From positions 1,346,349-1,410,348 of the forward strand of contig NC_049997.1 of NCBI RefSeq assembly GCF_000003815.2: DNA of 64,000 bases, written 5' to 3'. The translations under genes and the position numbers were made by a program. Source of the stretch: Branchiostoma floridae (taxonomy: Eukaryota; Chordata; Leptocardii; Amphioxiformes; Branchiostomatidae). Under the pieces are notes generated by a model, which saw only the letters and a program-made list of their open reading frames with translations, was not told the DNA's origin and searched no databases. Position 1 is the stretch's first letter. Each line of letters opens with the position of its first letter. This document shows positions 1-64,000 of this stretch, one piece after another.

Positions 1-490
1 GCGGGGCAGCGGCAGTTTGCCACCGGAATTCTTTTGGCAAAAATATTATTTTTAAGCCCATAAACTACAAAATATTTGGTTTATATATGTGGGGAACACA
101 TATGTACACATAATATATGAGTTCCTTGATGTTTAACCTGGTATTACGTGGTATTACTTGGTATTACTTGGTATTCCGTCTTTCAACCGTCGTTCATGAT
201 CCAGATTCCAGTCCTTCTTGGCAGCTATCGTAAAATCAAATTGGGGTCTGCATGGGGGGATCTGTAGAAGTGTTTATAAATCATGTTCCATATCTTTGAT
301 AAACTTTACAAAATTCGGTTGATTTTGTGCTAATGAAAGTGTCATCCAGTAGAAAAATCAGAGTTGCATCTGTAATTGAGTAGCCCCTCCCCTAGTTCTG
401 TTGAGTAGCAATTTGTGTACATGTAACACAGAACAACCTACAGAGGTTACATAAAGCCTGCACGGAAATTGTATAATTCTAGCATCTTAC
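1..490. other. Non-coding, probably first intron of the 491-595 gene
   Basis: No open frame or splice-flanked exon stands out. A short tandem of the pentamer-like unit ggtattact occurs around 138-175. The stretch is AT-rich and is best read as intron sequence. Confidence 0.4.
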
Positions 491-595
491 CTCGATTTTT
501 TCGGGCGCCTTGGCTGCTTGAGAGGCACACCTGACGTTTGTGCATGTTGTCGCAGCCCGCAGGACTTTCCCCGACCACTGGCCGACCCGAAGCAT
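491..595 (-). CDS. First coding exon of a mitochondrial-targeted protein
   Basis: ATG at 595 opens 35 codons ending in a consensus donor (gtaaga) in phase 0. The peptide starts MLRVGQWSGKVLRAATTC and ends ASQAAKAPEKIE. It has several Arg/Lys and no acidic residue until near the end, which is typical of a mitochondrial presequence. The remaining exons would lie left of the window. The ending KIE could precede the VFVDG start of the NDUFS1 ferredoxin-like domain, but ATP synthase OSCP and other matrix proteins begin similarly, so no symbol is given. It is divergent from AKIP1; the two start codons are about 400 bp apart and share a promoter with YY1-, DR1- and NRF1-like sites, which suits a nuclear gene for a mitochondrial protein. 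Confidence 0.55.
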
Positions 596-992
596 CGTGA
601 AACCGTCCTGACTTCGTCACTCCATCAACCTTTCACAAAACAAAATGGCGGTCAGGACGTGATTGACCTCTGACCTAAATAATTTTTTTCTATTTACACA
701 AAAACTGTGCATAAAAGTATCAACAATTTTAAACAAATATCATTTTATGAGAATATTTCGCCAGAGATAGGAGACTTTGTGAGAATTTTGTATTTTTGTC
801 GGGAAAGTTTGTGAAAGATAACATTGCGCATGCGTACCAGTCGCATTTTTGGCAGAACCCGGAAGCAGTTTGTTTGTGGCAACGCGCGTCTTTCGAGTCT
901 TTGCCTTCGACGATCATTTACAGCTCAAACTTCACACAAAATCACTCAAAAACGGGTTGTGAAGGGATTTGTACTTGAGAGAAAGGAAAACC
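596..992. promoter_or_regulatory. Bidirectional promoter with YY1-, DR1- and NRF1-like sites
   Basis: This interval separates the divergent ATGs at 595 (-) and 993 (+). It contains AAAATGGCGGTC at 642-653, a YY1-type motif. TGACCTcTGACCT at 664-676 is a perfect direct repeat of AGGTCA with 1-bp spacing (DR1, bound by HNF4/RXR-type receptors). TGCGCATGCGTA at 825-836 differs by one base from the NRF1 consensus. No TATA box is evident. All three factors are established regulators of nuclear genes for mitochondrial proteins; binding here is inferred. Confidence 0.55.
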
Positions 993-3900
993 ATGCCAAA
1001 TGAAAAGGTCAGTTTATCATTTTTTTGTTGGTGATGACAATTATGCGTTTTGTTTGTTTTGTATAATTTTGTCTGCCAGGTCTTGGACGTCAACTACCAG
1101 AGAAAGAAAACGAAGGACTTGGAGCAGCTAGTCTCCAAGCAGACGTGTCAACTGGGTGAAAAGAATAGGAGAATTTGGCCAAATAGGGACACATAAATAA
1201 GTTACCATGGGATTTCAGTCAGTCCTTTGCAGTCTGTTTGGGTTTATGGAAAACCCTAGGCTGTACACCAGGCCTGGGCACCTGGGCTGTCTATCACGTC
1301 AAGGGGGGTCTGCATGCCTAGTTACCCTTACTAGGGATAAAGGTGCACTAGGGTAACCAGTTTTATGGCAATAGTCTTATTTCCCCCACCTGCAGGTGCT
1401 GTGTTACCATCCTGAGGACCGATGGATGTCGTGTACGCTGTGTCGCACAGCGCGCCGTGGTGCCAGTACGCTGAACAGGGCACTACAGAGGAAGATTGAC
1501 TGGCCAAAGCCTAAAGCCCCAGCTGTAGGAAGTCCCATACAGGTACACATGGATGACTTCTTGTACACATGTAATGCAAATTCACCTTTATCCAGTCTCC
1601 CTCTCTATCCCTTGACCTTCTAGTGGGTCGTTGGGGCACCATGACAATTCGCTGCACCACCCTCCTCCATCTAGCTCTGTCTTCTGACACTCACATCGCT
1701 TCGGCTAGGGTAATTGGGTAGCCTATATCTGTTGCTTTTGAACCAGGGTATTTGGGGATATCACGTTGGTTTAAAATTGCAATGTTTTCAGTATATTGCA
1801 GTTTAAAAACTACCACTTGTCAGACTGGAAGATCATAATGTTCTCTGACTGCTTCTCAGACAACCTGGCAGTCAGAAAACATTGAATATGATCTTCCGTA
1901 CCATCGTTGGCTTGGACATCAGAAAATCCCATAGAATCAGAAATACTAGATAAGTACTTTAAATTTCTTTTATTGTTATATCTGACTAAGCAAAATACAA
2001 TGACAATGACAATGACAATGACAATGACAATGATCTTTATTTGCATGACCTTGCCCATATGGGCTAAATGCAGTAGTTACATAAAACTTTGCTGTAAAGA
2101 ATCTTTACAGTGGCAGTGGGAGAGACAGAACAACTAAGGCTATGCTACACTATAAGTACATCTATCGTTTACAAAATAGTCAAATATGTAATGCTATACT
2201 ATTCTACAATTTACATGTCTCTTTTCTCTTCTTGAAACAAGTGTATATGAATTCACAGAGTTTTTGCAGTACAATGTTGTCAGATGATTTCATTATGTAT
2301 ACAAAAAGCTCATCTTTTACTAACTGTTTAGCTCGTGTATCAAAATTCAGGGCATTAATAAAAGAATTACGTATATCACTATATAACTCACATTCCAATA
2401 CAAAATGAACTTCATTTTCAATATCTTTGGCGTTACAAAGTGTACAGATTCTATCACTCGGAGGAGTCCGGTTGTATCTTCCTACTTCTATTTGTAAAGG
2501 GTGATCACTAATTCTTAATTTAGCCATGGCTCGGCGATGGCTGAAATTATGTATATTTAGGTACTGTTCTCTTTCGTAGGTGTCTTTGAACTTCCTGTAC
2601 GTTCTTAGTTTGTTTCCTTGATTTTCCTTTTTTCCATTAGAGTTGAGTTCGGAATAGAAAGTCTGTAGAAATATGTCTTTCAATCTTTGTTTCACTTGCG
2701 ACTGAGCTGATGGTATATTATAGTCTTGGTTCAACAGTAGGTACCCATAACCAGACTCCTCGAGAATCTTACTTACATTTGAAAGCCAACATGGTACCTT
2801 ACGTCGGTGTAGATCTTGTTGTACAAGGAGTGCTTGATATTGTAAACTATTTGTTGGTACTTCTCTAGTTAACCTGCTATAATAAGAGTAGAGCCTGCTG
2901 CAAGCCTCGATCCGCAAAGGAAATTTAATACAAATTTAGGTTCAGAGAAAATTTCATAGGCAGGCAGGCAGGGTGAGAGATACGTTTACTTATTTTTTTC
3001 AAATGCTAAAAAAGTGTTCCCTGCAGTTTGATCACATCTGTTACACTATTATCCGATATATAAAATAGTATAGCATCTGACTGTTCGAAGAATTTAACTC
3101 CATGTTTGCGTTCAAGAAAAAGGAAAAGAAGACAGTTATACCAGAAATGATGCAAGTACAATTTCTAATCTAAATGGAATCTTTTCCAGGATCCTCTCCA
3201 CTTTACGACTATTGATGATGCCTTCTCCAGTGTGCTACAGTACATGACTACCACCACCAGGCAGTGTAGGGTAAGTACTACAGTACATGACTACCACTAC
3301 CAGACAGTGTAGGGTAAGTACTACAGTACATGACTTCCACCACCAGACAGTGTAGGGTAAGTACTACAGTACATGACTACCACCACCAGGCAGTGTAGGG
3401 TAAGTACTACAGTACATGACTACCACCACCAGACAGTGTAGGGTAAGTACTACAGTACATGACTACCACCACCAGGCAGTGTAGGGTAAGTACTACAGTA
3501 CATGACTACCACTACCAGACAGTGTAGGGTAAGTACTACAGTACATGACTTCCACCACCAGACAGTGTAGGGTAAGTACTACAGTACATGACTACCACCA
3601 CCAGGCAGTGTAGGGTAAGTACTACAGTACATGACTTCCACCACCAGACAGTGTAGGGTAAGTACTACAGTACATGACTACCACCACCAGGCAGTGTAGG
3701 GTAAGTACTACAGTACATGACTACCACCACCAGGCAGTGTAGGGTAAGTACTACAGTACATGATTACCACCACCAGACAGTGTAGGGTAAGTACTACAGT
3801 ACATGACTACCACCACCAGGCAGTGTAGGGTAAGTACTACAGTACATGACTACCACCACCAGGCAGTGTAGGGGAAGTACTACAGTACATGATTACCACC

Positions 3901-6494
3901 ACCAGACAGTGTAGGGTAAGTACTACAGTACATGACTTCCACCACCAGACAGTGTAGGGTAAGTACTACAGTACATGACTACCACCACCAGGCAGTGTAG
4001 GGTAAGTACTACAGTACATGACTACCACCACCAGGCAGTGTAGGGTAAGTACTACAGTACATGACTTCCACCACCAGACAGTGTAGGGTAAGTACTACAG
4101 TACATGACTACCACCACCAGGCAGTGTAGGGCAGTGTTTCCGCCAGACCTCAGCTGGGAGTCCGTCCACACTTGGGGCGCGAAAACCGCGAAAATTAAAT
4201 TTAATTAAAAAACCGCGAAAATTAATTTTAATTGTAAAACCGCGAAAATTCAATTCAATTGTAAAACTGCGAAAATTCAAGTTAACGGTTAACTGTCGCA
4301 AGAAAAAAAAAAAAACAACTAACGTCCGATAAAGTTCAGTGCCGTAACAACAAGGATGTTTTGATTTGTGCTGCGTACCGGTATGCCGCACCGAACAGGT
4401 ACTACTACTTTTAAAAAGTTCCAGAAACGGTTCTTGGACTTTCAAAAAAGAAATAACATTTGTATATATTGTATTTTATGTTGTGGTATACTTATAAATC
4501 ATCTAAAACCTTCCATAGATCGAGAAACTTGCGTTCAGAAATGACGAAAAACATCGTCTATCGGCGGCAATGTGCGTAATGGCTGCCAAAATCCCGCAAT
4601 CTCCCGTGGTGACTTCTCGCGAGATCTGGGAAAGCTAGCAACGTCATGGGAAACTAGCGCTGTGATTGGCCAGGATAAACAACAAGCTCTCGAGTGCCAT
4701 TTTAGAGCGTATTTATCCCGAAAATTTCTGCCGTTTTCGGAGATTTTGCGGGCTCAAAACTCATATCAAAAGGAACCAAAGTTGTACTTGATGTTTTTTA
4801 CGTCCAGCACCTCTCATGTGAACACTTTATTTTTCCGCTGTGTTGCCGATAACGAACTTGAACGAGGCCGGGGATTTCCCGTGCCGAGCACCCAGGCCGG
4901 TGGGCACATGTTTCTGATTGTGTTTTGTTTTGTTTACGATGATTGACGATGAAAACAGAGACTAAAGTTGTTAATCTAGACAAAGTTAGTGTGTTGTCTT
5001 ATTTCTCCCAATAACAAAGTACAGTTTGTAGTGTTATACTTATAGCGAGATCGACCTACCGCCAAGTTTTCGAAATGTGACAGGGCAAATTCGCGTAACT
5101 GAGACCTTGAAAAACGGGTTTTAATGAGATTATCTTATGCAAAAGGCCGTCGACACACATTGTCAACAACCATAACAATAGCAAAACAAACAGTGAGCGG
5201 CTTTCTGACTGTGGACGGCGTCCCCTAAGCCTCTAGCTTCAATACAAAACACAAAACTGCAGTTTACATTTATCGACTTTGTACAGATTTCTCGGCAAAA
5301 TGTGGGTCGCAATTTTTTTATGAGGACGGCCTCTGGTTGCGTTCAAGCCGTCCAAAACGAAATGAGACCGTCATTGGACGGGTGGACGCCCCTCTGGCGG
5401 AAACACTGCTGTACATCTAATGTCCAACACAAGAAATTGGACTTATCCAAATTTTCGACTGATCAACTCCAGTCTCAGGGATGGACAGTTCACTGCTTCT
5501 GTGATGTCACAGTCTATTCCTTGACAGAAAATGGAATCAATCAGTTGAAACTTGCGTAGGTCACATTTCTGGTGTTGGAAATAGCAGCATAAATTTTCAG
5601 GTTCAGAATGACTTCTACCAACGCAAATGAACTGTCAAGTCTTACATGACATCACTTTATTTACAGAGATACTATCACAGCTGCCCTCCTGTCTCGAAGA
5701 ACCCCGAGGACTGCCTCCACTGCAACAAGTTCCACACTCCACAGTACACAGAAGTACAGAGAGCTAACCCGGTCAGTGGCTGCTCTAGTGTTTGTCTTAG
5801 ATTTACAAAAAATGTCTTATTTGTTTGAAGCTTTTTTTTTTAGAAATTCAAATTTATTTTTTTATTTATGACTAAAAAATTGTCCTGCACTCCATGTCAT
5901 GAGGTGTCAGAAGAAAGACAACTTGTCTGATACAGATCATATCATTTAAAGTACCAATAAATACATGTACATTGTACATGTATATGCAAACAGTTGCCAT
6001 AATGCTAAATTATGAGTAAATAGCCCACTTTGTGATATTTGAATGATTTAGAGGTGATTTAGAGTAGTCTACATGCAAGTCTAGGACCAGTTTGCAACTT
6101 GATAAATTAAGAATGTAATTTGGCACAGGCAAACAGATAAGTACAATTTAGATAAAAATGTGATTTAGGTGTGCAGCCTAACAGGGGTTGACCCATTGGA
6201 CAGAGCCGCATGGAAGCGTGGTGTAAAGACTATCCGACTGCTGCCTACCCCTGGGTCAGGGATCCCAGCAGCAGTATAATTAAGCAATGGACAGTGAGTG
6301 AATGAGTGTATGGTTTGATTTTTGACACATTTTGTTTTACTTGTGTGCAGTTGAGCAGAGCAGAGGATGTCCATGTGGTGGTGGCGCCCGGTACGTACTC
6401 CGTGACGGCAGGTGAATGGGGAACACAGCGCCAGCAGACACACGTGGTACATGTAGATAAGGGACAGAGCGCTAACATCACCTTCACCATGTAG
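993..6494 (+). CDS. AKIP1: A-kinase-interacting protein 1 (AKIP1), 6 exons
   Basis: Exons 993-1007, 1080-1155, 1451-1542, 3190-3270, 5667-5771 and 6351-6494 join in phase to 513 nt (170 residues plus stop). The C-terminus contains VVVAPGTYSVTAG and THVVHVDKGQSANITF, the hallmark AKIP1 C-terminal segment. The middle contains the family's LNRALQRKIDW and FSSVLQYMTTTTRQC...RYYHSCP segments. In vertebrates AKIP1 binds the PKA catalytic subunit and affects its nuclear retention and NF-kB signalling, and it is also found at mitochondria. The acceptor of exon 3 (cgcacag at 1444-1450) was chosen because the better-looking acceptor at 1396 breaks the frame, so the 5' joins are less certain than the last three exons. 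Human AKIP1 is about 210 residues, so this is a slightly short orthologue. Intron 3 holds a LINE relic and intron 4 a 43-bp minisatellite copied from exon 4. Confidence 0.88.
1995..2925 (-). mobile_element. Non-LTR retrotransposon 3' end (ORF2 C-terminus)
   Basis: An open frame of 237 codons (2204-2917) ends with a Cys/His cluster, RICTLCNAKD then HFVLECELY, typical of the C-terminal zinc-knuckle region of LINE ORF2 proteins. Its 3' end runs into a (CATTGT)n tail near 1998-2032, the usual microsatellite tail of such elements. It is 5'-truncated and lies antisense in AKIP1 intron 3. Confidence 0.75.
3241..4130 (+). repeat. 43-bp minisatellite derived from AKIP1 exon 4 and its splice donor
   Basis: A 30-nt block starting TACATGACTACC and ending GTGTAGG occurs 21 times, separated by 20 linkers of 13 nt (gtaagtactacag). 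The total is 890 nt = 20 x 43 + 30, with no indel. The first block is the last 30 nt of AKIP1 exon 4 and the first linker begins with its 5' splice site. 19 of 20 linkers keep gtaagt; one (after copy 15) reads ggaagt. Copies differ at a few sites (ggcag/gacag, ctac/cttc, gact/gatt) in a partly periodic order. Confidence 0.95.
4132..5408. mobile_element. Non-autonomous DNA transposon with 16-bp terminal inverted repeats
   Basis: CAGTGTTTCCGCCAGA at 4132-4147 is matched by its exact inverse at 5393-5408. The CAGTG start resembles hAT-type ends. No transposase frame is visible inside. Near the left end are three copies of a short AAAACYGCGAAAATT-type motif. A clear 8-bp target duplication was not found. 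The element sits directly at the truncated end of the 43-bp array in AKIP1 intron 4. Confidence 0.6.
6175..6285. repeat. Interspersed repeat, copy 1 (about 100 bp)
   Basis: A block with TGGACAGAGC, then GACTATCCGACTGCTGCC and CCCAGCAGCAGTATAATT recurs at 10275-10370 with few changes. Neither copy is coding. The family was not recognised. Confidence 0.6.
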
Positions 6495-7769
6495 TCTACT
6501 ATTATCATCTTCATTAACAACAGCATTCAGTTAATCATGCTAAATTTTAAATAGTGTAGTGGTGCTTTGCTATCATTTGCAATGTCTGAACAATGAAAAA
6601 TGATGAAATACCATTCAAAACTGACCAAAAAATCCTTCAAATTACATGTAATGTTAACAGAGTGCCAACTTTTAACTCTACATTGTCAAAATCGCACCCT
6701 GTAGGGACCAAGATCCCCCTTCCACACCAATCTCCTGATTGGTACCCAATATCCTCATCGCTACCATGCCATTCGCACTACACTAGAAATGATGTCCTGG
6801 CTAGAACCCTGATTTTTATTTTGGAAGGAAGTTTGTTTTATGCCTGCTGACAAGGTCTCATTATAAGATGGGAACAAAAGGTCCCATTCTTTTCATTTTA
6901 TTATAATATCAAAGTCATTAAAGAGTGCAATGAACAGCAATGCTTAGAATGTCATCACAAATGGCTTTGTGGATTCTTATCTGTGTGTATCAGAAATTGT
7001 AAGTCTTGGTTTTTAACAGTTAAAGACTGGAATGAGTTGGTATATTCTTAACGTTGTTGCTAGTGTTTGAGTTATCAGTTGTTCAAGTGTACCTGTACTG
7101 TAGGTTAGTGCAAGGACATTCATGTCAAATCTGTGTCTCACGAATCAGGCTCTGTTGATACTGTTATGTGGATGACATACTGTAAATTGTACAAAGTAGC
7201 TGCAGAATGAGAAGACTTTTGGTGTTAATTTTTTTAAAGTATTAAAAAATGGATATTAACTTAAGGAGTGCCAAAGTCAATTCAAAAGTAAACGTTTTCT
7301 TTGCTCGCATCAGTTTGAGAGCCCAGAGGATGTCATCCATGTGATTGAATCAACATGACCTTACTAACATTGCCTTGTTGTTGTCAATGCTAACTTCTGT
7401 ATTAAATACTGCATTTGTACATATCTGACATGCTTAATTGTGCAGCATTTTATTGTTGTTCTGTAACATAACCCTTCATTTATTATTCATATTGCTATTA
7501 CTGCATTATTTTACAATTATTTCGAAACACATTGTGCTAGCAAAGTGAAAGGTAGGAGTATAATGCTTAACTTAAACCTTAAAAGGCAAACTATTAAGGT
7601 CAGATTCTGCACACTTCACACTTGATTGTTATACAGTGCAAAACTGCCAGGGGGCACTCTTCCAACCACAAGACACACAACAGCAAGATGTACCAAAGTA
7701 CCACATCTTTAATTCAATTTCAGTCTGGTCAAAGAGTTAACTATTGGAATGGCAAAGCATGCTTACCGG
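6495..7769. other. AKIP1 3' UTR and AT-rich intergenic DNA
   Basis: No coding frame is supported. The stretch follows the AKIP1 stop codon and probably includes its 3' UTR. The polyadenylation site could not be placed confidently. Confidence 0.4.
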
Positions 7770-8190
7770 TAGCCTGGGTACCATCCGGATAGTAGTTCGC
7801 TCCTATGTTCGCTTCTGCTATCCGTCTGGAGACGTGCGCATTCAAACCGTCTGGTGCTAACGTCAGTTAATGAGCGAATCAAGGAATAGGTTCTAGAGCG
7901 CGCGTTCGATGACAACATGTCCTCCTGCAGACGGAGAGCTTGTCCGGTGTTGGAACGCCTGTTCGAACGATCGCTTGGAACCATTCCATAATTCGCTCAT
8001 ATGTGGGGACCAATCAGCGCCTGCGTCCAAAATTTGGACGATTCCAGACGTTTAGATGGTCCGCGTTCCCAGACGGAAACACAGAGAAGCGACTGTATAT
8101 AGTGTATAATGAATGTCAGAGCTAGAAGCGACTGTATATAGTAAATAATGAACGCCAGAGCGAACTACTTTCCGGATGGTACCCAGGCTA
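7770..8190. mobile_element. MITE with TAGCCTGGGTACC ends and 9-bp target duplication
   Basis: TAGCCTGGGTACCATCCGGA at 7770 is inverted at 8190, with pairing over about 33 bp. The flanks GCTTACCGG (7761-7769) and GCTTACTGG (8191-8199) form a 9-bp target-site duplication with one change. A 9-bp duplication suggests a Mutator-like origin (inference). The interior is non-coding. Confidence 0.85.
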
Positions 8191-8291
8191 GCTTACTGGT
8201 ACATTGCAGTAAGAAATACTAAACACCAGACAAGTACCCAGAAATATATGACATAAATCAGAATATGCATTGAAAAGTAAGAATGAAATAC

Positions 8292-8358
8292 AAGGGCTCA
8301 AAATACATTTTGGGGAATAGGTCCACTAAAGTGCACATGCATCCAATATTTTGAGCCC
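8292..8358. mobile_element. Tiny hAT-like MITE, AGGGCTCAAAAT ends
   Basis: AGGGCTCAAAAT at the left is inverted as ATTTTGAGCCCT at the right. The same ends bound a longer copy at 26797-27136. Confidence 0.55.
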
Positions 8359-8948
8359 TGAATACCATAATGATGGTTGTACAATCATGTGTTTTTTAAC
8401 TCTAAGGATTAAACAGTACCTGGTCCAGCAAATGACTGTTACTAAGACTGTAAATACAAAATAAAACATGGTGTGACACATCTACATGTACATGTATTAT
8501 CTCAAAATGTCATGCAAGCTGATACAAAATAAATGTTTTCCACATTTACAGCAATATAGAAATATGGTAATGTCATAACATGCATATTTAGCACCTGAGA
8601 TTACATTCACATAATCATTAATAAAATGATTATTTCACCTTAACACTGCATAGTAAACTGTCACTATCTCTTGTAGTCATAACTTTGGAGGTCTCAAAAT
8701 CTCACAATCTTCTTTCTTAGTCAGTTAATGAAACAAACACCACGAAGTGCATTTGTGTATAAAGTACACCCTCCATTGATTCTATGTTATATACATGAAC
8801 ATTTACATTTTAAAACCTAGTAGCTAGCCTTCCCAACTTGCTACATGGATTTCATGTATAAAGTAATCCCAGTAGTCAAGTATACTAAGATATGGTTATA
8901 TCTTCTCTAATGCACATATACAATTCTTGCATAGTTGACTATAGGTAG

Positions 8949-10632
8949 TTACGGTAGAACATGGGATCTGTACATTTGTAACTTTTGCTCGTCTACTGTT
9001 GCCTTTAAGTTTTTCTTGTCCTGAGCTGCCATCTCCTTTTTATGGAAGAACTCCCGCCGCTGGGATTCAGCTATTTTTCTCCGTGCGTCTCTGGTCTGAA
9101 GTTTTCCCTGTTCCACGTCATACTTTATTTCTGACTGCAGGTTGTGCATGGCGACGCGAGCCTCGTGGCCCTCCTGTCAGAAACAACAAGTCAGAGGGTC
9201 AACTTTGTATCAGAGCATTATGATATAAGACGCAATACACAATAAAACTGATCTGTATCTATACAGTCGGTATACCCTTCGGCGTAACACACCAGCTTCG
9301 CAGGCACGAAGCATGGCAGCAGCTGGTTATATTACACCGAACGACCCATCACACCTAACTTTTGCACATCTATCTGCAAGCGTTCTTTAAAACTATCCAC
9401 AGAAGATGACCCTACTGTACTCGGTGATAACATATTCCACTCTACAATAGTTCTGGGAAAATACAAATTTATGAACACATCAATCCTAGGTTGGCAACTC
9501 TGGTATTTGAAGGCATGACTGTTTCTTGTCCTTTTTTTAGCTGGTATTAGGTATCAGTCGGTACGTGATAAAATGTCTGACACACAAACCACTTTTTAAA
9601 AATTCTCCACTGTCTTCAATTTGTGTAGCTAAAAACCAGCAACTTACCCCTGTCTTTATTGAACTTTTTTTTGCTTTTCATACTGTAAGAAAGCACCTGT
9701 TCAAGGGAACTTGAGTGAACATGTACTTACTCTTCTTCTCCTGATGGTGTCTTCTTTCTCCTGCATTCTCTGCTGCTGCAGCACCTCATGTTGTACCTGC
9801 CTCTGCCTCAGTGCTGACACGCGGCCCTGGTCTCGCTGGAAGTGTCCATCCTCCCTGTTCCTCTCATGCTGCTGGATGGAGTTGGTTATGGACCGCTTGG
9901 CTTCGATAGTGTCCTGGACTTTCTTCTCATTGGACTCATGGCGATCAATGTCTTGTTTAATGAACTGCAGGGCCTGTTGTCTGTGGAAGAAGACAAATTG
10001 TATAAACACTACTGTAACAGACATTTGCAGTAGTTCTTTTCAATGTGACCTCTTCAGTGACATTTCCTACTGTTTTCAAGTGACATCCATTGGCAATTCT
10101 GTTTTCATTTTGGTAACACTAGCATCCCTGCTGTAGTTGTTTGTACAGAATCTGGCAGCTCTATGCTGTACCCTTTATCTTAAAGTTTGTCTTTCTTTGT
10201 ATTGATACCATTACCTTATTTGTTTTGAGAAAAACAATATGTTCTCTTCTGTGATCATGAAGTTGAAGCCCAGAGTTGGATCTACTGGACAGAGCTTCGT
10301 GGAAGCGCGGTGTGAAGACTATCCGACTGCTGCCTACCCGTGTCAGGTATCCCAGCAGCAGTATAATTGAAAATGGATACTACTACATGTACTACAGTAC
10401 TACTACTCTGTGGAGATACATGTTCATTGTAAGCATGATAATTTGCAAAACATTCCTTACCTTTTAGCAGCCTGGATGGCAGCTGCCTTCTCCTCTGCCT
10501 CACTCTTCTGCCTGTGTTCTGACTGTCTCCGCAGCATCTCCCTGCGCCGGCGGAAGTCTGACAGTGTGTTCTCTGCCTCCTCCTGACTCAGGATGTTCTG
10601 GTTACGTCCCACTGTCTCGTTCAGTGGATATC
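8949..10632 (-). CDS. Coiled-coil protein, 3' three exons (5' exon not found)
   Basis: Exons 10461-10632, 9731-9980 and 8949-9173 are flanked by good splice sites and join in phase (AAA AG|A, AGA|GAG) to a stop at 8949, giving about 215 residues. The product is almost entirely charged helix: RRRREMLRRQSEHRQKSEAE, then IKQDIDRHESNEKKVQDTIE, then QHEVLQQQRMQEKEDTIRRR. This looks like a long coiled coil of the kind common in ciliary and cytoskeletal proteins. I did not recognise the family. The first exon found starts in phase 1, so at least one 5' exon is missing; nothing convincing was seen in 10633-11700. A weak phase-compatible donor at the GCCG|gtcctc within 11704-11876 leaves open a fusion with the neighbouring exons. 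Confidence 0.72.
9174..9730. other. Intron of the coiled-coil gene
   Basis: AT-rich, without a coding frame or a clear repeat. Confidence 0.5.
10275..10370. repeat. Interspersed repeat, copy 2
   Basis: Near-identical to 6175-6285, in the same orientation, within an intron of the coiled-coil gene. Confidence 0.6.
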
Positions 10633-11382
10633 CTAACAACAAAAGTCAAAGTGTTGTTATAGCACTTGTTGCAACAATGTTCTGTAGGCAGCAAGATGGT
10701 TAGGGCCTGTAGTAAAAATGCATTTTTTCTGTTGAGATTTTGGCAATTCTTATATCCCAATTCACAAGTCATACTTTATCTAGGGCATAGCTAATACAAG
10801 AAGGCCATGGTCACACCCCGCTGGCTGGTTTTTGGCAGGGGTGTGACCATAGAACACAGACTGAGATTATCTGCATGCATCTCAAAGACAAAACAACAGA
10901 CAATAAATCATAAAATGGTAATTGTTACAAATCTGTCCATGACTGTTAATATTTCAAAGTCTGTACAGAAGAGTAGCTTATGCATTGCACAAATGTTTGG
11001 GGCAACTACACCTGGAAATGTTGTTTGTAACGGGAATGAGACTGTGTCTACAACATACCCTATTGGCTTATCATAACATTATGGTACCATTACTAATTTA
11101 AAATCACTCTAAATAAATGAAATCAAGTTTAATATGACATTCAAATTATATAATGATGACAGGAATACTTGAAAGGTTTGATCCTGGAATCATAACGGAA
11201 ATATTTGATCAATGTGATGGAATGCAAAGAATGTGAGTGATGATGAGATCTAGAATAACATATACGGACACATTCACTATCTGGTTTTCAGTCTAGTATG
11301 TGTTGTTCCCCGACAGGCGAGGGCTAGATGTGCTTGCATGTAGATATGGAGGGTTGATGGCAGCATACATATACACATAACG

Positions 11383-11608
11383 CAAGTTCCCATTTATCCG
11401 TGGGGTAACCTATATCCATTCATTTTACAAATAAGGTAATTGGGGATATCAAGTCGCGGGGGGGGGGGGTACAGACGATGGATTCAAACTGCAAAATTTT
11501 GAAAATATCGCAATTTGAAACCACCGACCGTCGACTTTATATCCCTTCATATTCTGCAATTGAAAACAACAGAAATAGGCTACCCCACGGATAAAGGTGA
11601 ACTAGCGT
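11383..11608. mobile_element. MITE with ATCCGTGGGGTARCCTAT ends
   Basis: The left end reads TTTATCCGTGGGGTAACC and the right end is its inverse with few changes, over about 35 bp. Partial relatives appear near 1320-1720. The interior, including a poly-G run at 11458-11469, is non-coding. Confidence 0.65.
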
Positions 11609-11703
11609 TACATATGCCTACAACACATACACATGCACAATTATACACCTCCTAAGACCACAATCAACAACAATAATGTACATTACAATGCATACAAGAC
11701 AGT

Positions 11704-13525
11704 TCAGGCCTTGCCTTTGCTATCATTCGGAGGACCGGCCCTTTGTTTTGGTGGTGGAGGTTTTGGTATGTGCAGTGGTACAACCTCCGAACTGGGAACA
11801 GAGTCCTGTACCGCTGTTTGTGCTGGTACCATGGTCAGATCTGAAGTTCCCGTGCTACTAGGGGTTAGTTTAGTGCCTGTAAGAAAATTCCTTCTGGTCA
11901 GAATACAGATCACACTTAGTCTAGTGGTGAGTTCAACTTGAGGGGTAAGTATTCATGTAATTTTTCCAAACATTTTGTCATCTTTTACATGTCATATTTT
12001 TATTCATGCTAACAAAGTAACAGGCTCAAACTTTGTATTCAAATTTTGAAATAAACAGAAATTGAGATCATGGGAAGTGTAACATATTTTCACACATGCA
12101 TAAAAAATGTGCCATGGTGTGAGGCTTTGTATCCATGGCAACCCCAAATCAAACTCACCATATCATCACACAATATCAGTTATGTACTTGCAGATATTTG
12201 GATTGCCAACATGCATTATAGGCATTCTGTATAATGTTAACTACGTGCTAACTATTTCAGGCACTAGGTTCAGGCTGCAGCTGTAATGTAGAAACCCTGT
12301 TGTTACTGAAAATTAAGATTAAATCATATTTTCCATGCTGCTATTTCCTTTTAGCTGACCTAACATTATATATAGCAGCCATGAAAGGTAAGCCATGCAT
12401 ACTAAAGGTCAGCCATGCAAAGCCATGATTTCAAGTTCCATAGAACTAAGGCATGCCATATCTACGTACTAAATGGGGATGGCTACAACAGTATACTAAA
12501 TACATGTAGCCTACACTTGTGGGTGACGACTCCATAGGAGTTGTAGTTTGGTTTCCACCCCGCGAGCAGCCAGGACTGAGTCAGGGACAGCTCCTCTTTG
12601 TCCCATGACGAAGGTGGAGTATTATGGGATGGACCAGAAGTGATTTTTGCCTGTAGCCCACTATCGTCTCGAACCAAAATGGACTCTTCACTTTGCAGTT
12701 TGCTAGATTTTTCTGACATGTGCAGTTCTTGCAAACATGTCCCATGTTCTGTTTCTGTGGTTTCTGAAAAGTTTACAGTTTTTGCTTTGGAAGTGGTGGT
12801 CTGTTGTACCTCATGTGCTTTTGCCATTTGTGCACATTCAGATACGTGGCGGCGATCAATTCTTTGTTTGTTGGACTTTTCACTAATCTTGCAATTGCGA
12901 GTTGTTTTGCCAAAATCATTTTCAGAAACTACATGTGCAACTGCATCTATGCTGTTAGATTGACTTGCCACATGCAGACCTTGCATGCTATGGTTTCCCA
13001 AGTCTTGCGACTCAGACAGAAATTCTATATCTTTTCTCCTCAACATTTCTTTCACATGTACATCGCAAGCCATCCTGCCATAGTCTGTTTCCAACACATC
13101 TGACACACTCATGTCTTTACTTTTTGATTCGTTTTTACCCGCTATGACACTCTTTACTTCATTTCCAAATGAATTTCCAGAAACATGCAAAAGTTCGATA
13201 CTGTTGACACTCGAATTTTCCCTCTCCTTCAACAACCTGATATTTGTACCATTGGAGTTTTCAAAAGCTTCTAAAACACGTCTGGCCTTGCTCTTCGATC
13301 CCGCCCTACATTTTACTGACTGTTCAGATGTTGTTCGCAACAATTGCCTTTCATGTTCAGGACTGCCTTTGATTGTTGTGAACCTAACCCTTTTGTCCTG
13401 CGAGCTATCCACAACTGGCACTATCTGCATGTTATTTTGTTCCGTATCTTTGAAGGTTTCTATGGGAACAAGCTGCATGTCCAAAGAATCTGGTTCAACA
13501 TCCCTGGAAAGTGCAGAAGACTCAT
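11704..13525 (-). CDS. Low-complexity protein exons, possibly the 3' part of the C11orf16-like gene
   Basis: Exon 12515-13525 (336 codons) is bounded by a tgtag acceptor and a phase-1 donor (gtaggc). It joins exon 11704-11876, which ends in TGA. The product is Ser/Glu/Lys-rich with loosely repeated LHVS-type segments (ELLHVSGNS, GLHVASQSN, ELHMSEKSS). It then has an ordered stretch SWLLAGWKPNYNSYGV and a proline-rich tail (HIPKPPPPKQRAGPP). No 5' exon of its own was seen in 13526-14950. The first exon starts in phase 1. A phase-1 donor (CAAG|gttggc) exists just before the stop of the upstream C11orf16-like last exon, so the two may be one 1,159-residue protein. The donor is weak, so they are listed separately. 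Confidence 0.6.
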
Positions 13526-14955
13526 CTACAAAGGAAGATGGGGTGCAGGGAAGAAAAACAAGTCTTGTTAATGTGAGGTGAAACACACACAAGTAAGTAA
13601 GAAATGTAATTAAGGGTACATCTTGTGTTAAACCACTCTGAAAAGAAGAGTGCAGAAAGACTGAGTGACATGCAGATAGGGATTCTTCTAACATGGCCTA
13701 ATATTTTGAGATAATTAATGCAATCAAAATAAGATAGAAACTATTTTATGAATGTTGACGATTGTCAGCTTGATTCTCCTTAGAACGTGTCTCTCAGTGG
13801 GCCCTTATAGAAACGTTAATTTGCTGAATCCTGGCTCCCCTCTGACTTCTAACACAAGGATGGTGCTGGTCTTGAAGTTCAGTTCTGTCTGTCATTGCTT
13901 GGTCTTACGTAGAACATTTAATTACAACTGTATAGCTACCACACAAGAAATACATGCACTTAGGTGTGTCTAGTACTTCATTTATTCAAATATGTACATG
14001 ATGTACCACATCACAACACCAGTACACTTTGAAACACACAAAGCACAAGACATTTGGGGCTTAGCTACTTTCTAAAGGGAAGAATACAATGTCATGCCAC
14101 TTGTTCCAATTGAGCCAAATGTCTTAGGTATCAATTTCTCCTGAAAATATCACATTCTACCTGAAGCTACCATGCAGAAAACACCAACGAAATGAAGGAA
14201 AATCTCCTGATCATATTTACATGTACTTTGGATATAAGCAGAATTGATGGTAACTACACAAACTTATTCACTGATGCCAGTTCTGGCCACACCCATCTGG
14301 CTGTCACCTGGTGGGTTTAGTGATAACAATGCCATTTGGGTGTGGCAACCCGTGGCCATTGAAAGATGCACACATACTGGCAGCTACCATTCATGTCTTG
14401 AGCCACCCATTATGAATTCAATCTAGTGTGTTAGGAGTATGATTTTTCATCCACATTTCACTTGTCTGACCAGAAAAATTCTTGACATGTGTTGATCTTA
14501 ATTCTGAACTTACACACCAAGACATTTCTTGTGTGGTAGATTGACAGTCATGATCAGTACAATGTTCCATCAATAGAAAAAGACATGTTCACATGAATGA
14601 CACTATATACAGACATAACACACATGTTGGGACATCACATCACCTTCCAGAGTCCTGTTTTGGAGATATGTCAGAATGATTAAAGTAAACATGCATAGTT
14701 CACTGGAAATTTACAAATGAGCACGGAGTATTGCCAACTGTACAAGCTGTGACGTTTGCAAAGTTCGTGCAATGTAATAGCACGATTTGGAGCTGTATCC
14801 AATAAGAATATACCCACTTACAAACATGTAACAAAGAAGAATAGTCTGAATGTTACTGTTGCATCACTGCTGTAAGATAGCAAAAATAGTCAAAATGTTT
14901 GCCAAGATTATGTGGCACATTAATCTTGACAGCAGCCAATCAAACATTACAATTG
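13526..14955. other. Non-coding interval, intron or intergenic
   Basis: No supported exon or RNA gene. If the C11orf16-like transcript continues downstream this is an intron, otherwise it is the 3' flank of that gene. Confidence 0.4.
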
Positions 14956-17900
14956 TCATGAATATGATGATGTAGGCCAACCTTGTCTCTGTGCCAGGTA
15001 AGGAGAGGCCGGCGGAGGCTGGGGGTGCATCATGGCTTCCCTCATGTCGATGCTTCGTCTGAAGGTGTGGTCAACATTCTGGAAAGCAGAGCTCTTGTTT
15101 GGTGGTCCCTGTGGCGGCTGTGCTGGTGGTTGGGAGTGGTTGACCGTGTTGAAGACAGAATAGTCATAATCATTAGGCCCCGTGACAATGGTCGCTTTTC
15201 TCCCATTTCCCGGTGCGGTGTATGGTCTTGCAGGTGTTAGCTTCCGAGAATTTGTCTGTCCGTAACTTCCACGCGGGACAACATCGTGTTCAACAACTTG
15301 TTCATCATTGGGCCCACGAAGCAGTTCCATGGGAGTGTTGACTGTGGTGTCACGAAACGCAGGATACCTCTTCATTGGCTTTGACGTTGGGGGATGGGGT
15401 GCCTTTGATACAGGAGATCTCGGCGTTCTTGACCAGTATCTCCAAGGAGGACGCTCATCCTTCTGTGTCCCTTTGGTGTCCTTGTAAAGGCTCCAGTCAG
15501 TGTTTGTAGACTTGTCCCTGGGTGTGTAGTCCTCGTAGTCATACCAGTCCTCATAGTCACTTAGTGAACTCAGGCCACTATCAATAGACTTGGATTTCTT
15601 TAGAGACCTTCTCAGATCTTTCATCTCCTCCCGTGTGTCGTCCAGGAGGAGCTTGTTCTCCCGCAGCTGCTGTAACACTTTCCTGTTCAGCTGATCTTTC
15701 GTCACGTCCGCCCCAGGAATTTTCCCATCATCCTCTGTCTCCAGAGTGGATGGAACAGCTGGGTACCAATACCTGCAAAACCCAAACAAACACTGCCTTG
15801 AGTTATGTCTTCAGGCTCATGTGTTCTAATCTTAGATCTAGTATGGTCACAGACAGACTAAGCTGTGAAAAGATTTTACCCATAAGTAGATTGCTTTTAA
15901 AATGTACAATGTATTACAATACGACAACAGCTTACTCACCAGGGGTATGGGTAGGTTGGGTAGTGTGTTGGTACGTAGACGTGCCTGGTACTGCTGACTA
16001 GATGGGGAGACCTGATTCGTGCAGGTTTGGGCGGAGTGAACTCGGCAGGGTCGCCCACGATGTACGTGGATGGATACCCGGGCGGAGACTCGTACGGCCA
16101 GCCTGGATTCGCTTCCAGAAACTTCTCTCGAGCCGCCACCGGCATCTGCAGCTCAAAGATGACTCTCTCATACAGCATGAGGGGGATCCAGATGGCCTTG
16201 TGTCGGGGGACAGACTCCGTTTTACCATTCCAGAAAGTCACCACCAGATCTTCATCATCATCAATACCTGCAAAAGGGAAAGAAAAAGAATTGAGACTTT
16301 GAGAGATAGTTTTAAAGCTGTTACTGGGGGTAATATTGATATATATATATATTCATGCATCCTGAAATCACCACCAAAGACTATATACAGTAAAAAAAAT
16401 GAAACTTACTGTCTTCAAATCTTCTCTCCACCCCTTCCAGCACTGTGCCAGGCCCAAATCTCTGCCCTGTTACCTCCCATGGTGCCAGCACCTTGTCACC
16501 AGGAACAATTTTGTGTCGGAAGGCATCCACATGGGCGATCATGTCATAGATGCCTGTCTCCTGCATACGACTCTTCAATGTTGGCACCTTGTCAAACTCG
16601 ATCATGAAACGGCCCTTTGCATCCTAAACATAGAAGGAATGAAAAGTGTTGACCTTACATCAATGATGATTTTCATTGCAATGATATTGCCTTCAATCAA
16701 ACCAAAAAAGAGATATTGAATAAATGAATAAATGACTAAATAGCAAATCATCCGACTTACGGGAAGTTGATTTGCCACAGTGCCCATGTAGTAGTAACCA
16801 TCCTCATCTCGTCTGGCCAACACTCTTGTCCCGCGCATGATGAGACTTGCGGATGGAGAGAACTCCAGACTTGTCGTGTCCACGATCTTCCCCGTTATGG
16901 TGTTCCTGAGTTTCAGGGGGCGAGTGTATGTCCCTGTTGCCACACTCGGTACTGTTACCACTCTGTCTAGTGGTGTGTACGAGACGGTTGGCTCCCACGG
17001 TGTGTATGTGACGATCGGCGTGGGGTCCGTCCCTTCCAGGAAGGGGTTATGGTCCAGTCTCGTCATCACACTGGACGACTTTAGTGGTGGGTACAGAGGA
17101 CCGCCTAGTGGGCGCTTCCCCGAATGGTCGGCGCGATAGACCGGCGTGACCCTGTGAACGTTTCCCTCCACAGTAAGGGTGATGATGTGGAAGGAACCAC
17201 GGGTCTGCACGGCAAGGTCCTGTAGGAAGTCGTGCGCGGCTGCATCAGCGAAGGTGTGTGTCAGGAAGATGCAGTGAATGGGGCGACCGCGGGAGGAGTA
17301 GGCCACGTGTTGGAGGATGTCGTGGGGAGCCTGGTCGGGCAGGCCGTCCGTCACTAAGTACACCGCCGTGCACCCTGGGTCACCCAGAGCAGTCAGTAAG
17401 GCATCTAAGGTGTTTGTTCCTGTCTTTGGGGTCAGGGCGCGAATCCAGCCCGCAGCTCTGGTGACTGTGTGTGGCGTACATTTCACCATACGGTCAGCCC
17501 ACTGGTCAACCTGATGAACAAACAAACACCATTATAAGGACCGTATGGCATACAATGTGCAAATTTCGAAACATCTTCTCTTTCTGCACATTTGTTACAC
17601 GTGTATAACATTAAACTGGCATTATGTCATAACTGAGCTGGGAGAATGTTCCAGCCCAGTTGATAACTTGGTTTTCATAATTGTGTTAAACTATTATCAC
17701 ACTGAATAAAGTCATGTTCATCCATGCAACCAGCACAACAGCAATGAATTCCAAATATTGTAACAAAAAATATTTTGAATGTCTTACTCCTCTGAATTAC
17801 TGCCTTCCATGCATCATTACTGGCTTGTTTTGTACTACACTTTGCAATATTCATAACTTTATCTGAATACCAATTGTGTTTAGGGTGATTGTGTCCAAAC

Positions 17901-19611
17901 ATAATGACGTGAAACTGAACAAAGAACTTGCACACAATCTGACAAGCATTATTGCCAATGACACAACCATTCAATGTCAGACAATGGCCTCTGGCATGTT
18001 TTACAATGGATTTAAGTATCGACTCTGACAGTATTGGACAGGCACATAGAGATCCATGGAGCAACAACAAATATATCGTCTCTTAGAAACAGAGTATTAT
18101 TAGTATGTAGTATGCAAGGTTTGAAGCTCAAACTTCAATACTTAGCCATAAAGATGATAATTTCACCGTCAAATTCAACTGAATTCAATTTTCTTATGAC
18201 ATGACGAAATCTCCTTTTCACATGAAATTTTGAAGTGACAGTCGATTACCCTTTGCAGTGTTACCATGGATGGCTGTCCATCATACGATACCTGTCTCTT
18301 CATGACTAAAAAGAGAACACAGTACGGTCCACTACAACGCAGCTACCTGATTGCCTAAAACTCCTTTGGGTAACTACATGTATAACATGTTTGTCCAACT
18401 GTGCAGGAGTAACTATGTTACTAGTTTGTGTTGTTATGGTTCAATAAGAAATTGCTATCAGGTAGAAGAAGTAATGGTACCATACTCAAGTACCATACTG
18501 GTGAGTACTACAGGTTTAGTTCTCAGTACACAAAGTAAAAGACTAAGTATGTATTGGGGGTGTCTGTACGGGAGTTAATGCATAACATTATGGCTGACAG
18601 AATGTTGTTCTTTTGTATGCCAAAGTGTGTGGAATGCTGTTTGATAACTCCTTCAGAATTAAGAAGAAGATTCCTTAAGGGCATTTTTACCAAATATGGT
18701 GATCCACCTTTTTCCCTGCTCAGGAACATCAGCTGGCAAATTACATCATGCAATGGCCTGTGTTTTAATTTCTCTCTCTGTTGTTTTTCTTAGTATAAGC
18801 TTAATGCTGTTAGCATTTCTTGGCTGATGCTTAAGAAATATGATAGTTACTGTAACAGTACTATCTTTGGTTTCAACAGTTTTCTGGATGATTAAGCCTG
18901 CCTTAAGGATGACGAACACACCTAACCACACCCTGCCCATGTCCACATTAGCTGTACTCTGAATAAACATTGCTCCCATGTTTTCAGGTTGGCAGGGGGA
19001 CATTTATCGTACATCTTAAGGCCTGCAATTATGTAATGTTTCTGGCTTTTTCCAATTTTCAACTCCTTCAAAACAAATGGGTAACAAATTTGCCTATGCT
19101 GTAATAACAAATTACAATGTTATAAATAAATAAAATGTTTGTTCTTGCAAATTACTGTTATATTGATTTGCAATTACATGCATATTGCCAAAACATGATG
19201 TTTATTTATCGTTGACTTTGTAACAGGTGACGTTATGCTATAATAATAATTTACACATTTTACCTATAATTCCTCTGTATTTATGTTACCAATAAAAAGT
19301 GTTACCTTCTGCATGTTGTTTTATAAATGTCTCATTCACGCTATAGCTAGACTTGGTCAGTATGTAAATAGGAGTTCCGATATAACGTTAGTCCTTACCT
19401 CAGTAGAAAACTCGACGATGTTGAATGTTTTGTCCGGAGCTGTGTAGGCTATCTTCAGCAGTGCTTCAGTCAGATGGTCCTTCACTACACTCAGGTGATT
19501 GTACATACTGCCCGAGGTGTCCACACAAAATGTCACATTCTGATCACGGATTTCTCCGAACATAGTCGGAAAACCCCGACCTGCAAGCACTGGTCCTGCC
19601 GCCATCCTCAA
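14956..19611 (-). CDS. C11orf16-like protein: VWA domain plus DUF4537
   Basis: Exons 19399-19611, 16761-17510, 16410-16623, 15940-16267 and 14956-15772 join in phase to 2,322 nt (773 residues plus stop). Residues about 25-190 form a von Willebrand A domain with the metal site DTSGS, a later TGTNTLDALL, and VTDGLPD. Residues about 300-440 form a DUF4537 (Tudor-like) region: VLARRDEDGYYYMGTV, PGDKVLAPWEV, RFGPGTVLEGVE, VTFWNGK. PPWRYWSRTP further on resembles a motif in vertebrate C11orf16. VWA plus DUF4537 also occurs in VWA3B. Function is unknown; the VWA domain suggests metal-dependent protein binding. The start is the first of two nearby ATGs (19609-19611). It lies head to head with NDUFB2. 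Confidence 0.85.
17511..19398. other. First intron of the C11orf16-like gene
   Basis: AT-rich. It contains no exon that improves the VWA domain. A possible 48-nt in-phase cassette around 18250-18300 was considered and not accepted. Confidence 0.5.
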
Positions 19612-20296
19612 GTGGTTGTAAAAAGTCCTCCTTTAAATGTCTTAGGATATGTTCCTTTCAGTGTCGCACCTTCCGTGCCCGAGTACTAGCCCTAGAGGAC
19701 AGTAACGCTAAAGTAAGACACTAATATAGAAACTAAAACTTATAGAAAAGTAGCCGGTGTCCCATCCGGCGTGCCTACTTGACTGGGAGCCAAGGCGTAA
19801 CTACCAAACTGAAATACACATGTAGGAAGCACAGCCATAGCTTTGTTTACCCGCTGCTAGGAAGACCTGGTTGCTATTTACATTGGTGATTAGATAGCGT
19901 CCCAGAGCGATTTGTCAACTGCCCTCTGATTGGTGAAATACCACCATCCAACCAATCAGAGGGCAGTTGATGAACAGTGGTAGGGTATGTCCTTAGACTA
20001 TACCATATTTTATAGGTGATTATGGTACAATTATGTAAGCTTCTCGGATAATTTGAATAGAACTCTCTCATTGTAGGGGTTGTGAAAAATAATTCCATAA
20101 AATAAAAGGCTGATGTGAAGATTTTTTTTCTTTGATAGATATTATTTGGCGGAAATAATAAATTTATTTTTATATCTTCCTCCTACGTGAATTGTATAGC
20201 CTGAGACTGTCACTGTAGAGTTCGCCATCTTGTTTTACGGCCGTCGGCGACCCGAAAATATCGTTTCTCTGGTCGCAAAATCACCTTCCTGTCAAC
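19612..20296. promoter_or_regulatory. Bidirectional promoter with CCAAT-box hairpin and YY1-like site
   Basis: This is the interval between the divergent ATGs of the C11orf16-like gene and NDUFB2. It contains a perfect 20-bp inverted repeat, TCAACTGCCCTCTGATTGGT at 19915-19934 and its inverse at 19951-19970. Each arm carries an ATTGG/CCAAT box. CGCCATCTTG at about 20222-20231 is a YY1-type motif on the reverse strand, close to the NDUFB2 start. Confidence 0.5.
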
Positions 20297-21590
20297 ATGC
20301 TGAGACCGGCAATACTCCGGTTAGGACAGGCAAGCATGCTGGCAACAAGAGCGCCGTTTAAATCACAAGTTAGACAGTAAGTAACTTGTTGGTTTTAGTT
20401 TCTTTCTTAGCGATGTGGGGAGGGGGGCATTTGACCTCCAGCTACAGGAGAAAGTTGCCGTGTTGTTTTTTTACTGATGCCGCACTGATAAAGGAGAGAA
20501 GGCGTCTGCCTGTTGTGTCCCGATCTTCGCTTTTCACGCGGCGTACCAAAAAGTAGCCATATGGCCAGTGCTGCATGTACCGGGTAACGACTTTAACTTT
20601 CAGTTAAGATAGGGATACCTGATACATTATGTCTAGGTGAAGTTTTCACATGCACTTACGTCATGCGCAGCTGCTAATAAATCCACATTGTTGTGGGATA
20701 AGCAGTACTGGAGATGATGATGATGATGATGAAGTAGGCGTAAGTTTTTCTCGGCTGTTGTACATGTAAGTTGTTTGTGTTATCAGTTTGGAGTTCCCGT
20801 ACCGAGGCATGATCACCGCCAGACCAGGTCTGCAGAGAAGGGCTGACGCTCTGATGGGGTTTTTCTGGTTCTGGATCCTGTGGCACACATGGCACTCTCC
20901 TGAGGACATCTTGGTAAGCTGTGCAAACTTTTGCTCTGTCATCAATACACACATATAAGCCTTGTCACAGAGAGCAAAATGCATATGCCGGAACAGGAAT
21001 TCTAGGTAATATGTCATCAAAGGTACACAGGTAAACTGGCTTCAAAGGCCCTGTGAGAATTTGGTCACATGCCACTGACTTTGCCCCACTGTCAACAGAC
21101 AGGAGCGCACTAGCATGTCCGTACTCTTGGACTTGCCTCGGACTTTATCCCTAAATGCTAACATTGTGTAGTTTTCACCAGTATCTTTATGAGAAATTTA
21201 CCAACACTTTGATATAGATCAATACTGTGTACCATTTTGAGAACTTAATCTAATGTTATAGTATAACATAGATTAAGTTCTCAAAATGGTACACAGTATA
21301 TATAACTTATAGTCAATTGCGTAAGACTAAGAGCAAATTCTCACATGAGTCTGCCCGTGAGGTAAAGGCCCTGAAATTGAACACGTCCTTGTCTCGACCA
21401 TTGTTTCAATTTTCACACACAATTTCAGGGTTAAGCTAAAGGTTAAGCTTTGTATTTGAGACCTTCCATGTTGTTGTTTGCTATTTGTAATAGTAGCTTT
21501 TGTTGCTGTTAGGGTCATTTCCCTTGGCCAAGGGCAGAGGAGTGGTCAGACGAGGAACTCGGAATCCCTCCGCTGGATGAGGATGACTGA
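20297..21590 (+). CDS. NDUFB2: NADH dehydrogenase 1 beta subcomplex subunit 2
   Basis: Exons 20297-20376, 20787-20913 and 21513-21590 join in phase to 285 nt (94 residues plus stop). After a basic mitochondrial presequence (MLRPAILRLGQASMLATRAP) come a single transmembrane segment, ALMGFFWFWILWHTWH, and the conserved acidic tail, GHFPWPRAEEWSDEELGIPP. This closely follows vertebrate NDUFB2, an accessory subunit in the distal membrane arm of respiratory complex I in the inner mitochondrial membrane. Length matches the family (about 105 residues in human). Intron 2 holds a near-perfect 78-nt hairpin. Confidence 0.96.
21222..21299. repeat. Near-perfect 78-nt hairpin in NDUFB2 intron 2
   Basis: ATACTGTGTACCATTTTGAG at 21222 is inverted at the right end (21299). 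The arms pair over about 38 bp with a single 1-nt bulge and almost no loop. Confidence 0.85.
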
Positions 21591-24500
21591 TAACATAACG
21601 TTACATCAACACAAAAATAGCTGCTCTGTTATGTGATATACCACGAATTACACACCATCAACTTTGTTCGAACTCGTCTTGTTGACAACAACTTGTCCCC
21701 TCATCAACAGACAAGAACATACATATGTATGCTACTATTGCTACAGGATTGAAATAGCAGACTGTAGGGAAGTTTAACATATGGCAGATAAACATGAAGT
21801 ATTCTTAGGAATAAGATTAGGTTCAAGAGAAGATGAATAAATCTATCACAGAAATTCCTGACTCTTTGTCATGATTGGAAGTTTTCTTTGTGTGCAGAAC
21901 TGGTCAGTGGTCAGTGGAGAATTCTTAGTCATGTGTTTGTGGATTCTGTGGAGAAACCTACACTTGTTCTTGAAGTCCAAGGACATATAGCCAGCAAGCA
22001 ATTTATAGCAAGTTACCACACCTTGTGGCTCACAAACATAAAAATGGGGTCTCCATGGGGTTGTTGGGAAATTAATTGAAAATCCTCACCACGAGTCCCA
22101 GCAAAATGCTAGAAGCTTGTTATACTTAGGTTAACAGTAAATTCATCAACCTCCCTGATCTATTTGTTTAGATTAGTACAACTACAAATGACATGAATTG
22201 GGAATGGTTGATTTTATCAGGTGAAGGCCAGGGGCAAACTAAGGCAAGCAGCATGTAAATTTCTCAATGTTTAAAAGCACCCCCCCTCCCCCAAAATGTT
22301 CATGACTGCGCTACTTGTCACGTGACTTTGCCGCTCCAAGAGGCCCCCTGCACTATGAAGAAATCATGATGAAAACCCTGTAACTTTGTGTAAGATTCTT
22401 TGTTTAACTAAGGTTAAATTGACACCAGAATGCAACAATTTTCTATTAACTTCAATGCTAATAGTATCATGCGATGAACACAGACATTTGTAAGAAAGAC
22501 CACGTTTCCAGCTCTTGAATCCTGCTGCCAGGCAATTGAATGAGAATTTGATTATTACTTCAAATTAAAGTTGAATGATCTCACAAATTTAAGTTCAATG
22601 ATAAACACAGCAAATGTCAAACACGGCAGCCGGTTCAGAACCAGGTATCGAGGCTTGCTAACAAGCACTGGTGAGGGACAAACAGTGTAAAAATTGGCGA
22701 TAATTCACAAAGTTGCCACGATAGACAGTGGCAAAGTAGTCTCAGGTCAGTGAGATACCTGCTTTCATCTTGCAGAACATGGTGATAGAAGACAGTTCTT
22801 TCAAGCATGAAAGAAACATGTTTAAATTCACATAATGTAACTGTAAGATACAAAGCTTGTATGATTTTGACTACCAGATATATAGTACACTATAGCATAA
22901 ATGTGTTATTTGCAGAATTTTCCAGAACAGATAGATTTCCTGACAGCTTGCAATATTTTTAGGTAATTGAATTTAAACTTAAGTATTATTGAGCCCTGAT
23001 CAAAGTAAAGGACAGAAGCTTATGTGTGATAGGTTGCAAAACTACACATTGCAACTACATTTTGTATTAGCCTGAGCACCATCCTCCATAGTGACTGCTG
23101 GCTCAATACTTTTGCTTGTGGTCACAACAGAGGATGGTACTAAGGCTATGCAACTATAGCTTCCGACTCTCAAAATCAAGGTAATGCCAACCAAGAAGTT
23201 GAAAATGTAGATGCAAAAGTTTTGGCCATCACTGACTACTTCAGTTCAATTAACTGACCTAATAATGTAAGATTTGTTAGAAGTCAAATGGGTTTGTACA
23301 ACTATCAGATGCCGGGACACAGAGTCGTAAGTGTCAGATAATACTGTCTCTGAAATATGCGATGAAAGTCTACACTATGTACATCTTCTTACTACGTGTA
23401 TTATAGATGTTGAAAATATTTTCCAACTGTTCCATGGAAAATATGTTTAACATCTACAATATATAAAAGCTTACATCTGCAACTATGCAGGCAAAATGAC
23501 TTCAATGCTCATCGTCATAAAGTCAAGACAGGAATTAATATTGGTATAGAACATATAAGAACCTCTACATGTTGTATTTACTTATACAAATTTTTGTTGA
23601 TAATGTCTATGCTCTGCTGTATAAACAATACTAGATTGAGCATTGTGTACATGTACACATGTACATACTGCTGATAACAAGTTTTATTGCAAATTCTTGC
23701 CCGTGGGCTAATTGCAGGTAACATAAAAGATTCAAACAGTGTAAAATACAATATCACAAGTGTCTACTCTAGTCTAAAACTAGTAAAAGCTAAATGAAAC
23801 ACGGTTCAAACACCAGAAAAATAGCTGACACCCTCCCATCATCATCATGAATATATAAACGTATATGTGATAGATACAATAATGCCATTCCTGTAAAAAT
23901 ATTCAGCTTAAACTGGCAAACCAGCCAAAGACTAGTTCTCTATTAGGAGACCAGCTGTAGGGGGTTGTGAGTAGTCAGCTATACATCTGTGAATAATAAC
24001 ATATAATTACTTTCGGACATTTACCCATGGCATACAATGTATGTGTGCTAGAAATACATTTATCGGTTACATGTAAAATTTTCACGTCACCCGGACACTC
24101 AGTCCCATTGGACAAACTGGCCACACTGACTTGATTATACGACATCAGTGTGTGCATCATTTTTCCTACATTTTCAAAAAAATTGCAACCATACTGTAAA
24201 GAATATACAACAACTGGAAAATGATCAACTACATGCATGCCACAACTTATATTGCAGATTGCCTCTTTTCTTGTCTTAAAATTAGATAATTCTGACATGA
24301 GCATAAACTATTATACCTGTATCTGAAGTTTTTGTCTTGATATAGCCATGCAGAAATTTTGGCCTTACAACAGGGGCAACCTGAAATGGTGATTGACAAC
24401 CTAGCTTTGGCTTAGGTTGCCCAGGGCCTGACGTTTCATACCCTAACCTAAGTCTGCCAAGTTCCCAAACAAATGCAGTATGTAGCTTTAAGTCATATAC

Positions 24501-24700
24501 AACATACTGTTGTGGTTTTTCTCAATGGATGATAAAGTTCTTTCTTTATTCACAACAAAAATTCAGTTGCCAGTTTCTGCTGCCAGTATCTGCTGCCTAA
24601 AGCTTCCTCCTGTTTAGCCTGGTTAAATCTCGCTTATGTTATACTAAGTTATAGCAGCCCATCCAACATCCGCCGGCCTCCTGCAGGGAGGGGCCAGTTA
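21591..24700. other. Intergenic DNA downstream of NDUFB2
   Basis: No gene is supported. It holds a small TAGCC-ended fold-back element (23068-23148), a palindromic tacatgtacacatgtaca run near 23650, and the 3' end-like start of a retroelement near 23678. The rest is unremarkable AT-rich sequence. Confidence 0.4.
23068..23148. mobile_element. Short fold-back element, TAGCCTGAGCACCATCCTC ends
   Basis: The left end TAGCCTGAGCACCATCCTC is inverted at the right as GAGGATGGTACTAAGGCTA (two mismatches). The ends resemble those of the MITE at 7770-8190. Confidence 0.55.
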
Positions 24701-24719
24701 CAGCCCAGGCAGCAGAGTT

Positions 24720-25240
24720 TATGTTTCACAGACTACATCCGGTTGACTGGATCTACTTCCCACTGGTATTGTAGGTGATGCTACAGTGAGAAGAACACAG
24801 TCCCAAATGGCAGGATTACTAGGATATTGGAGTTTTCTTCTCCACAGCCAGTAATGTCTTTAATCTGCTTATGTCTCAATACCTGTCAGATATCTTCCTC
24901 AGAGCTTCTGATGGGAGTGCTGCTTCTCACTGATGCAGTGTATATGTACTACATGTAGGTGGCACTTTTGTGCCAAGGGTGGCTAATTTTGGATCCCCTT
25001 GTCTCAATTCTTCACTGGGGTTGATGAGAAGTTCACATAAGCACGTAAGAAACATTCCTGGTTGTGCAAAAGAAAATTGCAATATCCTATGTCCAACCAA
25101 CCTGATGACATTATTTGCGGACTAACTGCCTGACCTTGTATTCCCTCACCACAGTAAGAGTCATTTTTGACTTTCGTCTTCCTGTATTGCCAACTAGCTA
25201 GCAGCAGGAAGTAGATCCAATCATCATTGCTCTGAAGACG
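24720..25240. mobile_element. Inverted-repeat element with a hammerhead-like core, Penelope-type
   Basis: The left part (GGATCTACTTCC, AGGATATTGGAGTTTTCTTC) is repeated inverted at 25040-25225 (GGAAGTAGATCC, AGAAAATTGCAATATCCT). On the minus strand, 24867-24905 reads GCT-CTGAGGA-[stem]-GAGAC-ATA-AGC, the layout of a small hammerhead ribozyme. Penelope-like elements are known to carry such motifs; assignment here is by inference. Confidence 0.5.
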
Positions 25241-25310
25241 GCAGCAGAACAACTACCAAAACGTTGGCAGCTGAAGACTTAATTGTGTAGCAAAGAACTT
25301 TATTATCTCT

Positions 25311-28300
25311 TTATCTGCCCAAGAACAAGGCGAGTGGGATGGTGACGCCCACACATATGAAGTAGAGAATGACACACAGCCTGTCCAGAACCCTGCCCAG
25401 CTTGTGGTAGTCTCCCTCCTCCTCGTCGCTGTCAGCCTCCACCAGTTTGTTGAGAACAGTTTGGAGCATGTGTGTCTCCGCCTGCACACTCCGGCTCAGA
25501 TTCTCCAGGGTGGTCTGCAGTACCAGCTGAGCGCCAGGTGGCGCCGATGCAGACTTGACGCGCACAGACTGGGCCTGTCTGACCGGAGGCACTGTGTTTG
25601 TGTGGGTTTCTTGTTCCACAGCGAGGCTGCCATTGAGGTAGGTCAAGTTGGCATTTCCACCGCTTTCCTTGTGTTCAGGAGTCGGGTTTTTGGCACTCAG
25701 GTCCCCAAACAGTAGGAAGGTGGCCAAGTATCGCAGGAAGACACTGGAATGGGGTCAGATATTATCAGTTGAAGTTTTCAGTTCAAAAGAGCACACAAAC
25801 GTGACATGTCATTGCAGGGAATGAAACTCAATACAAAAATATAATGTGTGGTACATACAGTCAAACCTGTACTACTACTAGTGACCAATTTTGCATATGA
25901 TCAACAACTTGAACAAGTGATTGTGGCCTACATGTAAGAAGAGAAATGTTGTGCTTTTGGTTGCAACCCAAGCAAAATCCCGCCGAACCAATCTTTATTG
26001 TGGGTTGACTGCTAGCAAGAAAATTTTTGGATCTGGCATCTGAGTGATGAGAATTGAAAACAGAATTCCATGTAGTCGTACAAATCTTTTTTGATAGATG
26101 TCCTGCATTTCACACTGTTAACTGATTAAGGCTTTGAGTAGCTGTTGTAGGATGTATTAAGCATTGTACTTCTCTGTTCAGTTCATTGTACAAGCACAAG
26201 TACATATTATAGATATCATGTTGAAAACACCAGATGCCTCCTGCTGAAAAACAACACAATCCCTACCTGCAGATCCTTATTTTGTTCAGGACCTGAAACA
26301 CAAGATATTTTTTCCAAGGCTGTACTGTAGTTGTGTGATTTGCTTGATTTCTCTTTCCAACATAACAAATTACAACTTTTTTTCATTTTTTTATCTGACC
26401 TTTGTCAACATTTGGCTTGAAATAACCAATGGCTAGTAGGCTAGTTGACATGAGATCGAGAGGATTTGATTCCTTGCTGGACTTTGTGTCCTGAGAAGGC
26501 ACTTCATCCGGTTTTCCTCACTCCACCCACATGTTTGCATGGGTACCTGACTTAGGACAAGTTAGGTTGGGGAGGTAAACGCCCAAGTCTTTTTTATACA
26601 GTAAGTTCCTCAGTATGTGCCAAGAAACTAAAGGCAAGGCCACCCTTGATATTCCAGTGCATTTAACTTTTTACACGTTACCATATACATCCCTTTTATC
26701 TTCTACCAAACCAATAGTAAGTTGTAGTTGAATGGAGGTTTTAGTACAATTTTTGTGTAACTGAACATTAACATCGCATTTTTCTACTACATGTATCAGG
26801 GCTCAAAATAGTGGGTGCATGTGCACCCAGGTGCACCCAAAATTGGACCTGTCCACCCAATTATTTTCTGTGGGTGCACAAGGTGCACCCAAATATTTTC
26901 TTGGGTTTATGTATGTAACGATATAAAAGTAATATACTAGTATACATCATATTCTTGACATCTCAGTGTTAGAAAGATAATAAAAATGTCTTTCATGGTA
27001 CTTGTTTAAGAATTTGATAGCAACTAAGTTTTGAAATTAGGTTTTTCTGACATTCTACTTAAATTTTTTGTGGCACCCAATTTTTTAAGCTGGGTGCAGC
27101 AGTGCACCTAATCCCAAAAATGAATTTGGAGCCCTGTGTATATTACAATAGACCCACCTCCGTGCCCAGGGAGGCAGGTCTCCTGTCCTGCTGCTCAGGT
27201 TGATGATGACACAGGTGAACAGCATGAAGAGACCAATCAGCCCCATGCACACGATGATCACCACAGCTGCACAACAAAACAACAAGTGGTTCCCAAAATA
27301 GTTTCATCAGGTTGGTAGAATATAGGAGAATGCTTTTTACACAACCAGCAGGTACTTACATTGCTTACGTTTCAATGTCTCTCAGATTCCAGAACTCCAG
27401 TTAGAAGCTCTGAGGAAGGTGTCTGAGAGACATCGAAACGTAAGCAATGTAAGTACCTGCTGGTTGTATGAAAAGAATTCTCCTATATCCTCAAAACAAG
27501 TGGTTTTAACACCCAAGCGTGGGGACTGAACTAACATCTTTAAGTCCCAAACTTTGCTTCGTCTTATTACACCAGAGTGGAGGGTATTCTCTGACAAAGT
27601 ATTGTACGACATTGTGTAGTTGGATGATGTGATGCCTGTTCACAGCTGTATGATCTCTATATTCACTCTGCTGTATTCGTATGTAGTTTGGCATATTGTC
27701 TGCTCGTAGTTGCAAGATGATGCACAAAAATTGTTTTCAGGGTAACTTTTTGTATCACAGCCCAAATTGAAGGTAGAAAATATAAATACGTCATGGAGTA
27801 TGTAACCTACAGCTTCTTGTTTTGTATTTTGTTGTCTGGAATGTATTTGCCCTGCCAGGCATCATCTAGATATCTCGGTCATGCTGCACAGGGAAAGTTA
27901 TTTACTTTTCTCAAGGTCACAACACTGGGTCTAGATTCCAAGCCCAACACACTACCAGTTATGCCACACACGACACCACATTGTGGGGTAATGACAGAAG
28001 GGAGTGAGTTTTATCATACCAATAAATGGCATCTTGTCCTTGACAGGAAGGAAGTCTGTGATGACCACTAAGGACACCACCATGGCTAGTAGGATGGTTA
28101 TGCCAAAGCCGATCCGATCGCTCTTTTCGATGGGGGTGGCAAAGGTGATGACCATCAACACTGCCAGTATGATGCAGGGTGAGATGGTGGTGGCGATGTG
28201 GTAGATAGGGTCTCTGGTGAAGTCCAGCATCATGCAGCCTTTTCCAGCTTCCACTTGGAGATATGCAACGACTGTCCACTGGCCAGCTGTGATCTTAGTT

Positions 28301-31300
28301 TGTGTCTTACAGCCATTATAACCTGGCCTTTCAGCACTGGGACACTGGAGCTGCTCCCCTGCAGAAATACTGGATTCAAAACAGATGGGACACTTCATGG
28401 TGTCCACAGGGAAGAGGTAGGGATCCAGGGTACAGGTTGTCGTGGTCAGAGCCTCCACGGTCCAGTTGACATGGCCCTCACTGGTCACAAGCACTTTTGA
28501 TGCTGGAAGACTTTTATAGTTAGTGTCCGCACTGGAAAAGTGTCAAATGACAGGGATTAAGATTTTGTTTTCCAGCAGTAAGGGGCGGTATAACCCCGTC
28601 GTGTGTAAGCACGTTGATCAAAGATGATGGTGATTATTTCCAGCAGAATGCAGATGACAGTGCTATTAAAGATATAAAGATATACTATCCACTCACTTTT
28701 TCCTGAGTAGAAGAGTTGGTTTCCAGATCCTTGTGACTGGCAGGAACAGACTCTTGATGTCATTATACTCCTGTTCTATCCAAGCCAGTCGGGGATCCTC
28801 CCAGTCCTGTTGGGAACAGATATGATTGATATGTAAGCAGCTGTCTGCTTAGTTCATACTGATATTAATGTCATACCTTGGCAAGAATATTGGTCCATAC
28901 TGGTGTCCATATTTTGCAGTATTGCACAGGCTTCTCAGAGTCCTCCCCAGAGGATGGAATAATGGAGGCCCTCCACTATACTCCTAGCCCAGCTCCAATA
29001 TACTCCTTTTGAAATTTAGTGTTTTTTACCTATTTTCTTGGTTAGTTTTGCTAAAATTAATGAAAATTCACAGATTTTTATGCCAAGTGGCATCACTTTT
29101 CCAGTCGGCATTGTCTGCAAAAACTTGTGAATGGGCGATGATGAAAACAATTGTCGTTTTGCCACTTCAAAACAAAGGAATCACTGAAATATATTTTACT
29201 TGTAGTTTTTGACACCCTCTGTCATTGCAAAATGAACTCATTTTCATGAAAGCGCAGCGCGTTGGTTCAGGTTATTTTTGCCAGCCCCTCCACTATACTA
29301 AAAAATTCTGGGGAGAACCCTGCTTCCATTGAGTGACACAAATGCACTGTTCCCGTGCACCGGTATCAAACATTGGAATACCAGATTCTGACGTTGTATT
29401 CTATACGTACAGTGCATTTGCATACCATTGCATTCAGAAATATGATCTTAAAATGAATACCACCAGCCACCAACACCTGCCTACCAAACTTGAGAAATAA
29501 CTTACCACATTTAGAGAAATGTCCACCATGACTCTCTCATCTTTCTCATTCTATGAAGAAATAAACGTCAGACGTAGTTAAGGCAGCTGGAGTTTGTTTG
29601 TGGTAATGCAATATATTATGAGTTTAGGACAGTAAACATTGCTGCATATAATCAGCTTTCTTTCATTGTCTAAACTGGTTTGTTAATGAAATCTGTTATC
29701 AGATATTACTCAAAATCATTCTGTCTAATTTACTTTGAATTAGAACTTTCTGTTGACAAATCAGTTGTGTTCAGTGCAATGTTCGTGTAACAGTAAGATG
29801 GCTTTATGGCAGATATCTGTGGCACCTGCTAAGTGCACAGGTGGCTGTAGTGTTTAATATATAGTCTCCCAATGCATTGTATTGTATTGTATTGTATGGG
29901 CCGACTACTCACTCTCGCAGCCAGGGGCTGAAATGTGAGGAGCTTACAATAGACAGGCTAAGCCGCAAGGGTCTGAAATGGCAGCCTGTATATAGCGTCA
30001 AATGACCTCAATACAACATTAATTGCCCCAGGTGTGGCCAGGGATTGTAGGTTTTGAACCACTCACACCGCACCATCGCACATGTGGTGGGTTCTTTAAT
30101 GTGCGTAGGGTGTGGCTGTCCCCAAACACGGGACCTCCATTGAAGGTCCTATCTGAGGGACGGCCCTAGACGAAGCTAGGTACTCATTTTCACCTGAGTA
30201 AAGTGAGGAAAGTCGTGTGGCACAAGATCGGCGACACGCAGCTGGATTCGACCTCAAGACCTCTCGGTCCCGAGCCAAACACACTGCCGCTGCGCTACGC
30301 GATCTGCATTTGCCTATTACAGAGTTGAATTACTAACTATATTGTGACATCAGTAATTTGCACCTTTTGGGACTTTTCAACACTTGTCGTTTATACAGTA
30401 CAAGTTACTGGACTTACTGTGTCAACGATGTTGTTGATGCGTGCTTGGAATGATGAGATGGTGATGTCCAGGTGTGGCTTGGTCTCCACTTTGTACTGGT
30501 TACGCTCAAACAAGTCAGTCAGCAGGTTACTCTCATGGTCCACTAGCATGAAGAAACACATCCCTTAGTACTGGGTGGTTCTGGTACTGTATTATCAGAT
30601 CTTTTTGGTCGCGTACATTGCAGAAGTTTGACTTTTGCAAACACTTTAACTAGAGACTCTGGTATTGACTTTTAGAAACACTTAAACTAGAGACTCTGGT
30701 ATTGATTTTGAGAACTTAGAACAAGCTATGTTACTTAGATAGGGCTCTATGAAGTGAAATGTGTACTAGCCTGGTCCCGACTTCCGGTCTTTGATGTATG
30801 TATGTTAATGGGTACTACTACAGAACTGTAACAGTAACTATACTAACGCTACTTGATGAATGGCACTTTGCTATTTTATTCTCCAGCCAGTGCAAAAACA
30901 ACAGTAATGGAGTGGAAAATCTGGAATCCATCAGGATTTTCTTATAACTTTCCCCATAAGATTATTTTTCTAACCCCACAGGACCAACATAATTACCATC
31001 ACAGGTGGGCGGCTCGTTGGACCAGGTTCCATCACCTTGACAGGTGGACCTGAGAGAGCCATCCACGGGGATGTAGCCAGCTGAGCAGCTGAAGGTCAGC
31101 TTGTCACCACTCAGGTAATTAGCCTTCTTTGGACTCCTGGTGCCATACCGTGGTGGACCAGGGTCGGGGCATGTTTTTTCTGGGATATGGGAAAGATATA
31201 AAACAAGGTCAGTCCACACAGGGACTGCACTGCTTCTCTGGCTGAGCATACAGAAAGTGCAGTTCAAAAAATGTAAACACAAGCCAAAAACAATTATTCT

Positions 31301-34300
31301 TTTTCTTGCTGGCCGGGGCGGCTTCTTGCCGTCCCTACCTTTCAAACCATCTTAACTGTGTGCCTGGGCGATAACATCTCACCACCACTCCCTGCACCTG
31401 CCGTAACATCACTGTTTGAGATCTATTCGCATGTTTTGTTTGTCTTTGTGAACCGCGCTCCATTTTGTGGCTCTCCTCCCAGCATTGTAAGGATTCCTTT
31501 TATTCACTAATAGTTGTCAATACCCTGAGAACGAGACCTATAACCCGGATGCGGGTCGTATATGGGATATTAATGACCTAGCTTATGGAGAAAATGCAGC
31601 CTTCTGATTGATCGACAATTGTCTGACTAATAGTATATGATAAAATAACCAATGATATCAAATTATCAAACAAATGGCTTTAAAAAAGACCTAGAGACTT
31701 CTCTCATCCTTCCCCCTGAACCCAAACTTTCTCTCACCTCCACATCTGGGCAGTTCACAGGATACCTGAACCCCAGCTGTGGACAGACACCATGGTCTGT
31801 TGTCACCATCAGGGTTCCTACAGTAGTTCTCCTGCAGGTTAGCCCAGGGAAACCGGGACGTGTAGAAATCACCATCATCAGACCACTTCGCACAGACTTG
31901 TCCATCATTTGTCTTGGCCACACGTCCCCGGTAGTTGGTACCGTCTCCATAGTAACAATCTGTGGGTGGAATGTTTAAGACTTGTCAGGTCTTTCATCAT
32001 TGACTCATAGAGTAAAAGTAGGTGGAAAGGAGTAAACCTGTTGTACTACCATCTGCACTACTATCTGCCTAAAAGATCAGTCAGTGTCATACTCTCTTTT
32101 TGATCATTCATCAATGTGAAAAGTAGTACATATACTACCAAATGTTTCATCTATAGACAGCTGTATACCAAGTTTGTCCATAGATTTGCGATACAATGTA
32201 AATGATTGCAAAATGTCATGTGTTGGTTCATTTCGCAGCATAGTGAATCCTTTAGTTACAATCTAAATATGTTGAAGATCGGATACTCACTACCATTCCC
32301 AGGCATTGGAGCGTTCAAACAAGACACGTTAGCACTTGGGTAGGGGAAGCGTGAGCAGTCTGGGAAGGGCCAGGACCCGTTGGTGTGTGAGACAGCCTGC
32401 GGCCGACAGGAGGCTGTCACCTCCTCACACAGGGTACGGCAGGGCAGCAGCTGCCGGGGGCTGGGGGACAAATAGTCAAATCAAGTTTATCATACAACGA
32501 TTGTATCAGGTCTGGTACAATGTATGGCAAATAACGGATTGTTAAACAATCTATACTTGGTGAGTGTACTAATCCAGAATAATTACTCGTATATATGCGT
32601 ATATGTGCATGATTGTTTGTTTAACACAAAATGTGTCATTTTGAAATACATGTAGGAGGAAGACCGGTATAACATGAAACAAAAATAGCTGACCAGGCAA
32701 TGTAGAAAAAAGATAATAGTGTGATAAACAAAGGAGAGAGTCTTTTATACAATCATGGCACAGTACAGGAACGTGTTCTCTTGTTAATAGCTTACCCTTT
32801 TAAATCACATTTTGGCAAGATCATGGCACAAGCGAAAAGGTTGAAGTCCGGATGGCAGACAGGGTCGGTAGCAGACTCGAGTCGCTGCATGGTTCTGGCC
32901 TGGCTGGAGGCTGTGGCTTGACTTGTGTTCTGATGCATGTATGGGTTGGGTAAAGTCGTCTTGCTATATCCCAGTCCCTTACAGAAGAGGAACTCTGAAG
33001 GGAGGTTCTGACATTCTAGAAAAGCAAGGACCGTAAATTTTGTCATTACATGCCAGTATGCTATAACATGGTCTAGGTCAATTTGTGTCTTTACACATTA
33101 TCACAGTGACTGTAACGTTAAGAGAAGATTTGGAAGTACATTTGTGTGATGAGACATTATGAAAACAGTTGGTGTCTTGCTACATGATGTGTGTCATAAG
33201 GTAGGATATCACTGTTATTCCATATCTCCTTCTTTCTAAGACTCACCACATCCAGTTTCATCGCTGTTGTCGAAGCAGTCTTTCCTGCCGTCACAGCGTC
33301 TCCAGGAATCCACGCACGTCACATCGTCATCACAGCGGAAGTACCCGGGGCTGCAGTTACTTTTCTCTGAGAACAGAGAAAATACAGAGCTTACAACAAC
33401 TATTATTGAAGTAGCAATCTATTTATTTATAATAAGTACCGATATAATGAAAAAGGAAGAATGTGTACACATTTTTATTGATCAGCAATATCTGATAAAA
33501 GCTCCTTGTCAGCTACACCAAAGGCACTGTGTACATGTCTGCTGACATTTTTCTAGTATTTCAGTTAAATTGCTGAATACCACACAATCCTTTGGGCACC
33601 TTCAAAAGCTTATACCTCTTACACCTCACTGACATATATTTAAGTGTATTGTATTGTATTGTATTGTTTTAGGTAAAGTTTGCCGAGAAGGGTTTTTTTT
33701 TTCTTATTTATTTTATTTTGCCCCACCGATGTACAGCCTAATTCTCTATATGAGAATACTACTTCATCAGCCTCAAAGTTTACCTGAGCTAAAACAATAC
33801 AGACTTGAGGGTGACTGACAACTCATTCTTTTGGGACCATCAGCATTCACTGGATACTCTTATTCCAATGATATGGGTCGGTATATATCGATTTAAGAAA
33901 TGATTTATGATAACAATTGGAGTTGGCATGGTCAATGTTTCCTTACTTTTCTCCTTTGCAACAAAGGTAGCCCGGAATCCAGGCTCTGTTTGGAAGCCGT
34001 CAGACTTGAATATGACTGTCATGACGTTTGTGGTAGTAGTCAATGGTGGAGGGGCTGCAGTGCCACAGTACTTTCCTGGAGAGACAATAAGAATGAGGGT
34101 TAGGTTTAGCCGTAGTAGATCGTCGTAGATCGCTGCTCGATAAAGTTGTAGAAATTCTAAGCAGGGTCCAATCAAACAACCCGATAACAAGAATCTGAGG
34201 CAGCTTCATACAGAAAAAGACAGCTGGAATTTGCAGGACAGTGTAAAGCTATTCTAACAAGCGTTCGGGGACCTCATACCTCCATGAAATATTCTGATTA

Positions 34301-35465
34301 TGCAAATGACTGTCACATCTGCATGATTTATGCTTGCTTATGTACACCTTTCACTAACTTACACAGGTCACAATGTTGACAGCCGAATCATTTACAACAT
34401 GTACTAAGAAGAATTTGGACACTCGCTCATTATTTATGCAAATTGGGGACTAATTTGCATAAATAGAATCTGCTTATCTTCCACCTGTCACAAACTACAT
34501 AGATTACATGTATTTGAGTCTCATATTGGAAACACTGTAAATATACATTCTCTTCATTAAGTATGCTAATTAAATCCAAATCTGAATAATTTGCACTTCA
34601 CTATGTCTAGTGAGATACCAACTTCAGTTTGTATCGTGTCATCAGCAGATCAGACGTGAAACTTACCGATAAGGTAGCCCAGTGTCGGCGTGCCCCCATA
34701 CACCTCCACACTGTCCCAACACGTGCCCTTGCCGCCCTCCACATTGAAAGCCGCGGAAAAGCTCAGCTGCACTATCTTGCCGGGGTCCACAGTTATTTCC
34801 CATCGACAGACGTGATTGAGCGGGTACGGCGATGGGTGCATGGGACTGGTGAAGGTTCCATTAGATCCGGTCAGGTTAAAGGTGGAGGGACAGTAGTTAG
34901 TTACTGCACTGGTCTTGACCTGAGAACCTGTTGTGTTCCCTGCCAGGGAGGCACCGGCCGTGGTGTTTGTGGCGGGAGCGGCCGTGGTGTTAGACGCGGC
35001 TGAAAAAGACGCAGACACGTAAAAGTTAATCCATATGTAATTACGTTTGTCTCAAGTGCAAAATTCTGTTATGTCCCAGTTATCATAACAGAATACGCTT
35101 AAATCTGTCAGATGTCACAGGACAATTGTGCCGAACAAGTTGAACAAAGTTTACATTTCACTTCGTACACGTGAATTTCAGACATGTATATGTACTCGTA
35201 GTTTTCTAAGACTGATAGGATTATGAAACAATAGGCAATGGCTGTCATGTTATGTACAAGACCGAAGCTCGACACTGAAAATGGACCTCACATCGCTTCC
35301 GACGGTCTACTGCCGTTCTCCAGTACTAGTAAACTCGAACAGGTAGTTCGCGTAAGAAATGGGCGGTTTGATTTGGTACCGCTAACGCTAACCCATACCT
35401 GGTGTCTGTTTCAGTTGGAAACAGCAGAAGACGAAGATAACCAGTAAACTGTGTGTCCACATCAT
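25311..35465 (-). CDS. CUB-LDLa-Frizzled-kringle-Sushi ectodomain fused to a Cys-loop ion channel subunit
   Basis: Fourteen exons join in phase to 2,778 nt (925 residues plus stop): 35399-35465, 34667-34999, 33947-34075, 33247-33366, 32796-33015, 32291-32460, 31738-31959, 30997-31179, 30418-30542, 29506-29550, 28697-28806, 28020-28531, 27158-27266, 25311-25743. Order: signal peptide (MMWTHSLLVIFVFCCFQL); Thr/Asn-rich linker; CUB about 58-172; LDLa about 180-216 (six Cys, CFDNSDE); Frizzled CRD about 217-342 (ten Cys); kringle about 348-420 (YCRNPDGDNRPWC); CCP about 422-481; then the pentameric channel. The channel has loop A WKPTLLL, a Cys loop of 13 residues (608-622), TM1 about 687-706, TM2 about 715-735, TM3 about 746-769, and TM4 near the end (LDRLCVILYFICVGV). 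TM2 has 9' Leu and Asp at -1' and 20', which predicts a cation pore. There is no vicinal Cys pair in loop C. The ligand is unknown. Confidence 0.9.
26797..27136. mobile_element. hAT-like MITE, CAGGGCTCAAAAT ends
   Basis: CAGGGCTCAAAAT at 26797 is matched by an inverse ending GAGCCCTG at 27136. The interior is rich in GGTGCACCCA motifs. It lies within an intron of the channel gene; its right end is about 20 bp from the donor of exon 27158-27266. Confidence 0.55.
27321..27487. mobile_element. Fold-back element with hammerhead-like core, Penelope-type
   Basis: Arms of 66 nt (27321-27386 and 27422-27487) are inverse copies at over 90% identity. The plus strand 27407-27445 reads GCT-CTGAGGA-stem II-GAAAC-GTA-AGC. 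Stem II is GGTGTCT paired with AGACATC over a GAG loop. It lies in an intron of the channel gene. Confidence 0.6.
28927..29322. mobile_element. hAT-like MITE, CAGGNTTCTC...CCCAGA ends
   Basis: CAGGCTTCTCAGAGTCCTCC at the left corresponds to the inverse of ATTCTGGGGAGAACCCTG at the right, and both ends carry CCCTCCACTATACT. The target duplication is not clear. Located in an intron of the channel gene. Confidence 0.5.
29874..30306 (-). mobile_element. tRNA-derived SINE
   Basis: On the minus strand the head carries an A box TAGCGCAGCGGCAG and a B box GGTCGAATCC at tRNA spacing. A body of about 350 bp follows, ending in (ATACA)n at 29875-29897. A related body fragment is at 36235-36365. Confidence 0.75.
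30997..34999 (-). other. Modular ectodomain exons of the channel gene, bounded by phase-1 introns
   Basis: CUB spans two exons (34667-34999, 33947-34075). LDLa is 33247-33366, Frizzled CRD is 32796-33015 plus 32291-32460, kringle is 31738-31959, and CCP is 30997-31179. Every boundary between modules, and the last one into the channel, is phase 1. Only the intron inside the Frizzled domain is phase 2. Symmetric 1-1 exons are the classic signature of exon shuffling. Confidence 0.85.
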
Positions 35466-35910
35466 GGATCTGTGATAAACAAAATTAAGAACAACAATTA
35501 ACTTTGCACATAGTAGGCATAGATGCAGACGATTATTAGTGAGGATAAGGCCCAAACACTTGTCAAAACCATTATTTTGGCTGTTGTACATGGTTACTGT
35601 ATCTTTTATCTTGAGGATAACTGCACCTGTAAATCCATTGTCCTGAACACACTAAGGAGACAGTGAGGCAGTTTAAATTTGTGTCGAACAATGCTGCACA
35701 ATTACAGATTCCGTACTGTCTTGTACAAACGTTTTAGCCTATAAGCTAGAGAGCATGTCACTACGTTTCATTTTTCATCAGCATCCACTAAATTTCGTCA
35801 ATGCAGATTTTAAACTCCAACTATGGACGCTACCTGAAACGTCTGACCATTTTCTACCTCATTCTATCCCGCCTTTACCACCCCAAGCCGAAGTCAGGTG
35901 CGCACTTTTA

Positions 35911-36231
35911 AGCTAAGGGCACAACCCGCCGCACGTGCAAATACGTGCTGTCTACGTGCCAAAACGTGGGCAATCTTTTGGGATCCATAAGTGGTGAGTA
36001 CCGCCTCCGTACGAACTCGTACCGAATCCGACGGATTTTGGAGCACGCAGATACGCCGTAGAACTTTACGTGCAGGCAAAACTTTGTGTGCCATCGGGCT
36101 GCGGATTGGTGCCAGTACAGGTGACGCACCTGCCCTGTATAGCCTGAACATCTTCAGAAAAACGTGGTGGACGTAGCCTCCCAAAAAAACGTAAAGACAA
36201 ATTGCACGTACGGCGGGTTGTGCCCTTAGCT
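35911..36231. mobile_element. MITE with AGCTAAGGGCACAACCCGCC ends, TTA duplication
   Basis: AGCTAAGGGCACAACCCGCC at the left is inverted at the right over about 30 bp. Both flanks are TTA, fitting the 3-bp TWA target of PIF/Harbinger elements. Confidence 0.75.
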
Positions 36232-36234
36232 TTA

Positions 36235-36365
36235 CACCTGAGTGAAGTGAGGTTACTCTCGTAAAGTGCCATTCACAAGAGCACAAGGCACAAGATCGGT
36301 AGCATAAAAGGTTTCAAACCCAGGGCCTCTTGGGTCTGGATCAACCACCCTGCAGTTCCACCAAA
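36235..36365 (-). mobile_element. tRNA-derived SINE fragment
   Basis: On the minus strand a B-box-like GGGTTTGAAACC is followed by CGATCTTGTGCC and CTCACTTCACTCAGGTG, which are shared with the SINE at 29874-30306. Confidence 0.5.
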
Positions 36366-36429
36366 TGGCCCCACACTGTGACTGTGAGGTGTACCAATTT
36401 GACGATTTCACAGTAATAAGGGTGCTTTC

Positions 36430-36660
36430 AATAGCATTCAACTTTTCTGCAGATACGTTTGTGAAGATTTGGCGTCCAGAAATGAAGGATAATACTTTCA
36501 ATTCAATCAACACAACTGCACAATATTTTCAGAAACACCAGACGTTTCAGATGTGGTCCGACATATTTTGGTTCACTGAAGAATGATGTCGGACAACATC
36601 TGAAACGTATGACATTTCTTCAAATATTCTATGCGCAGTGATTATCCTTCGTCTTCACAT
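36430..36660. mobile_element. Fold-back element with hammerhead-like core
   Basis: Inverted arms flank 36573-36612, which reads TCA-CTGAAGA-stem II-GAAAC-GTA-TGA. Stem II is GATGT paired with ACATC. Stem sequences differ from those at 27407-27445 but pairing is kept. Confidence 0.5.
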
Positions 36661-36954
36661 CCATTCCAAATGCCTGAGGGCTGTAAACACACTCAGGCAA
36701 GATGCACTGTAATTTTCTTACATGACAAAAGATGACCTAGTTCACACATAACTCAGCTAATGCGACTACAATAACTGATTAAACTCTGTACGCTTTGCCC
36801 AAAGTAAGTTTGCGGCAGCCCCGCTGTTTGGACGTGTTTGATATTCTTCTTTTGTGTTTAGGTGGCCGCCATCATCCCATTGGTGTTTCTGCCACACTTG
36901 CTGAAGTGCTGATACAGAATGTTTAAGGTAATGGTAGTTTTTGAAATTGGGAGT

Positions 36955-37430
36955 CTACTGTAAGTGTTAGTGTAGATATGCCACCTTATCCCTGAAGGAT
37001 TCCAGGGATTTGGCAGTCACCATCTCTACATACAGGAAACAAGTTCCACTCAGATACAGTTCGTGGAAAGAAGGCCATCCGTCTGTACTGTGTTCTACCT
37101 AGAGAAATATTGTAAAACAGGGGATGAGACTGTCTTGTCTGACGTTTGGGTCAGCTAAAAAGTGTGGTAAATTCTGTTGGTGACCATTCCATGGTGGAAC
37201 TTGTAGAAGAGAGTCTTGCCCGTGTGCGGCGTATCTGCAAAGTGCCCCTTGAGAGTTCTTATCTTGTCCCCGGTGTTTGAAGACTGACGGAAACGGTGGC
37301 GTGCCCACCTAGCTGCTCTGCGCTGGACTTTCTCTACAGTAGTGGTGTCCTTGGCAGTGTAAGGATCCCACACTATGCTGGCGTATACAAGAGTGGATCT
37401 CACTAAGGCTTTGTAGGCTACCACGTTAAT
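36955..37430 (-). mobile_element. LINE reverse transcriptase C-terminal relic
   Basis: The peptide YKALVRSTLVYASIVWDPYT followed by VEKVQRRAARW is the thumb/C-terminal motif of jockey/CR1-group reverse transcriptases. With frame changes it continues to FFPRTVSEWN at about 37030-37060. Truncated and broken. Confidence 0.8.
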
Positions 37431-37499
37431 GGCTTTGCTATTTACATGAGTATAATACTACAGTGTAGTACTACAGTTAAAATGACAAGTATAAATTAG

Positions 37500-37700
37500 G
37501 CCTAATTATCGTATAGCCAGGCACCGCGGACAAATCAGAAGGCCCACGTTGGTTCTGACGCCGCAACACATAGATTCCGGTGTTTTCTGATTGGTCAGAA
37601 TAAATCGACACCGGCGCCGGTGTCAATTTGCATCGACACCGGGCACCAGTGTCGATGCAAATCTTCGCTCACTCGGTGGTTTTATTCGGTGGTTATAGCA
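37500..37700. repeat. Palindrome-rich repeat with CCAAT boxes, copy A
   Basis: Contains ATCGACACCGGCGCCGGTGT and a second CGACACC palindrome near an inverted CTGATTGG/CCAAT context. An inverted copy lies at 41770-41985. Confidence 0.65.
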
Positions 37701-37839
37701 AAGGACCAGGCGTTATGACACCATACACACCTCGGGCAGGTCATTAACCCTTAATTATCACCCGGTCCGGAACACAACCGAACGTTATTTCGGCCCAGCG
37801 TGAACAGACAACTTCCCTGCAGTAATTCGCAAGCCTATC

Positions 37840-38205
37840 TGACATGCCCTCTCGGATGATAGATACCTTTTTCTATAAAGTAGTCAATAATAATATTAAT
37901 ATAGACGCCAACAATATTCTCAAGCCTGCCCAAGAGCGCACCTGGGGTAGTCACAACTACAAATACCAACCCATTTTCGCACGTACAGACATTTAAAAAA
38001 ACTCATTTTTTCCGCGCACAATACCTGAGTGGAATGCCCTGCCTGGCACAGTTGTAAGTGCTCCCAACGTTGAGTGCTTCCGTGCCAGGCAGGCGGCCTG
38101 CCCGCCCTAACCCGGGAGACTCACCCCCCACATCCCCACCCCACCCCCACACGATACCCCACGCGGGGCCTTTTGGGGGTACCACCATGTAGATGTAGAT
38201 GTAGA
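37840..38205 (+). mobile_element. LINE 3' end with (TGTAGA)n tail
   Basis: A frame with ERTWGSHNYKYQPIFART and, after a frame break, FFPRTIPEWNALPGTVVSAP ends in a stop. It is followed by a G+C-rich 3' UTR and a catgtagatgtagatgtaga tail at 38186-38205. This is a 5'-truncated CR1/L2-type relic. Confidence 0.75.
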
Positions 38206-40125
38206 TACTGAACTTTTTCCAATGCGTTTGAAACTTATTTTTTAGACCCTATAACATATCCATACTTACATTTTACCATCATATGAGTCATTAGGGCTAC
38301 AAACTTGTCTTTTTAGATATCTTAAGTCCAACATCCCATCTTTAGAATGTGCCTGCCTTACCATTGTCAACGCCCATCCAATTTGTAATCTCTTAGGACT
38401 TTAAAGAAGGCTCAATTCTAAAGGAGCATGTCCTGGCTCTGCTGCTGATGTTTTCTGAATCCAAACAACTATTGGCGACGTAACATTGACTTTGGACTTG
38501 ATAGCAGTTGCATTATACAGCAGCAAATTTGCCGATACCCCTCGAATACCCTCCAAATAAATCAAAGCCTGGAGTAGCATATTATATCGAACAACCATTG
38601 GACAAACGTCAAATGGGGTAATGTTACAAAATACTGGGTTGAAGTTGATATCGTTTTTGCAGTGTATTTTTAGATACCACTGTCTTGGCAACTTCATCTT
38701 CCAATTGCTTTGGGTAAAAAATACACTGTAATTATTAAATGGAAACCCTAACTTAAGATTGAAAACAGTGCCCTCAGAAAAATGGGCGGAATGTTGGGAA
38801 ATCTAGAGCCTGTCTTGAAAATAATGTTTGTGGCGTGTCTATGAATAGTTATTCATCAATTTTTAGCCTTGATTGATTGATTTCCTTCTTGCTTCGCGCC
38901 AAAAACCGACCTAGGTGTTATGTAATTGTCCTATGGTGACACGCGTATGGTGACATATGCAATGACAATAACCCACAATGGTTACTGGGTTATAGATTAT
39001 TCATTTCTTTGTTAATCCGTAATAGAAAATTTGGTCGGTTTCGTTTTCAGAAAATGTTGGTTTTTAGACAATAGCACCCGCTTCTGGGGTTGAGATTCCG
39101 TTAAAATGAAGGACTGTTTCTTATAGTCCATTATGACGTCACCTGTAGGCGCTCACTGTAAGACAGAGGAAAAGGTCTTACCGCACAAAGACAACAATTC
39201 AAAGTCTTCATATCTGATATGACTGTCTTCTTCTCCTTCTTAATAGATGTAAAATGATATCATTATTCTGTTGAAAAGCTGACTAAGACGAGAGACATAC
39301 ATATTGAGGCATCACTATGATGACACATACCTTAATGGGGTCGGACACCTCCCTACTGGAGCTTCAGAAAACAGACCGGCGTGTCGTCAGACGTCTCTCT
39401 GGAAAAGTCTGCTTCCCAGATAAAAGGTAATTTTCCCAGAACCCAACAGGGCAGAGACACGAGTGGCAAGACGTCGCGAGGGAACTCCAACAGAAGCCGC
39501 CCGTGTTACAGGTGCAGCAAAGAGATCTATTCACCTCTTTTCGCGCAGGTTGCCTTGGTCGGAAATATAGTTCTTCTGACACATTCTCTTAAGATGAAGC
39601 AGCTGAACAGGTTTTACCTCTCAAATATGCAGTTGCCATAGCAACCTGTCCCCTCGGGGGTAGTACTTTGTTTTTAGCTGTGCCGAGCACCTGTCAATCA
39701 CCGAGATGACTCATCAATTATCTGATGTCCAGTTGGAATAGAGGCCTCTGGAAAGTGTGCTCCTCTCGCGAGTGTTGTGTTTTTGATTAAAAGGAATAGC
39801 GAGGGACACTGGCATGGGCGTGTTAACAAGTTTTTTAATGTTAATTGACTGGTGAGTCAATCAGGGTACCTGCCGGGGGGGAACCGGATCCAGCTGGCTG
39901 AACCACGATGATGGAATGTTCCTCCTTTCTCTCTGAAGTGTCCAACCAACGCCAACTTCACAAGACTCAACATACAAGGTCTTAACTTGAGTTTGAGTTG
40001 ATGTAGATCCACAATTATCCTTATATGAGGCTATTCTTCATTTGGTCTACACATTCATGTTTACACGTTACAATTAAAAACATACAGTGACAGTAGAGAG
40101 CAAAATAATACTGTTCTAATTGTTG
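38206..40125. other. Intergenic, no gene seen
   Basis: No coding frame with splice support. Unremarkable sequence between retroelement relics. Confidence 0.4.
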
Positions 40126-40129
40126 CATG

Positions 40130-40740
40130 TGTTGTTCCACAACTGAGACATTCTGTATAGAAAACGCCTTTTCTATGCGTTGAATATTGGTTTCGGTAGT
40201 CCGAATGTGTTTATTCTGGTTGAGCGTGTTTGGTAGCTGTGAATCTCAGATTGGAAGGTGATTTTTTTCGTGCATAACCTTTGGTAGTTTCATCTAAAAG
40301 TGGCAAGGCTTTTCTATAAATGTATCCCTAACAGCCAGCCATTCTAAGATCTTCAGCATAGTGTCCACCTATATGGCGATGACAACCAAGAGCTAGCCTT
40401 ACGGCCCTGTTCTGAACCACCTGAAGCTTTGTTATGTTGTTCTGTGTTGTGTTATGTAGATGTCCCATGTGAGGTTTGGGTCAAGGTGCAGTCCAATAAC
40501 TTTACTGTGGAACATTGTTCCAGACGTTGTCCCCTACGTTTCAACTTCAAAGGCGGCGTTTACTTGGTTTTCTTTGCTGTCCCCACGAGCATCACTTTCG
40601 TTTTTCCATTATTTAGTTTCAGCATGTTTTCGCCTGACCATTTGCCACCCTTTCTAGATCTGTTTTGGTTTCTGTTCTTATGTTGTCCAATGTGTGTCCT
40701 TGTGTCTGAACCGTGCTATCATCACATATTGGTCTAATGA
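40130..40740 (-). mobile_element. Degraded LINE reverse transcriptase relic
   Basis: Read on the minus strand across several frame breaks, it yields NNGKTKVMLVGTAKK-like, KVIGLHLDPNLTWD and LQVVQNRAVRLALGCHRH segments. These are typical of the C-terminal part of L2/CR1-type reverse transcriptases. Confidence 0.7.
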
Positions 40741-40829
40741 CCCATTTTTTACCGCCTCCGGCATATCATTTACATATATTTTATACAGCCGTGCGCCTAG
40801 GCAACCGCCCTGATTCGTCATATTTTCTA

Positions 40830-41226
40830 ATTGATTATGTAAATGAGGTTGTCATTTGCATAATTGATATCTATCAACATTTCTCTCTTTCTCAGCCACT
40901 TATGTGACAAGTTTGCAAGTTCTATCATGGAATGGAGTGAATTTATGAACTTTCCTTATTGATTATGCAAATTAGCTGTTGATTTGCATAATCAATATCT
41001 CATTATGTAGGTCTTTACTTAGGCTATCTACATACAAAAAATCATGATGGTCCGTCAACCCGACCACATTTTCTCCGTACTTATGCAAATGAAGTCGTTA
41101 TTTGCATAATTAGTATTCCATTATGTTAGTCATCACTCATTCTATCATACCAAAATAATGATGATCCGTCAACACGTTCTCGAGTTATTCTCGTCCAAAG
41201 TTTGAAAGGAAACCGGCGTCTGCAGT
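40830..41226. repeat. About 120-bp tandem repeat with octamer palindromes, array 1
   Basis: Three units each carry ATTATGCAAAT and its inverse ATTTGCATAAT separated by about 10 bp (near 40843, 40963 and 41080). The array runs into the assembly gap at 41227. Confidence 0.75.
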
Positions 41227-41459
41227 NNNNNNNNNNNNNNNNNNNNNNNNNNNNNNNNNNNNNNNNNNNNNNNNNNNNNNNNNNNNNNNNNNNNNNNNNN
41301 NNNNNNNNNNNNNNNNNNNNNNNNNNNNNNNNNNNNNNNNNNNNNNNNNNNNNNNNNNNNNNNNNNNNNNNNNNNNNNNNNNNNNNNNNNNNNNNNNNNN
41401 NNNNNNNNNNNNNNNNNNNNNNNNNNNNNNNNNNNNNNNNNNNNNNNNNNNNNNNNNNN
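41227..41459. other. Assembly gap (N)
   Basis: 233 undetermined bases. Confidence 1.
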
Positions 41460-41769
41460 TAACGTTATTAACGTTATTATCATATAGCCTACCCAAACTT
41501 ACAAACTCCTGTATGACGCATAGGTCCCTTGGTACCATACGTGTGAATTCCTTTATCGAATTTGTTCTTTGGTACATACATTTAAAAGGAGATTACAGAT
41601 TGCATTTTGAAACCAAAGTTTCCACAGAAAATATTCGAAACATTGTAGTCTTTGGCTCTTTAAAACAACAAAACATTATTAATGTTAACAGAAGGAGTCA
41701 TTCCCCTCTTCTTGCAGTCTGTTCTTATTCCCTCTGCTCTGGAATATGTTTCGCTCCTTTTGATTGGCC

Positions 41770-41985
41770 AATGCCTTTATATCCTTTGTGTATCGCTCCT
41801 TCTGATTGGTTAGAATGAATCGACACCGGCACTGGTGTCGATTTGCATCGACACCGGTGCCGGTGTCGATTCATTGAGGAATCAGGAATGCTGTCAGGAA
41901 TCTAAGTATTACGGCGTCATAACCAACGTGGAACGGGGCCTTCTGATTGGTCCGCGGCGTCTGGCTATATGATAATATCTAATCA
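41770..41985. repeat. Palindrome-rich repeat with CCAAT boxes, copy B (inverted)
   Basis: Reverse complement of 37500-37700 at high similarity. It contains CGACACCGGCACTGGTGTCG and CGACACCGGTGCCGGTGTCG, and CTTCTGATTGG at both sides. Confidence 0.7.
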
Positions 41986-42396
41986 ACTGAAGGTGCATTT
42001 GTTAGTGGATTTGACTTCTTCTAACAAGGCAGTGGTACAAACGGTGTTAGTGGTAGTCTTTTGGTGATTGATTGTAAAATAGATTGTAAAAGTTCGGTGA
42101 AATTGTAGCAACTGTTTGGAATAATTTGTTTCTTTTAACCTCTTTATGAGAACACCGACTAATAAAATGTATATCATTTTTCACTGCATTCATTGAGCAA
42201 TGTTTACACAATCTCTAGTGGGCAGGTAACTGTATAAACAGTACTTCCATCTTTATGAAAGTAAAAAAAAATGAAACAAATCTTCCACTGTGTGACATGA
42301 AGTCAAACAATGTCGAAAATGAGGCAACTAGTAGAACACGTGCTCAGTAGTATTGGATCCCCACATTTACACTCTTGGCTCCTTATGCAGTGGTGT

Positions 42397-42530
42397 TAGC
42401 CTGGATACCAGGCTTATCAAGGTCCAACTAAAGAAGCCTGTTGTAGAATTTCCTTGGGGGCATGTTGGCCCTAGATCCAACAATATGGCATGTGTAGGCC
42501 CTAGAAGTTGACAGTCTGGCATCCAGGCTA
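42397..42530. mobile_element. MITE with TAGCCTGGATACCAGGC ends
   Basis: TAGCCTGGAT at 42397 is inverted as ATCCAGGCTA at 42530. Flanks cagtggtgt and tggtggtgt match at 7 of 9 positions, consistent with a 9-bp duplication as at 7770-8190. Confidence 0.65.
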
Positions 42531-42917
42531 TGGTGGTGTTAGAATATGTGGAAGTTTGGTGGACTGAAGCCAATGCGTGGTGGCCTGACAAAGGATGGCT
42601 CCAGTTGTTCTTTGAAGATTTCATTTCTTTTATCATATTTAGCCAGGAGCTACCTGAGGATGATTGGATAGTCAAACAGCAGCAGATAGACAGGTTCTTT
42701 TGTACTTATCTGTTCTTAAGGAAAAGATAATTTGGCTATTTTGTAGCTGAGAACAAGTAGTTAGTATATTTCTCGTCTGCTGGCAAACCTTTCCTAGTAG
42801 GGCCTTCACACTGAAACCGAATTAGCAGGAATCAAGCGGAATCAGCCGGAATGAAGTATTTGTAAAATTCGTGCACATTCGGGGCCATTCCGAGTGGGGA
42901 TTCCAAATGGACCTTAT

Positions 42918-43339
42918 GCCCCCTTCACATGAGAAGGAATGAGCCAGAATGCCGTCAGAATGAAAAGTCTTTTCTATTCCTGGCAATTCGTAGTGTATTC
43001 TAGACATTCTTACTGCATTCCAGATATTCTTTTGGCCACATTCGGGCAGGACTCGAAGTGGCTAGCCGTTTCGGTTCTCCACCGAATGAGATAAGAATGT
43101 TTAGAATCCACTTGGAATGTTTAGAATCCACTTGGAATGCCATTTGATATTTCTCTACTTCGAATGCAGTTTTTGACATGTCAAAAACTTTCGAGCCAGC
43201 CAAAAGAACGGGGACGAATATCTGGAATGCAGTAAGCATGTTTAGAGTACAGTACGAATTGCCAGGAATTGCTCGGAATGGAAGAAAATTTTCATTCTGA
43301 CGGCATTCCGGCTCATTCGTGCTCTCGTGTGAAGGGGGC
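42918..43339. mobile_element. piggyBac-like MITE, GCCCCCTTCACAYGAG ends
   Basis: GCCCCCTTCACATGAGAAGG at the left is inverted at the right, with pairing of about 60 bp that includes CATTCTGACGGCATTC. The right flank is TTAA and the left TTAT, suggesting a TTAA target with one mutation. Confidence 0.7.
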
Positions 43340-43349
43340 TTAACCGATT

Positions 43350-44540
43350 TCACATAAGATGCGGCTTTGGTAATGGATACGTGGAAGAATCATTTCTAAA
43401 CCACTGGCCATTTTGTCTGCCCCACAAAGATAGCAGTTCCCACCGAGCCATCCTGCCGCGGGCGTCCTGACGATCAGCCACAACAATGACGTGCTTCTGT
43501 CGCCAGTCACCCGTGATGATCTTATCCACCTGAACAACTTCACCACTGTCTGCGTACGCTGGGGTCATGTCGTTACAATGAACCACACAACCCTTGTCTC
43601 TCAGTCATACTAGAATCTGACATAATACTTAGTACCATACACTTAAAATTTGCAGCAGTTTCGCAATATCAATATTTTCAAGTGTGAGTTTACTTCGTGT
43701 CTTGATGGCCTAATCTTCCAGAATATTTCAATCAAGACCCATGAATGTTCAAAATTTAATCAACATGTCGGCATCTTGCCAACCATACCAGCTGTTAACT
43801 GTGTCAAAGGGCAAAGAAGAGTGTATCTTACTGATACAACCTGAGAAATGATTTGGTCTGTTAAGATCTCTGTTGTCGTAAAAGCAAAAAGGAAAGCTGA
43901 AAATGAGACATCGTAAAAATTCAATTGACGTTGTTGCAGTGACCCGGAGAAAAGGCGGTCATTAAGCAGTGCCTGTGACGGAGGCGTCTTTCAACAAACT
44001 TGCTGACACGTACCGTGGGTCGTTGTGCGGGGTTTAGCACCTGAAGGGGGTAATTTTCACACCGCAATTGCAATTTTTATCCCATCGTTTGATAATCCAA
44101 TATACATGCTTCTTCATCTAACTAGTCCTATGTTGCGTCGTGGTCACGAGGTGAAAAGATCTGGCCAACCAAATTTTATCACAGTGTAACTTTGATATTC
44201 ACTGACAAGATACGGTAAGTTGTAGAAAGAGGTACTTATATTCTACACGCTTTTTAGTTCCCGAATTTTCGTTTTCAGTTCCCAATTTCTTGGTGAGATT
44301 GTCTTCCTCTTCTTGCAATGAAAGCCCACATTGAGTGGCTGATTGTTCCGCCTGTAATTTGAACGTAAGAGATATGACAGAAACAGCGAGAAATTCGCAA
44401 ATAATGAATAATAAATACAATAAACAAAAACACAAAAATCCAGGCAGCTACCGATATGAGATATTCAAATTCGACATGACAGACAGTTTGTCTTGTTCAT
44501 CACTTCCACCACGGTATGCGTAACTATTCTGCTCTGTTAT
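43350..44540 (-). CDS. Candidate exons of an unrecognised gene
   Basis: Three minus-strand blocks look coding. First, about 44452-44525 encodes SYAYRGGSDEQDKLSVMSNL and ends at a possible donor. Second, about 44250-44352, after a caaattacag acceptor, encodes AEQSATQCGLSLQEEEDNLT and then a Lys/Glu-rich helix. Third, 43350-43610 encodes CNDMTPAYADSGEVVQVDKI, GDWRQKHVIVVADRQ and ARWELLSLWG before a stop. Phases between blocks could not be fixed. The family was not recognised. Alternatives are a pseudogene or exon relics. Confidence 0.3.
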
Positions 44541-45330
44541 CTATTCGGTAACCAAATGCTCACAAATCAAGCTGAAAGGCTGGTTCTATGTTTGGTTCTC
44601 AAGATATTGCCCTCTCCATACTCTCCTCTGTATAAATAGTGTGAATATTTCGGGTGAATATCTAATAAAATAGAAAGCTCATTGATCCGATGTCATATTC
44701 CACACTCGTGTTGCGGATGGAAAGCTTCACCCATTTTTTTCAGTTAGATTGCGACAATATTTTCTTTGTTGCACTTAACTTCACTGACTGGTGTGATGAG
44801 ACGTTCCGATCAGAGTGGTAGCAAAAAATTGATTAATAAGAAAGGTGTAATTATATTACTAATGATATTAACTGGATTGTTTATACTGTTTCATTAGATT
44901 AGATTAGTTGTTAGATATTTGCAATAGTATATAGTTCAACCCCCATGTATATGCAGATTGCCATACATTGTACCTGTTACAATTGTCGCGCAATTAAGTT
45001 CTAACTTCTGTCCTCCTGTATTGATTCTCTGGCAATGCCAGACTGCAGTAGACAGTTAAATAAAAGCCCCTTGCTCTGGGAATGCAGCACTACCGCGTCT
45101 GTTCTCTGGCTCGATTGTAATGGATGGTCTGGGAATGCACCAGTAACAACTTGCTTGGTATTATTACTGCACTGGTAGTGGTACATGGACTGCTATATAC
45201 TACCGCTATTTAGTTGAAGTCTATGAGATCCACAATGTTGTTTCCCCTCTCAAATACAAAGCTTGAGGTATTGACTACAACACAGTAGTCTGTTCCACCA
45301 CGTACTCCCCCAGGGGACGACGTGAACAAT
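44541..45330. other. Intergenic, nothing recognised
   Basis: AT-rich with no supported frame. Confidence 0.4.
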
Positions 45331-45334
45331 TGGT

Positions 45335-45565
45335 GTGACGTCACCTAAAGACGTAGCACAGGTCAAGGATAAGCTCATAAACCTCATAAATCAGCATCAA
45401 AGACGCATTAACACGCACATTGGGGAGATAGACCAGTCGATCACTAACATACAGCCTGTAGACGGTATAAGTACCATTGCGGACATAGTGCTTGTGGCTA
45501 CTCCTCGGCCATGGTCCACATCTGCAGAACAACCCGTGAAGGGCATTCTGTCAATGAATGAATGA
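45335..45565 (+). other. Small open frame of unknown status
   Basis: A 76-codon frame reads DVAQVKDKLINLINQHQRRI then DGISTIADIVLVATPRPW. Its composition looks protein-like, but it starts with GTG, has no visible splice context, and ends in a (TGAA)n tract that borders a retroelement 3' end. It may be a fragment of a mobile-element protein. A perfect CRE palindrome TGACGTCA lies at 45336-45343. Confidence 0.25.
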
Positions 45566-45860
45566 CCTTTATTGTACATTTGTGTTCAAACAATCTAAGT
45601 ACGGGTCGTAGCGCTAGTGATAAGGTACAATTTTGACAAAAAAGGGTATCTATCATCTCTACATATACTAATACATTCTAGTATGTACAAGTTCAACTTC
45701 TTCTCACTTCTTAAAACAGTTATAAACATAAGGACAGATGGAACTAGAGTTCCACGAACACATACCTTTGCCAAATAACAAGGTTTGTTATGTAGAATGA
45801 TGTCTGTAGACAAATGCGTTACTCATTTCATTTTCTTTATAATCATATGCTTGGAGTTGG
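45560..45860 (-). mobile_element. Probable LINE 3' UTR relic
   Basis: The junction aatgaatgaatgacctttattgtaca is the reverse of a typical retroelement 3' end (AATAAAGGTCATT plus microsatellite), like that at 1995-2050. No open frame. Confidence 0.4.
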
Positions 45861-45869
45861 TTTATAAAA

Positions 45870-46490
45870 TGTCAACATTGATTATGCAAATTAGATCCCA
45901 AGTTACCATTAATCGATATCAAATTGTATCAAGTATTGCTTCAGCTATCAGCATACCAAAAATCATGATGATCCTTTGATCCATTCTTGACTTATTCTCT
46001 TTCAGTCTTTAATAAAATACACCCCTTACTCTCTTCCCTCTTTCTCAGTTACATATGTGACAACTTTGATGAAAGTACTATAATGAAATGCAGTGGGTTT
46101 TTGTACTTTTCCTAATTGATTATGCAAATTAGCTGTTGATTTGCATAATTGGTATCTCATTATGTAGGTCTTCACTTACGCTACCTAAATACCAAAAAAC
46201 ATGATGATCCGTCAACATGTTCATATTTTCTCATTAATAATGCAAATGAGGTCATCATTTGCATAATTGATATCTATAGCCATTTCTCTCCATCCCAGCT
46301 ACATATGTGACAAGTTTGAAAGTCCTATCATGGAATGCTGTGGATTTATAAATTTTCCTAATTAATTATGCAAATGAGCTGTTGATGTGCATAATTAGTA
46401 TCTCATTATGTAAGTCATCACTCATTCTATCTACATACCAAAAATCATGACGATCCGTCAACATGTTGTAGAGTTATTTCGTCCAAAGTT
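45870..46490. repeat. About 120-bp tandem repeat with octamer palindromes, array 2
   Basis: Three full and one partial unit of the repeat seen at 40830-41226, with ATGCAAAT/ATTTGCAT pairs near 46119, 46238 and 46366. The array continues into TTATTTCGTCCAAAG and the block at 46490-46670. Confidence 0.75.
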
Positions 46491-46670
46491 GAGTTTCTGC
46501 TGCAGTACCTTAGCAAGCCGCTAGGGGGTCCATTATCAAACTTGACCTTCGTTTCCCGATCCCTACCCACCTACCAAATATCATCAGGATCCATCCCAGG
46601 CTTCTCGAGTTATGCTGTTAACACACACACAAACACATCCAAAACCTAACCTTAGCCATTCTGGCAAAGG
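46490..46670. repeat. Retroelement 3' UTR block, copy 1
   Basis: The block CTGCAGTACCTTAGCAAGCC ... CTCGAGTTATGCTG ... CCATTCTGGCAAAGGTA recurs at 47979-48105 (first part) and at 48240-48445. At 48423 it joins a LINE frame ending DYLCQNG, so it is that element's 3' UTR on the minus strand. Confidence 0.65.
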
Positions 46671-47259
46671 TAAAATTGTCGCAGTGGTTTTAGTCTATTG
46701 TCCAGGTTTGTGCGGCAACCCCTCAGCTCCAAAACCATAACTCCACAAATGTGCATTTTAGTTGTATGAAACTGTTCAGAAGTCACCCTCAAGCTTAAAG
46801 CATCGAGAAACAAGTACCATTTCCACCACCCTGTCACAATTGCAAGGGGTTAGGCACTACTTCTAAATTTGCACAAAGCCCACCATACCACATATTTATC
46901 TAGAAAATTTTATATAATATTCCCTGGAGAATCCCTTCTTTACTTTTTTGTAGACAGTCAATGAAAACATGTCTGTATATATATATCTTTCAACCACATT
47001 TTCACCAATGTACATTATGTACTTATTGTCTAACTGTGAATTCAGACATCCATAGAAAAAAGTAACCGATATCGTTTCAAATTTCCCTTACGCCTTGTAA
47101 CCTGAATTCCTTACAGCTGTTCATCAGTTCATATTCAATTTGATGACAGAGTGATAACACGCCTACTCACAATAGGGGATGTGTTAAAAAGTCCGAATGT
47201 TTGAAGTGTAGCCACAACTTGACTGTACATTAAATATATGTATTACTAAGTCAATTGGG
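46671..47259. other. Intergenic, no gene seen
   Basis: No supported frame; AT-rich. Confidence 0.4.
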
Positions 47260-47530
47260 AACAATGTCCCAAGCTCTGCTCTACTACCTCATGTTCCTTG
47301 TATCTCTATGTACACCCAAAAGATTTTCCACAAAATCACCTCCGTGTAATTTCTGCTGGGCAATTGTCTTCTGAATTAGCTCTGCCCCAAATCTCACAAC
47401 CATATGATATAAAAGGTAAGATACATGTTCTACATAGTTCAAGCTGACTCTTTGGAGACAGACTTGAATGCATGAAGGCTTTGAGACTGAAAATGGCTTT
47501 TAAAAGACTACTGCAAGGACAGCTCAAATT
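47260..47530 (-). mobile_element. LINE reverse transcriptase C-terminal relic
   Basis: SLKAFMHSSLSPKSQLELCR then CILPFISYGCEIWG is the reverse transcriptase C-terminal motif of invertebrate LINEs. A frame break leads to FVENLLGVHRDT, the expected next motif. Confidence 0.75.
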
Positions 47531-47978
47531 GAGACCATGTAGTGAAAAGAGAGATGACAGTGTACCTACCTCTCAAACTCAAAGGAAGGAGAAGAATACA
47601 GACTAAGACAGTTGTTATGTACATAAGCCCATCATTTTGGCTTGCCAAGTTGATCATATGGCCTAAGGGTCAACTAACACATTTGCAAGGTCTGACCTTT
47701 ACACCTCTGAAATATCAGGTTGCTCACAGTACTGACTGATCATAGGCCAGTCCAATTCATGGACCAGGAACCCCTCAACTGTGGTGACAGCTGCTAAGGT
47801 GGAGTGGGGTTGTAAAGCTTCAGAAGTTTTCGACAAGAATGCCCCTGCTATCCCTACACTAGACGCTAGGGGGCCCAAACTTATGTCACTAACTCCTGAG
47901 CACAACAGCTATCTAACACCCAAAACTCGTGGCCATACCATGTTCAGAAGATGGAAAAACACACCCGGAAGTTGCGCT

Positions 47979-48640
47979 GCAGTACCAAGGGAAGCCGCTA
48001 GGGGGCCCATTATCGAACTCCCCCTTCGTTTCCCAGACCCCTACCCACCCACCAAATACCAGCTGCATCCGTCAAAGTCTTCTCGAGTTATGCTGTCCGC
48101 AGACAAAAGTTTGCAATTAAACCGGCGCCCGCACTTCCATGAAAGCTGCTAGGGGGCCCAAACTCGCAGCAATCACTCCCTGCTTTAAGGGCTCCCTAAC
48201 GCTCAAAAATCATGACCGCAGCATGTCCGGAACGCGAGATATCAAGCATGCAGGTCCTGCTGCAGTACCTTAGCAAGCCGCTAGGAGGCCCATTATCGAA
48301 CTCGACCTTCGTCTTCCACACCCCTACCCACCCACCAAATATCAGCTGCATCCATCGAAGTCCTCTCGAGTTATGCTGCTCACAAACGGGGAGAACCACA
48401 CCACCAAACCGAAAACATAACCTTAGCCATTCTGGCAAAGGTAATCAATAATGTATGGTTTAGCTAATTGCATGAGAAATATGAATTTTTCCGTGGTATT
48501 CAAGTATCGGAAATTAGGGAACGTATGTTGTATATTTTCAAAAAGGACGTTTCTTTCGTTGTTGTATAAAGTACAGTCAACAACAAAGTGACACTCATCC
48601 TCTATCTTATTCAAGTTACAACTCAAGTCCACATGTATCC
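47979..48640 (-). mobile_element. LINE C-terminus plus repeated 3' UTR blocks
   Basis: The frame 48423-48632 ends with NLNKIEDECHFVVDCTLYNN and then DYLCQNG, resembling the zinc-knuckle end of the element at 2204-2917. Its 3' UTR continues to 48240. A second copy of the CCGCTAGGGGGCCCATTATC block occurs at 47979-48105. Confidence 0.7.
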
Positions 48641-49737
48641 TAGACCGTGAACCCCGCTTGTTCGAACGGGGAGTAAGAGAGGCAATGTATGAGAGCCTAC
48701 AACTCTCAACAGGAAAGGAGGACTCTGTGTGTCGAACTTTTGGAACTGTCGGCCTTTGGTACCTGACCCTCCCACCTCAAGACACAGAAATAAGTCCTTA
48801 TTAGCATACAAACTTGTCTTGACCTTGTCTTCTAGTGAACCATCTTAGAGTTGGTTTCGCCTCACTAACGGTAAACCTACTCATTCAGAGACTTGGTTTG
48901 AAAGCTGCTGAATCCAGATATCCGTGCAGTAACTGACGAAGGAAAGCGGATGCTGTCTGAAATGACTGACAGTTCTAGTTTGATTCAGTTGCGTGAGTAA
49001 CTGTTGCCTTGTACATTTGTTTAGCCTGACTAAAATCGCGCTCCTAGCGGCCGGCCCTACAATATTACCGCCGCCCTCGGGGAGGGGGTCATTAACCCCA
49101 ACCAGCGAGAGATTGTGTAAACACAGGCTACACATTTGTTATTTCCAGTAAATCTTCAACACAGTCACGTTAGGATTCGTAACTGTCCCTGGACAAAGAA
49201 CAGATCTGCAAAAGTTGAAGGACGCTGTACACGTGGCAGTACGGACTTAGTCATTTATTCCATTGAACAATGGCAAATAAGTATAGATCTAGAGCAGTGA
49301 TCTTTCAACAGTGGTATATCATTTTGTATCTTTGCATATAAGACGGTAATACTACTGGAATGCAAAATGTCTTTAGCTCGAGAGCCAGGATTTCCGTAGA
49401 TCATGATACATCACAAACCTTAAGGTAAACAATGTCTTAGACGTATTTACAGTGGTGCTTTACAATTGTTATTTTTTCGGTTTGTACTGAGGAGTATAAA
49501 TCTCCATACAGTACCAGTCATGTACTTAGTTATAACTGTACAAATACAGAACCGTTTATCATATTCATCTAAGCTGCAGCAGCAACTTCAATGCGACATC
49601 TTTCAACCCAAGCCTACGGGGGTTTAGTTAAACATTCACAAGAACCGGTAGAGTCGGGTAGACTTGTCATTCTCTGTATATCATCGGCACTGAGACAACT
49701 GTACAAGTGCTGCCATCATTCACGTACCCTTCCAGAA
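48641..49737. other. Intergenic with one MITE
   Basis: Apart from the element at 49022-49131, nothing is recognised. It is downstream of the UEV gene and may include its 3' UTR. Confidence 0.4.
49022..49131. mobile_element. MITE with TAGCCTG ends and 9-bp duplication
   Basis: TAGCCTG at 49022 is inverted as CAGGCTA at 49130. The flanks ACATTTGTT (49013-49021) and ACATTTGTT (49132-49140) are identical. Confidence 0.75.
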
Positions 49738-52700
49738 TCAGACTTTGTCTCTGTCTGTCCCCACGGCCATGGAGCCGTACTGCACCGTCAGGTACTCCAT
49801 CCTGCCCACCCGCGGGTTGTACTTCTTCACAGAGATCCGGCGGTGGACGCCATTTTCATCCACAAGTTGCTCGCACACTTTCTCCTCCTCATCATCAGAA
49901 GACCCAGAGCTGGAGCCGGCGCTTTTTGTCCCTGAAATAAAACAACATTGCCGTTATGAGTGAATGCTCACTGAACAACGAACAGTGTCCATTTCTTTGG
50001 GAAGGCTATAGCATATGCATAAATTTGTGTCCGAAGGTTAATTGCAAGTACATGGTAGAGATATAGGAGGCATATATATGACAATAGAGAGAGACTGTTC
50101 ATACTAGTGATGGATTTTTCTATTGTATATGGTTCTGAGACTTGAAGGTAATGGACAAGCGTAAGGTATCTCGTATTGTCATTATACTCACTGAAAAATC
50201 TGTCTCCCAGGTTTGGCATGAACCCATCGACTGCGTCGTCGTCCCCATCCCCGGCACCATCCGAGGGTCGTGAGGGGGACGGCCTGCCGCGGCGGCCCAG
50301 GGCCGGGGAGGCGGGCCTGGAGTTGGGTCTTGAGCGGGAACTGGAGCCTGACCTGGAGGGAGGGTTGGACAGGGCTTTCCTCTGCGGGGTGGGCGATGCT
50401 GAGGGTGACCTACGCCGCAGGGTGACGGGTGAGAGCTGGCTGAAGGTCAGGACCATAAAGTCCAGCAGCCCGATCAGGTCACTTTTGGGCTGAGAGGAAC
50501 GAACACAATGAACACCGAGCATTGTGAAAATTTGCTTCATGTCGTTTTCGTCTAAGAGTTTTATCTTCAAAACTATACTCTGCGTTCAAAGCTATAGATA
50601 TTTGTACGTTTGTACGTATTGCAACGTTTGTCTGTGTCAGTGTCAGTGTCAAGTCTTTAAACATCCATTCCAGTTAAAAGCAATCAATGTTTTTGAATTG
50701 GTGGATTTTATGTGCTGTAACTGTTGGCGTACTTAAGATGTATATTTTTAAATGTCATATGATGCCTAGAGAATTGAAGCTGAATCGGAATCCTTTTGCC
50801 TATGGTGCNNNNNNNNNNNNNNNNNNNNNNNNNNNNNNNNNNNNNNNNNNNNNNNNNNNNNNNNNNNNNNNNNNNNNNNNNNNNNNNNNNNNNNNNNNNN
50901 NNNNNNNNTTTGAATCGTATACAGTACAGGTTGTTCGTTGATTTAGCATTTCCGTGACAGTCTATCCTCCACTGTGTGACACGTTTTTTTTCTATGACTC
51001 TATCACAACGTGTTTAACTTGAAAGTTCATGTGTGTTGGTAGAAGTCATTATTGTACTAGTTAAACTGTAATATCCAACACAAAAATTGAACCATCCCTG
51101 AACAGAGACGGTGGGCGCCATAGACTTCCTGCAATGTATGATCCACTGCTTACTGAGTCACGTGTTTATCTGCATAACGTGACATCAGGACAGCAGTAGT
51201 TTATTCCTTGACAAAGACTGGTGCTGTTCAGTCGAAAATTTGGGTGAGTCTAATTTTTGTGTTGGATATTACAGTTAAACCAGAACGTGTTTGGTTGATA
51301 AAGCACTGCTCACATATATCCAGCTGCTCAGGTAAGGCAGGTAAACTCTCCCCTCCGAGTCGACGTTCTGGCCGGCCTTGATGTCCATGTTACGGGACGG
51401 TCTGATGAAGACCTCCGGGGGAGACAGGGGGTGTCTCTTATGGATGTACATCCTGATGTGGAGTGTGAATGCCATTACACCTGGGGGGGGGGGGGCGTTA
51501 TGAAGATGAACTTTGTTTGTTTGTTTATTACTTTATTGTGTACACGATACAATGTATGGAAGCGACTATTATACAGAGTACAAAATAAAGTATACTGTAA
51601 AACATAACATCCTAATGACTATGACAATAGCATAAGTTAGGTATGTGTTGGGCACAGCTTACAACAGAGTAGTCACATATAGTTTGGAGTCCATTATTGA
51701 CCGGTAACCAGAAATTTCACATCATCAACAGCCAGTGGTCAGGTCTAACCAATACCGCAACCATCATTGCTTCTTATATTATGGCCTCCCATCATTACCG
51801 ATTAAGAGATGATAATTAGACAATCGCAAATTGTTTATTAGTGTCTTAGTTTAGATATCACCTATCAATATCACTACTTATTATTCATTCCAGACTACAT
51901 GTACTTGCGATCGGCCTTCCTGTGTGTATTTGCATATTGACGATTAAGTAACAGTGTTGTACTGGTATATTATCTATCATCAATATGACAATGCCCATGT
52001 ATGATAGCTAGTTCTGTATGTGGTGCTATAGTTGAGGTAGCTCACCTTCTTTCATGATAGGTACTTTTCCCTTGATGCACAAGAAGTATTTTGTCTTTCC
52101 ATTTTGCATGGCTAGAAGAGAAAATATCACTTTAAGTACACGGTACATTAAAAACAAACAGTGACGGCATTTTAAGCAGCCCGTCAAATGAAATAGAGGG
52201 TGTCAGACTTTGTACATAACATACATTGACTGACGTTGTCAAACTTAAGCACAAGGGCTTACAGTACTATAAATGCAGAAACTTTTGCGGTGGTTTAATG
52301 TTCGCGGTTTTCGCGGTGGCCGCTTCACCGCGAACTTAAAACCACCGCGAACATTTTTACATGGCAGTAAGAGATCACAGTACATGGTGCTACCACTGCG
52401 AAAAGTCCCTTTTCCCGCTACCGCGAAATTAAGTGCATTTACTGTACTTATCAAGGTGACGACAAAAAATGAAATTGAGGGCACGTACCAAATGGAGCTC
52501 TATAAGGCCGGAGTCCTGTGTATGAACGGATGACATGAACCGTTTCCTCCTTCACATAATCCTTGTACTTGTGTGAAACCTGTATGACATAATAGCATGC
52601 AAACATGTTCAGTTGTCATTTCTGAAGATACTGTGCTATCGGACTGTTTGTATTTTGTTGCAGAATAGAACGTGTCTCTTCAAGCCAACAGGACCTCAAT

Positions 52701-53730
52701 TAACAGCAGCCTGCAGGTCGATTGATTTGGACTTCTTATGAATAAACAAATTTCAAACAACGAGCTAACTTTGGGGCGCAAGTACATGTATTAATCTTTA
52801 TGTCAGTGACACCAGGCCGTACTATATTTCGCAACAATCACATTAGAAAATTGCCTATTTAACAGCCAAGCTTATAAATTCGTCTCATTCCCGGGGTTTT
52901 CTGTGATTTATCGTCGGTGAAACATGGCGACAGTTTCTGACGTAACACCGGCAAAGTGCTGACCGGTTTTTCTTCTCATGACATTTAAGTCTTCCAACAG
53001 AAACGGTGTGAATGTTTTCACTTCAGTGAAGCAGAACTAGAGCTTATTTTTGTCGCTATATAAGGTCTTACGTCCATTCTTATGTAATTCCAGAGCAAAG
53101 GGGTGTTTTTCTATTCCGGCAATGACTTTTTATTGCAGCCTTCTCAAAGATTACGCTGGACTATTATAAATCACGTATAACTACACAACACCGTCTCCAA
53201 CACGCGATGCCCAGGGCTACACTTGATATTTCGAGTCTAATTTTTGCACCAATTAGCCGGTATAACCGTCCTAAAGCACCTACTCAAATATGTCGTGAAA
53301 TCCGAGTTTTCTGACCATATATGAATAGCACAATACCTCCCTGTAGACATGTACAGTCATGACATCCTTTATTACTGGGTTACAGAACTTATTGATCTAT
53401 TTTGCATTTCGTTATTTGAGCGTCTGTAACTAAGTCATGGATACTTTTTTGACTTTCTTTGTACATTTTTCCATCTCAGTTGTAAAACTACTCTTTGAAA
53501 CACGAAGTAAGGCTATCCGGGATTTAAAGAAGACTTTCGAAATCTATCAAGTTAAGTACCTTCATGGTTCATTGCTGCATTACAATCCTCTGGCAATGAC
53601 AAATATAACACAACGTTTGGAAACGTAAAAAATATTGTCACGTTAAGCTTACCCCATGGATAGCTTCGTTGACCAAGTCCTGGTACTTGTTGTGTTGTTT
53701 GTTGTTTGAAGAACCAGTGAAGATAGGCAT
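49738..53730 (-). CDS. Short TSG101-like UEV-domain protein, 6 exons
   Basis: Exons 53653-53730, 52489-52579, 52046-52111, 51314-51480, 50192-50489 and 49738-49931 join in phase to 894 nt (297 residues plus stop). YKDYVKEETVHVI, KTKYFLCIKGKVPIM, HPLSPPEVFIRPSRNMDIKA, VDSEGRVYLPYLSSW and SDLIGLLDFMVLTFSQLSP follow the ubiquitin E2 variant (UEV) domain of TSG101. As in TSG101, a Tyr stands where E2 enzymes have the catalytic Cys (VYLPYL). TSG101 is an ESCRT-I subunit that binds ubiquitin and P(S/T)AP motifs. Here the coiled coil and steadiness box are absent. Instead there is a Ser/Pro/Arg-rich linker and an acidic tail (SSGSSDDEEEKVCEQL) before VRRISVKK-like basic residues. The first exon is uncertain: MPIFTGSS at 53730 is in phase, and so is MVLQ at 57677 spliced directly to 52579. 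Confidence 0.82.
50809..50908. other. Assembly gap (N)
   Basis: 100 undetermined bases inside an intron of the UEV gene. Confidence 1.
51515..52045. other. Intron of the UEV gene with a retroelement-like end
   Basis: It begins with (GTTT)n and ACTTTATTGTGTACACGATA, resembling an inverted retroelement 3' end. No frame is seen. Confidence 0.4.
52260..52446. mobile_element. MITE with TACAGTA ends and CCGCGAA palindromes
   Basis: TACAGTACTATAAATGCAG at the left mirrors CTGCATTT-like TGCATTTACTGTA at the right. The interior is full of CGCGGT/ACCGCG inverted motifs. The right end is 43 bp from the acceptor-side exon at 52489. Confidence 0.65.
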
Positions 53731-54245
53731 GTCGGTTGTTTTGGTTATTTTGGACATCCAAGGTTTTCTGCTATATGTGCCGGTTCGAGCCCTGGGGTTG
53801 TGCGATGATGGGGTTCCTTCCTAGCCTTCCCTGCAACTCCGGGATCTACCAACACAGACGTATGATATACTCCCTCAAGCCTACAGTGTGAGTAATAAGG
53901 ACGTGTTGTCTGGCGGTGTCTCCGTACACATGTCTGGAGAAGCCGCACCGTGAGGGTGAGACAGGCGGGGTGACTCGCAGTGGCTGTCCGACCGGCTTCC
54001 TGGCGTTTGCTCGGGACCCACTGTCAGACACCTCGGGACAACAATGACCTGCACCGGAGCGTGCAGCTGTACAGGTGGTTAGCAGTAATACGGGCCTCTG
54101 ACGTCAGCATACTCATTATCTCAAGGGCGAAGCTAAATGGGGAGCGATTCAAAAGAGTAAAAAAAAACCGGGTCGTCCTTTCTTAATACGGGAAGGACAT
54201 TTGGCTTTGGTATTTCTGTTTTCCCTTTTCAGGCCCTCTAAATCG

Positions 54246-54361
54246 AGTGAGTGAGTGAGTGAGTGAGTGAGTGAGTGAGTGAGTGAGTGAGTGAGTGAGT
54301 GAGTGAGTGAGTGAGTGAGTGAGTGAGTGAGTGAGTGAGTGAGTGAGTGAGTGAGTGAGTG
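54246..54361. repeat. (GTGA)n microsatellite
   Basis: About 29 uninterrupted tetranucleotide units. Confidence 0.97.
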
Positions 54362-55782
54362 AAATCGTTCAAAATCAACAGCATGGCAGGCTAAGCATTA
54401 CCTCACATGCTGCGCCTATTCATTTTGTTGTCCTCACCAAACGCCTAAGTAACGTTGAATGTTGACGAATATGGTCTGATGATATGTCGGAGACCAATGA
54501 CCAAAAGCAATCCTATATGAACATTTGAAATGAGCCTACCTTCGTGGAAACCACGCCTACCCCCGTGTGCCCATTGGCATACAGTCATTACCGGATAACC
54601 AAAGATGACAGGTCTGGTCATTCCACCAATTAACGTTACACATGAGTTAGAGGACCTGTCGCCCCCTACAATCTGAGTACGTCTTATCTGTGAAGTCTCA
54701 ATTTCCCGCCAGTGACAAAGAAACCACGACTTGTGTATCATTATTGGATTGATGAACAAAACAAATGGCACTTCATTACATCTATCCCAAACATCTCTGA
54801 TATAATGTTTGTTATTGTTCTTATCGTTGTTGTTATGGGTATGTTGTGACAACCAGGTTGTTGACACCGTGAGTATGATACGGATAGGTCAGAATTGGGG
54901 GGAGTGGGGTCGTTGCTTTGGTGTTTTTCAGGTCAATTTCAGAGGTTGGAAATACAGACATATTAGATAGTTAGACTTATTCTATGACGTACACTTTATC
55001 CTGAAATGATTCTTATCTTATCTCATATCCTATGATTAATGCTATATTGTATTTTGCACGTCATTTTCATTGACTCTCAAAATCTATAGGCTAAACTACG
55101 GGGAATCCAAAACATTCACAGCAAACAACAACACGTTACCACCTATTAAATTTGTTAGCACACGAGTCAACTCGGCGTACGGCACGGATGGGCACATGGA
55201 GGTCACACTTCACTTCTAAATCATCTGGAGCTCATGGAAACGTCATGTGTGTATTTTCACGAGGTGAATATGATAGAAGACAAGTGTCACCTAAACAGTC
55301 TGTGGTACGCCATCTTCACTCGTGCGCCACAACAAGTCAGATACTAACTAGTAGTCGATGTTATTTTTGTTTGAATTGTTGAAAATATTGTTCAACACAT
55401 TTTTGTCTGAGACTACCAGATTGTGAAATGACAAACATTTTTGAGCTTCTCAACTTCGAATTCTAGTCGCAAAATTTGCCCGAGTGTTGTGTGCCACCGG
55501 GCTGCCATGTGATGTACATCTCTTGACATTTCAGCCATTGGCTGCAGGCGTCAATTATACTTAGATAACGCTGTATATATCTCAGTATTTAAAGCGAACT
55601 GGTTCTACAACCAAGCACCGAGTTTGTCTCTATAAAGTACTTCAACTACAAAATTCCGTACTTCTTTGGGTATATCATTTTCTTTGCACATTATCTAAGT
55701 GGTGGACTACAACTTTTCCCTTCGACGAATTCCAACTATTACTCTCTATAATTCGTCTTCTCGGGAGAAGTACACCTTTCAT

Positions 55783-55868
55783 TCATTCATTCATTCATTC
55801 ATTCGTTCATTCACTCATTAAATCATTCATTCATTCGTTCGTTCGTTCGTTCGTCCGTTCATTCATTT
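55783..55868. repeat. (ATTC)n/(GTTC)n microsatellite
   Basis: Imperfect tetranucleotide run, shifting from ATTC to GTTC units. Confidence 0.9.
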
Positions 55869-57134
55869 AAGTGTTGGTTCAAAGAACAAACGTGATAGCC
55901 TTTTCTGATTGCATTGTAAGTTTCCGTACAATGCATTCAGAAATTCTGAATTTTTGTGTGGATTTTTTGTGTTGAAATATGGCACCACATGTGTAAACTG
56001 TCCAACACAGTGGGATCATCCATCCTGTGTTTTTCATGAAAAACGAGCACCAGAAAAGTTCCATACAGATCTTTTCAATCAATGTTAACATGTTTCTGTC
56101 CACCTTCTTACAAAAGAATCATGCTCGTTGTCTCGCAAAAGCGGGTGAAGTGGCCCCTGTGTGCCCAGCCAGAGAAGGCCAACAACACGCTCGAACGAGC
56201 ACACTTTCGTGTAACAACGTACTCAATACCTAAATTATCGCTCCCTATTTTGCAGGGAGAGAGAGAGAGCAATTCAGTTCCCTCGTATAAAGGATGTTTT
56301 TGACAACCTTGCCCGTATTGGTTATTGTTGTAATTGTCATTGACTTAGTCCTTATTTTTCAGTATGTCAGGTGCTAGTATCTCGAAGTTGGGCGTTTTTC
56401 AAACCGACGTTTACTTTTGAACTACTAGTGAGAGCGGTTGAAAAGCATTACGTCATGATCCATGAATAGAACACTGGTGTGATAACTACAGTTCCGTTGC
56501 ATTGTTGCACGTGCACGCCTACGACACAGACAGTGCTGCAAAAATGACTCCCCACTCTGACCGCTGAACAATTAACGTAGACCTTAGATTGCACCGTAAC
56601 TGAACTTGAGTTTGATTTGATTTGTAAATGCTATGTACTGTTCCGTGCCTTATTTTTGCAGTTACAAAATGTCCTTACAGATTGAACTTGTTTGACCATG
56701 ATTGTGATTACGTCGAAATCAACGACCTACATGTAGAAGAATGGTTCAGGACTTGGTAACACCTTTCAACATGTGTTTGTCTAGCAGATTCGTCATTTTC
56801 AACATTATGATTGGTGCTCCTTCAAATGAGATATAATTGATTCAATCGATGGAAACAATCAAGTGAGTGACCTGTAAGAGGAGGAAGTACACATCGTCCG
56901 TTGTGATGTTTGATGCGGAAGTACTCGTCTCGTGATCTGTATGACTCCTTATTATTACGTAATAAATATGCTATACTCTTACCAAGAACAGAAGACCTAG
57001 TGTGATTTACCGGAAATGTACGGTTATTGTATGATAACGTCACCAGTAAATTTACAGCACAATGACTTGATATTCGGACCTGTACGGCAGGTGCGAGTCA
57101 TGCAGCATGGGAACGATCCAGATCCAGATTCGAG

Positions 57135-57175
57135 CCCATAACACTGAGGAAGCCACACGGCGAAACATGTTGTTG
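57135..57175 (+). repeat. Degenerate hammerhead-like motif
   Basis: ACACTGAGGA-AGCC-ACAC-GGC-GAAAC resembles the cores at 27407 and 36573, but the cleavage triplet position reads ATG, so it is probably inactive. Confidence 0.3.
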
Positions 57176-57665
57176 TGTGTGTTGATTCGAATAAAGTTCC
57201 TAAACGGGGAACATGCGGTTCCAGCGTCTTTTCTGAAGATGTGGCGTAAGTGTGAACGGTTGGCTTGAGGTTGTCCTTTCCCACATACTATGTAGATCCA
57301 GATAACGTCACAAAGTGTCTGCTGTCCGCGTGCATACACATCCCTAAATCTGCAGAGGAAAATAGGACGATAACAGCTAGGTTGACTCTACATAAGTTTC
57401 ATTTATACTCGCGCTATGAGGTAGTTCCAGTACTGTGTAACACTGTTGTCACCAAGACAACTGACTTGTAAGGTGTGATTTAAGTCAGTTTTGACAGCAT
57501 GTTTCCATCAGTACGCAATGTTAATTTCGTACTACTGAATTGTTCGGCACTATTGACAGGTCCCTTGCAATTTCTCCCCAGGCTGAAGATGTTATTTGCC
57601 TATTGAATAACAGTAATTTTGCAAAATATGTCACTGACCTACAGTAACCCCCAGTCCAACCTCAC

Positions 57666-57720
57666 CTGCAGAACCATTGAGCGCATGCGCAAGTGGCCCA
57701 CGCTAAGTGTTCTAGCGCAG
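57666..57720 (-). promoter_or_regulatory. Possible first exon and NRF1-driven start of the UEV gene
   Basis: On the minus strand ATGGTTCTGCAG (57677-57666, M-V-L-Q) is followed by a strong donor gtgagg. Just upstream is a perfect NRF1 palindrome GCGCATGCGC at 57681-57690. The donor is phase 0, matching the start of exon 52489-52579. An NRF1 site right at a start is typical of TATA-less animal promoters. Confidence 0.45.
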
Positions 57721-58340
57721 GAGGGTTTCTGAAAAAAGGTAGATAATTTGTGCTTCATGGTGGTTTTGTTTCTGACAACTGAGACTGGTAATCATTGCGC
57801 TACGATTACAGGTAACTGTAGAAGTGTTGGTATATGTCTACGATGTTTCATCTGCTGTATTGAATTATCTTAAAAAGGGCGACAACGCCGAGCCTTACGG
57901 AATCATCGATCGGCACAGGATCGTCACAAAATATATTTCTAAAGTCAAAGTTTATTGCGCAATGGGTACGATGTAAGGCAAAATAAAGTATATAATATAA
58001 TACAACTATATACAGCTATACAGCTATATAGCAAGATTGATCAAATACTGTAACAGTGTAGGTTTTAAGGATATATATATAGAGACGCAAAATTAAACAA
58101 AACAGTGTCTAAAGTTAGACAAAGCCAAAATGTTATGTCAGTCTGCTTGTTTTTAAATGACCCGCTTACACTAGACAAAGGAGTACAACTGAATGAAAAA
58201 TGAAACCAATGAAAAATGGCGCTTTTATTTGATAGCGGAAAATTAGACTCATCATCTTAAACCAAACTATCCAAAAGTAAACAAGGGTTAGAATCCGCTG
58301 TGGTTCTCAGAAGCCATCTTGAGACCTTGAAGACTGTTGT
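57721..58340. other. Intergenic, upstream of the UEV gene
   Basis: No frame is supported. A retroelement-like 3' end (AAAGTTTATTGCGCAATGG) lies near 57950. Confidence 0.4.
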
Positions 58341-58620
58341 CATGAGAGAAACTAAAGGTCAGCTTGACCTCTACCAAAACAACCTTAATTATCATTATAT
58401 GTTGTGGATCATTCCCAACATGCAGCTGGATTAATTAGCCTTGGAACATAATCGTTTTGCAAGAAACCAAAGGTCAGTTTGACCTCCAACAATCATCATG
58501 TGGTGACATATTCTGATATAATCTCACTCGACCGCTGGGTTATAAACCAGCCTTGGAACACAATCACTCGGACAGAAATCAAAGGTCGGCTCGACCTCGA
58601 TCTTACCATTTAATGAGAAG
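58320..58620. promoter_or_regulatory. Three palindromic nuclear-receptor elements in a degenerate 113-bp tandem repeat
   Basis: AGGTCAGCTTGACCT at 58356-58370 and AGGTCAGTTTGACCT at 58471-58485 are perfect consensus estrogen-response palindromes. AGGTCGGCTCGACCT at 58583-58597 has two symmetric changes. Spacing is 115 and 112 bp. The flanks (CCTTGGAACAYAATC, RAAAYCAAAGGTC) are also repeated. Confidence 0.7.
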
Positions 58621-60150
58621 TGCGCAATCTGAACCTCATTCTTTCCCGACCTTAGGGTTCATTAATCGTCTTATCAGACATCAAAGCATACCCTCCTGGT
58701 GAAGGGGCGTAAAGGCCATTGCCCTCCTGTACCACCTACCAAAAACCGCCCCCAAACAAAGAACTTTTAAACCTTCTTGTTCTGCTAAGCTGGTGCCCAT
58801 CATATCGCATCCAGCCATGTAGTTGGATTGTAACGTTACTGTCATTGAGAGGATAGATAGAGTAAGTATTGCCTCCGGGACGAAGGTTCACTTCAGACGA
58901 GGGTATCGTTTTTTTTTAATTGTCAGTGTGTCCATGTCTGTGTGTGTGTGTGTTCGAATCTGAAACTCAAGATGCTTTTGTGTGGTATATAGGTACTTAC
59001 TGAGGTTAAGAAGAAACGCAGCAATTTTGGGGGCATTTTCGGGCACTGCGACATAACAGGTTCACAGCTCCATCCTGAATGGGGTATAGTTCATAGACAG
59101 TTGGTCTCCCCGGGAGGGTCAATGACTTACATGACCTCAATTTAGAACCTCATTTATGGTCTCATTTCATTTTACCATTATGATAGTTCACTATATGAGG
59201 TCATTATTTCTATCGTGTCTGTTTGCCATTTTATCTAGGTGTCGTTATCTGTTAGTGTTCGTAGCTTTAGGATAATGATAGCTCTGAGACGGAATTCGAC
59301 CGGCTTCGACTTTATTTGTCTTTCTGTTTGTGTTTGCAGATATATCAATTATGCAAATGAAGACCTAAATAGTATAATTCCGTAGTGGTAAATGATAAGA
59401 ATTTCATACTTGTGGCAGTTGAAGGTTAAGTAAAGTGAAACATTATCTTATATAAATCATGCAAATTAGGGGCTCATTTTCAAAACTTATGAGCAGATGC
59501 TACAATGTTCTTTGCTTGAACCAAACTATTTCACTACTCCCCTTTTCTTTTTGACATATTTCCTCGAATCCCCGAGTTCAATATCCCTGTGCACGTGTGG
59601 TACAGTTTGATGTTACTCAGAGGGAGTCGGTGCGGGAAACACTGCAACATAAGCGGCGGGTGCTAACAGTCTCCTGGCTCCCCGAGCCAAAATGTCCGGC
59701 CCCGTTGGACCGGTCAGTCGGTGACGCTTGAACCCCACTGTTACATTTTATACAATTTGTTTTGTTGTTGTCTGGGACTGTGTTTTTGCATCTATTTATC
59801 AAGATTCTATTAATTATATTAGTCTGAAATTAATGTGCTGAACAATACAAAAGTAGATTTTCCTACTGTATGCTATGTATGCTAGTTTAATCCGCTCTAT
59901 TACATTGCACACCAAAGTTTGTTTGTTTGTTTGTTTTTATTTATTGTACCAGGGGTGATATATCGCCATTAATTGGCGGTTTTCAATGTGCCATGGGGTG
60001 TAACCCTCAACCTAGCTAGTCCACCAGCAAAATTTGCCCCAGGAAATGGTGTTTCAAGGGGTCCAGACTTTAAATTTTCCCAAACCTCCCTAGCGACGGT
60101 TCGCGCCTAAAGCGCTGGACATGTTGAAAATGTATTGAGGGAGCGTCGGC
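58621..60150. other. Intergenic, no gene seen
   Basis: A retroelement-like end with (GTTT)n is near 59920-59950. Nothing else is recognised. Confidence 0.4.
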
Positions 60151-60151
60151 G

Positions 60152-60279
60152 TTGACACAGACCAAGCATCCCCCTTCATGTTCTTTGTTCTATTCCTGGT
60201 AAAAGGCATATCCCTCTTATCATGTCTTTTTCCGGGAACAGAACAAAGAACAGGAAGGGGGATGCTTGGTCCGTGTCAT
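60152..60279. repeat. Fold-back of 128 bp with about 50-bp arms
   Basis: GACCAAGCATCCCCCTTC and TGTTCTTTGTTCT on the left are inverted on the right, with a few mismatches and a loop of about 25 nt. Confidence 0.75.
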
Positions 60280-60494
60280 CGAGTAGGCTTATGAGAATTA
60301 CTTAAAGGGTCCGTCGTCACGGTAGGCGATCTGTGATGTCACGCAAATGTTGCTCCCGACATGAACTCCACTCTGCAAAGCCAGGCAGAACACTGGACGT
60401 GACAAGTCGGGCCTTCGGCCCTCCACATGCTCACAAATCTATCACCAGTATTTTGCCCCCACAAAAGAAATTTGCTGCCGCCGCCTCTGTCTAC

Positions 60495-60785
60495 CGGTGC
60501 AATGGCCTAGTGGTTAGAGTGTTCGCCTTGCATTCGGTAGGTCGTGAGTTCGATCCCCGGCCGAGTCATACCAAAGACTTTAAAAATGGTACATGCTGCT
60601 TTCTCTGCTTAGCACTCAGCACTAATGAGGAAGAGTATGGAAGTTAAACACACATCACTACCAGCGGACCAGCCCCCTGCTGTAGTGGCTTGCACATGTG
60701 TGGCCCAAGGGCTATAGAAATGGAGATGGGCGCCACCCCTACGCATCTGTTACTGATGTACGGGCAACTTTAACTTTAAACTCTG
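60495..60785 (+). mobile_element. tRNA-derived SINE
   Basis: The head has A box TGGCCTAGTGGTTAGAGTG and B box GAGTTCGATCCCC at tRNA spacing. The acceptor arms do not pair, so it is not a functional tRNA gene. The body ends in AACTTTAACTTTAA. Confidence 0.75.
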
Positions 60786-61440
60786 TCTATGGTCTTTTGT
60801 TCACAGGTGCCCCGACTGATACAGCCCAGATGTACCAGTATGTCACCACCGTCTCTGTACGAACTGCCATGACCTGCGACCTGTTCCGGAGACAAGGGCA
60901 TTACTATTTTTAGAGCAAATGTCACTGACCAACAACAATAGAGCTCTGATGACCCGACAATTATCTGCATGACAAGATGAGAATACACTAAGTCTTGTTC
61001 TCATTGTCCCGAGCGCCCAGTATTGAAAATGCTACCCGCGCCCAGTGTTGAAAATACTAGTATAGCGAGTTATGTTGACGTTACAAACGCGTGCGTTTTT
61101 GCATGACTGTGGCTAAGATATGCTATCGATGAATATCGAGTTACAGACCCGATAGAATTGATCAAAATAACGTTATCTTTTTGTTGTTTAAACATACGAA
61201 TATTGCTTAACGTCAACTGTTTACCAGGAAATAACTTCTTTTGATAATTCATAGTTTAGGATTACATGGACTTGCAATTTTTTTCGCATGTTTGACGACA
61301 CCAACATGAATGTTATCAATAGCGCCACATTAGCGCCCCCTATAACACTGCGCCGAGACCTGCAGCTACCACCAAGTGAGCAACGTGGAATGGAGGCACC
61401 TGAAGTACGCAGCAGGAACACAGTCTATAAGATCACAAAG

Positions 61441-63020
61441 CACACTTCATAGACTATGAGAAGGCCTTTGACAGCATAGACAAAGTCACCTTGTGGAAGA
61501 TGCTAAGACACTACGGGATACCACAGAAGTTCATATCTCTATCCAGAGCACATGTTCATATCTCTATCCAGAGCACATGTTCATATCTCTATCCAGAGCA
61601 CATGTTCATATCTCTATCCAGAGCACATGTTCATATCTCTATCCAGAGCACATGTTCATATCTCTATCCAGAGCACATGTTCATATCTCTATCCAGAGCA
61701 CATGTTCATATCTCTATCCAGAGCACATGTTCATATCTCTATCCAGAGCACATGTTCATATCTCTATCCAGAGCACATGTTCATATCTCTATCCAGAGCA
61801 CATGTTCATATCTCTATCCAGAGCACATGTTCATATCTCTATCCAGAGCACATGTTCATATCTCTATCCAGAGCACATGTTCATATCTCTATCCAGAGCA
61901 CATGTTCATATCTCTATCCAGAGCACATGTTCATATCTCTATCCAGAGCACATGTTCATATCTCTATCCAGAGCACATGTTCATATCTCTATCCAGAGCA
62001 CATGTTCATATCTCTATCCAGAGCACATGCAAGTACATGAAATGCAGGGTGGCACATGCAGTCTAGGACAGCTGACAAAAAGCTTTGATGTGAAGACAGA
62101 CGTACGACAGAGTCGCTTAGTGTCACCGTTTCTTTTCCTACTGGTTAACGACTGGATCAGGCAGACAACTGCGAAAGGGAAGAATGGTGGGATCCAGTGG
62201 ACACTCTGAACACAGCTAGAGGACCTAGACTTTGCCGACGACCTGGCACTCCTCTCACACAACCACAAACTGTCAAACAGATGCAGAATAAAACAGCTCA
62301 TCTCGACACAACATCAACCAGTACATGATTCAAGATCAGTACTAGAAAGAAGACTGAACTCATTAAAATCAACACTAGAAACAGTACACCTATCACAGTC
62401 GGAGGGGAGGAAATGAAGGTGACGGGAAAATGAAGGAGAGTCATTGGTGTACCTGAGAAGTGTGGTAGACCGTCAAGGGGGCACAGAAGAGGATTTTACA
62501 GCCAAGATAGGGAATGCAAAGGCAGCTTTCATCATGCTGAGGAATGTCTGGGCCTTCAGGGTAATGCGCACAACTACCAAACTTCGCATCTTCAACTCTT
62601 ATATCAAATCAGTACGGTTCCGAGACTTGGACAACAACAAAGGCAACACAGCACAGGGCACAAACCTTCATCAACACCTGTCTGAGGAGGATCTTTAAGA
62701 TCAAGTGGTCATACAAGATCAGCAACCTGGAGCTGTGGGACAGAGCAGGACAAATACCAGTGGAAAGTCAGACCCTCAGAAGGAAATGGTCCAGGATAGG
62801 ACACACACTCAGAAAGTCACCAACGAGCATCACACAGCAGGCCCCAACCAGGAACCCACAGGGCAAACGAAAGCGGGGAGGGCAGCTAGAGAACAGCTAG
62901 AGAAGGGACGCAGAGGGAGATATGAGGAGCATCAGTAACAGCTGGCACGACCTGAGAAGGAAGGCCGAGAGACATGTGCAGTGGAGGACGATCATCGGTG
63001 GCCTATGCTCCAACCGGGGC
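61441..63020 (+). mobile_element. LINE reverse transcriptase relic interrupted by a tandem array
   Basis: The start KAFDSIDKVTLWKMLRHYGI matches reverse transcriptase motif A. After the array come GQLTKSFDVKTDVRQ, SPFLFLLVNDWI, FADDLALLSH (the catalytic motif, in another frame), GSVVDRQGGTEED-like and TTKLRIFNSYIKS, ending near CSNRGKG. Several frameshifts and stops make it non-functional. Confidence 0.85.
61530..62029 (+). repeat. 20 perfect copies of a 25-bp unit inside the RT relic
   Basis: The unit begins TTCATATCTCTATCCAGAGC and ends ACATG. 500 nt = 20 x 25 with no visible variant. Because 25 is not a multiple of 3, each frame cycles through a 25-residue super-repeat, and all three plus-strand frames stay open across it. 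Confidence 0.97.
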
Positions 63021-63910
63021 AAAGGGCCCAAATAAATAAGTATACGAATAAAAATAAAATACACAGATGCTTTGAGGAGGGAAATATCTTTCAAAATAGA
63101 ATATCATGTACATAGAATTAAAATTAAAATAATTAGATACATGTATGTCATGAAAAGCAGATAGATATTTTAATGCCATGTACGATAAAAAATACATACA
63201 TGTTATGAAAAGGAGATATCATAGTTTCAATATGAACACAACACGTCTATCAAAAACCATGAGGAAAAAGAAAACAGTGCTTCATCAGGAGGATACTATT
63301 ATAAAACATAGTACGCTGACAAGTTAATGTATCTGTACACACAGCACGGATTCCATGAAAGTAATCACACAGGAATCTTTGTGTTTAACAAGAGCAACCT
63401 ATTTCACAAAAGTCTTGTACACGGAGTAATTACATCGCAAGGTAAAAACTATACAATTTTCAAATCTGTCTGCGACTACAGAAAGCTATGCCTTCAAACA
63501 TGGTAGCTATTTGAAATTGGGCGACTTTCTGTTTGGTGCCAGTTTATGCCCTTTAAATGCGCATATACGGTATATTTTTTTAAAATTCAATTTGAGTGTC
63601 CCTTCCTGAACAATACACGAGGCATCGTTTGTTTGTACGTAATACTGATACGATACGTTGAGCACTTACATAGTACAGATCTACCAAATAAAACGCACGA
63701 GTTCATGTCAGACAATATCACATGTTCCGCATTACTGACACTAGCCTTTCTGACACCTGATGCACTACTAACATAAAGGCCAGGCCAATGCCCGCTCTGC
63801 GTAATGCTGACATCGCTGGCAGTTTTCACAAAGTCTGATCAAACAAATGTCATCCCGCAAACGGAGAACATCTTCTCATCTTTTCTCACCAACACGACGT
63901 GCCCGCTCAC
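63021..63910. other. Intergenic, no gene seen
   Basis: AT-rich. Frames are short and have no splice support. Confidence 0.4.
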
Positions 63911-63931
63911 AGGCTCCATGTACACGTGGTA

Positions 63932-64000
63932 CAGTGGTGTGTGCAGTGGTGTGTGTAGTGGTGTGTGCCGTGATGTGTGGAGTGGTGTGTGCAGTGGTGT
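63932..64000. repeat. GTGGTGTGTGCA-type minisatellite, cut by the window end
   Basis: Degenerate 12- to 14-bp units of AGTGGTGTGTGC repeat to the end of the window. Confidence 0.8.

What the first reader, a model, noticed from the sequence alone, without database searches (positions are those of the whole stretch)
25311..35465. A ligand-gated ion channel subunit carrying a CUB-LDLa-Frizzled-kringle-Sushi ectodomain
Seen: 14 exons with matching phases give one uninterrupted frame (2,778 nt) from a signal peptide through five extracellular modules into a complete Cys-loop subunit with four membrane segments. Known: nicotinic-type subunits normally start directly with their ligand-binding domain. 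CUB-LDLa-Frizzled is the layout of MFRP, and Frizzled plus kringle is that of ROR and some MuSK receptors. Inference: this could be a channel that senses Wnt-like, matrix or protease-type ligands, or that clusters through its ectodomain. A pentamer would display five copies of the five-module stalk. I know of no described receptor with this architecture.
Basis: partly seen in the sequence, partly recalled or inferred. Interest (0 to 1): 0.95.

Follow-up and report, generated by a model that had tools for sequence, protein, structure and literature searches.

The report
Ion-channel family with protein-binding stalks
This lancelet-type genome carries a large family of nerve-receptor-like ion channel subunits that seem to have lost the usual acetylcholine pocket and gained a long outer stalk of protein-binding modules, an arrangement we found described for no animal channel of this kind.

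Summary
On the minus strand, 14 GT-AG exons (35465-25311) give one 925-aa frame. Pfam finds, all above cut-off, CUB, LDLa, Fz, Kringle, Sushi, Neur_chan_LBD and Neur_chan_memb in that order.

It is not a one-off. The window's genome holds 63 further loci of the same channel clade; 57 of 63 have a kringle upstream on the same strand within 12 kb (58 of 64 with one locus added because of its kringle), against 0 of 60 other channel loci. In 14 paralogs modelled, a Sushi exon and a channel exon join across a short intron. Ectodomain and channel distances co-vary (Mantel r 0.93); both halves show purifying selection.

The channel half is nicotinic/5-HT3-like (Cys-loop, acidic -1', Leu 9'); loop A, C and D acetylcholine-site residues are gone in 15 of 15 members.

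Best reading, partly inferred: cation-type subunits whose stalk binds a macromolecule that anchors and/or gates the channel, as LEV-9, LEV-10 or Neto do in trans. Ligand and expression untested. Eight paper searches found no description; a 2016 paper names one unspecified lancelet Neur_chan_memb architecture.

The parts
35399..35465 (-). Exon 1: start codon and signal-peptide-like stretch; ends in phase 1 with a weak donor (gtatgg)
34667..34999 (-). Exon 2: Thr/Asn-rich linker and first part of CUB (phase 1-1)
33947..34075 (-). Exon 3: second part of CUB (phase 1-1)
33247..33366 (-). Exon 4: LDLa (phase 1-1), 6 Cys
32796..33015 (-). Exon 5: first part of Frizzled domain (phase 1-2)
32291..32460 (-). 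Exon 6: second part of Frizzled domain (phase 2-1); 10 Cys over exons 5 and 6
31738..31959 (-). Exon 7: kringle (phase 1-1), 6 Cys
30997..31179 (-). Exon 8: Sushi/CCP (phase 1-1), 4 Cys
30543..30996 (-). Intron between Sushi and channel exons: the critical junction; no signal-peptide-like first exon found in it
   Evidence: a matching junction found in 14 of 14 paralogs modelled with the window gene's phases imposed
30418..30542 (-). Exon 9: start of the ligand-binding domain (phase 1-0)
29506..29550 (-). Exon 10: 45-nt LBD exon (phase 0-0); a matching 45-nt exon was found in 14 of 14 paralogs (length imposed in the search)
28697..28806 (-). Exon 11: 110-nt LBD exon (phase 0-2); 110 nt in 14 of 14 paralogs (phases imposed, length free within 0.7-1.35 times)
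28020..28531 (-). Exon 12: Cys-loop, shortened loop C, M1, M2; one exon here, two (182 and 330-342 nt, boundary phases imposed) in the paralog models
27158..27266 (-). Exon 13: M3 and start of the intracellular loop
25311..25743 (-). Exon 14: intracellular loop, M4, stop codon

Best explanation
One gene for a cation-type pentameric ligand-gated channel subunit, belonging to a clade of about 64 loci in this genome. Shown by sequence: a nicotinic/5-HT3-like channel half (Cys-loop, M1-M4, acid at -1', Leu 9') behind an ectodomain of phase-1-bounded modules (CUB, LDLa, Fz, kringle, Sushi) that has been duplicated together with the channel and kept under purifying selection in paralogs; most of the acetylcholine site is lost in 15 of 15 members examined. 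Inferred: modules were added by exon shuffling ahead of the LBD exons. The modules form a stalk that binds a secreted, matrix or neighbouring-cell macromolecule. Binding holds the channel at a contact site and, transmitted through the LBD and Cys-loop, biases or drives opening of a cation pore; this does in cis what LEV-10/LEV-9 or Neto-type partners do in trans. Positioning is judged more likely than direct gating.
For: Open 14-exon frame and all seven Pfam domains. Colinear modules in fetched paralogs; Pfam on 4 of the 14 paralog models finds all seven domains above cut-off in A and E, six in F, five in N. Kringle upstream in 57 of 63 clade loci (58 of 64) against 0 of 60 other channel loci; none downstream within 12 kb. 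Junction found in 14 of 14 models. Mantel r 0.928 with 0 of 2000 permutations reaching it; dN/dS 0.27-0.55 (ectodomain) and 0.12-0.48 (channel) in nine paralog pairs. Loss of loop A, C, D residues; Cys-loop, -1' acid and 9' Leu kept. Clade split from six other channels with support 1.00. Best solved relatives are nicotinic alpha-7 and other AChR subunits. Module precedents: LEV-10 (CUB, LDLa) and LEV-9 (CCP) cluster acetylcholine receptors, Neto (CUB, LDLa) glutamate receptors (PMC9083331, passages); Neto2 is among the CUB matches.
Against: No transcript, protein or current has been seen. 6 of the clade loci show no kringle within 15 kb (two have one at about 25 kb). The full module set is not universal: no CUB match in paralogs C, N and O (2.2-4.7 kb held upstream of LDLa) nor in L050 and L051, and Fz cysteines are lost in one subgroup. 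A tryptophan lies three residues before the aligned loop B position in 12 of 15 members, so loop B loss depends on gap placement. In LEV-10 the LDLa is dispensable for clustering. Expansion in number fits a sensory family as well. The window gene's own selection could not be measured. Nothing here shows which module binds what.
Confidence: 0.55

Rival explanations
1. Lineage-specific sensory receptors: nicotinic-derived subunits that detect environmental chemicals or surface molecules, like octopus chemotactile receptors; the stalk captures or filters stimuli.
For: About 64 loci, several in runs on C2, C11, C16, C230; loss of most of the acetylcholine site; octopus receptors diverged from nicotinic receptors and expanded (PMC11526382, passages). 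In three of four C230 pairs the ectodomain evolves faster (dN/dS 0.31-0.52) than the channel (0.12-0.21).
Against: The fourth C230 pair (I and G) shows the reverse (0.33 against 0.48), and in the C2 cluster the two halves do not differ (0.33-0.55 against 0.41-0.47). No expression data. Loop C is shortened by 10-11 residues in all 15 rather than diversified in length.
Confidence: 0.25
2. Non-gating structural subunits: they join ordinary nicotinic subunits, which bind acetylcholine, and only add an extracellular anchor.
For: None of the 15 members examined has loop C cysteines, while subunits with YECC exist in the genome (L001, L002). M2 remains cation-type.
Against: The clade forms its own tree group (support 1.00); subunit interfaces were not tested.
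Confidence: 0.15
3. Two neighbouring genes (a secreted modular protein and a channel) wrongly joined, or an assembly join.
For: Chimeric gene predictions are a documented problem in lancelets (PMC4967905, section 12 read). The window's exon 1 donor is weak, and the Sushi-exon donors of paralogs F, H and N are weak (gtcatc, gtcatc, gtggtt).
Against: Same join at many loci on many contigs; intron as short as 227 nt in one paralog; no excess of signal-peptide-like first exons in the junction introns; ectodomain and channel co-vary.
Confidence: 0.03

Closest known systems
Nicotinic acetylcholine receptor / 5-HT3 subunits (Cys-loop pLGIC)
   Same: LBD and TM Pfam domains, Cys-loop of 13 residues between cysteines, cation-type M2; best PDB matches alpha-7 and other AChR subunits
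   Different: Five modules ahead of the LBD; loop A, C and D residues and vicinal cysteines lost, loop B aligned to a gap or Ser
DeCLIC and other prokaryotic pLGICs with an N-terminal domain
   Same: pLGIC with an extra N-terminal extracellular domain; DeCLIC is calcium-sensitive
   Different: The 2022 DeCLIC paper says such domains are not observed in any eukaryotic homologue (PMC9897478, abstract and start of introduction). No comparison of its NTD with these modules was made
LEV-10, LEV-9, Neto, SOL-2 (receptor-clustering or auxiliary proteins)
   Same: CUB and LDLa (LEV-10, Neto, SOL-2) and CCP (LEV-9) modules acting on ionotropic receptors (PMC9083331, passages)
   Different: Separate proteins acting in trans; none carries a channel
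MFRP and ROR/MuSK (layouts recalled)
   Same: CUB-LDLa-Fz order (MFRP) and Fz-kringle order (ROR, some MuSK)
   Different: No kinase or immunoglobulin domain among the Pfam matches; a four-helix channel instead
Octopus chemotactile receptors
   Same: Nicotinic-derived, do not bind acetylcholine, lineage expansion (PMC11526382, passages)
   Different: No modular ectodomain mentioned in the passages read
Molluscan nAChRs with extra domains
   Different: Different domains named; its Table 1 of domain combinations was not read

Membership tests
Cys-loop pLGIC | Ligand-binding domain family (PF02931) | tested here: met
   108.7 bits, cut-off 26
Cys-loop pLGIC | Transmembrane region family (PF02932) | tested here: met
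   73.2 bits, cut-off 28.1, residues 690-914
Cys-loop pLGIC | Cys-loop: two cysteines 13 residues apart with FPxD | tested here: met
   CTLDPYLFPVDTMKC in the window protein; aligned cysteines in 15 of 15 members
Cys-loop pLGIC | Pentameric channel activity | not testable with these tools
   needs expression and recording
Cation-selective branch | Acidic residue at M2 -1' and Leu at 9' (positions recalled) | tested here: met
   alignment to alpha-7
Acetylcholine-binding alpha subunit | Aromatic residues of loops A-D and vicinal cysteines in loop C (recalled) | tested here: not met
   loops A, C, D residues absent in 15 of 15; loop B absent as aligned, uncertain in 12; vicinal cysteines present in L001 and L002
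MFRP | CUB, LDLa and Fz in a single-pass membrane protein (recalled) | tested here: not met
   order met, but a channel region follows
ROR/MuSK | Fz, kringle, transmembrane helix, tyrosine kinase (recalled) | tested here: not met
   Fz and kringle present; no kinase match
Neto/LEV-10 | CUB and LDLa on a single-pass auxiliary protein | tested here: not met
   modules present, but on a channel subunit
DeCLIC-type NTD channels | Extra N-terminal domain on a pLGIC | tested here: met
   five modules before the LBD
DeCLIC-type NTD channels | NTD homologous to that of DeCLIC | not tested
   no comparison made
Octopus chemotactile receptors | Nicotinic-derived receptor activated by environmental molecules | not testable with these tools
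   acetylcholine site largely lost; activation unknown

The most novel reading that the evidence does not exclude
A eukaryotic pLGIC family gated, not merely anchored, through an N-terminal multi-module ectodomain: dozens of fast cation channels, each reading a protein, lipoprotein or matrix ligand (a contact, tissue or microbe label) through its own CUB-LDLa-Fz-kringle-CCP-type stalk, with the old transmitter pocket discarded.
Probability: 0.27. Interest if true: 0.95.

Novelty: new variant of a known kind. Interest (0 to 1): 0.86.

Why it matters
Extra N-terminal domains on pLGICs were stated in 2022 to be unobserved in eukaryotes (PMC9897478). Here a clade of about 64 loci in an animal genome mostly carries one, made of the kinds of module that cluster receptors from outside in worms, flies and mammals. 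That makes two questions testable: can a Cys-loop channel be driven by a macromolecule bound far above the transmitter site, and can trans-acting synaptic organisers be built into the receptor chain? It also supplies paralog evidence for a lancelet architecture of the sort that had been suspected of being a prediction error.

Tried and rejected
Rejected: two genes or an assembly join. Unlikely: a pseudogene; the frame is open over 925 codons, though the window gene has no close paralog (39-46% identity to the other 14), so its own dN/dS is poorly measurable: against A the ectodomain dS is saturated.

Plasminogen-like lysine binding as the family role: weakly considered. The window kringle has an NPDGDNRPWC stretch like plasminogen's (alignment), but paralogs vary there; that this stretch holds lysine-binding residues is recalled.

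Led nowhere: Rfam and tRNA searches of the window gave nothing; NCBIfam gave only sub-cut-off channel models. The strict-donor scan for signal-peptide exons found 0 of 15 but also missed the window's own exon 1, so it was repeated with any GT. Supplementary tables of PMC4967905 could not be read (no look-ups allowed). Structure prediction was not used: its rule accepts proteins that the DNA gives letter for letter, and this protein is spliced.

Limits of the counts. Paralog exon models were searched with the window gene's intron phases imposed, and with 45 nt imposed for exon 10; with the exit phase left free the 182-nt form of exon 12a was the best hit in 2 of 14 and among the best two in 13 of 14. 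Paralog N's exon 9 model scores poorly with a weak donor. The 63 clade loci are my choice from 97 matches; the same 63 score 67 bits or more and the next locus 61, a modest gap. C2:9613008 (58.4 bits) was added because a kringle and a Fz lie upstream, hence 57 of 63 without it. Of the other 71 matches (135 less the window and the 63), that locus was moved to the clade and 10 were dropped as second exons of loci already counted, leaving 60 controls; one of these, C16:1676351, is a 35-residue piece 74% identical to the query and may be a clade fragment. Kringles were sought with family kringles and one search scored 150 of 388 candidates, so unlike kringles near control loci could be missed; the chance figure of 0.12 assumes even spacing over the genome. 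Clade loci may include uncollapsed haplotypes (C256:10740 and C8:17304914 have equal scores, as do C16:2406593 and C16:6834764). Paralog B, with a frame-shift-like Fz exon, is in the Mantel test; the nine dN/dS pairs share genes.

Partial models: B, C, N, O start at LDLa and J at the second CUB exon; H ends before exon 13 and I before exon 14. Part's output (G and H) was cut; one search printed their main values. First exons are credible only for the window, F and I. In one search L004 was translated in a wrong frame and is ignored, and my printed residue numbers were one off, so motifs were read from the alignment itself. In one search L026 was mis-framed (it holds a stop) and branch supports were shifted by rerooting; one search recomputed the split with and without L026 (1.00 both times).

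Full report
OBSERVATION. Reading 36500-25000 on the minus strand and splicing at the stated positions gives 14 exons, 2,778 nt, 925 aa and a stop, with GT-AG at all 13 introns and phases that fit. Pfam puts CUB, LDLa, Fz, Kringle, Sushi, Neur_chan_LBD and Neur_chan_memb in that order, each above its curated cut-off. The module exons are bounded by phase-1 introns (CUB 1-1 twice, LDLa 1-1, Fz 1-2-1, kringle 1-1, Sushi 1-1), the pattern expected of shuffled exons (general knowledge). The first LBD exon enters in phase 1; the next two are 45 and 110 nt.

IS IT ONE GENE? The window's genome is held as G000 (513,431,437 bases, 431 contigs; window = C19:1346349-1410348). A search with the channel half gave 97 matches; besides the window gene I took 63 loci on 19 contigs as one clade. 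A second search with a paralog's M1-M2 exon gave the same 63 at 67 bits or more, the next at 61; C2:9613008 (58.4 bits) was added because of its upstream kringle and Fz. Fourteen paralogs were fetched in part or whole. With tblastn, LDLa, kringle, Sushi, LBD and channel matches are colinear in 14 of 14; Fz in 13 (not N); CUB in 11 (not C, N, O). Exon models with the window gene's phases imposed give a 110-nt exon 11 in 14 of 14, a 45-nt exon 10 in 14 of 14 (length imposed), and a Sushi-to-LBD junction in 14 of 14, with weak Sushi donors in F, H and N and a poor exon 9 in N. The models split the window's exon 12 into 182 nt and 330-342 nt.

GENOME-WIDE TEST. Kringle sites (163 after merging) were compared with channel loci. 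Within 12 kb upstream on the same strand: 58 of 64 clade loci (57 of 63 without C2:9613008), 0 of 60 other channel loci; expectation under even spacing 0.12; none of the 64 has a same-strand kringle downstream within 12 kb. The six without are C3:9265568 and C11:103934 (a kringle at about 25 kb), C19:8582865, C16:2345468, C16:6834794 and C4:18898467 (a Fz match lies upstream). An earlier version alone gave 46 of 63 against 0 of 20. Kringles unlike the family's may be missed, and copy counts may include uncollapsed haplotypes.

ONE UNIT IN EVOLUTION. For 15 genes, ectodomain (LDLa to Sushi) and channel (LBD to M2) distances correlate (Mantel r 0.928; 0 of 2000 permutations). In nine paralog pairs, which share genes, dN/dS was 0.27-0.55 in the ectodomain and 0.12-0.48 in the channel; the tenth pair (window and A) is saturated in the ectodomain and 0.31 in the channel. 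So both halves are kept as protein in the paralogs. A tree of a roughly 100-residue region splits 21 clade members from six other channels with support 1.00 (correcting).

ALTERNATIVE START. If the channel were a separate gene, its signal-peptide exon might lie in the junction intron. In the window's 454-nt intron none was found; over 15 introns (227-854 nt) 4 hold a candidate against a shuffled mean of 3.38. The same scan recovers exon 1 of the window gene and the first exons of paralogs F and I.

CHANNEL HALF. Closest solved structures are alpha-7 and other AChR subunits, with 5-HT3A among the best 60. In an alignment with alpha-7, 15 of 15 members keep the Cys-loop, the acid at -1' (GDR, GDK or SDR in place of GEK) and Leu 9'. 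All 15 lack the loop A tyrosine, the loop D tryptophan, and the loop C tyrosines and vicinal cysteines; loop C is 10-11 residues shorter. The loop B tryptophan aligns to a gap or Ser, but 12 of 15 have a tryptophan three residues earlier, so that loss depends on gap placement. Two other subunits of the genome keep YECC (L001, L002); two (L006, L007) lack the vicinal cysteines. Residue roles are recalled. The protein should not bind acetylcholine in the usual way.

STALK. LDLa carries a calcium-type acidic motif in 14 of 14 paralogs by a pattern that allows D/N at two places; paralog C's LDLa has 4 cysteines. Fz has 10 cysteines in the window gene and in 12 of 14 paralogs; N has 7, and B, whose Fz exon looks frame-shifted, has 7. 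Loci on C10, C12 and C16 also have Fz with cysteines lost; no CUB was found in L050 and L051, while L049 does not reach beyond Fz. Pfam on 4 of 14 paralogs: A and E have all seven domains; F lacks Sushi at E 0.01; N has Fz below cut-off (22 of 32.1 bits) and no CUB in its model. Nearest solved relatives: Fz to Sizzled and Frizzled-8, kringle to plasminogen and HGF, CUB to cubilin, neuropilin, MASP and Neto2, CUB-LDLa to enteropeptidase.

MECHANISM. CUB/LDLa and CCP proteins cluster or modulate ionotropic receptors from outside: LEV-10 (LDLa plus five CUB; its LDLa is dispensable for clustering), LEV-9 (eight CCP), Neto (two CUB plus LDLa) (PMC9083331, passages read). C. elegans L-AChRs interact with an extracellular complex that includes LEV-9 and the LEV-10 ectodomain (PMC12881522, passages). 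The simplest reading is that this family built such partners into the chain. Positioning by a bound macromolecule is the more likely half, direct gating the bolder half; both are inference. Octopus chemotactile receptors show that nicotinic-derived families can lose acetylcholine binding and expand for sensing (PMC11526382, passages), the main rival.

WHAT IS IN PRINT. Of ten paper searches, eight bore on this question and two on precedents; listings were capped (20 of 287, 20 of 498, 10 of 23). None showed a description of the architecture; most subscription papers and all bioRxiv preprints are not held. PMC4967905 (section 12 read) names B. belcheri protein 269420_PRF0 among novel Branchiostoma-only architectures, with Neur_chan_memb, in ortholog pairs shared with B. 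floridae, and warns that such cases may be prediction errors; its table was not readable, so whether it is this family is unknown. PMC2246102 (passages) reports kringle, CUB and LDLa on amphioxus adhesion GPCRs. PMC9897478 (abstract and start of introduction) says N-terminal domains are not observed in eukaryotic pLGICs. PMC4284660 and PMC6071037 had no hit for the terms sought; PMC12373286 had none for channel terms and one CUB passage on other proteins; PMC6354393 and PMC4795631 were read in passages.

VERDICT. The architecture is real (about 0.97). It is a new variant of the Cys-loop channels, in a large family with a degenerate acetylcholine site. Function is unproven.

Noticed in passing
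window 16605-17531 (-): Open frame with a marginal von Willebrand A match (VWA_3, 27.9 bits, cut-off 27) and a sub-cut-off DUF4537 match; long open frames at 14959-15810 and 12486-13697 on the same strand have no Pfam match.
   Followed up: partly
window 61529-62029: Twenty perfect copies of a 25-nt unit, with three overlapping plus-strand frames of 177-245 aa; Pfam matches of the longest frame look like repeat noise.
   Followed up: no
window 3235-4131: About 21 copies of a 43-nt unit, 96% matching.
   Followed up: no
window 27317-27491: Self-complementary stretch (about 83% identity, inverted) inside the intron between exons 12 and 13.
   Followed up: no
G000:C230:310028-310224 (L031): First Fz exon of paralog B matches in two pieces that overlap in the query, as after a small indel; B may be decaying.
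   Followed up: partly
L047, L049, L050, L051 (C17, C10, C12, C16): A subgroup of the family has a Frizzled domain that has lost several cysteines while keeping LDLa (seen in three of four stretches; L049 starts too late), kringle, Sushi and channel.
   Followed up: partly
L045 (C2:27905000-27914999): Two CUB copies in tandem ahead of one LDLa: module number may vary within the family.
   Followed up: no
G000:C8:9518649-9519575: Kringle and Sushi matches of the family kind without an adjacent channel match; the next channel locus, C8:9531270, has its own kringle at 9525602.
   Followed up: no
G000:C6:15.63-15.71 Mb, C18:15.52 Mb, C8:5.54 Mb, C259: Channel loci whose M1-M2 region matches in two pieces, 39-58% identity to the query, with no kringle site upstream: possible sister group without the stalk.
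   Followed up: no
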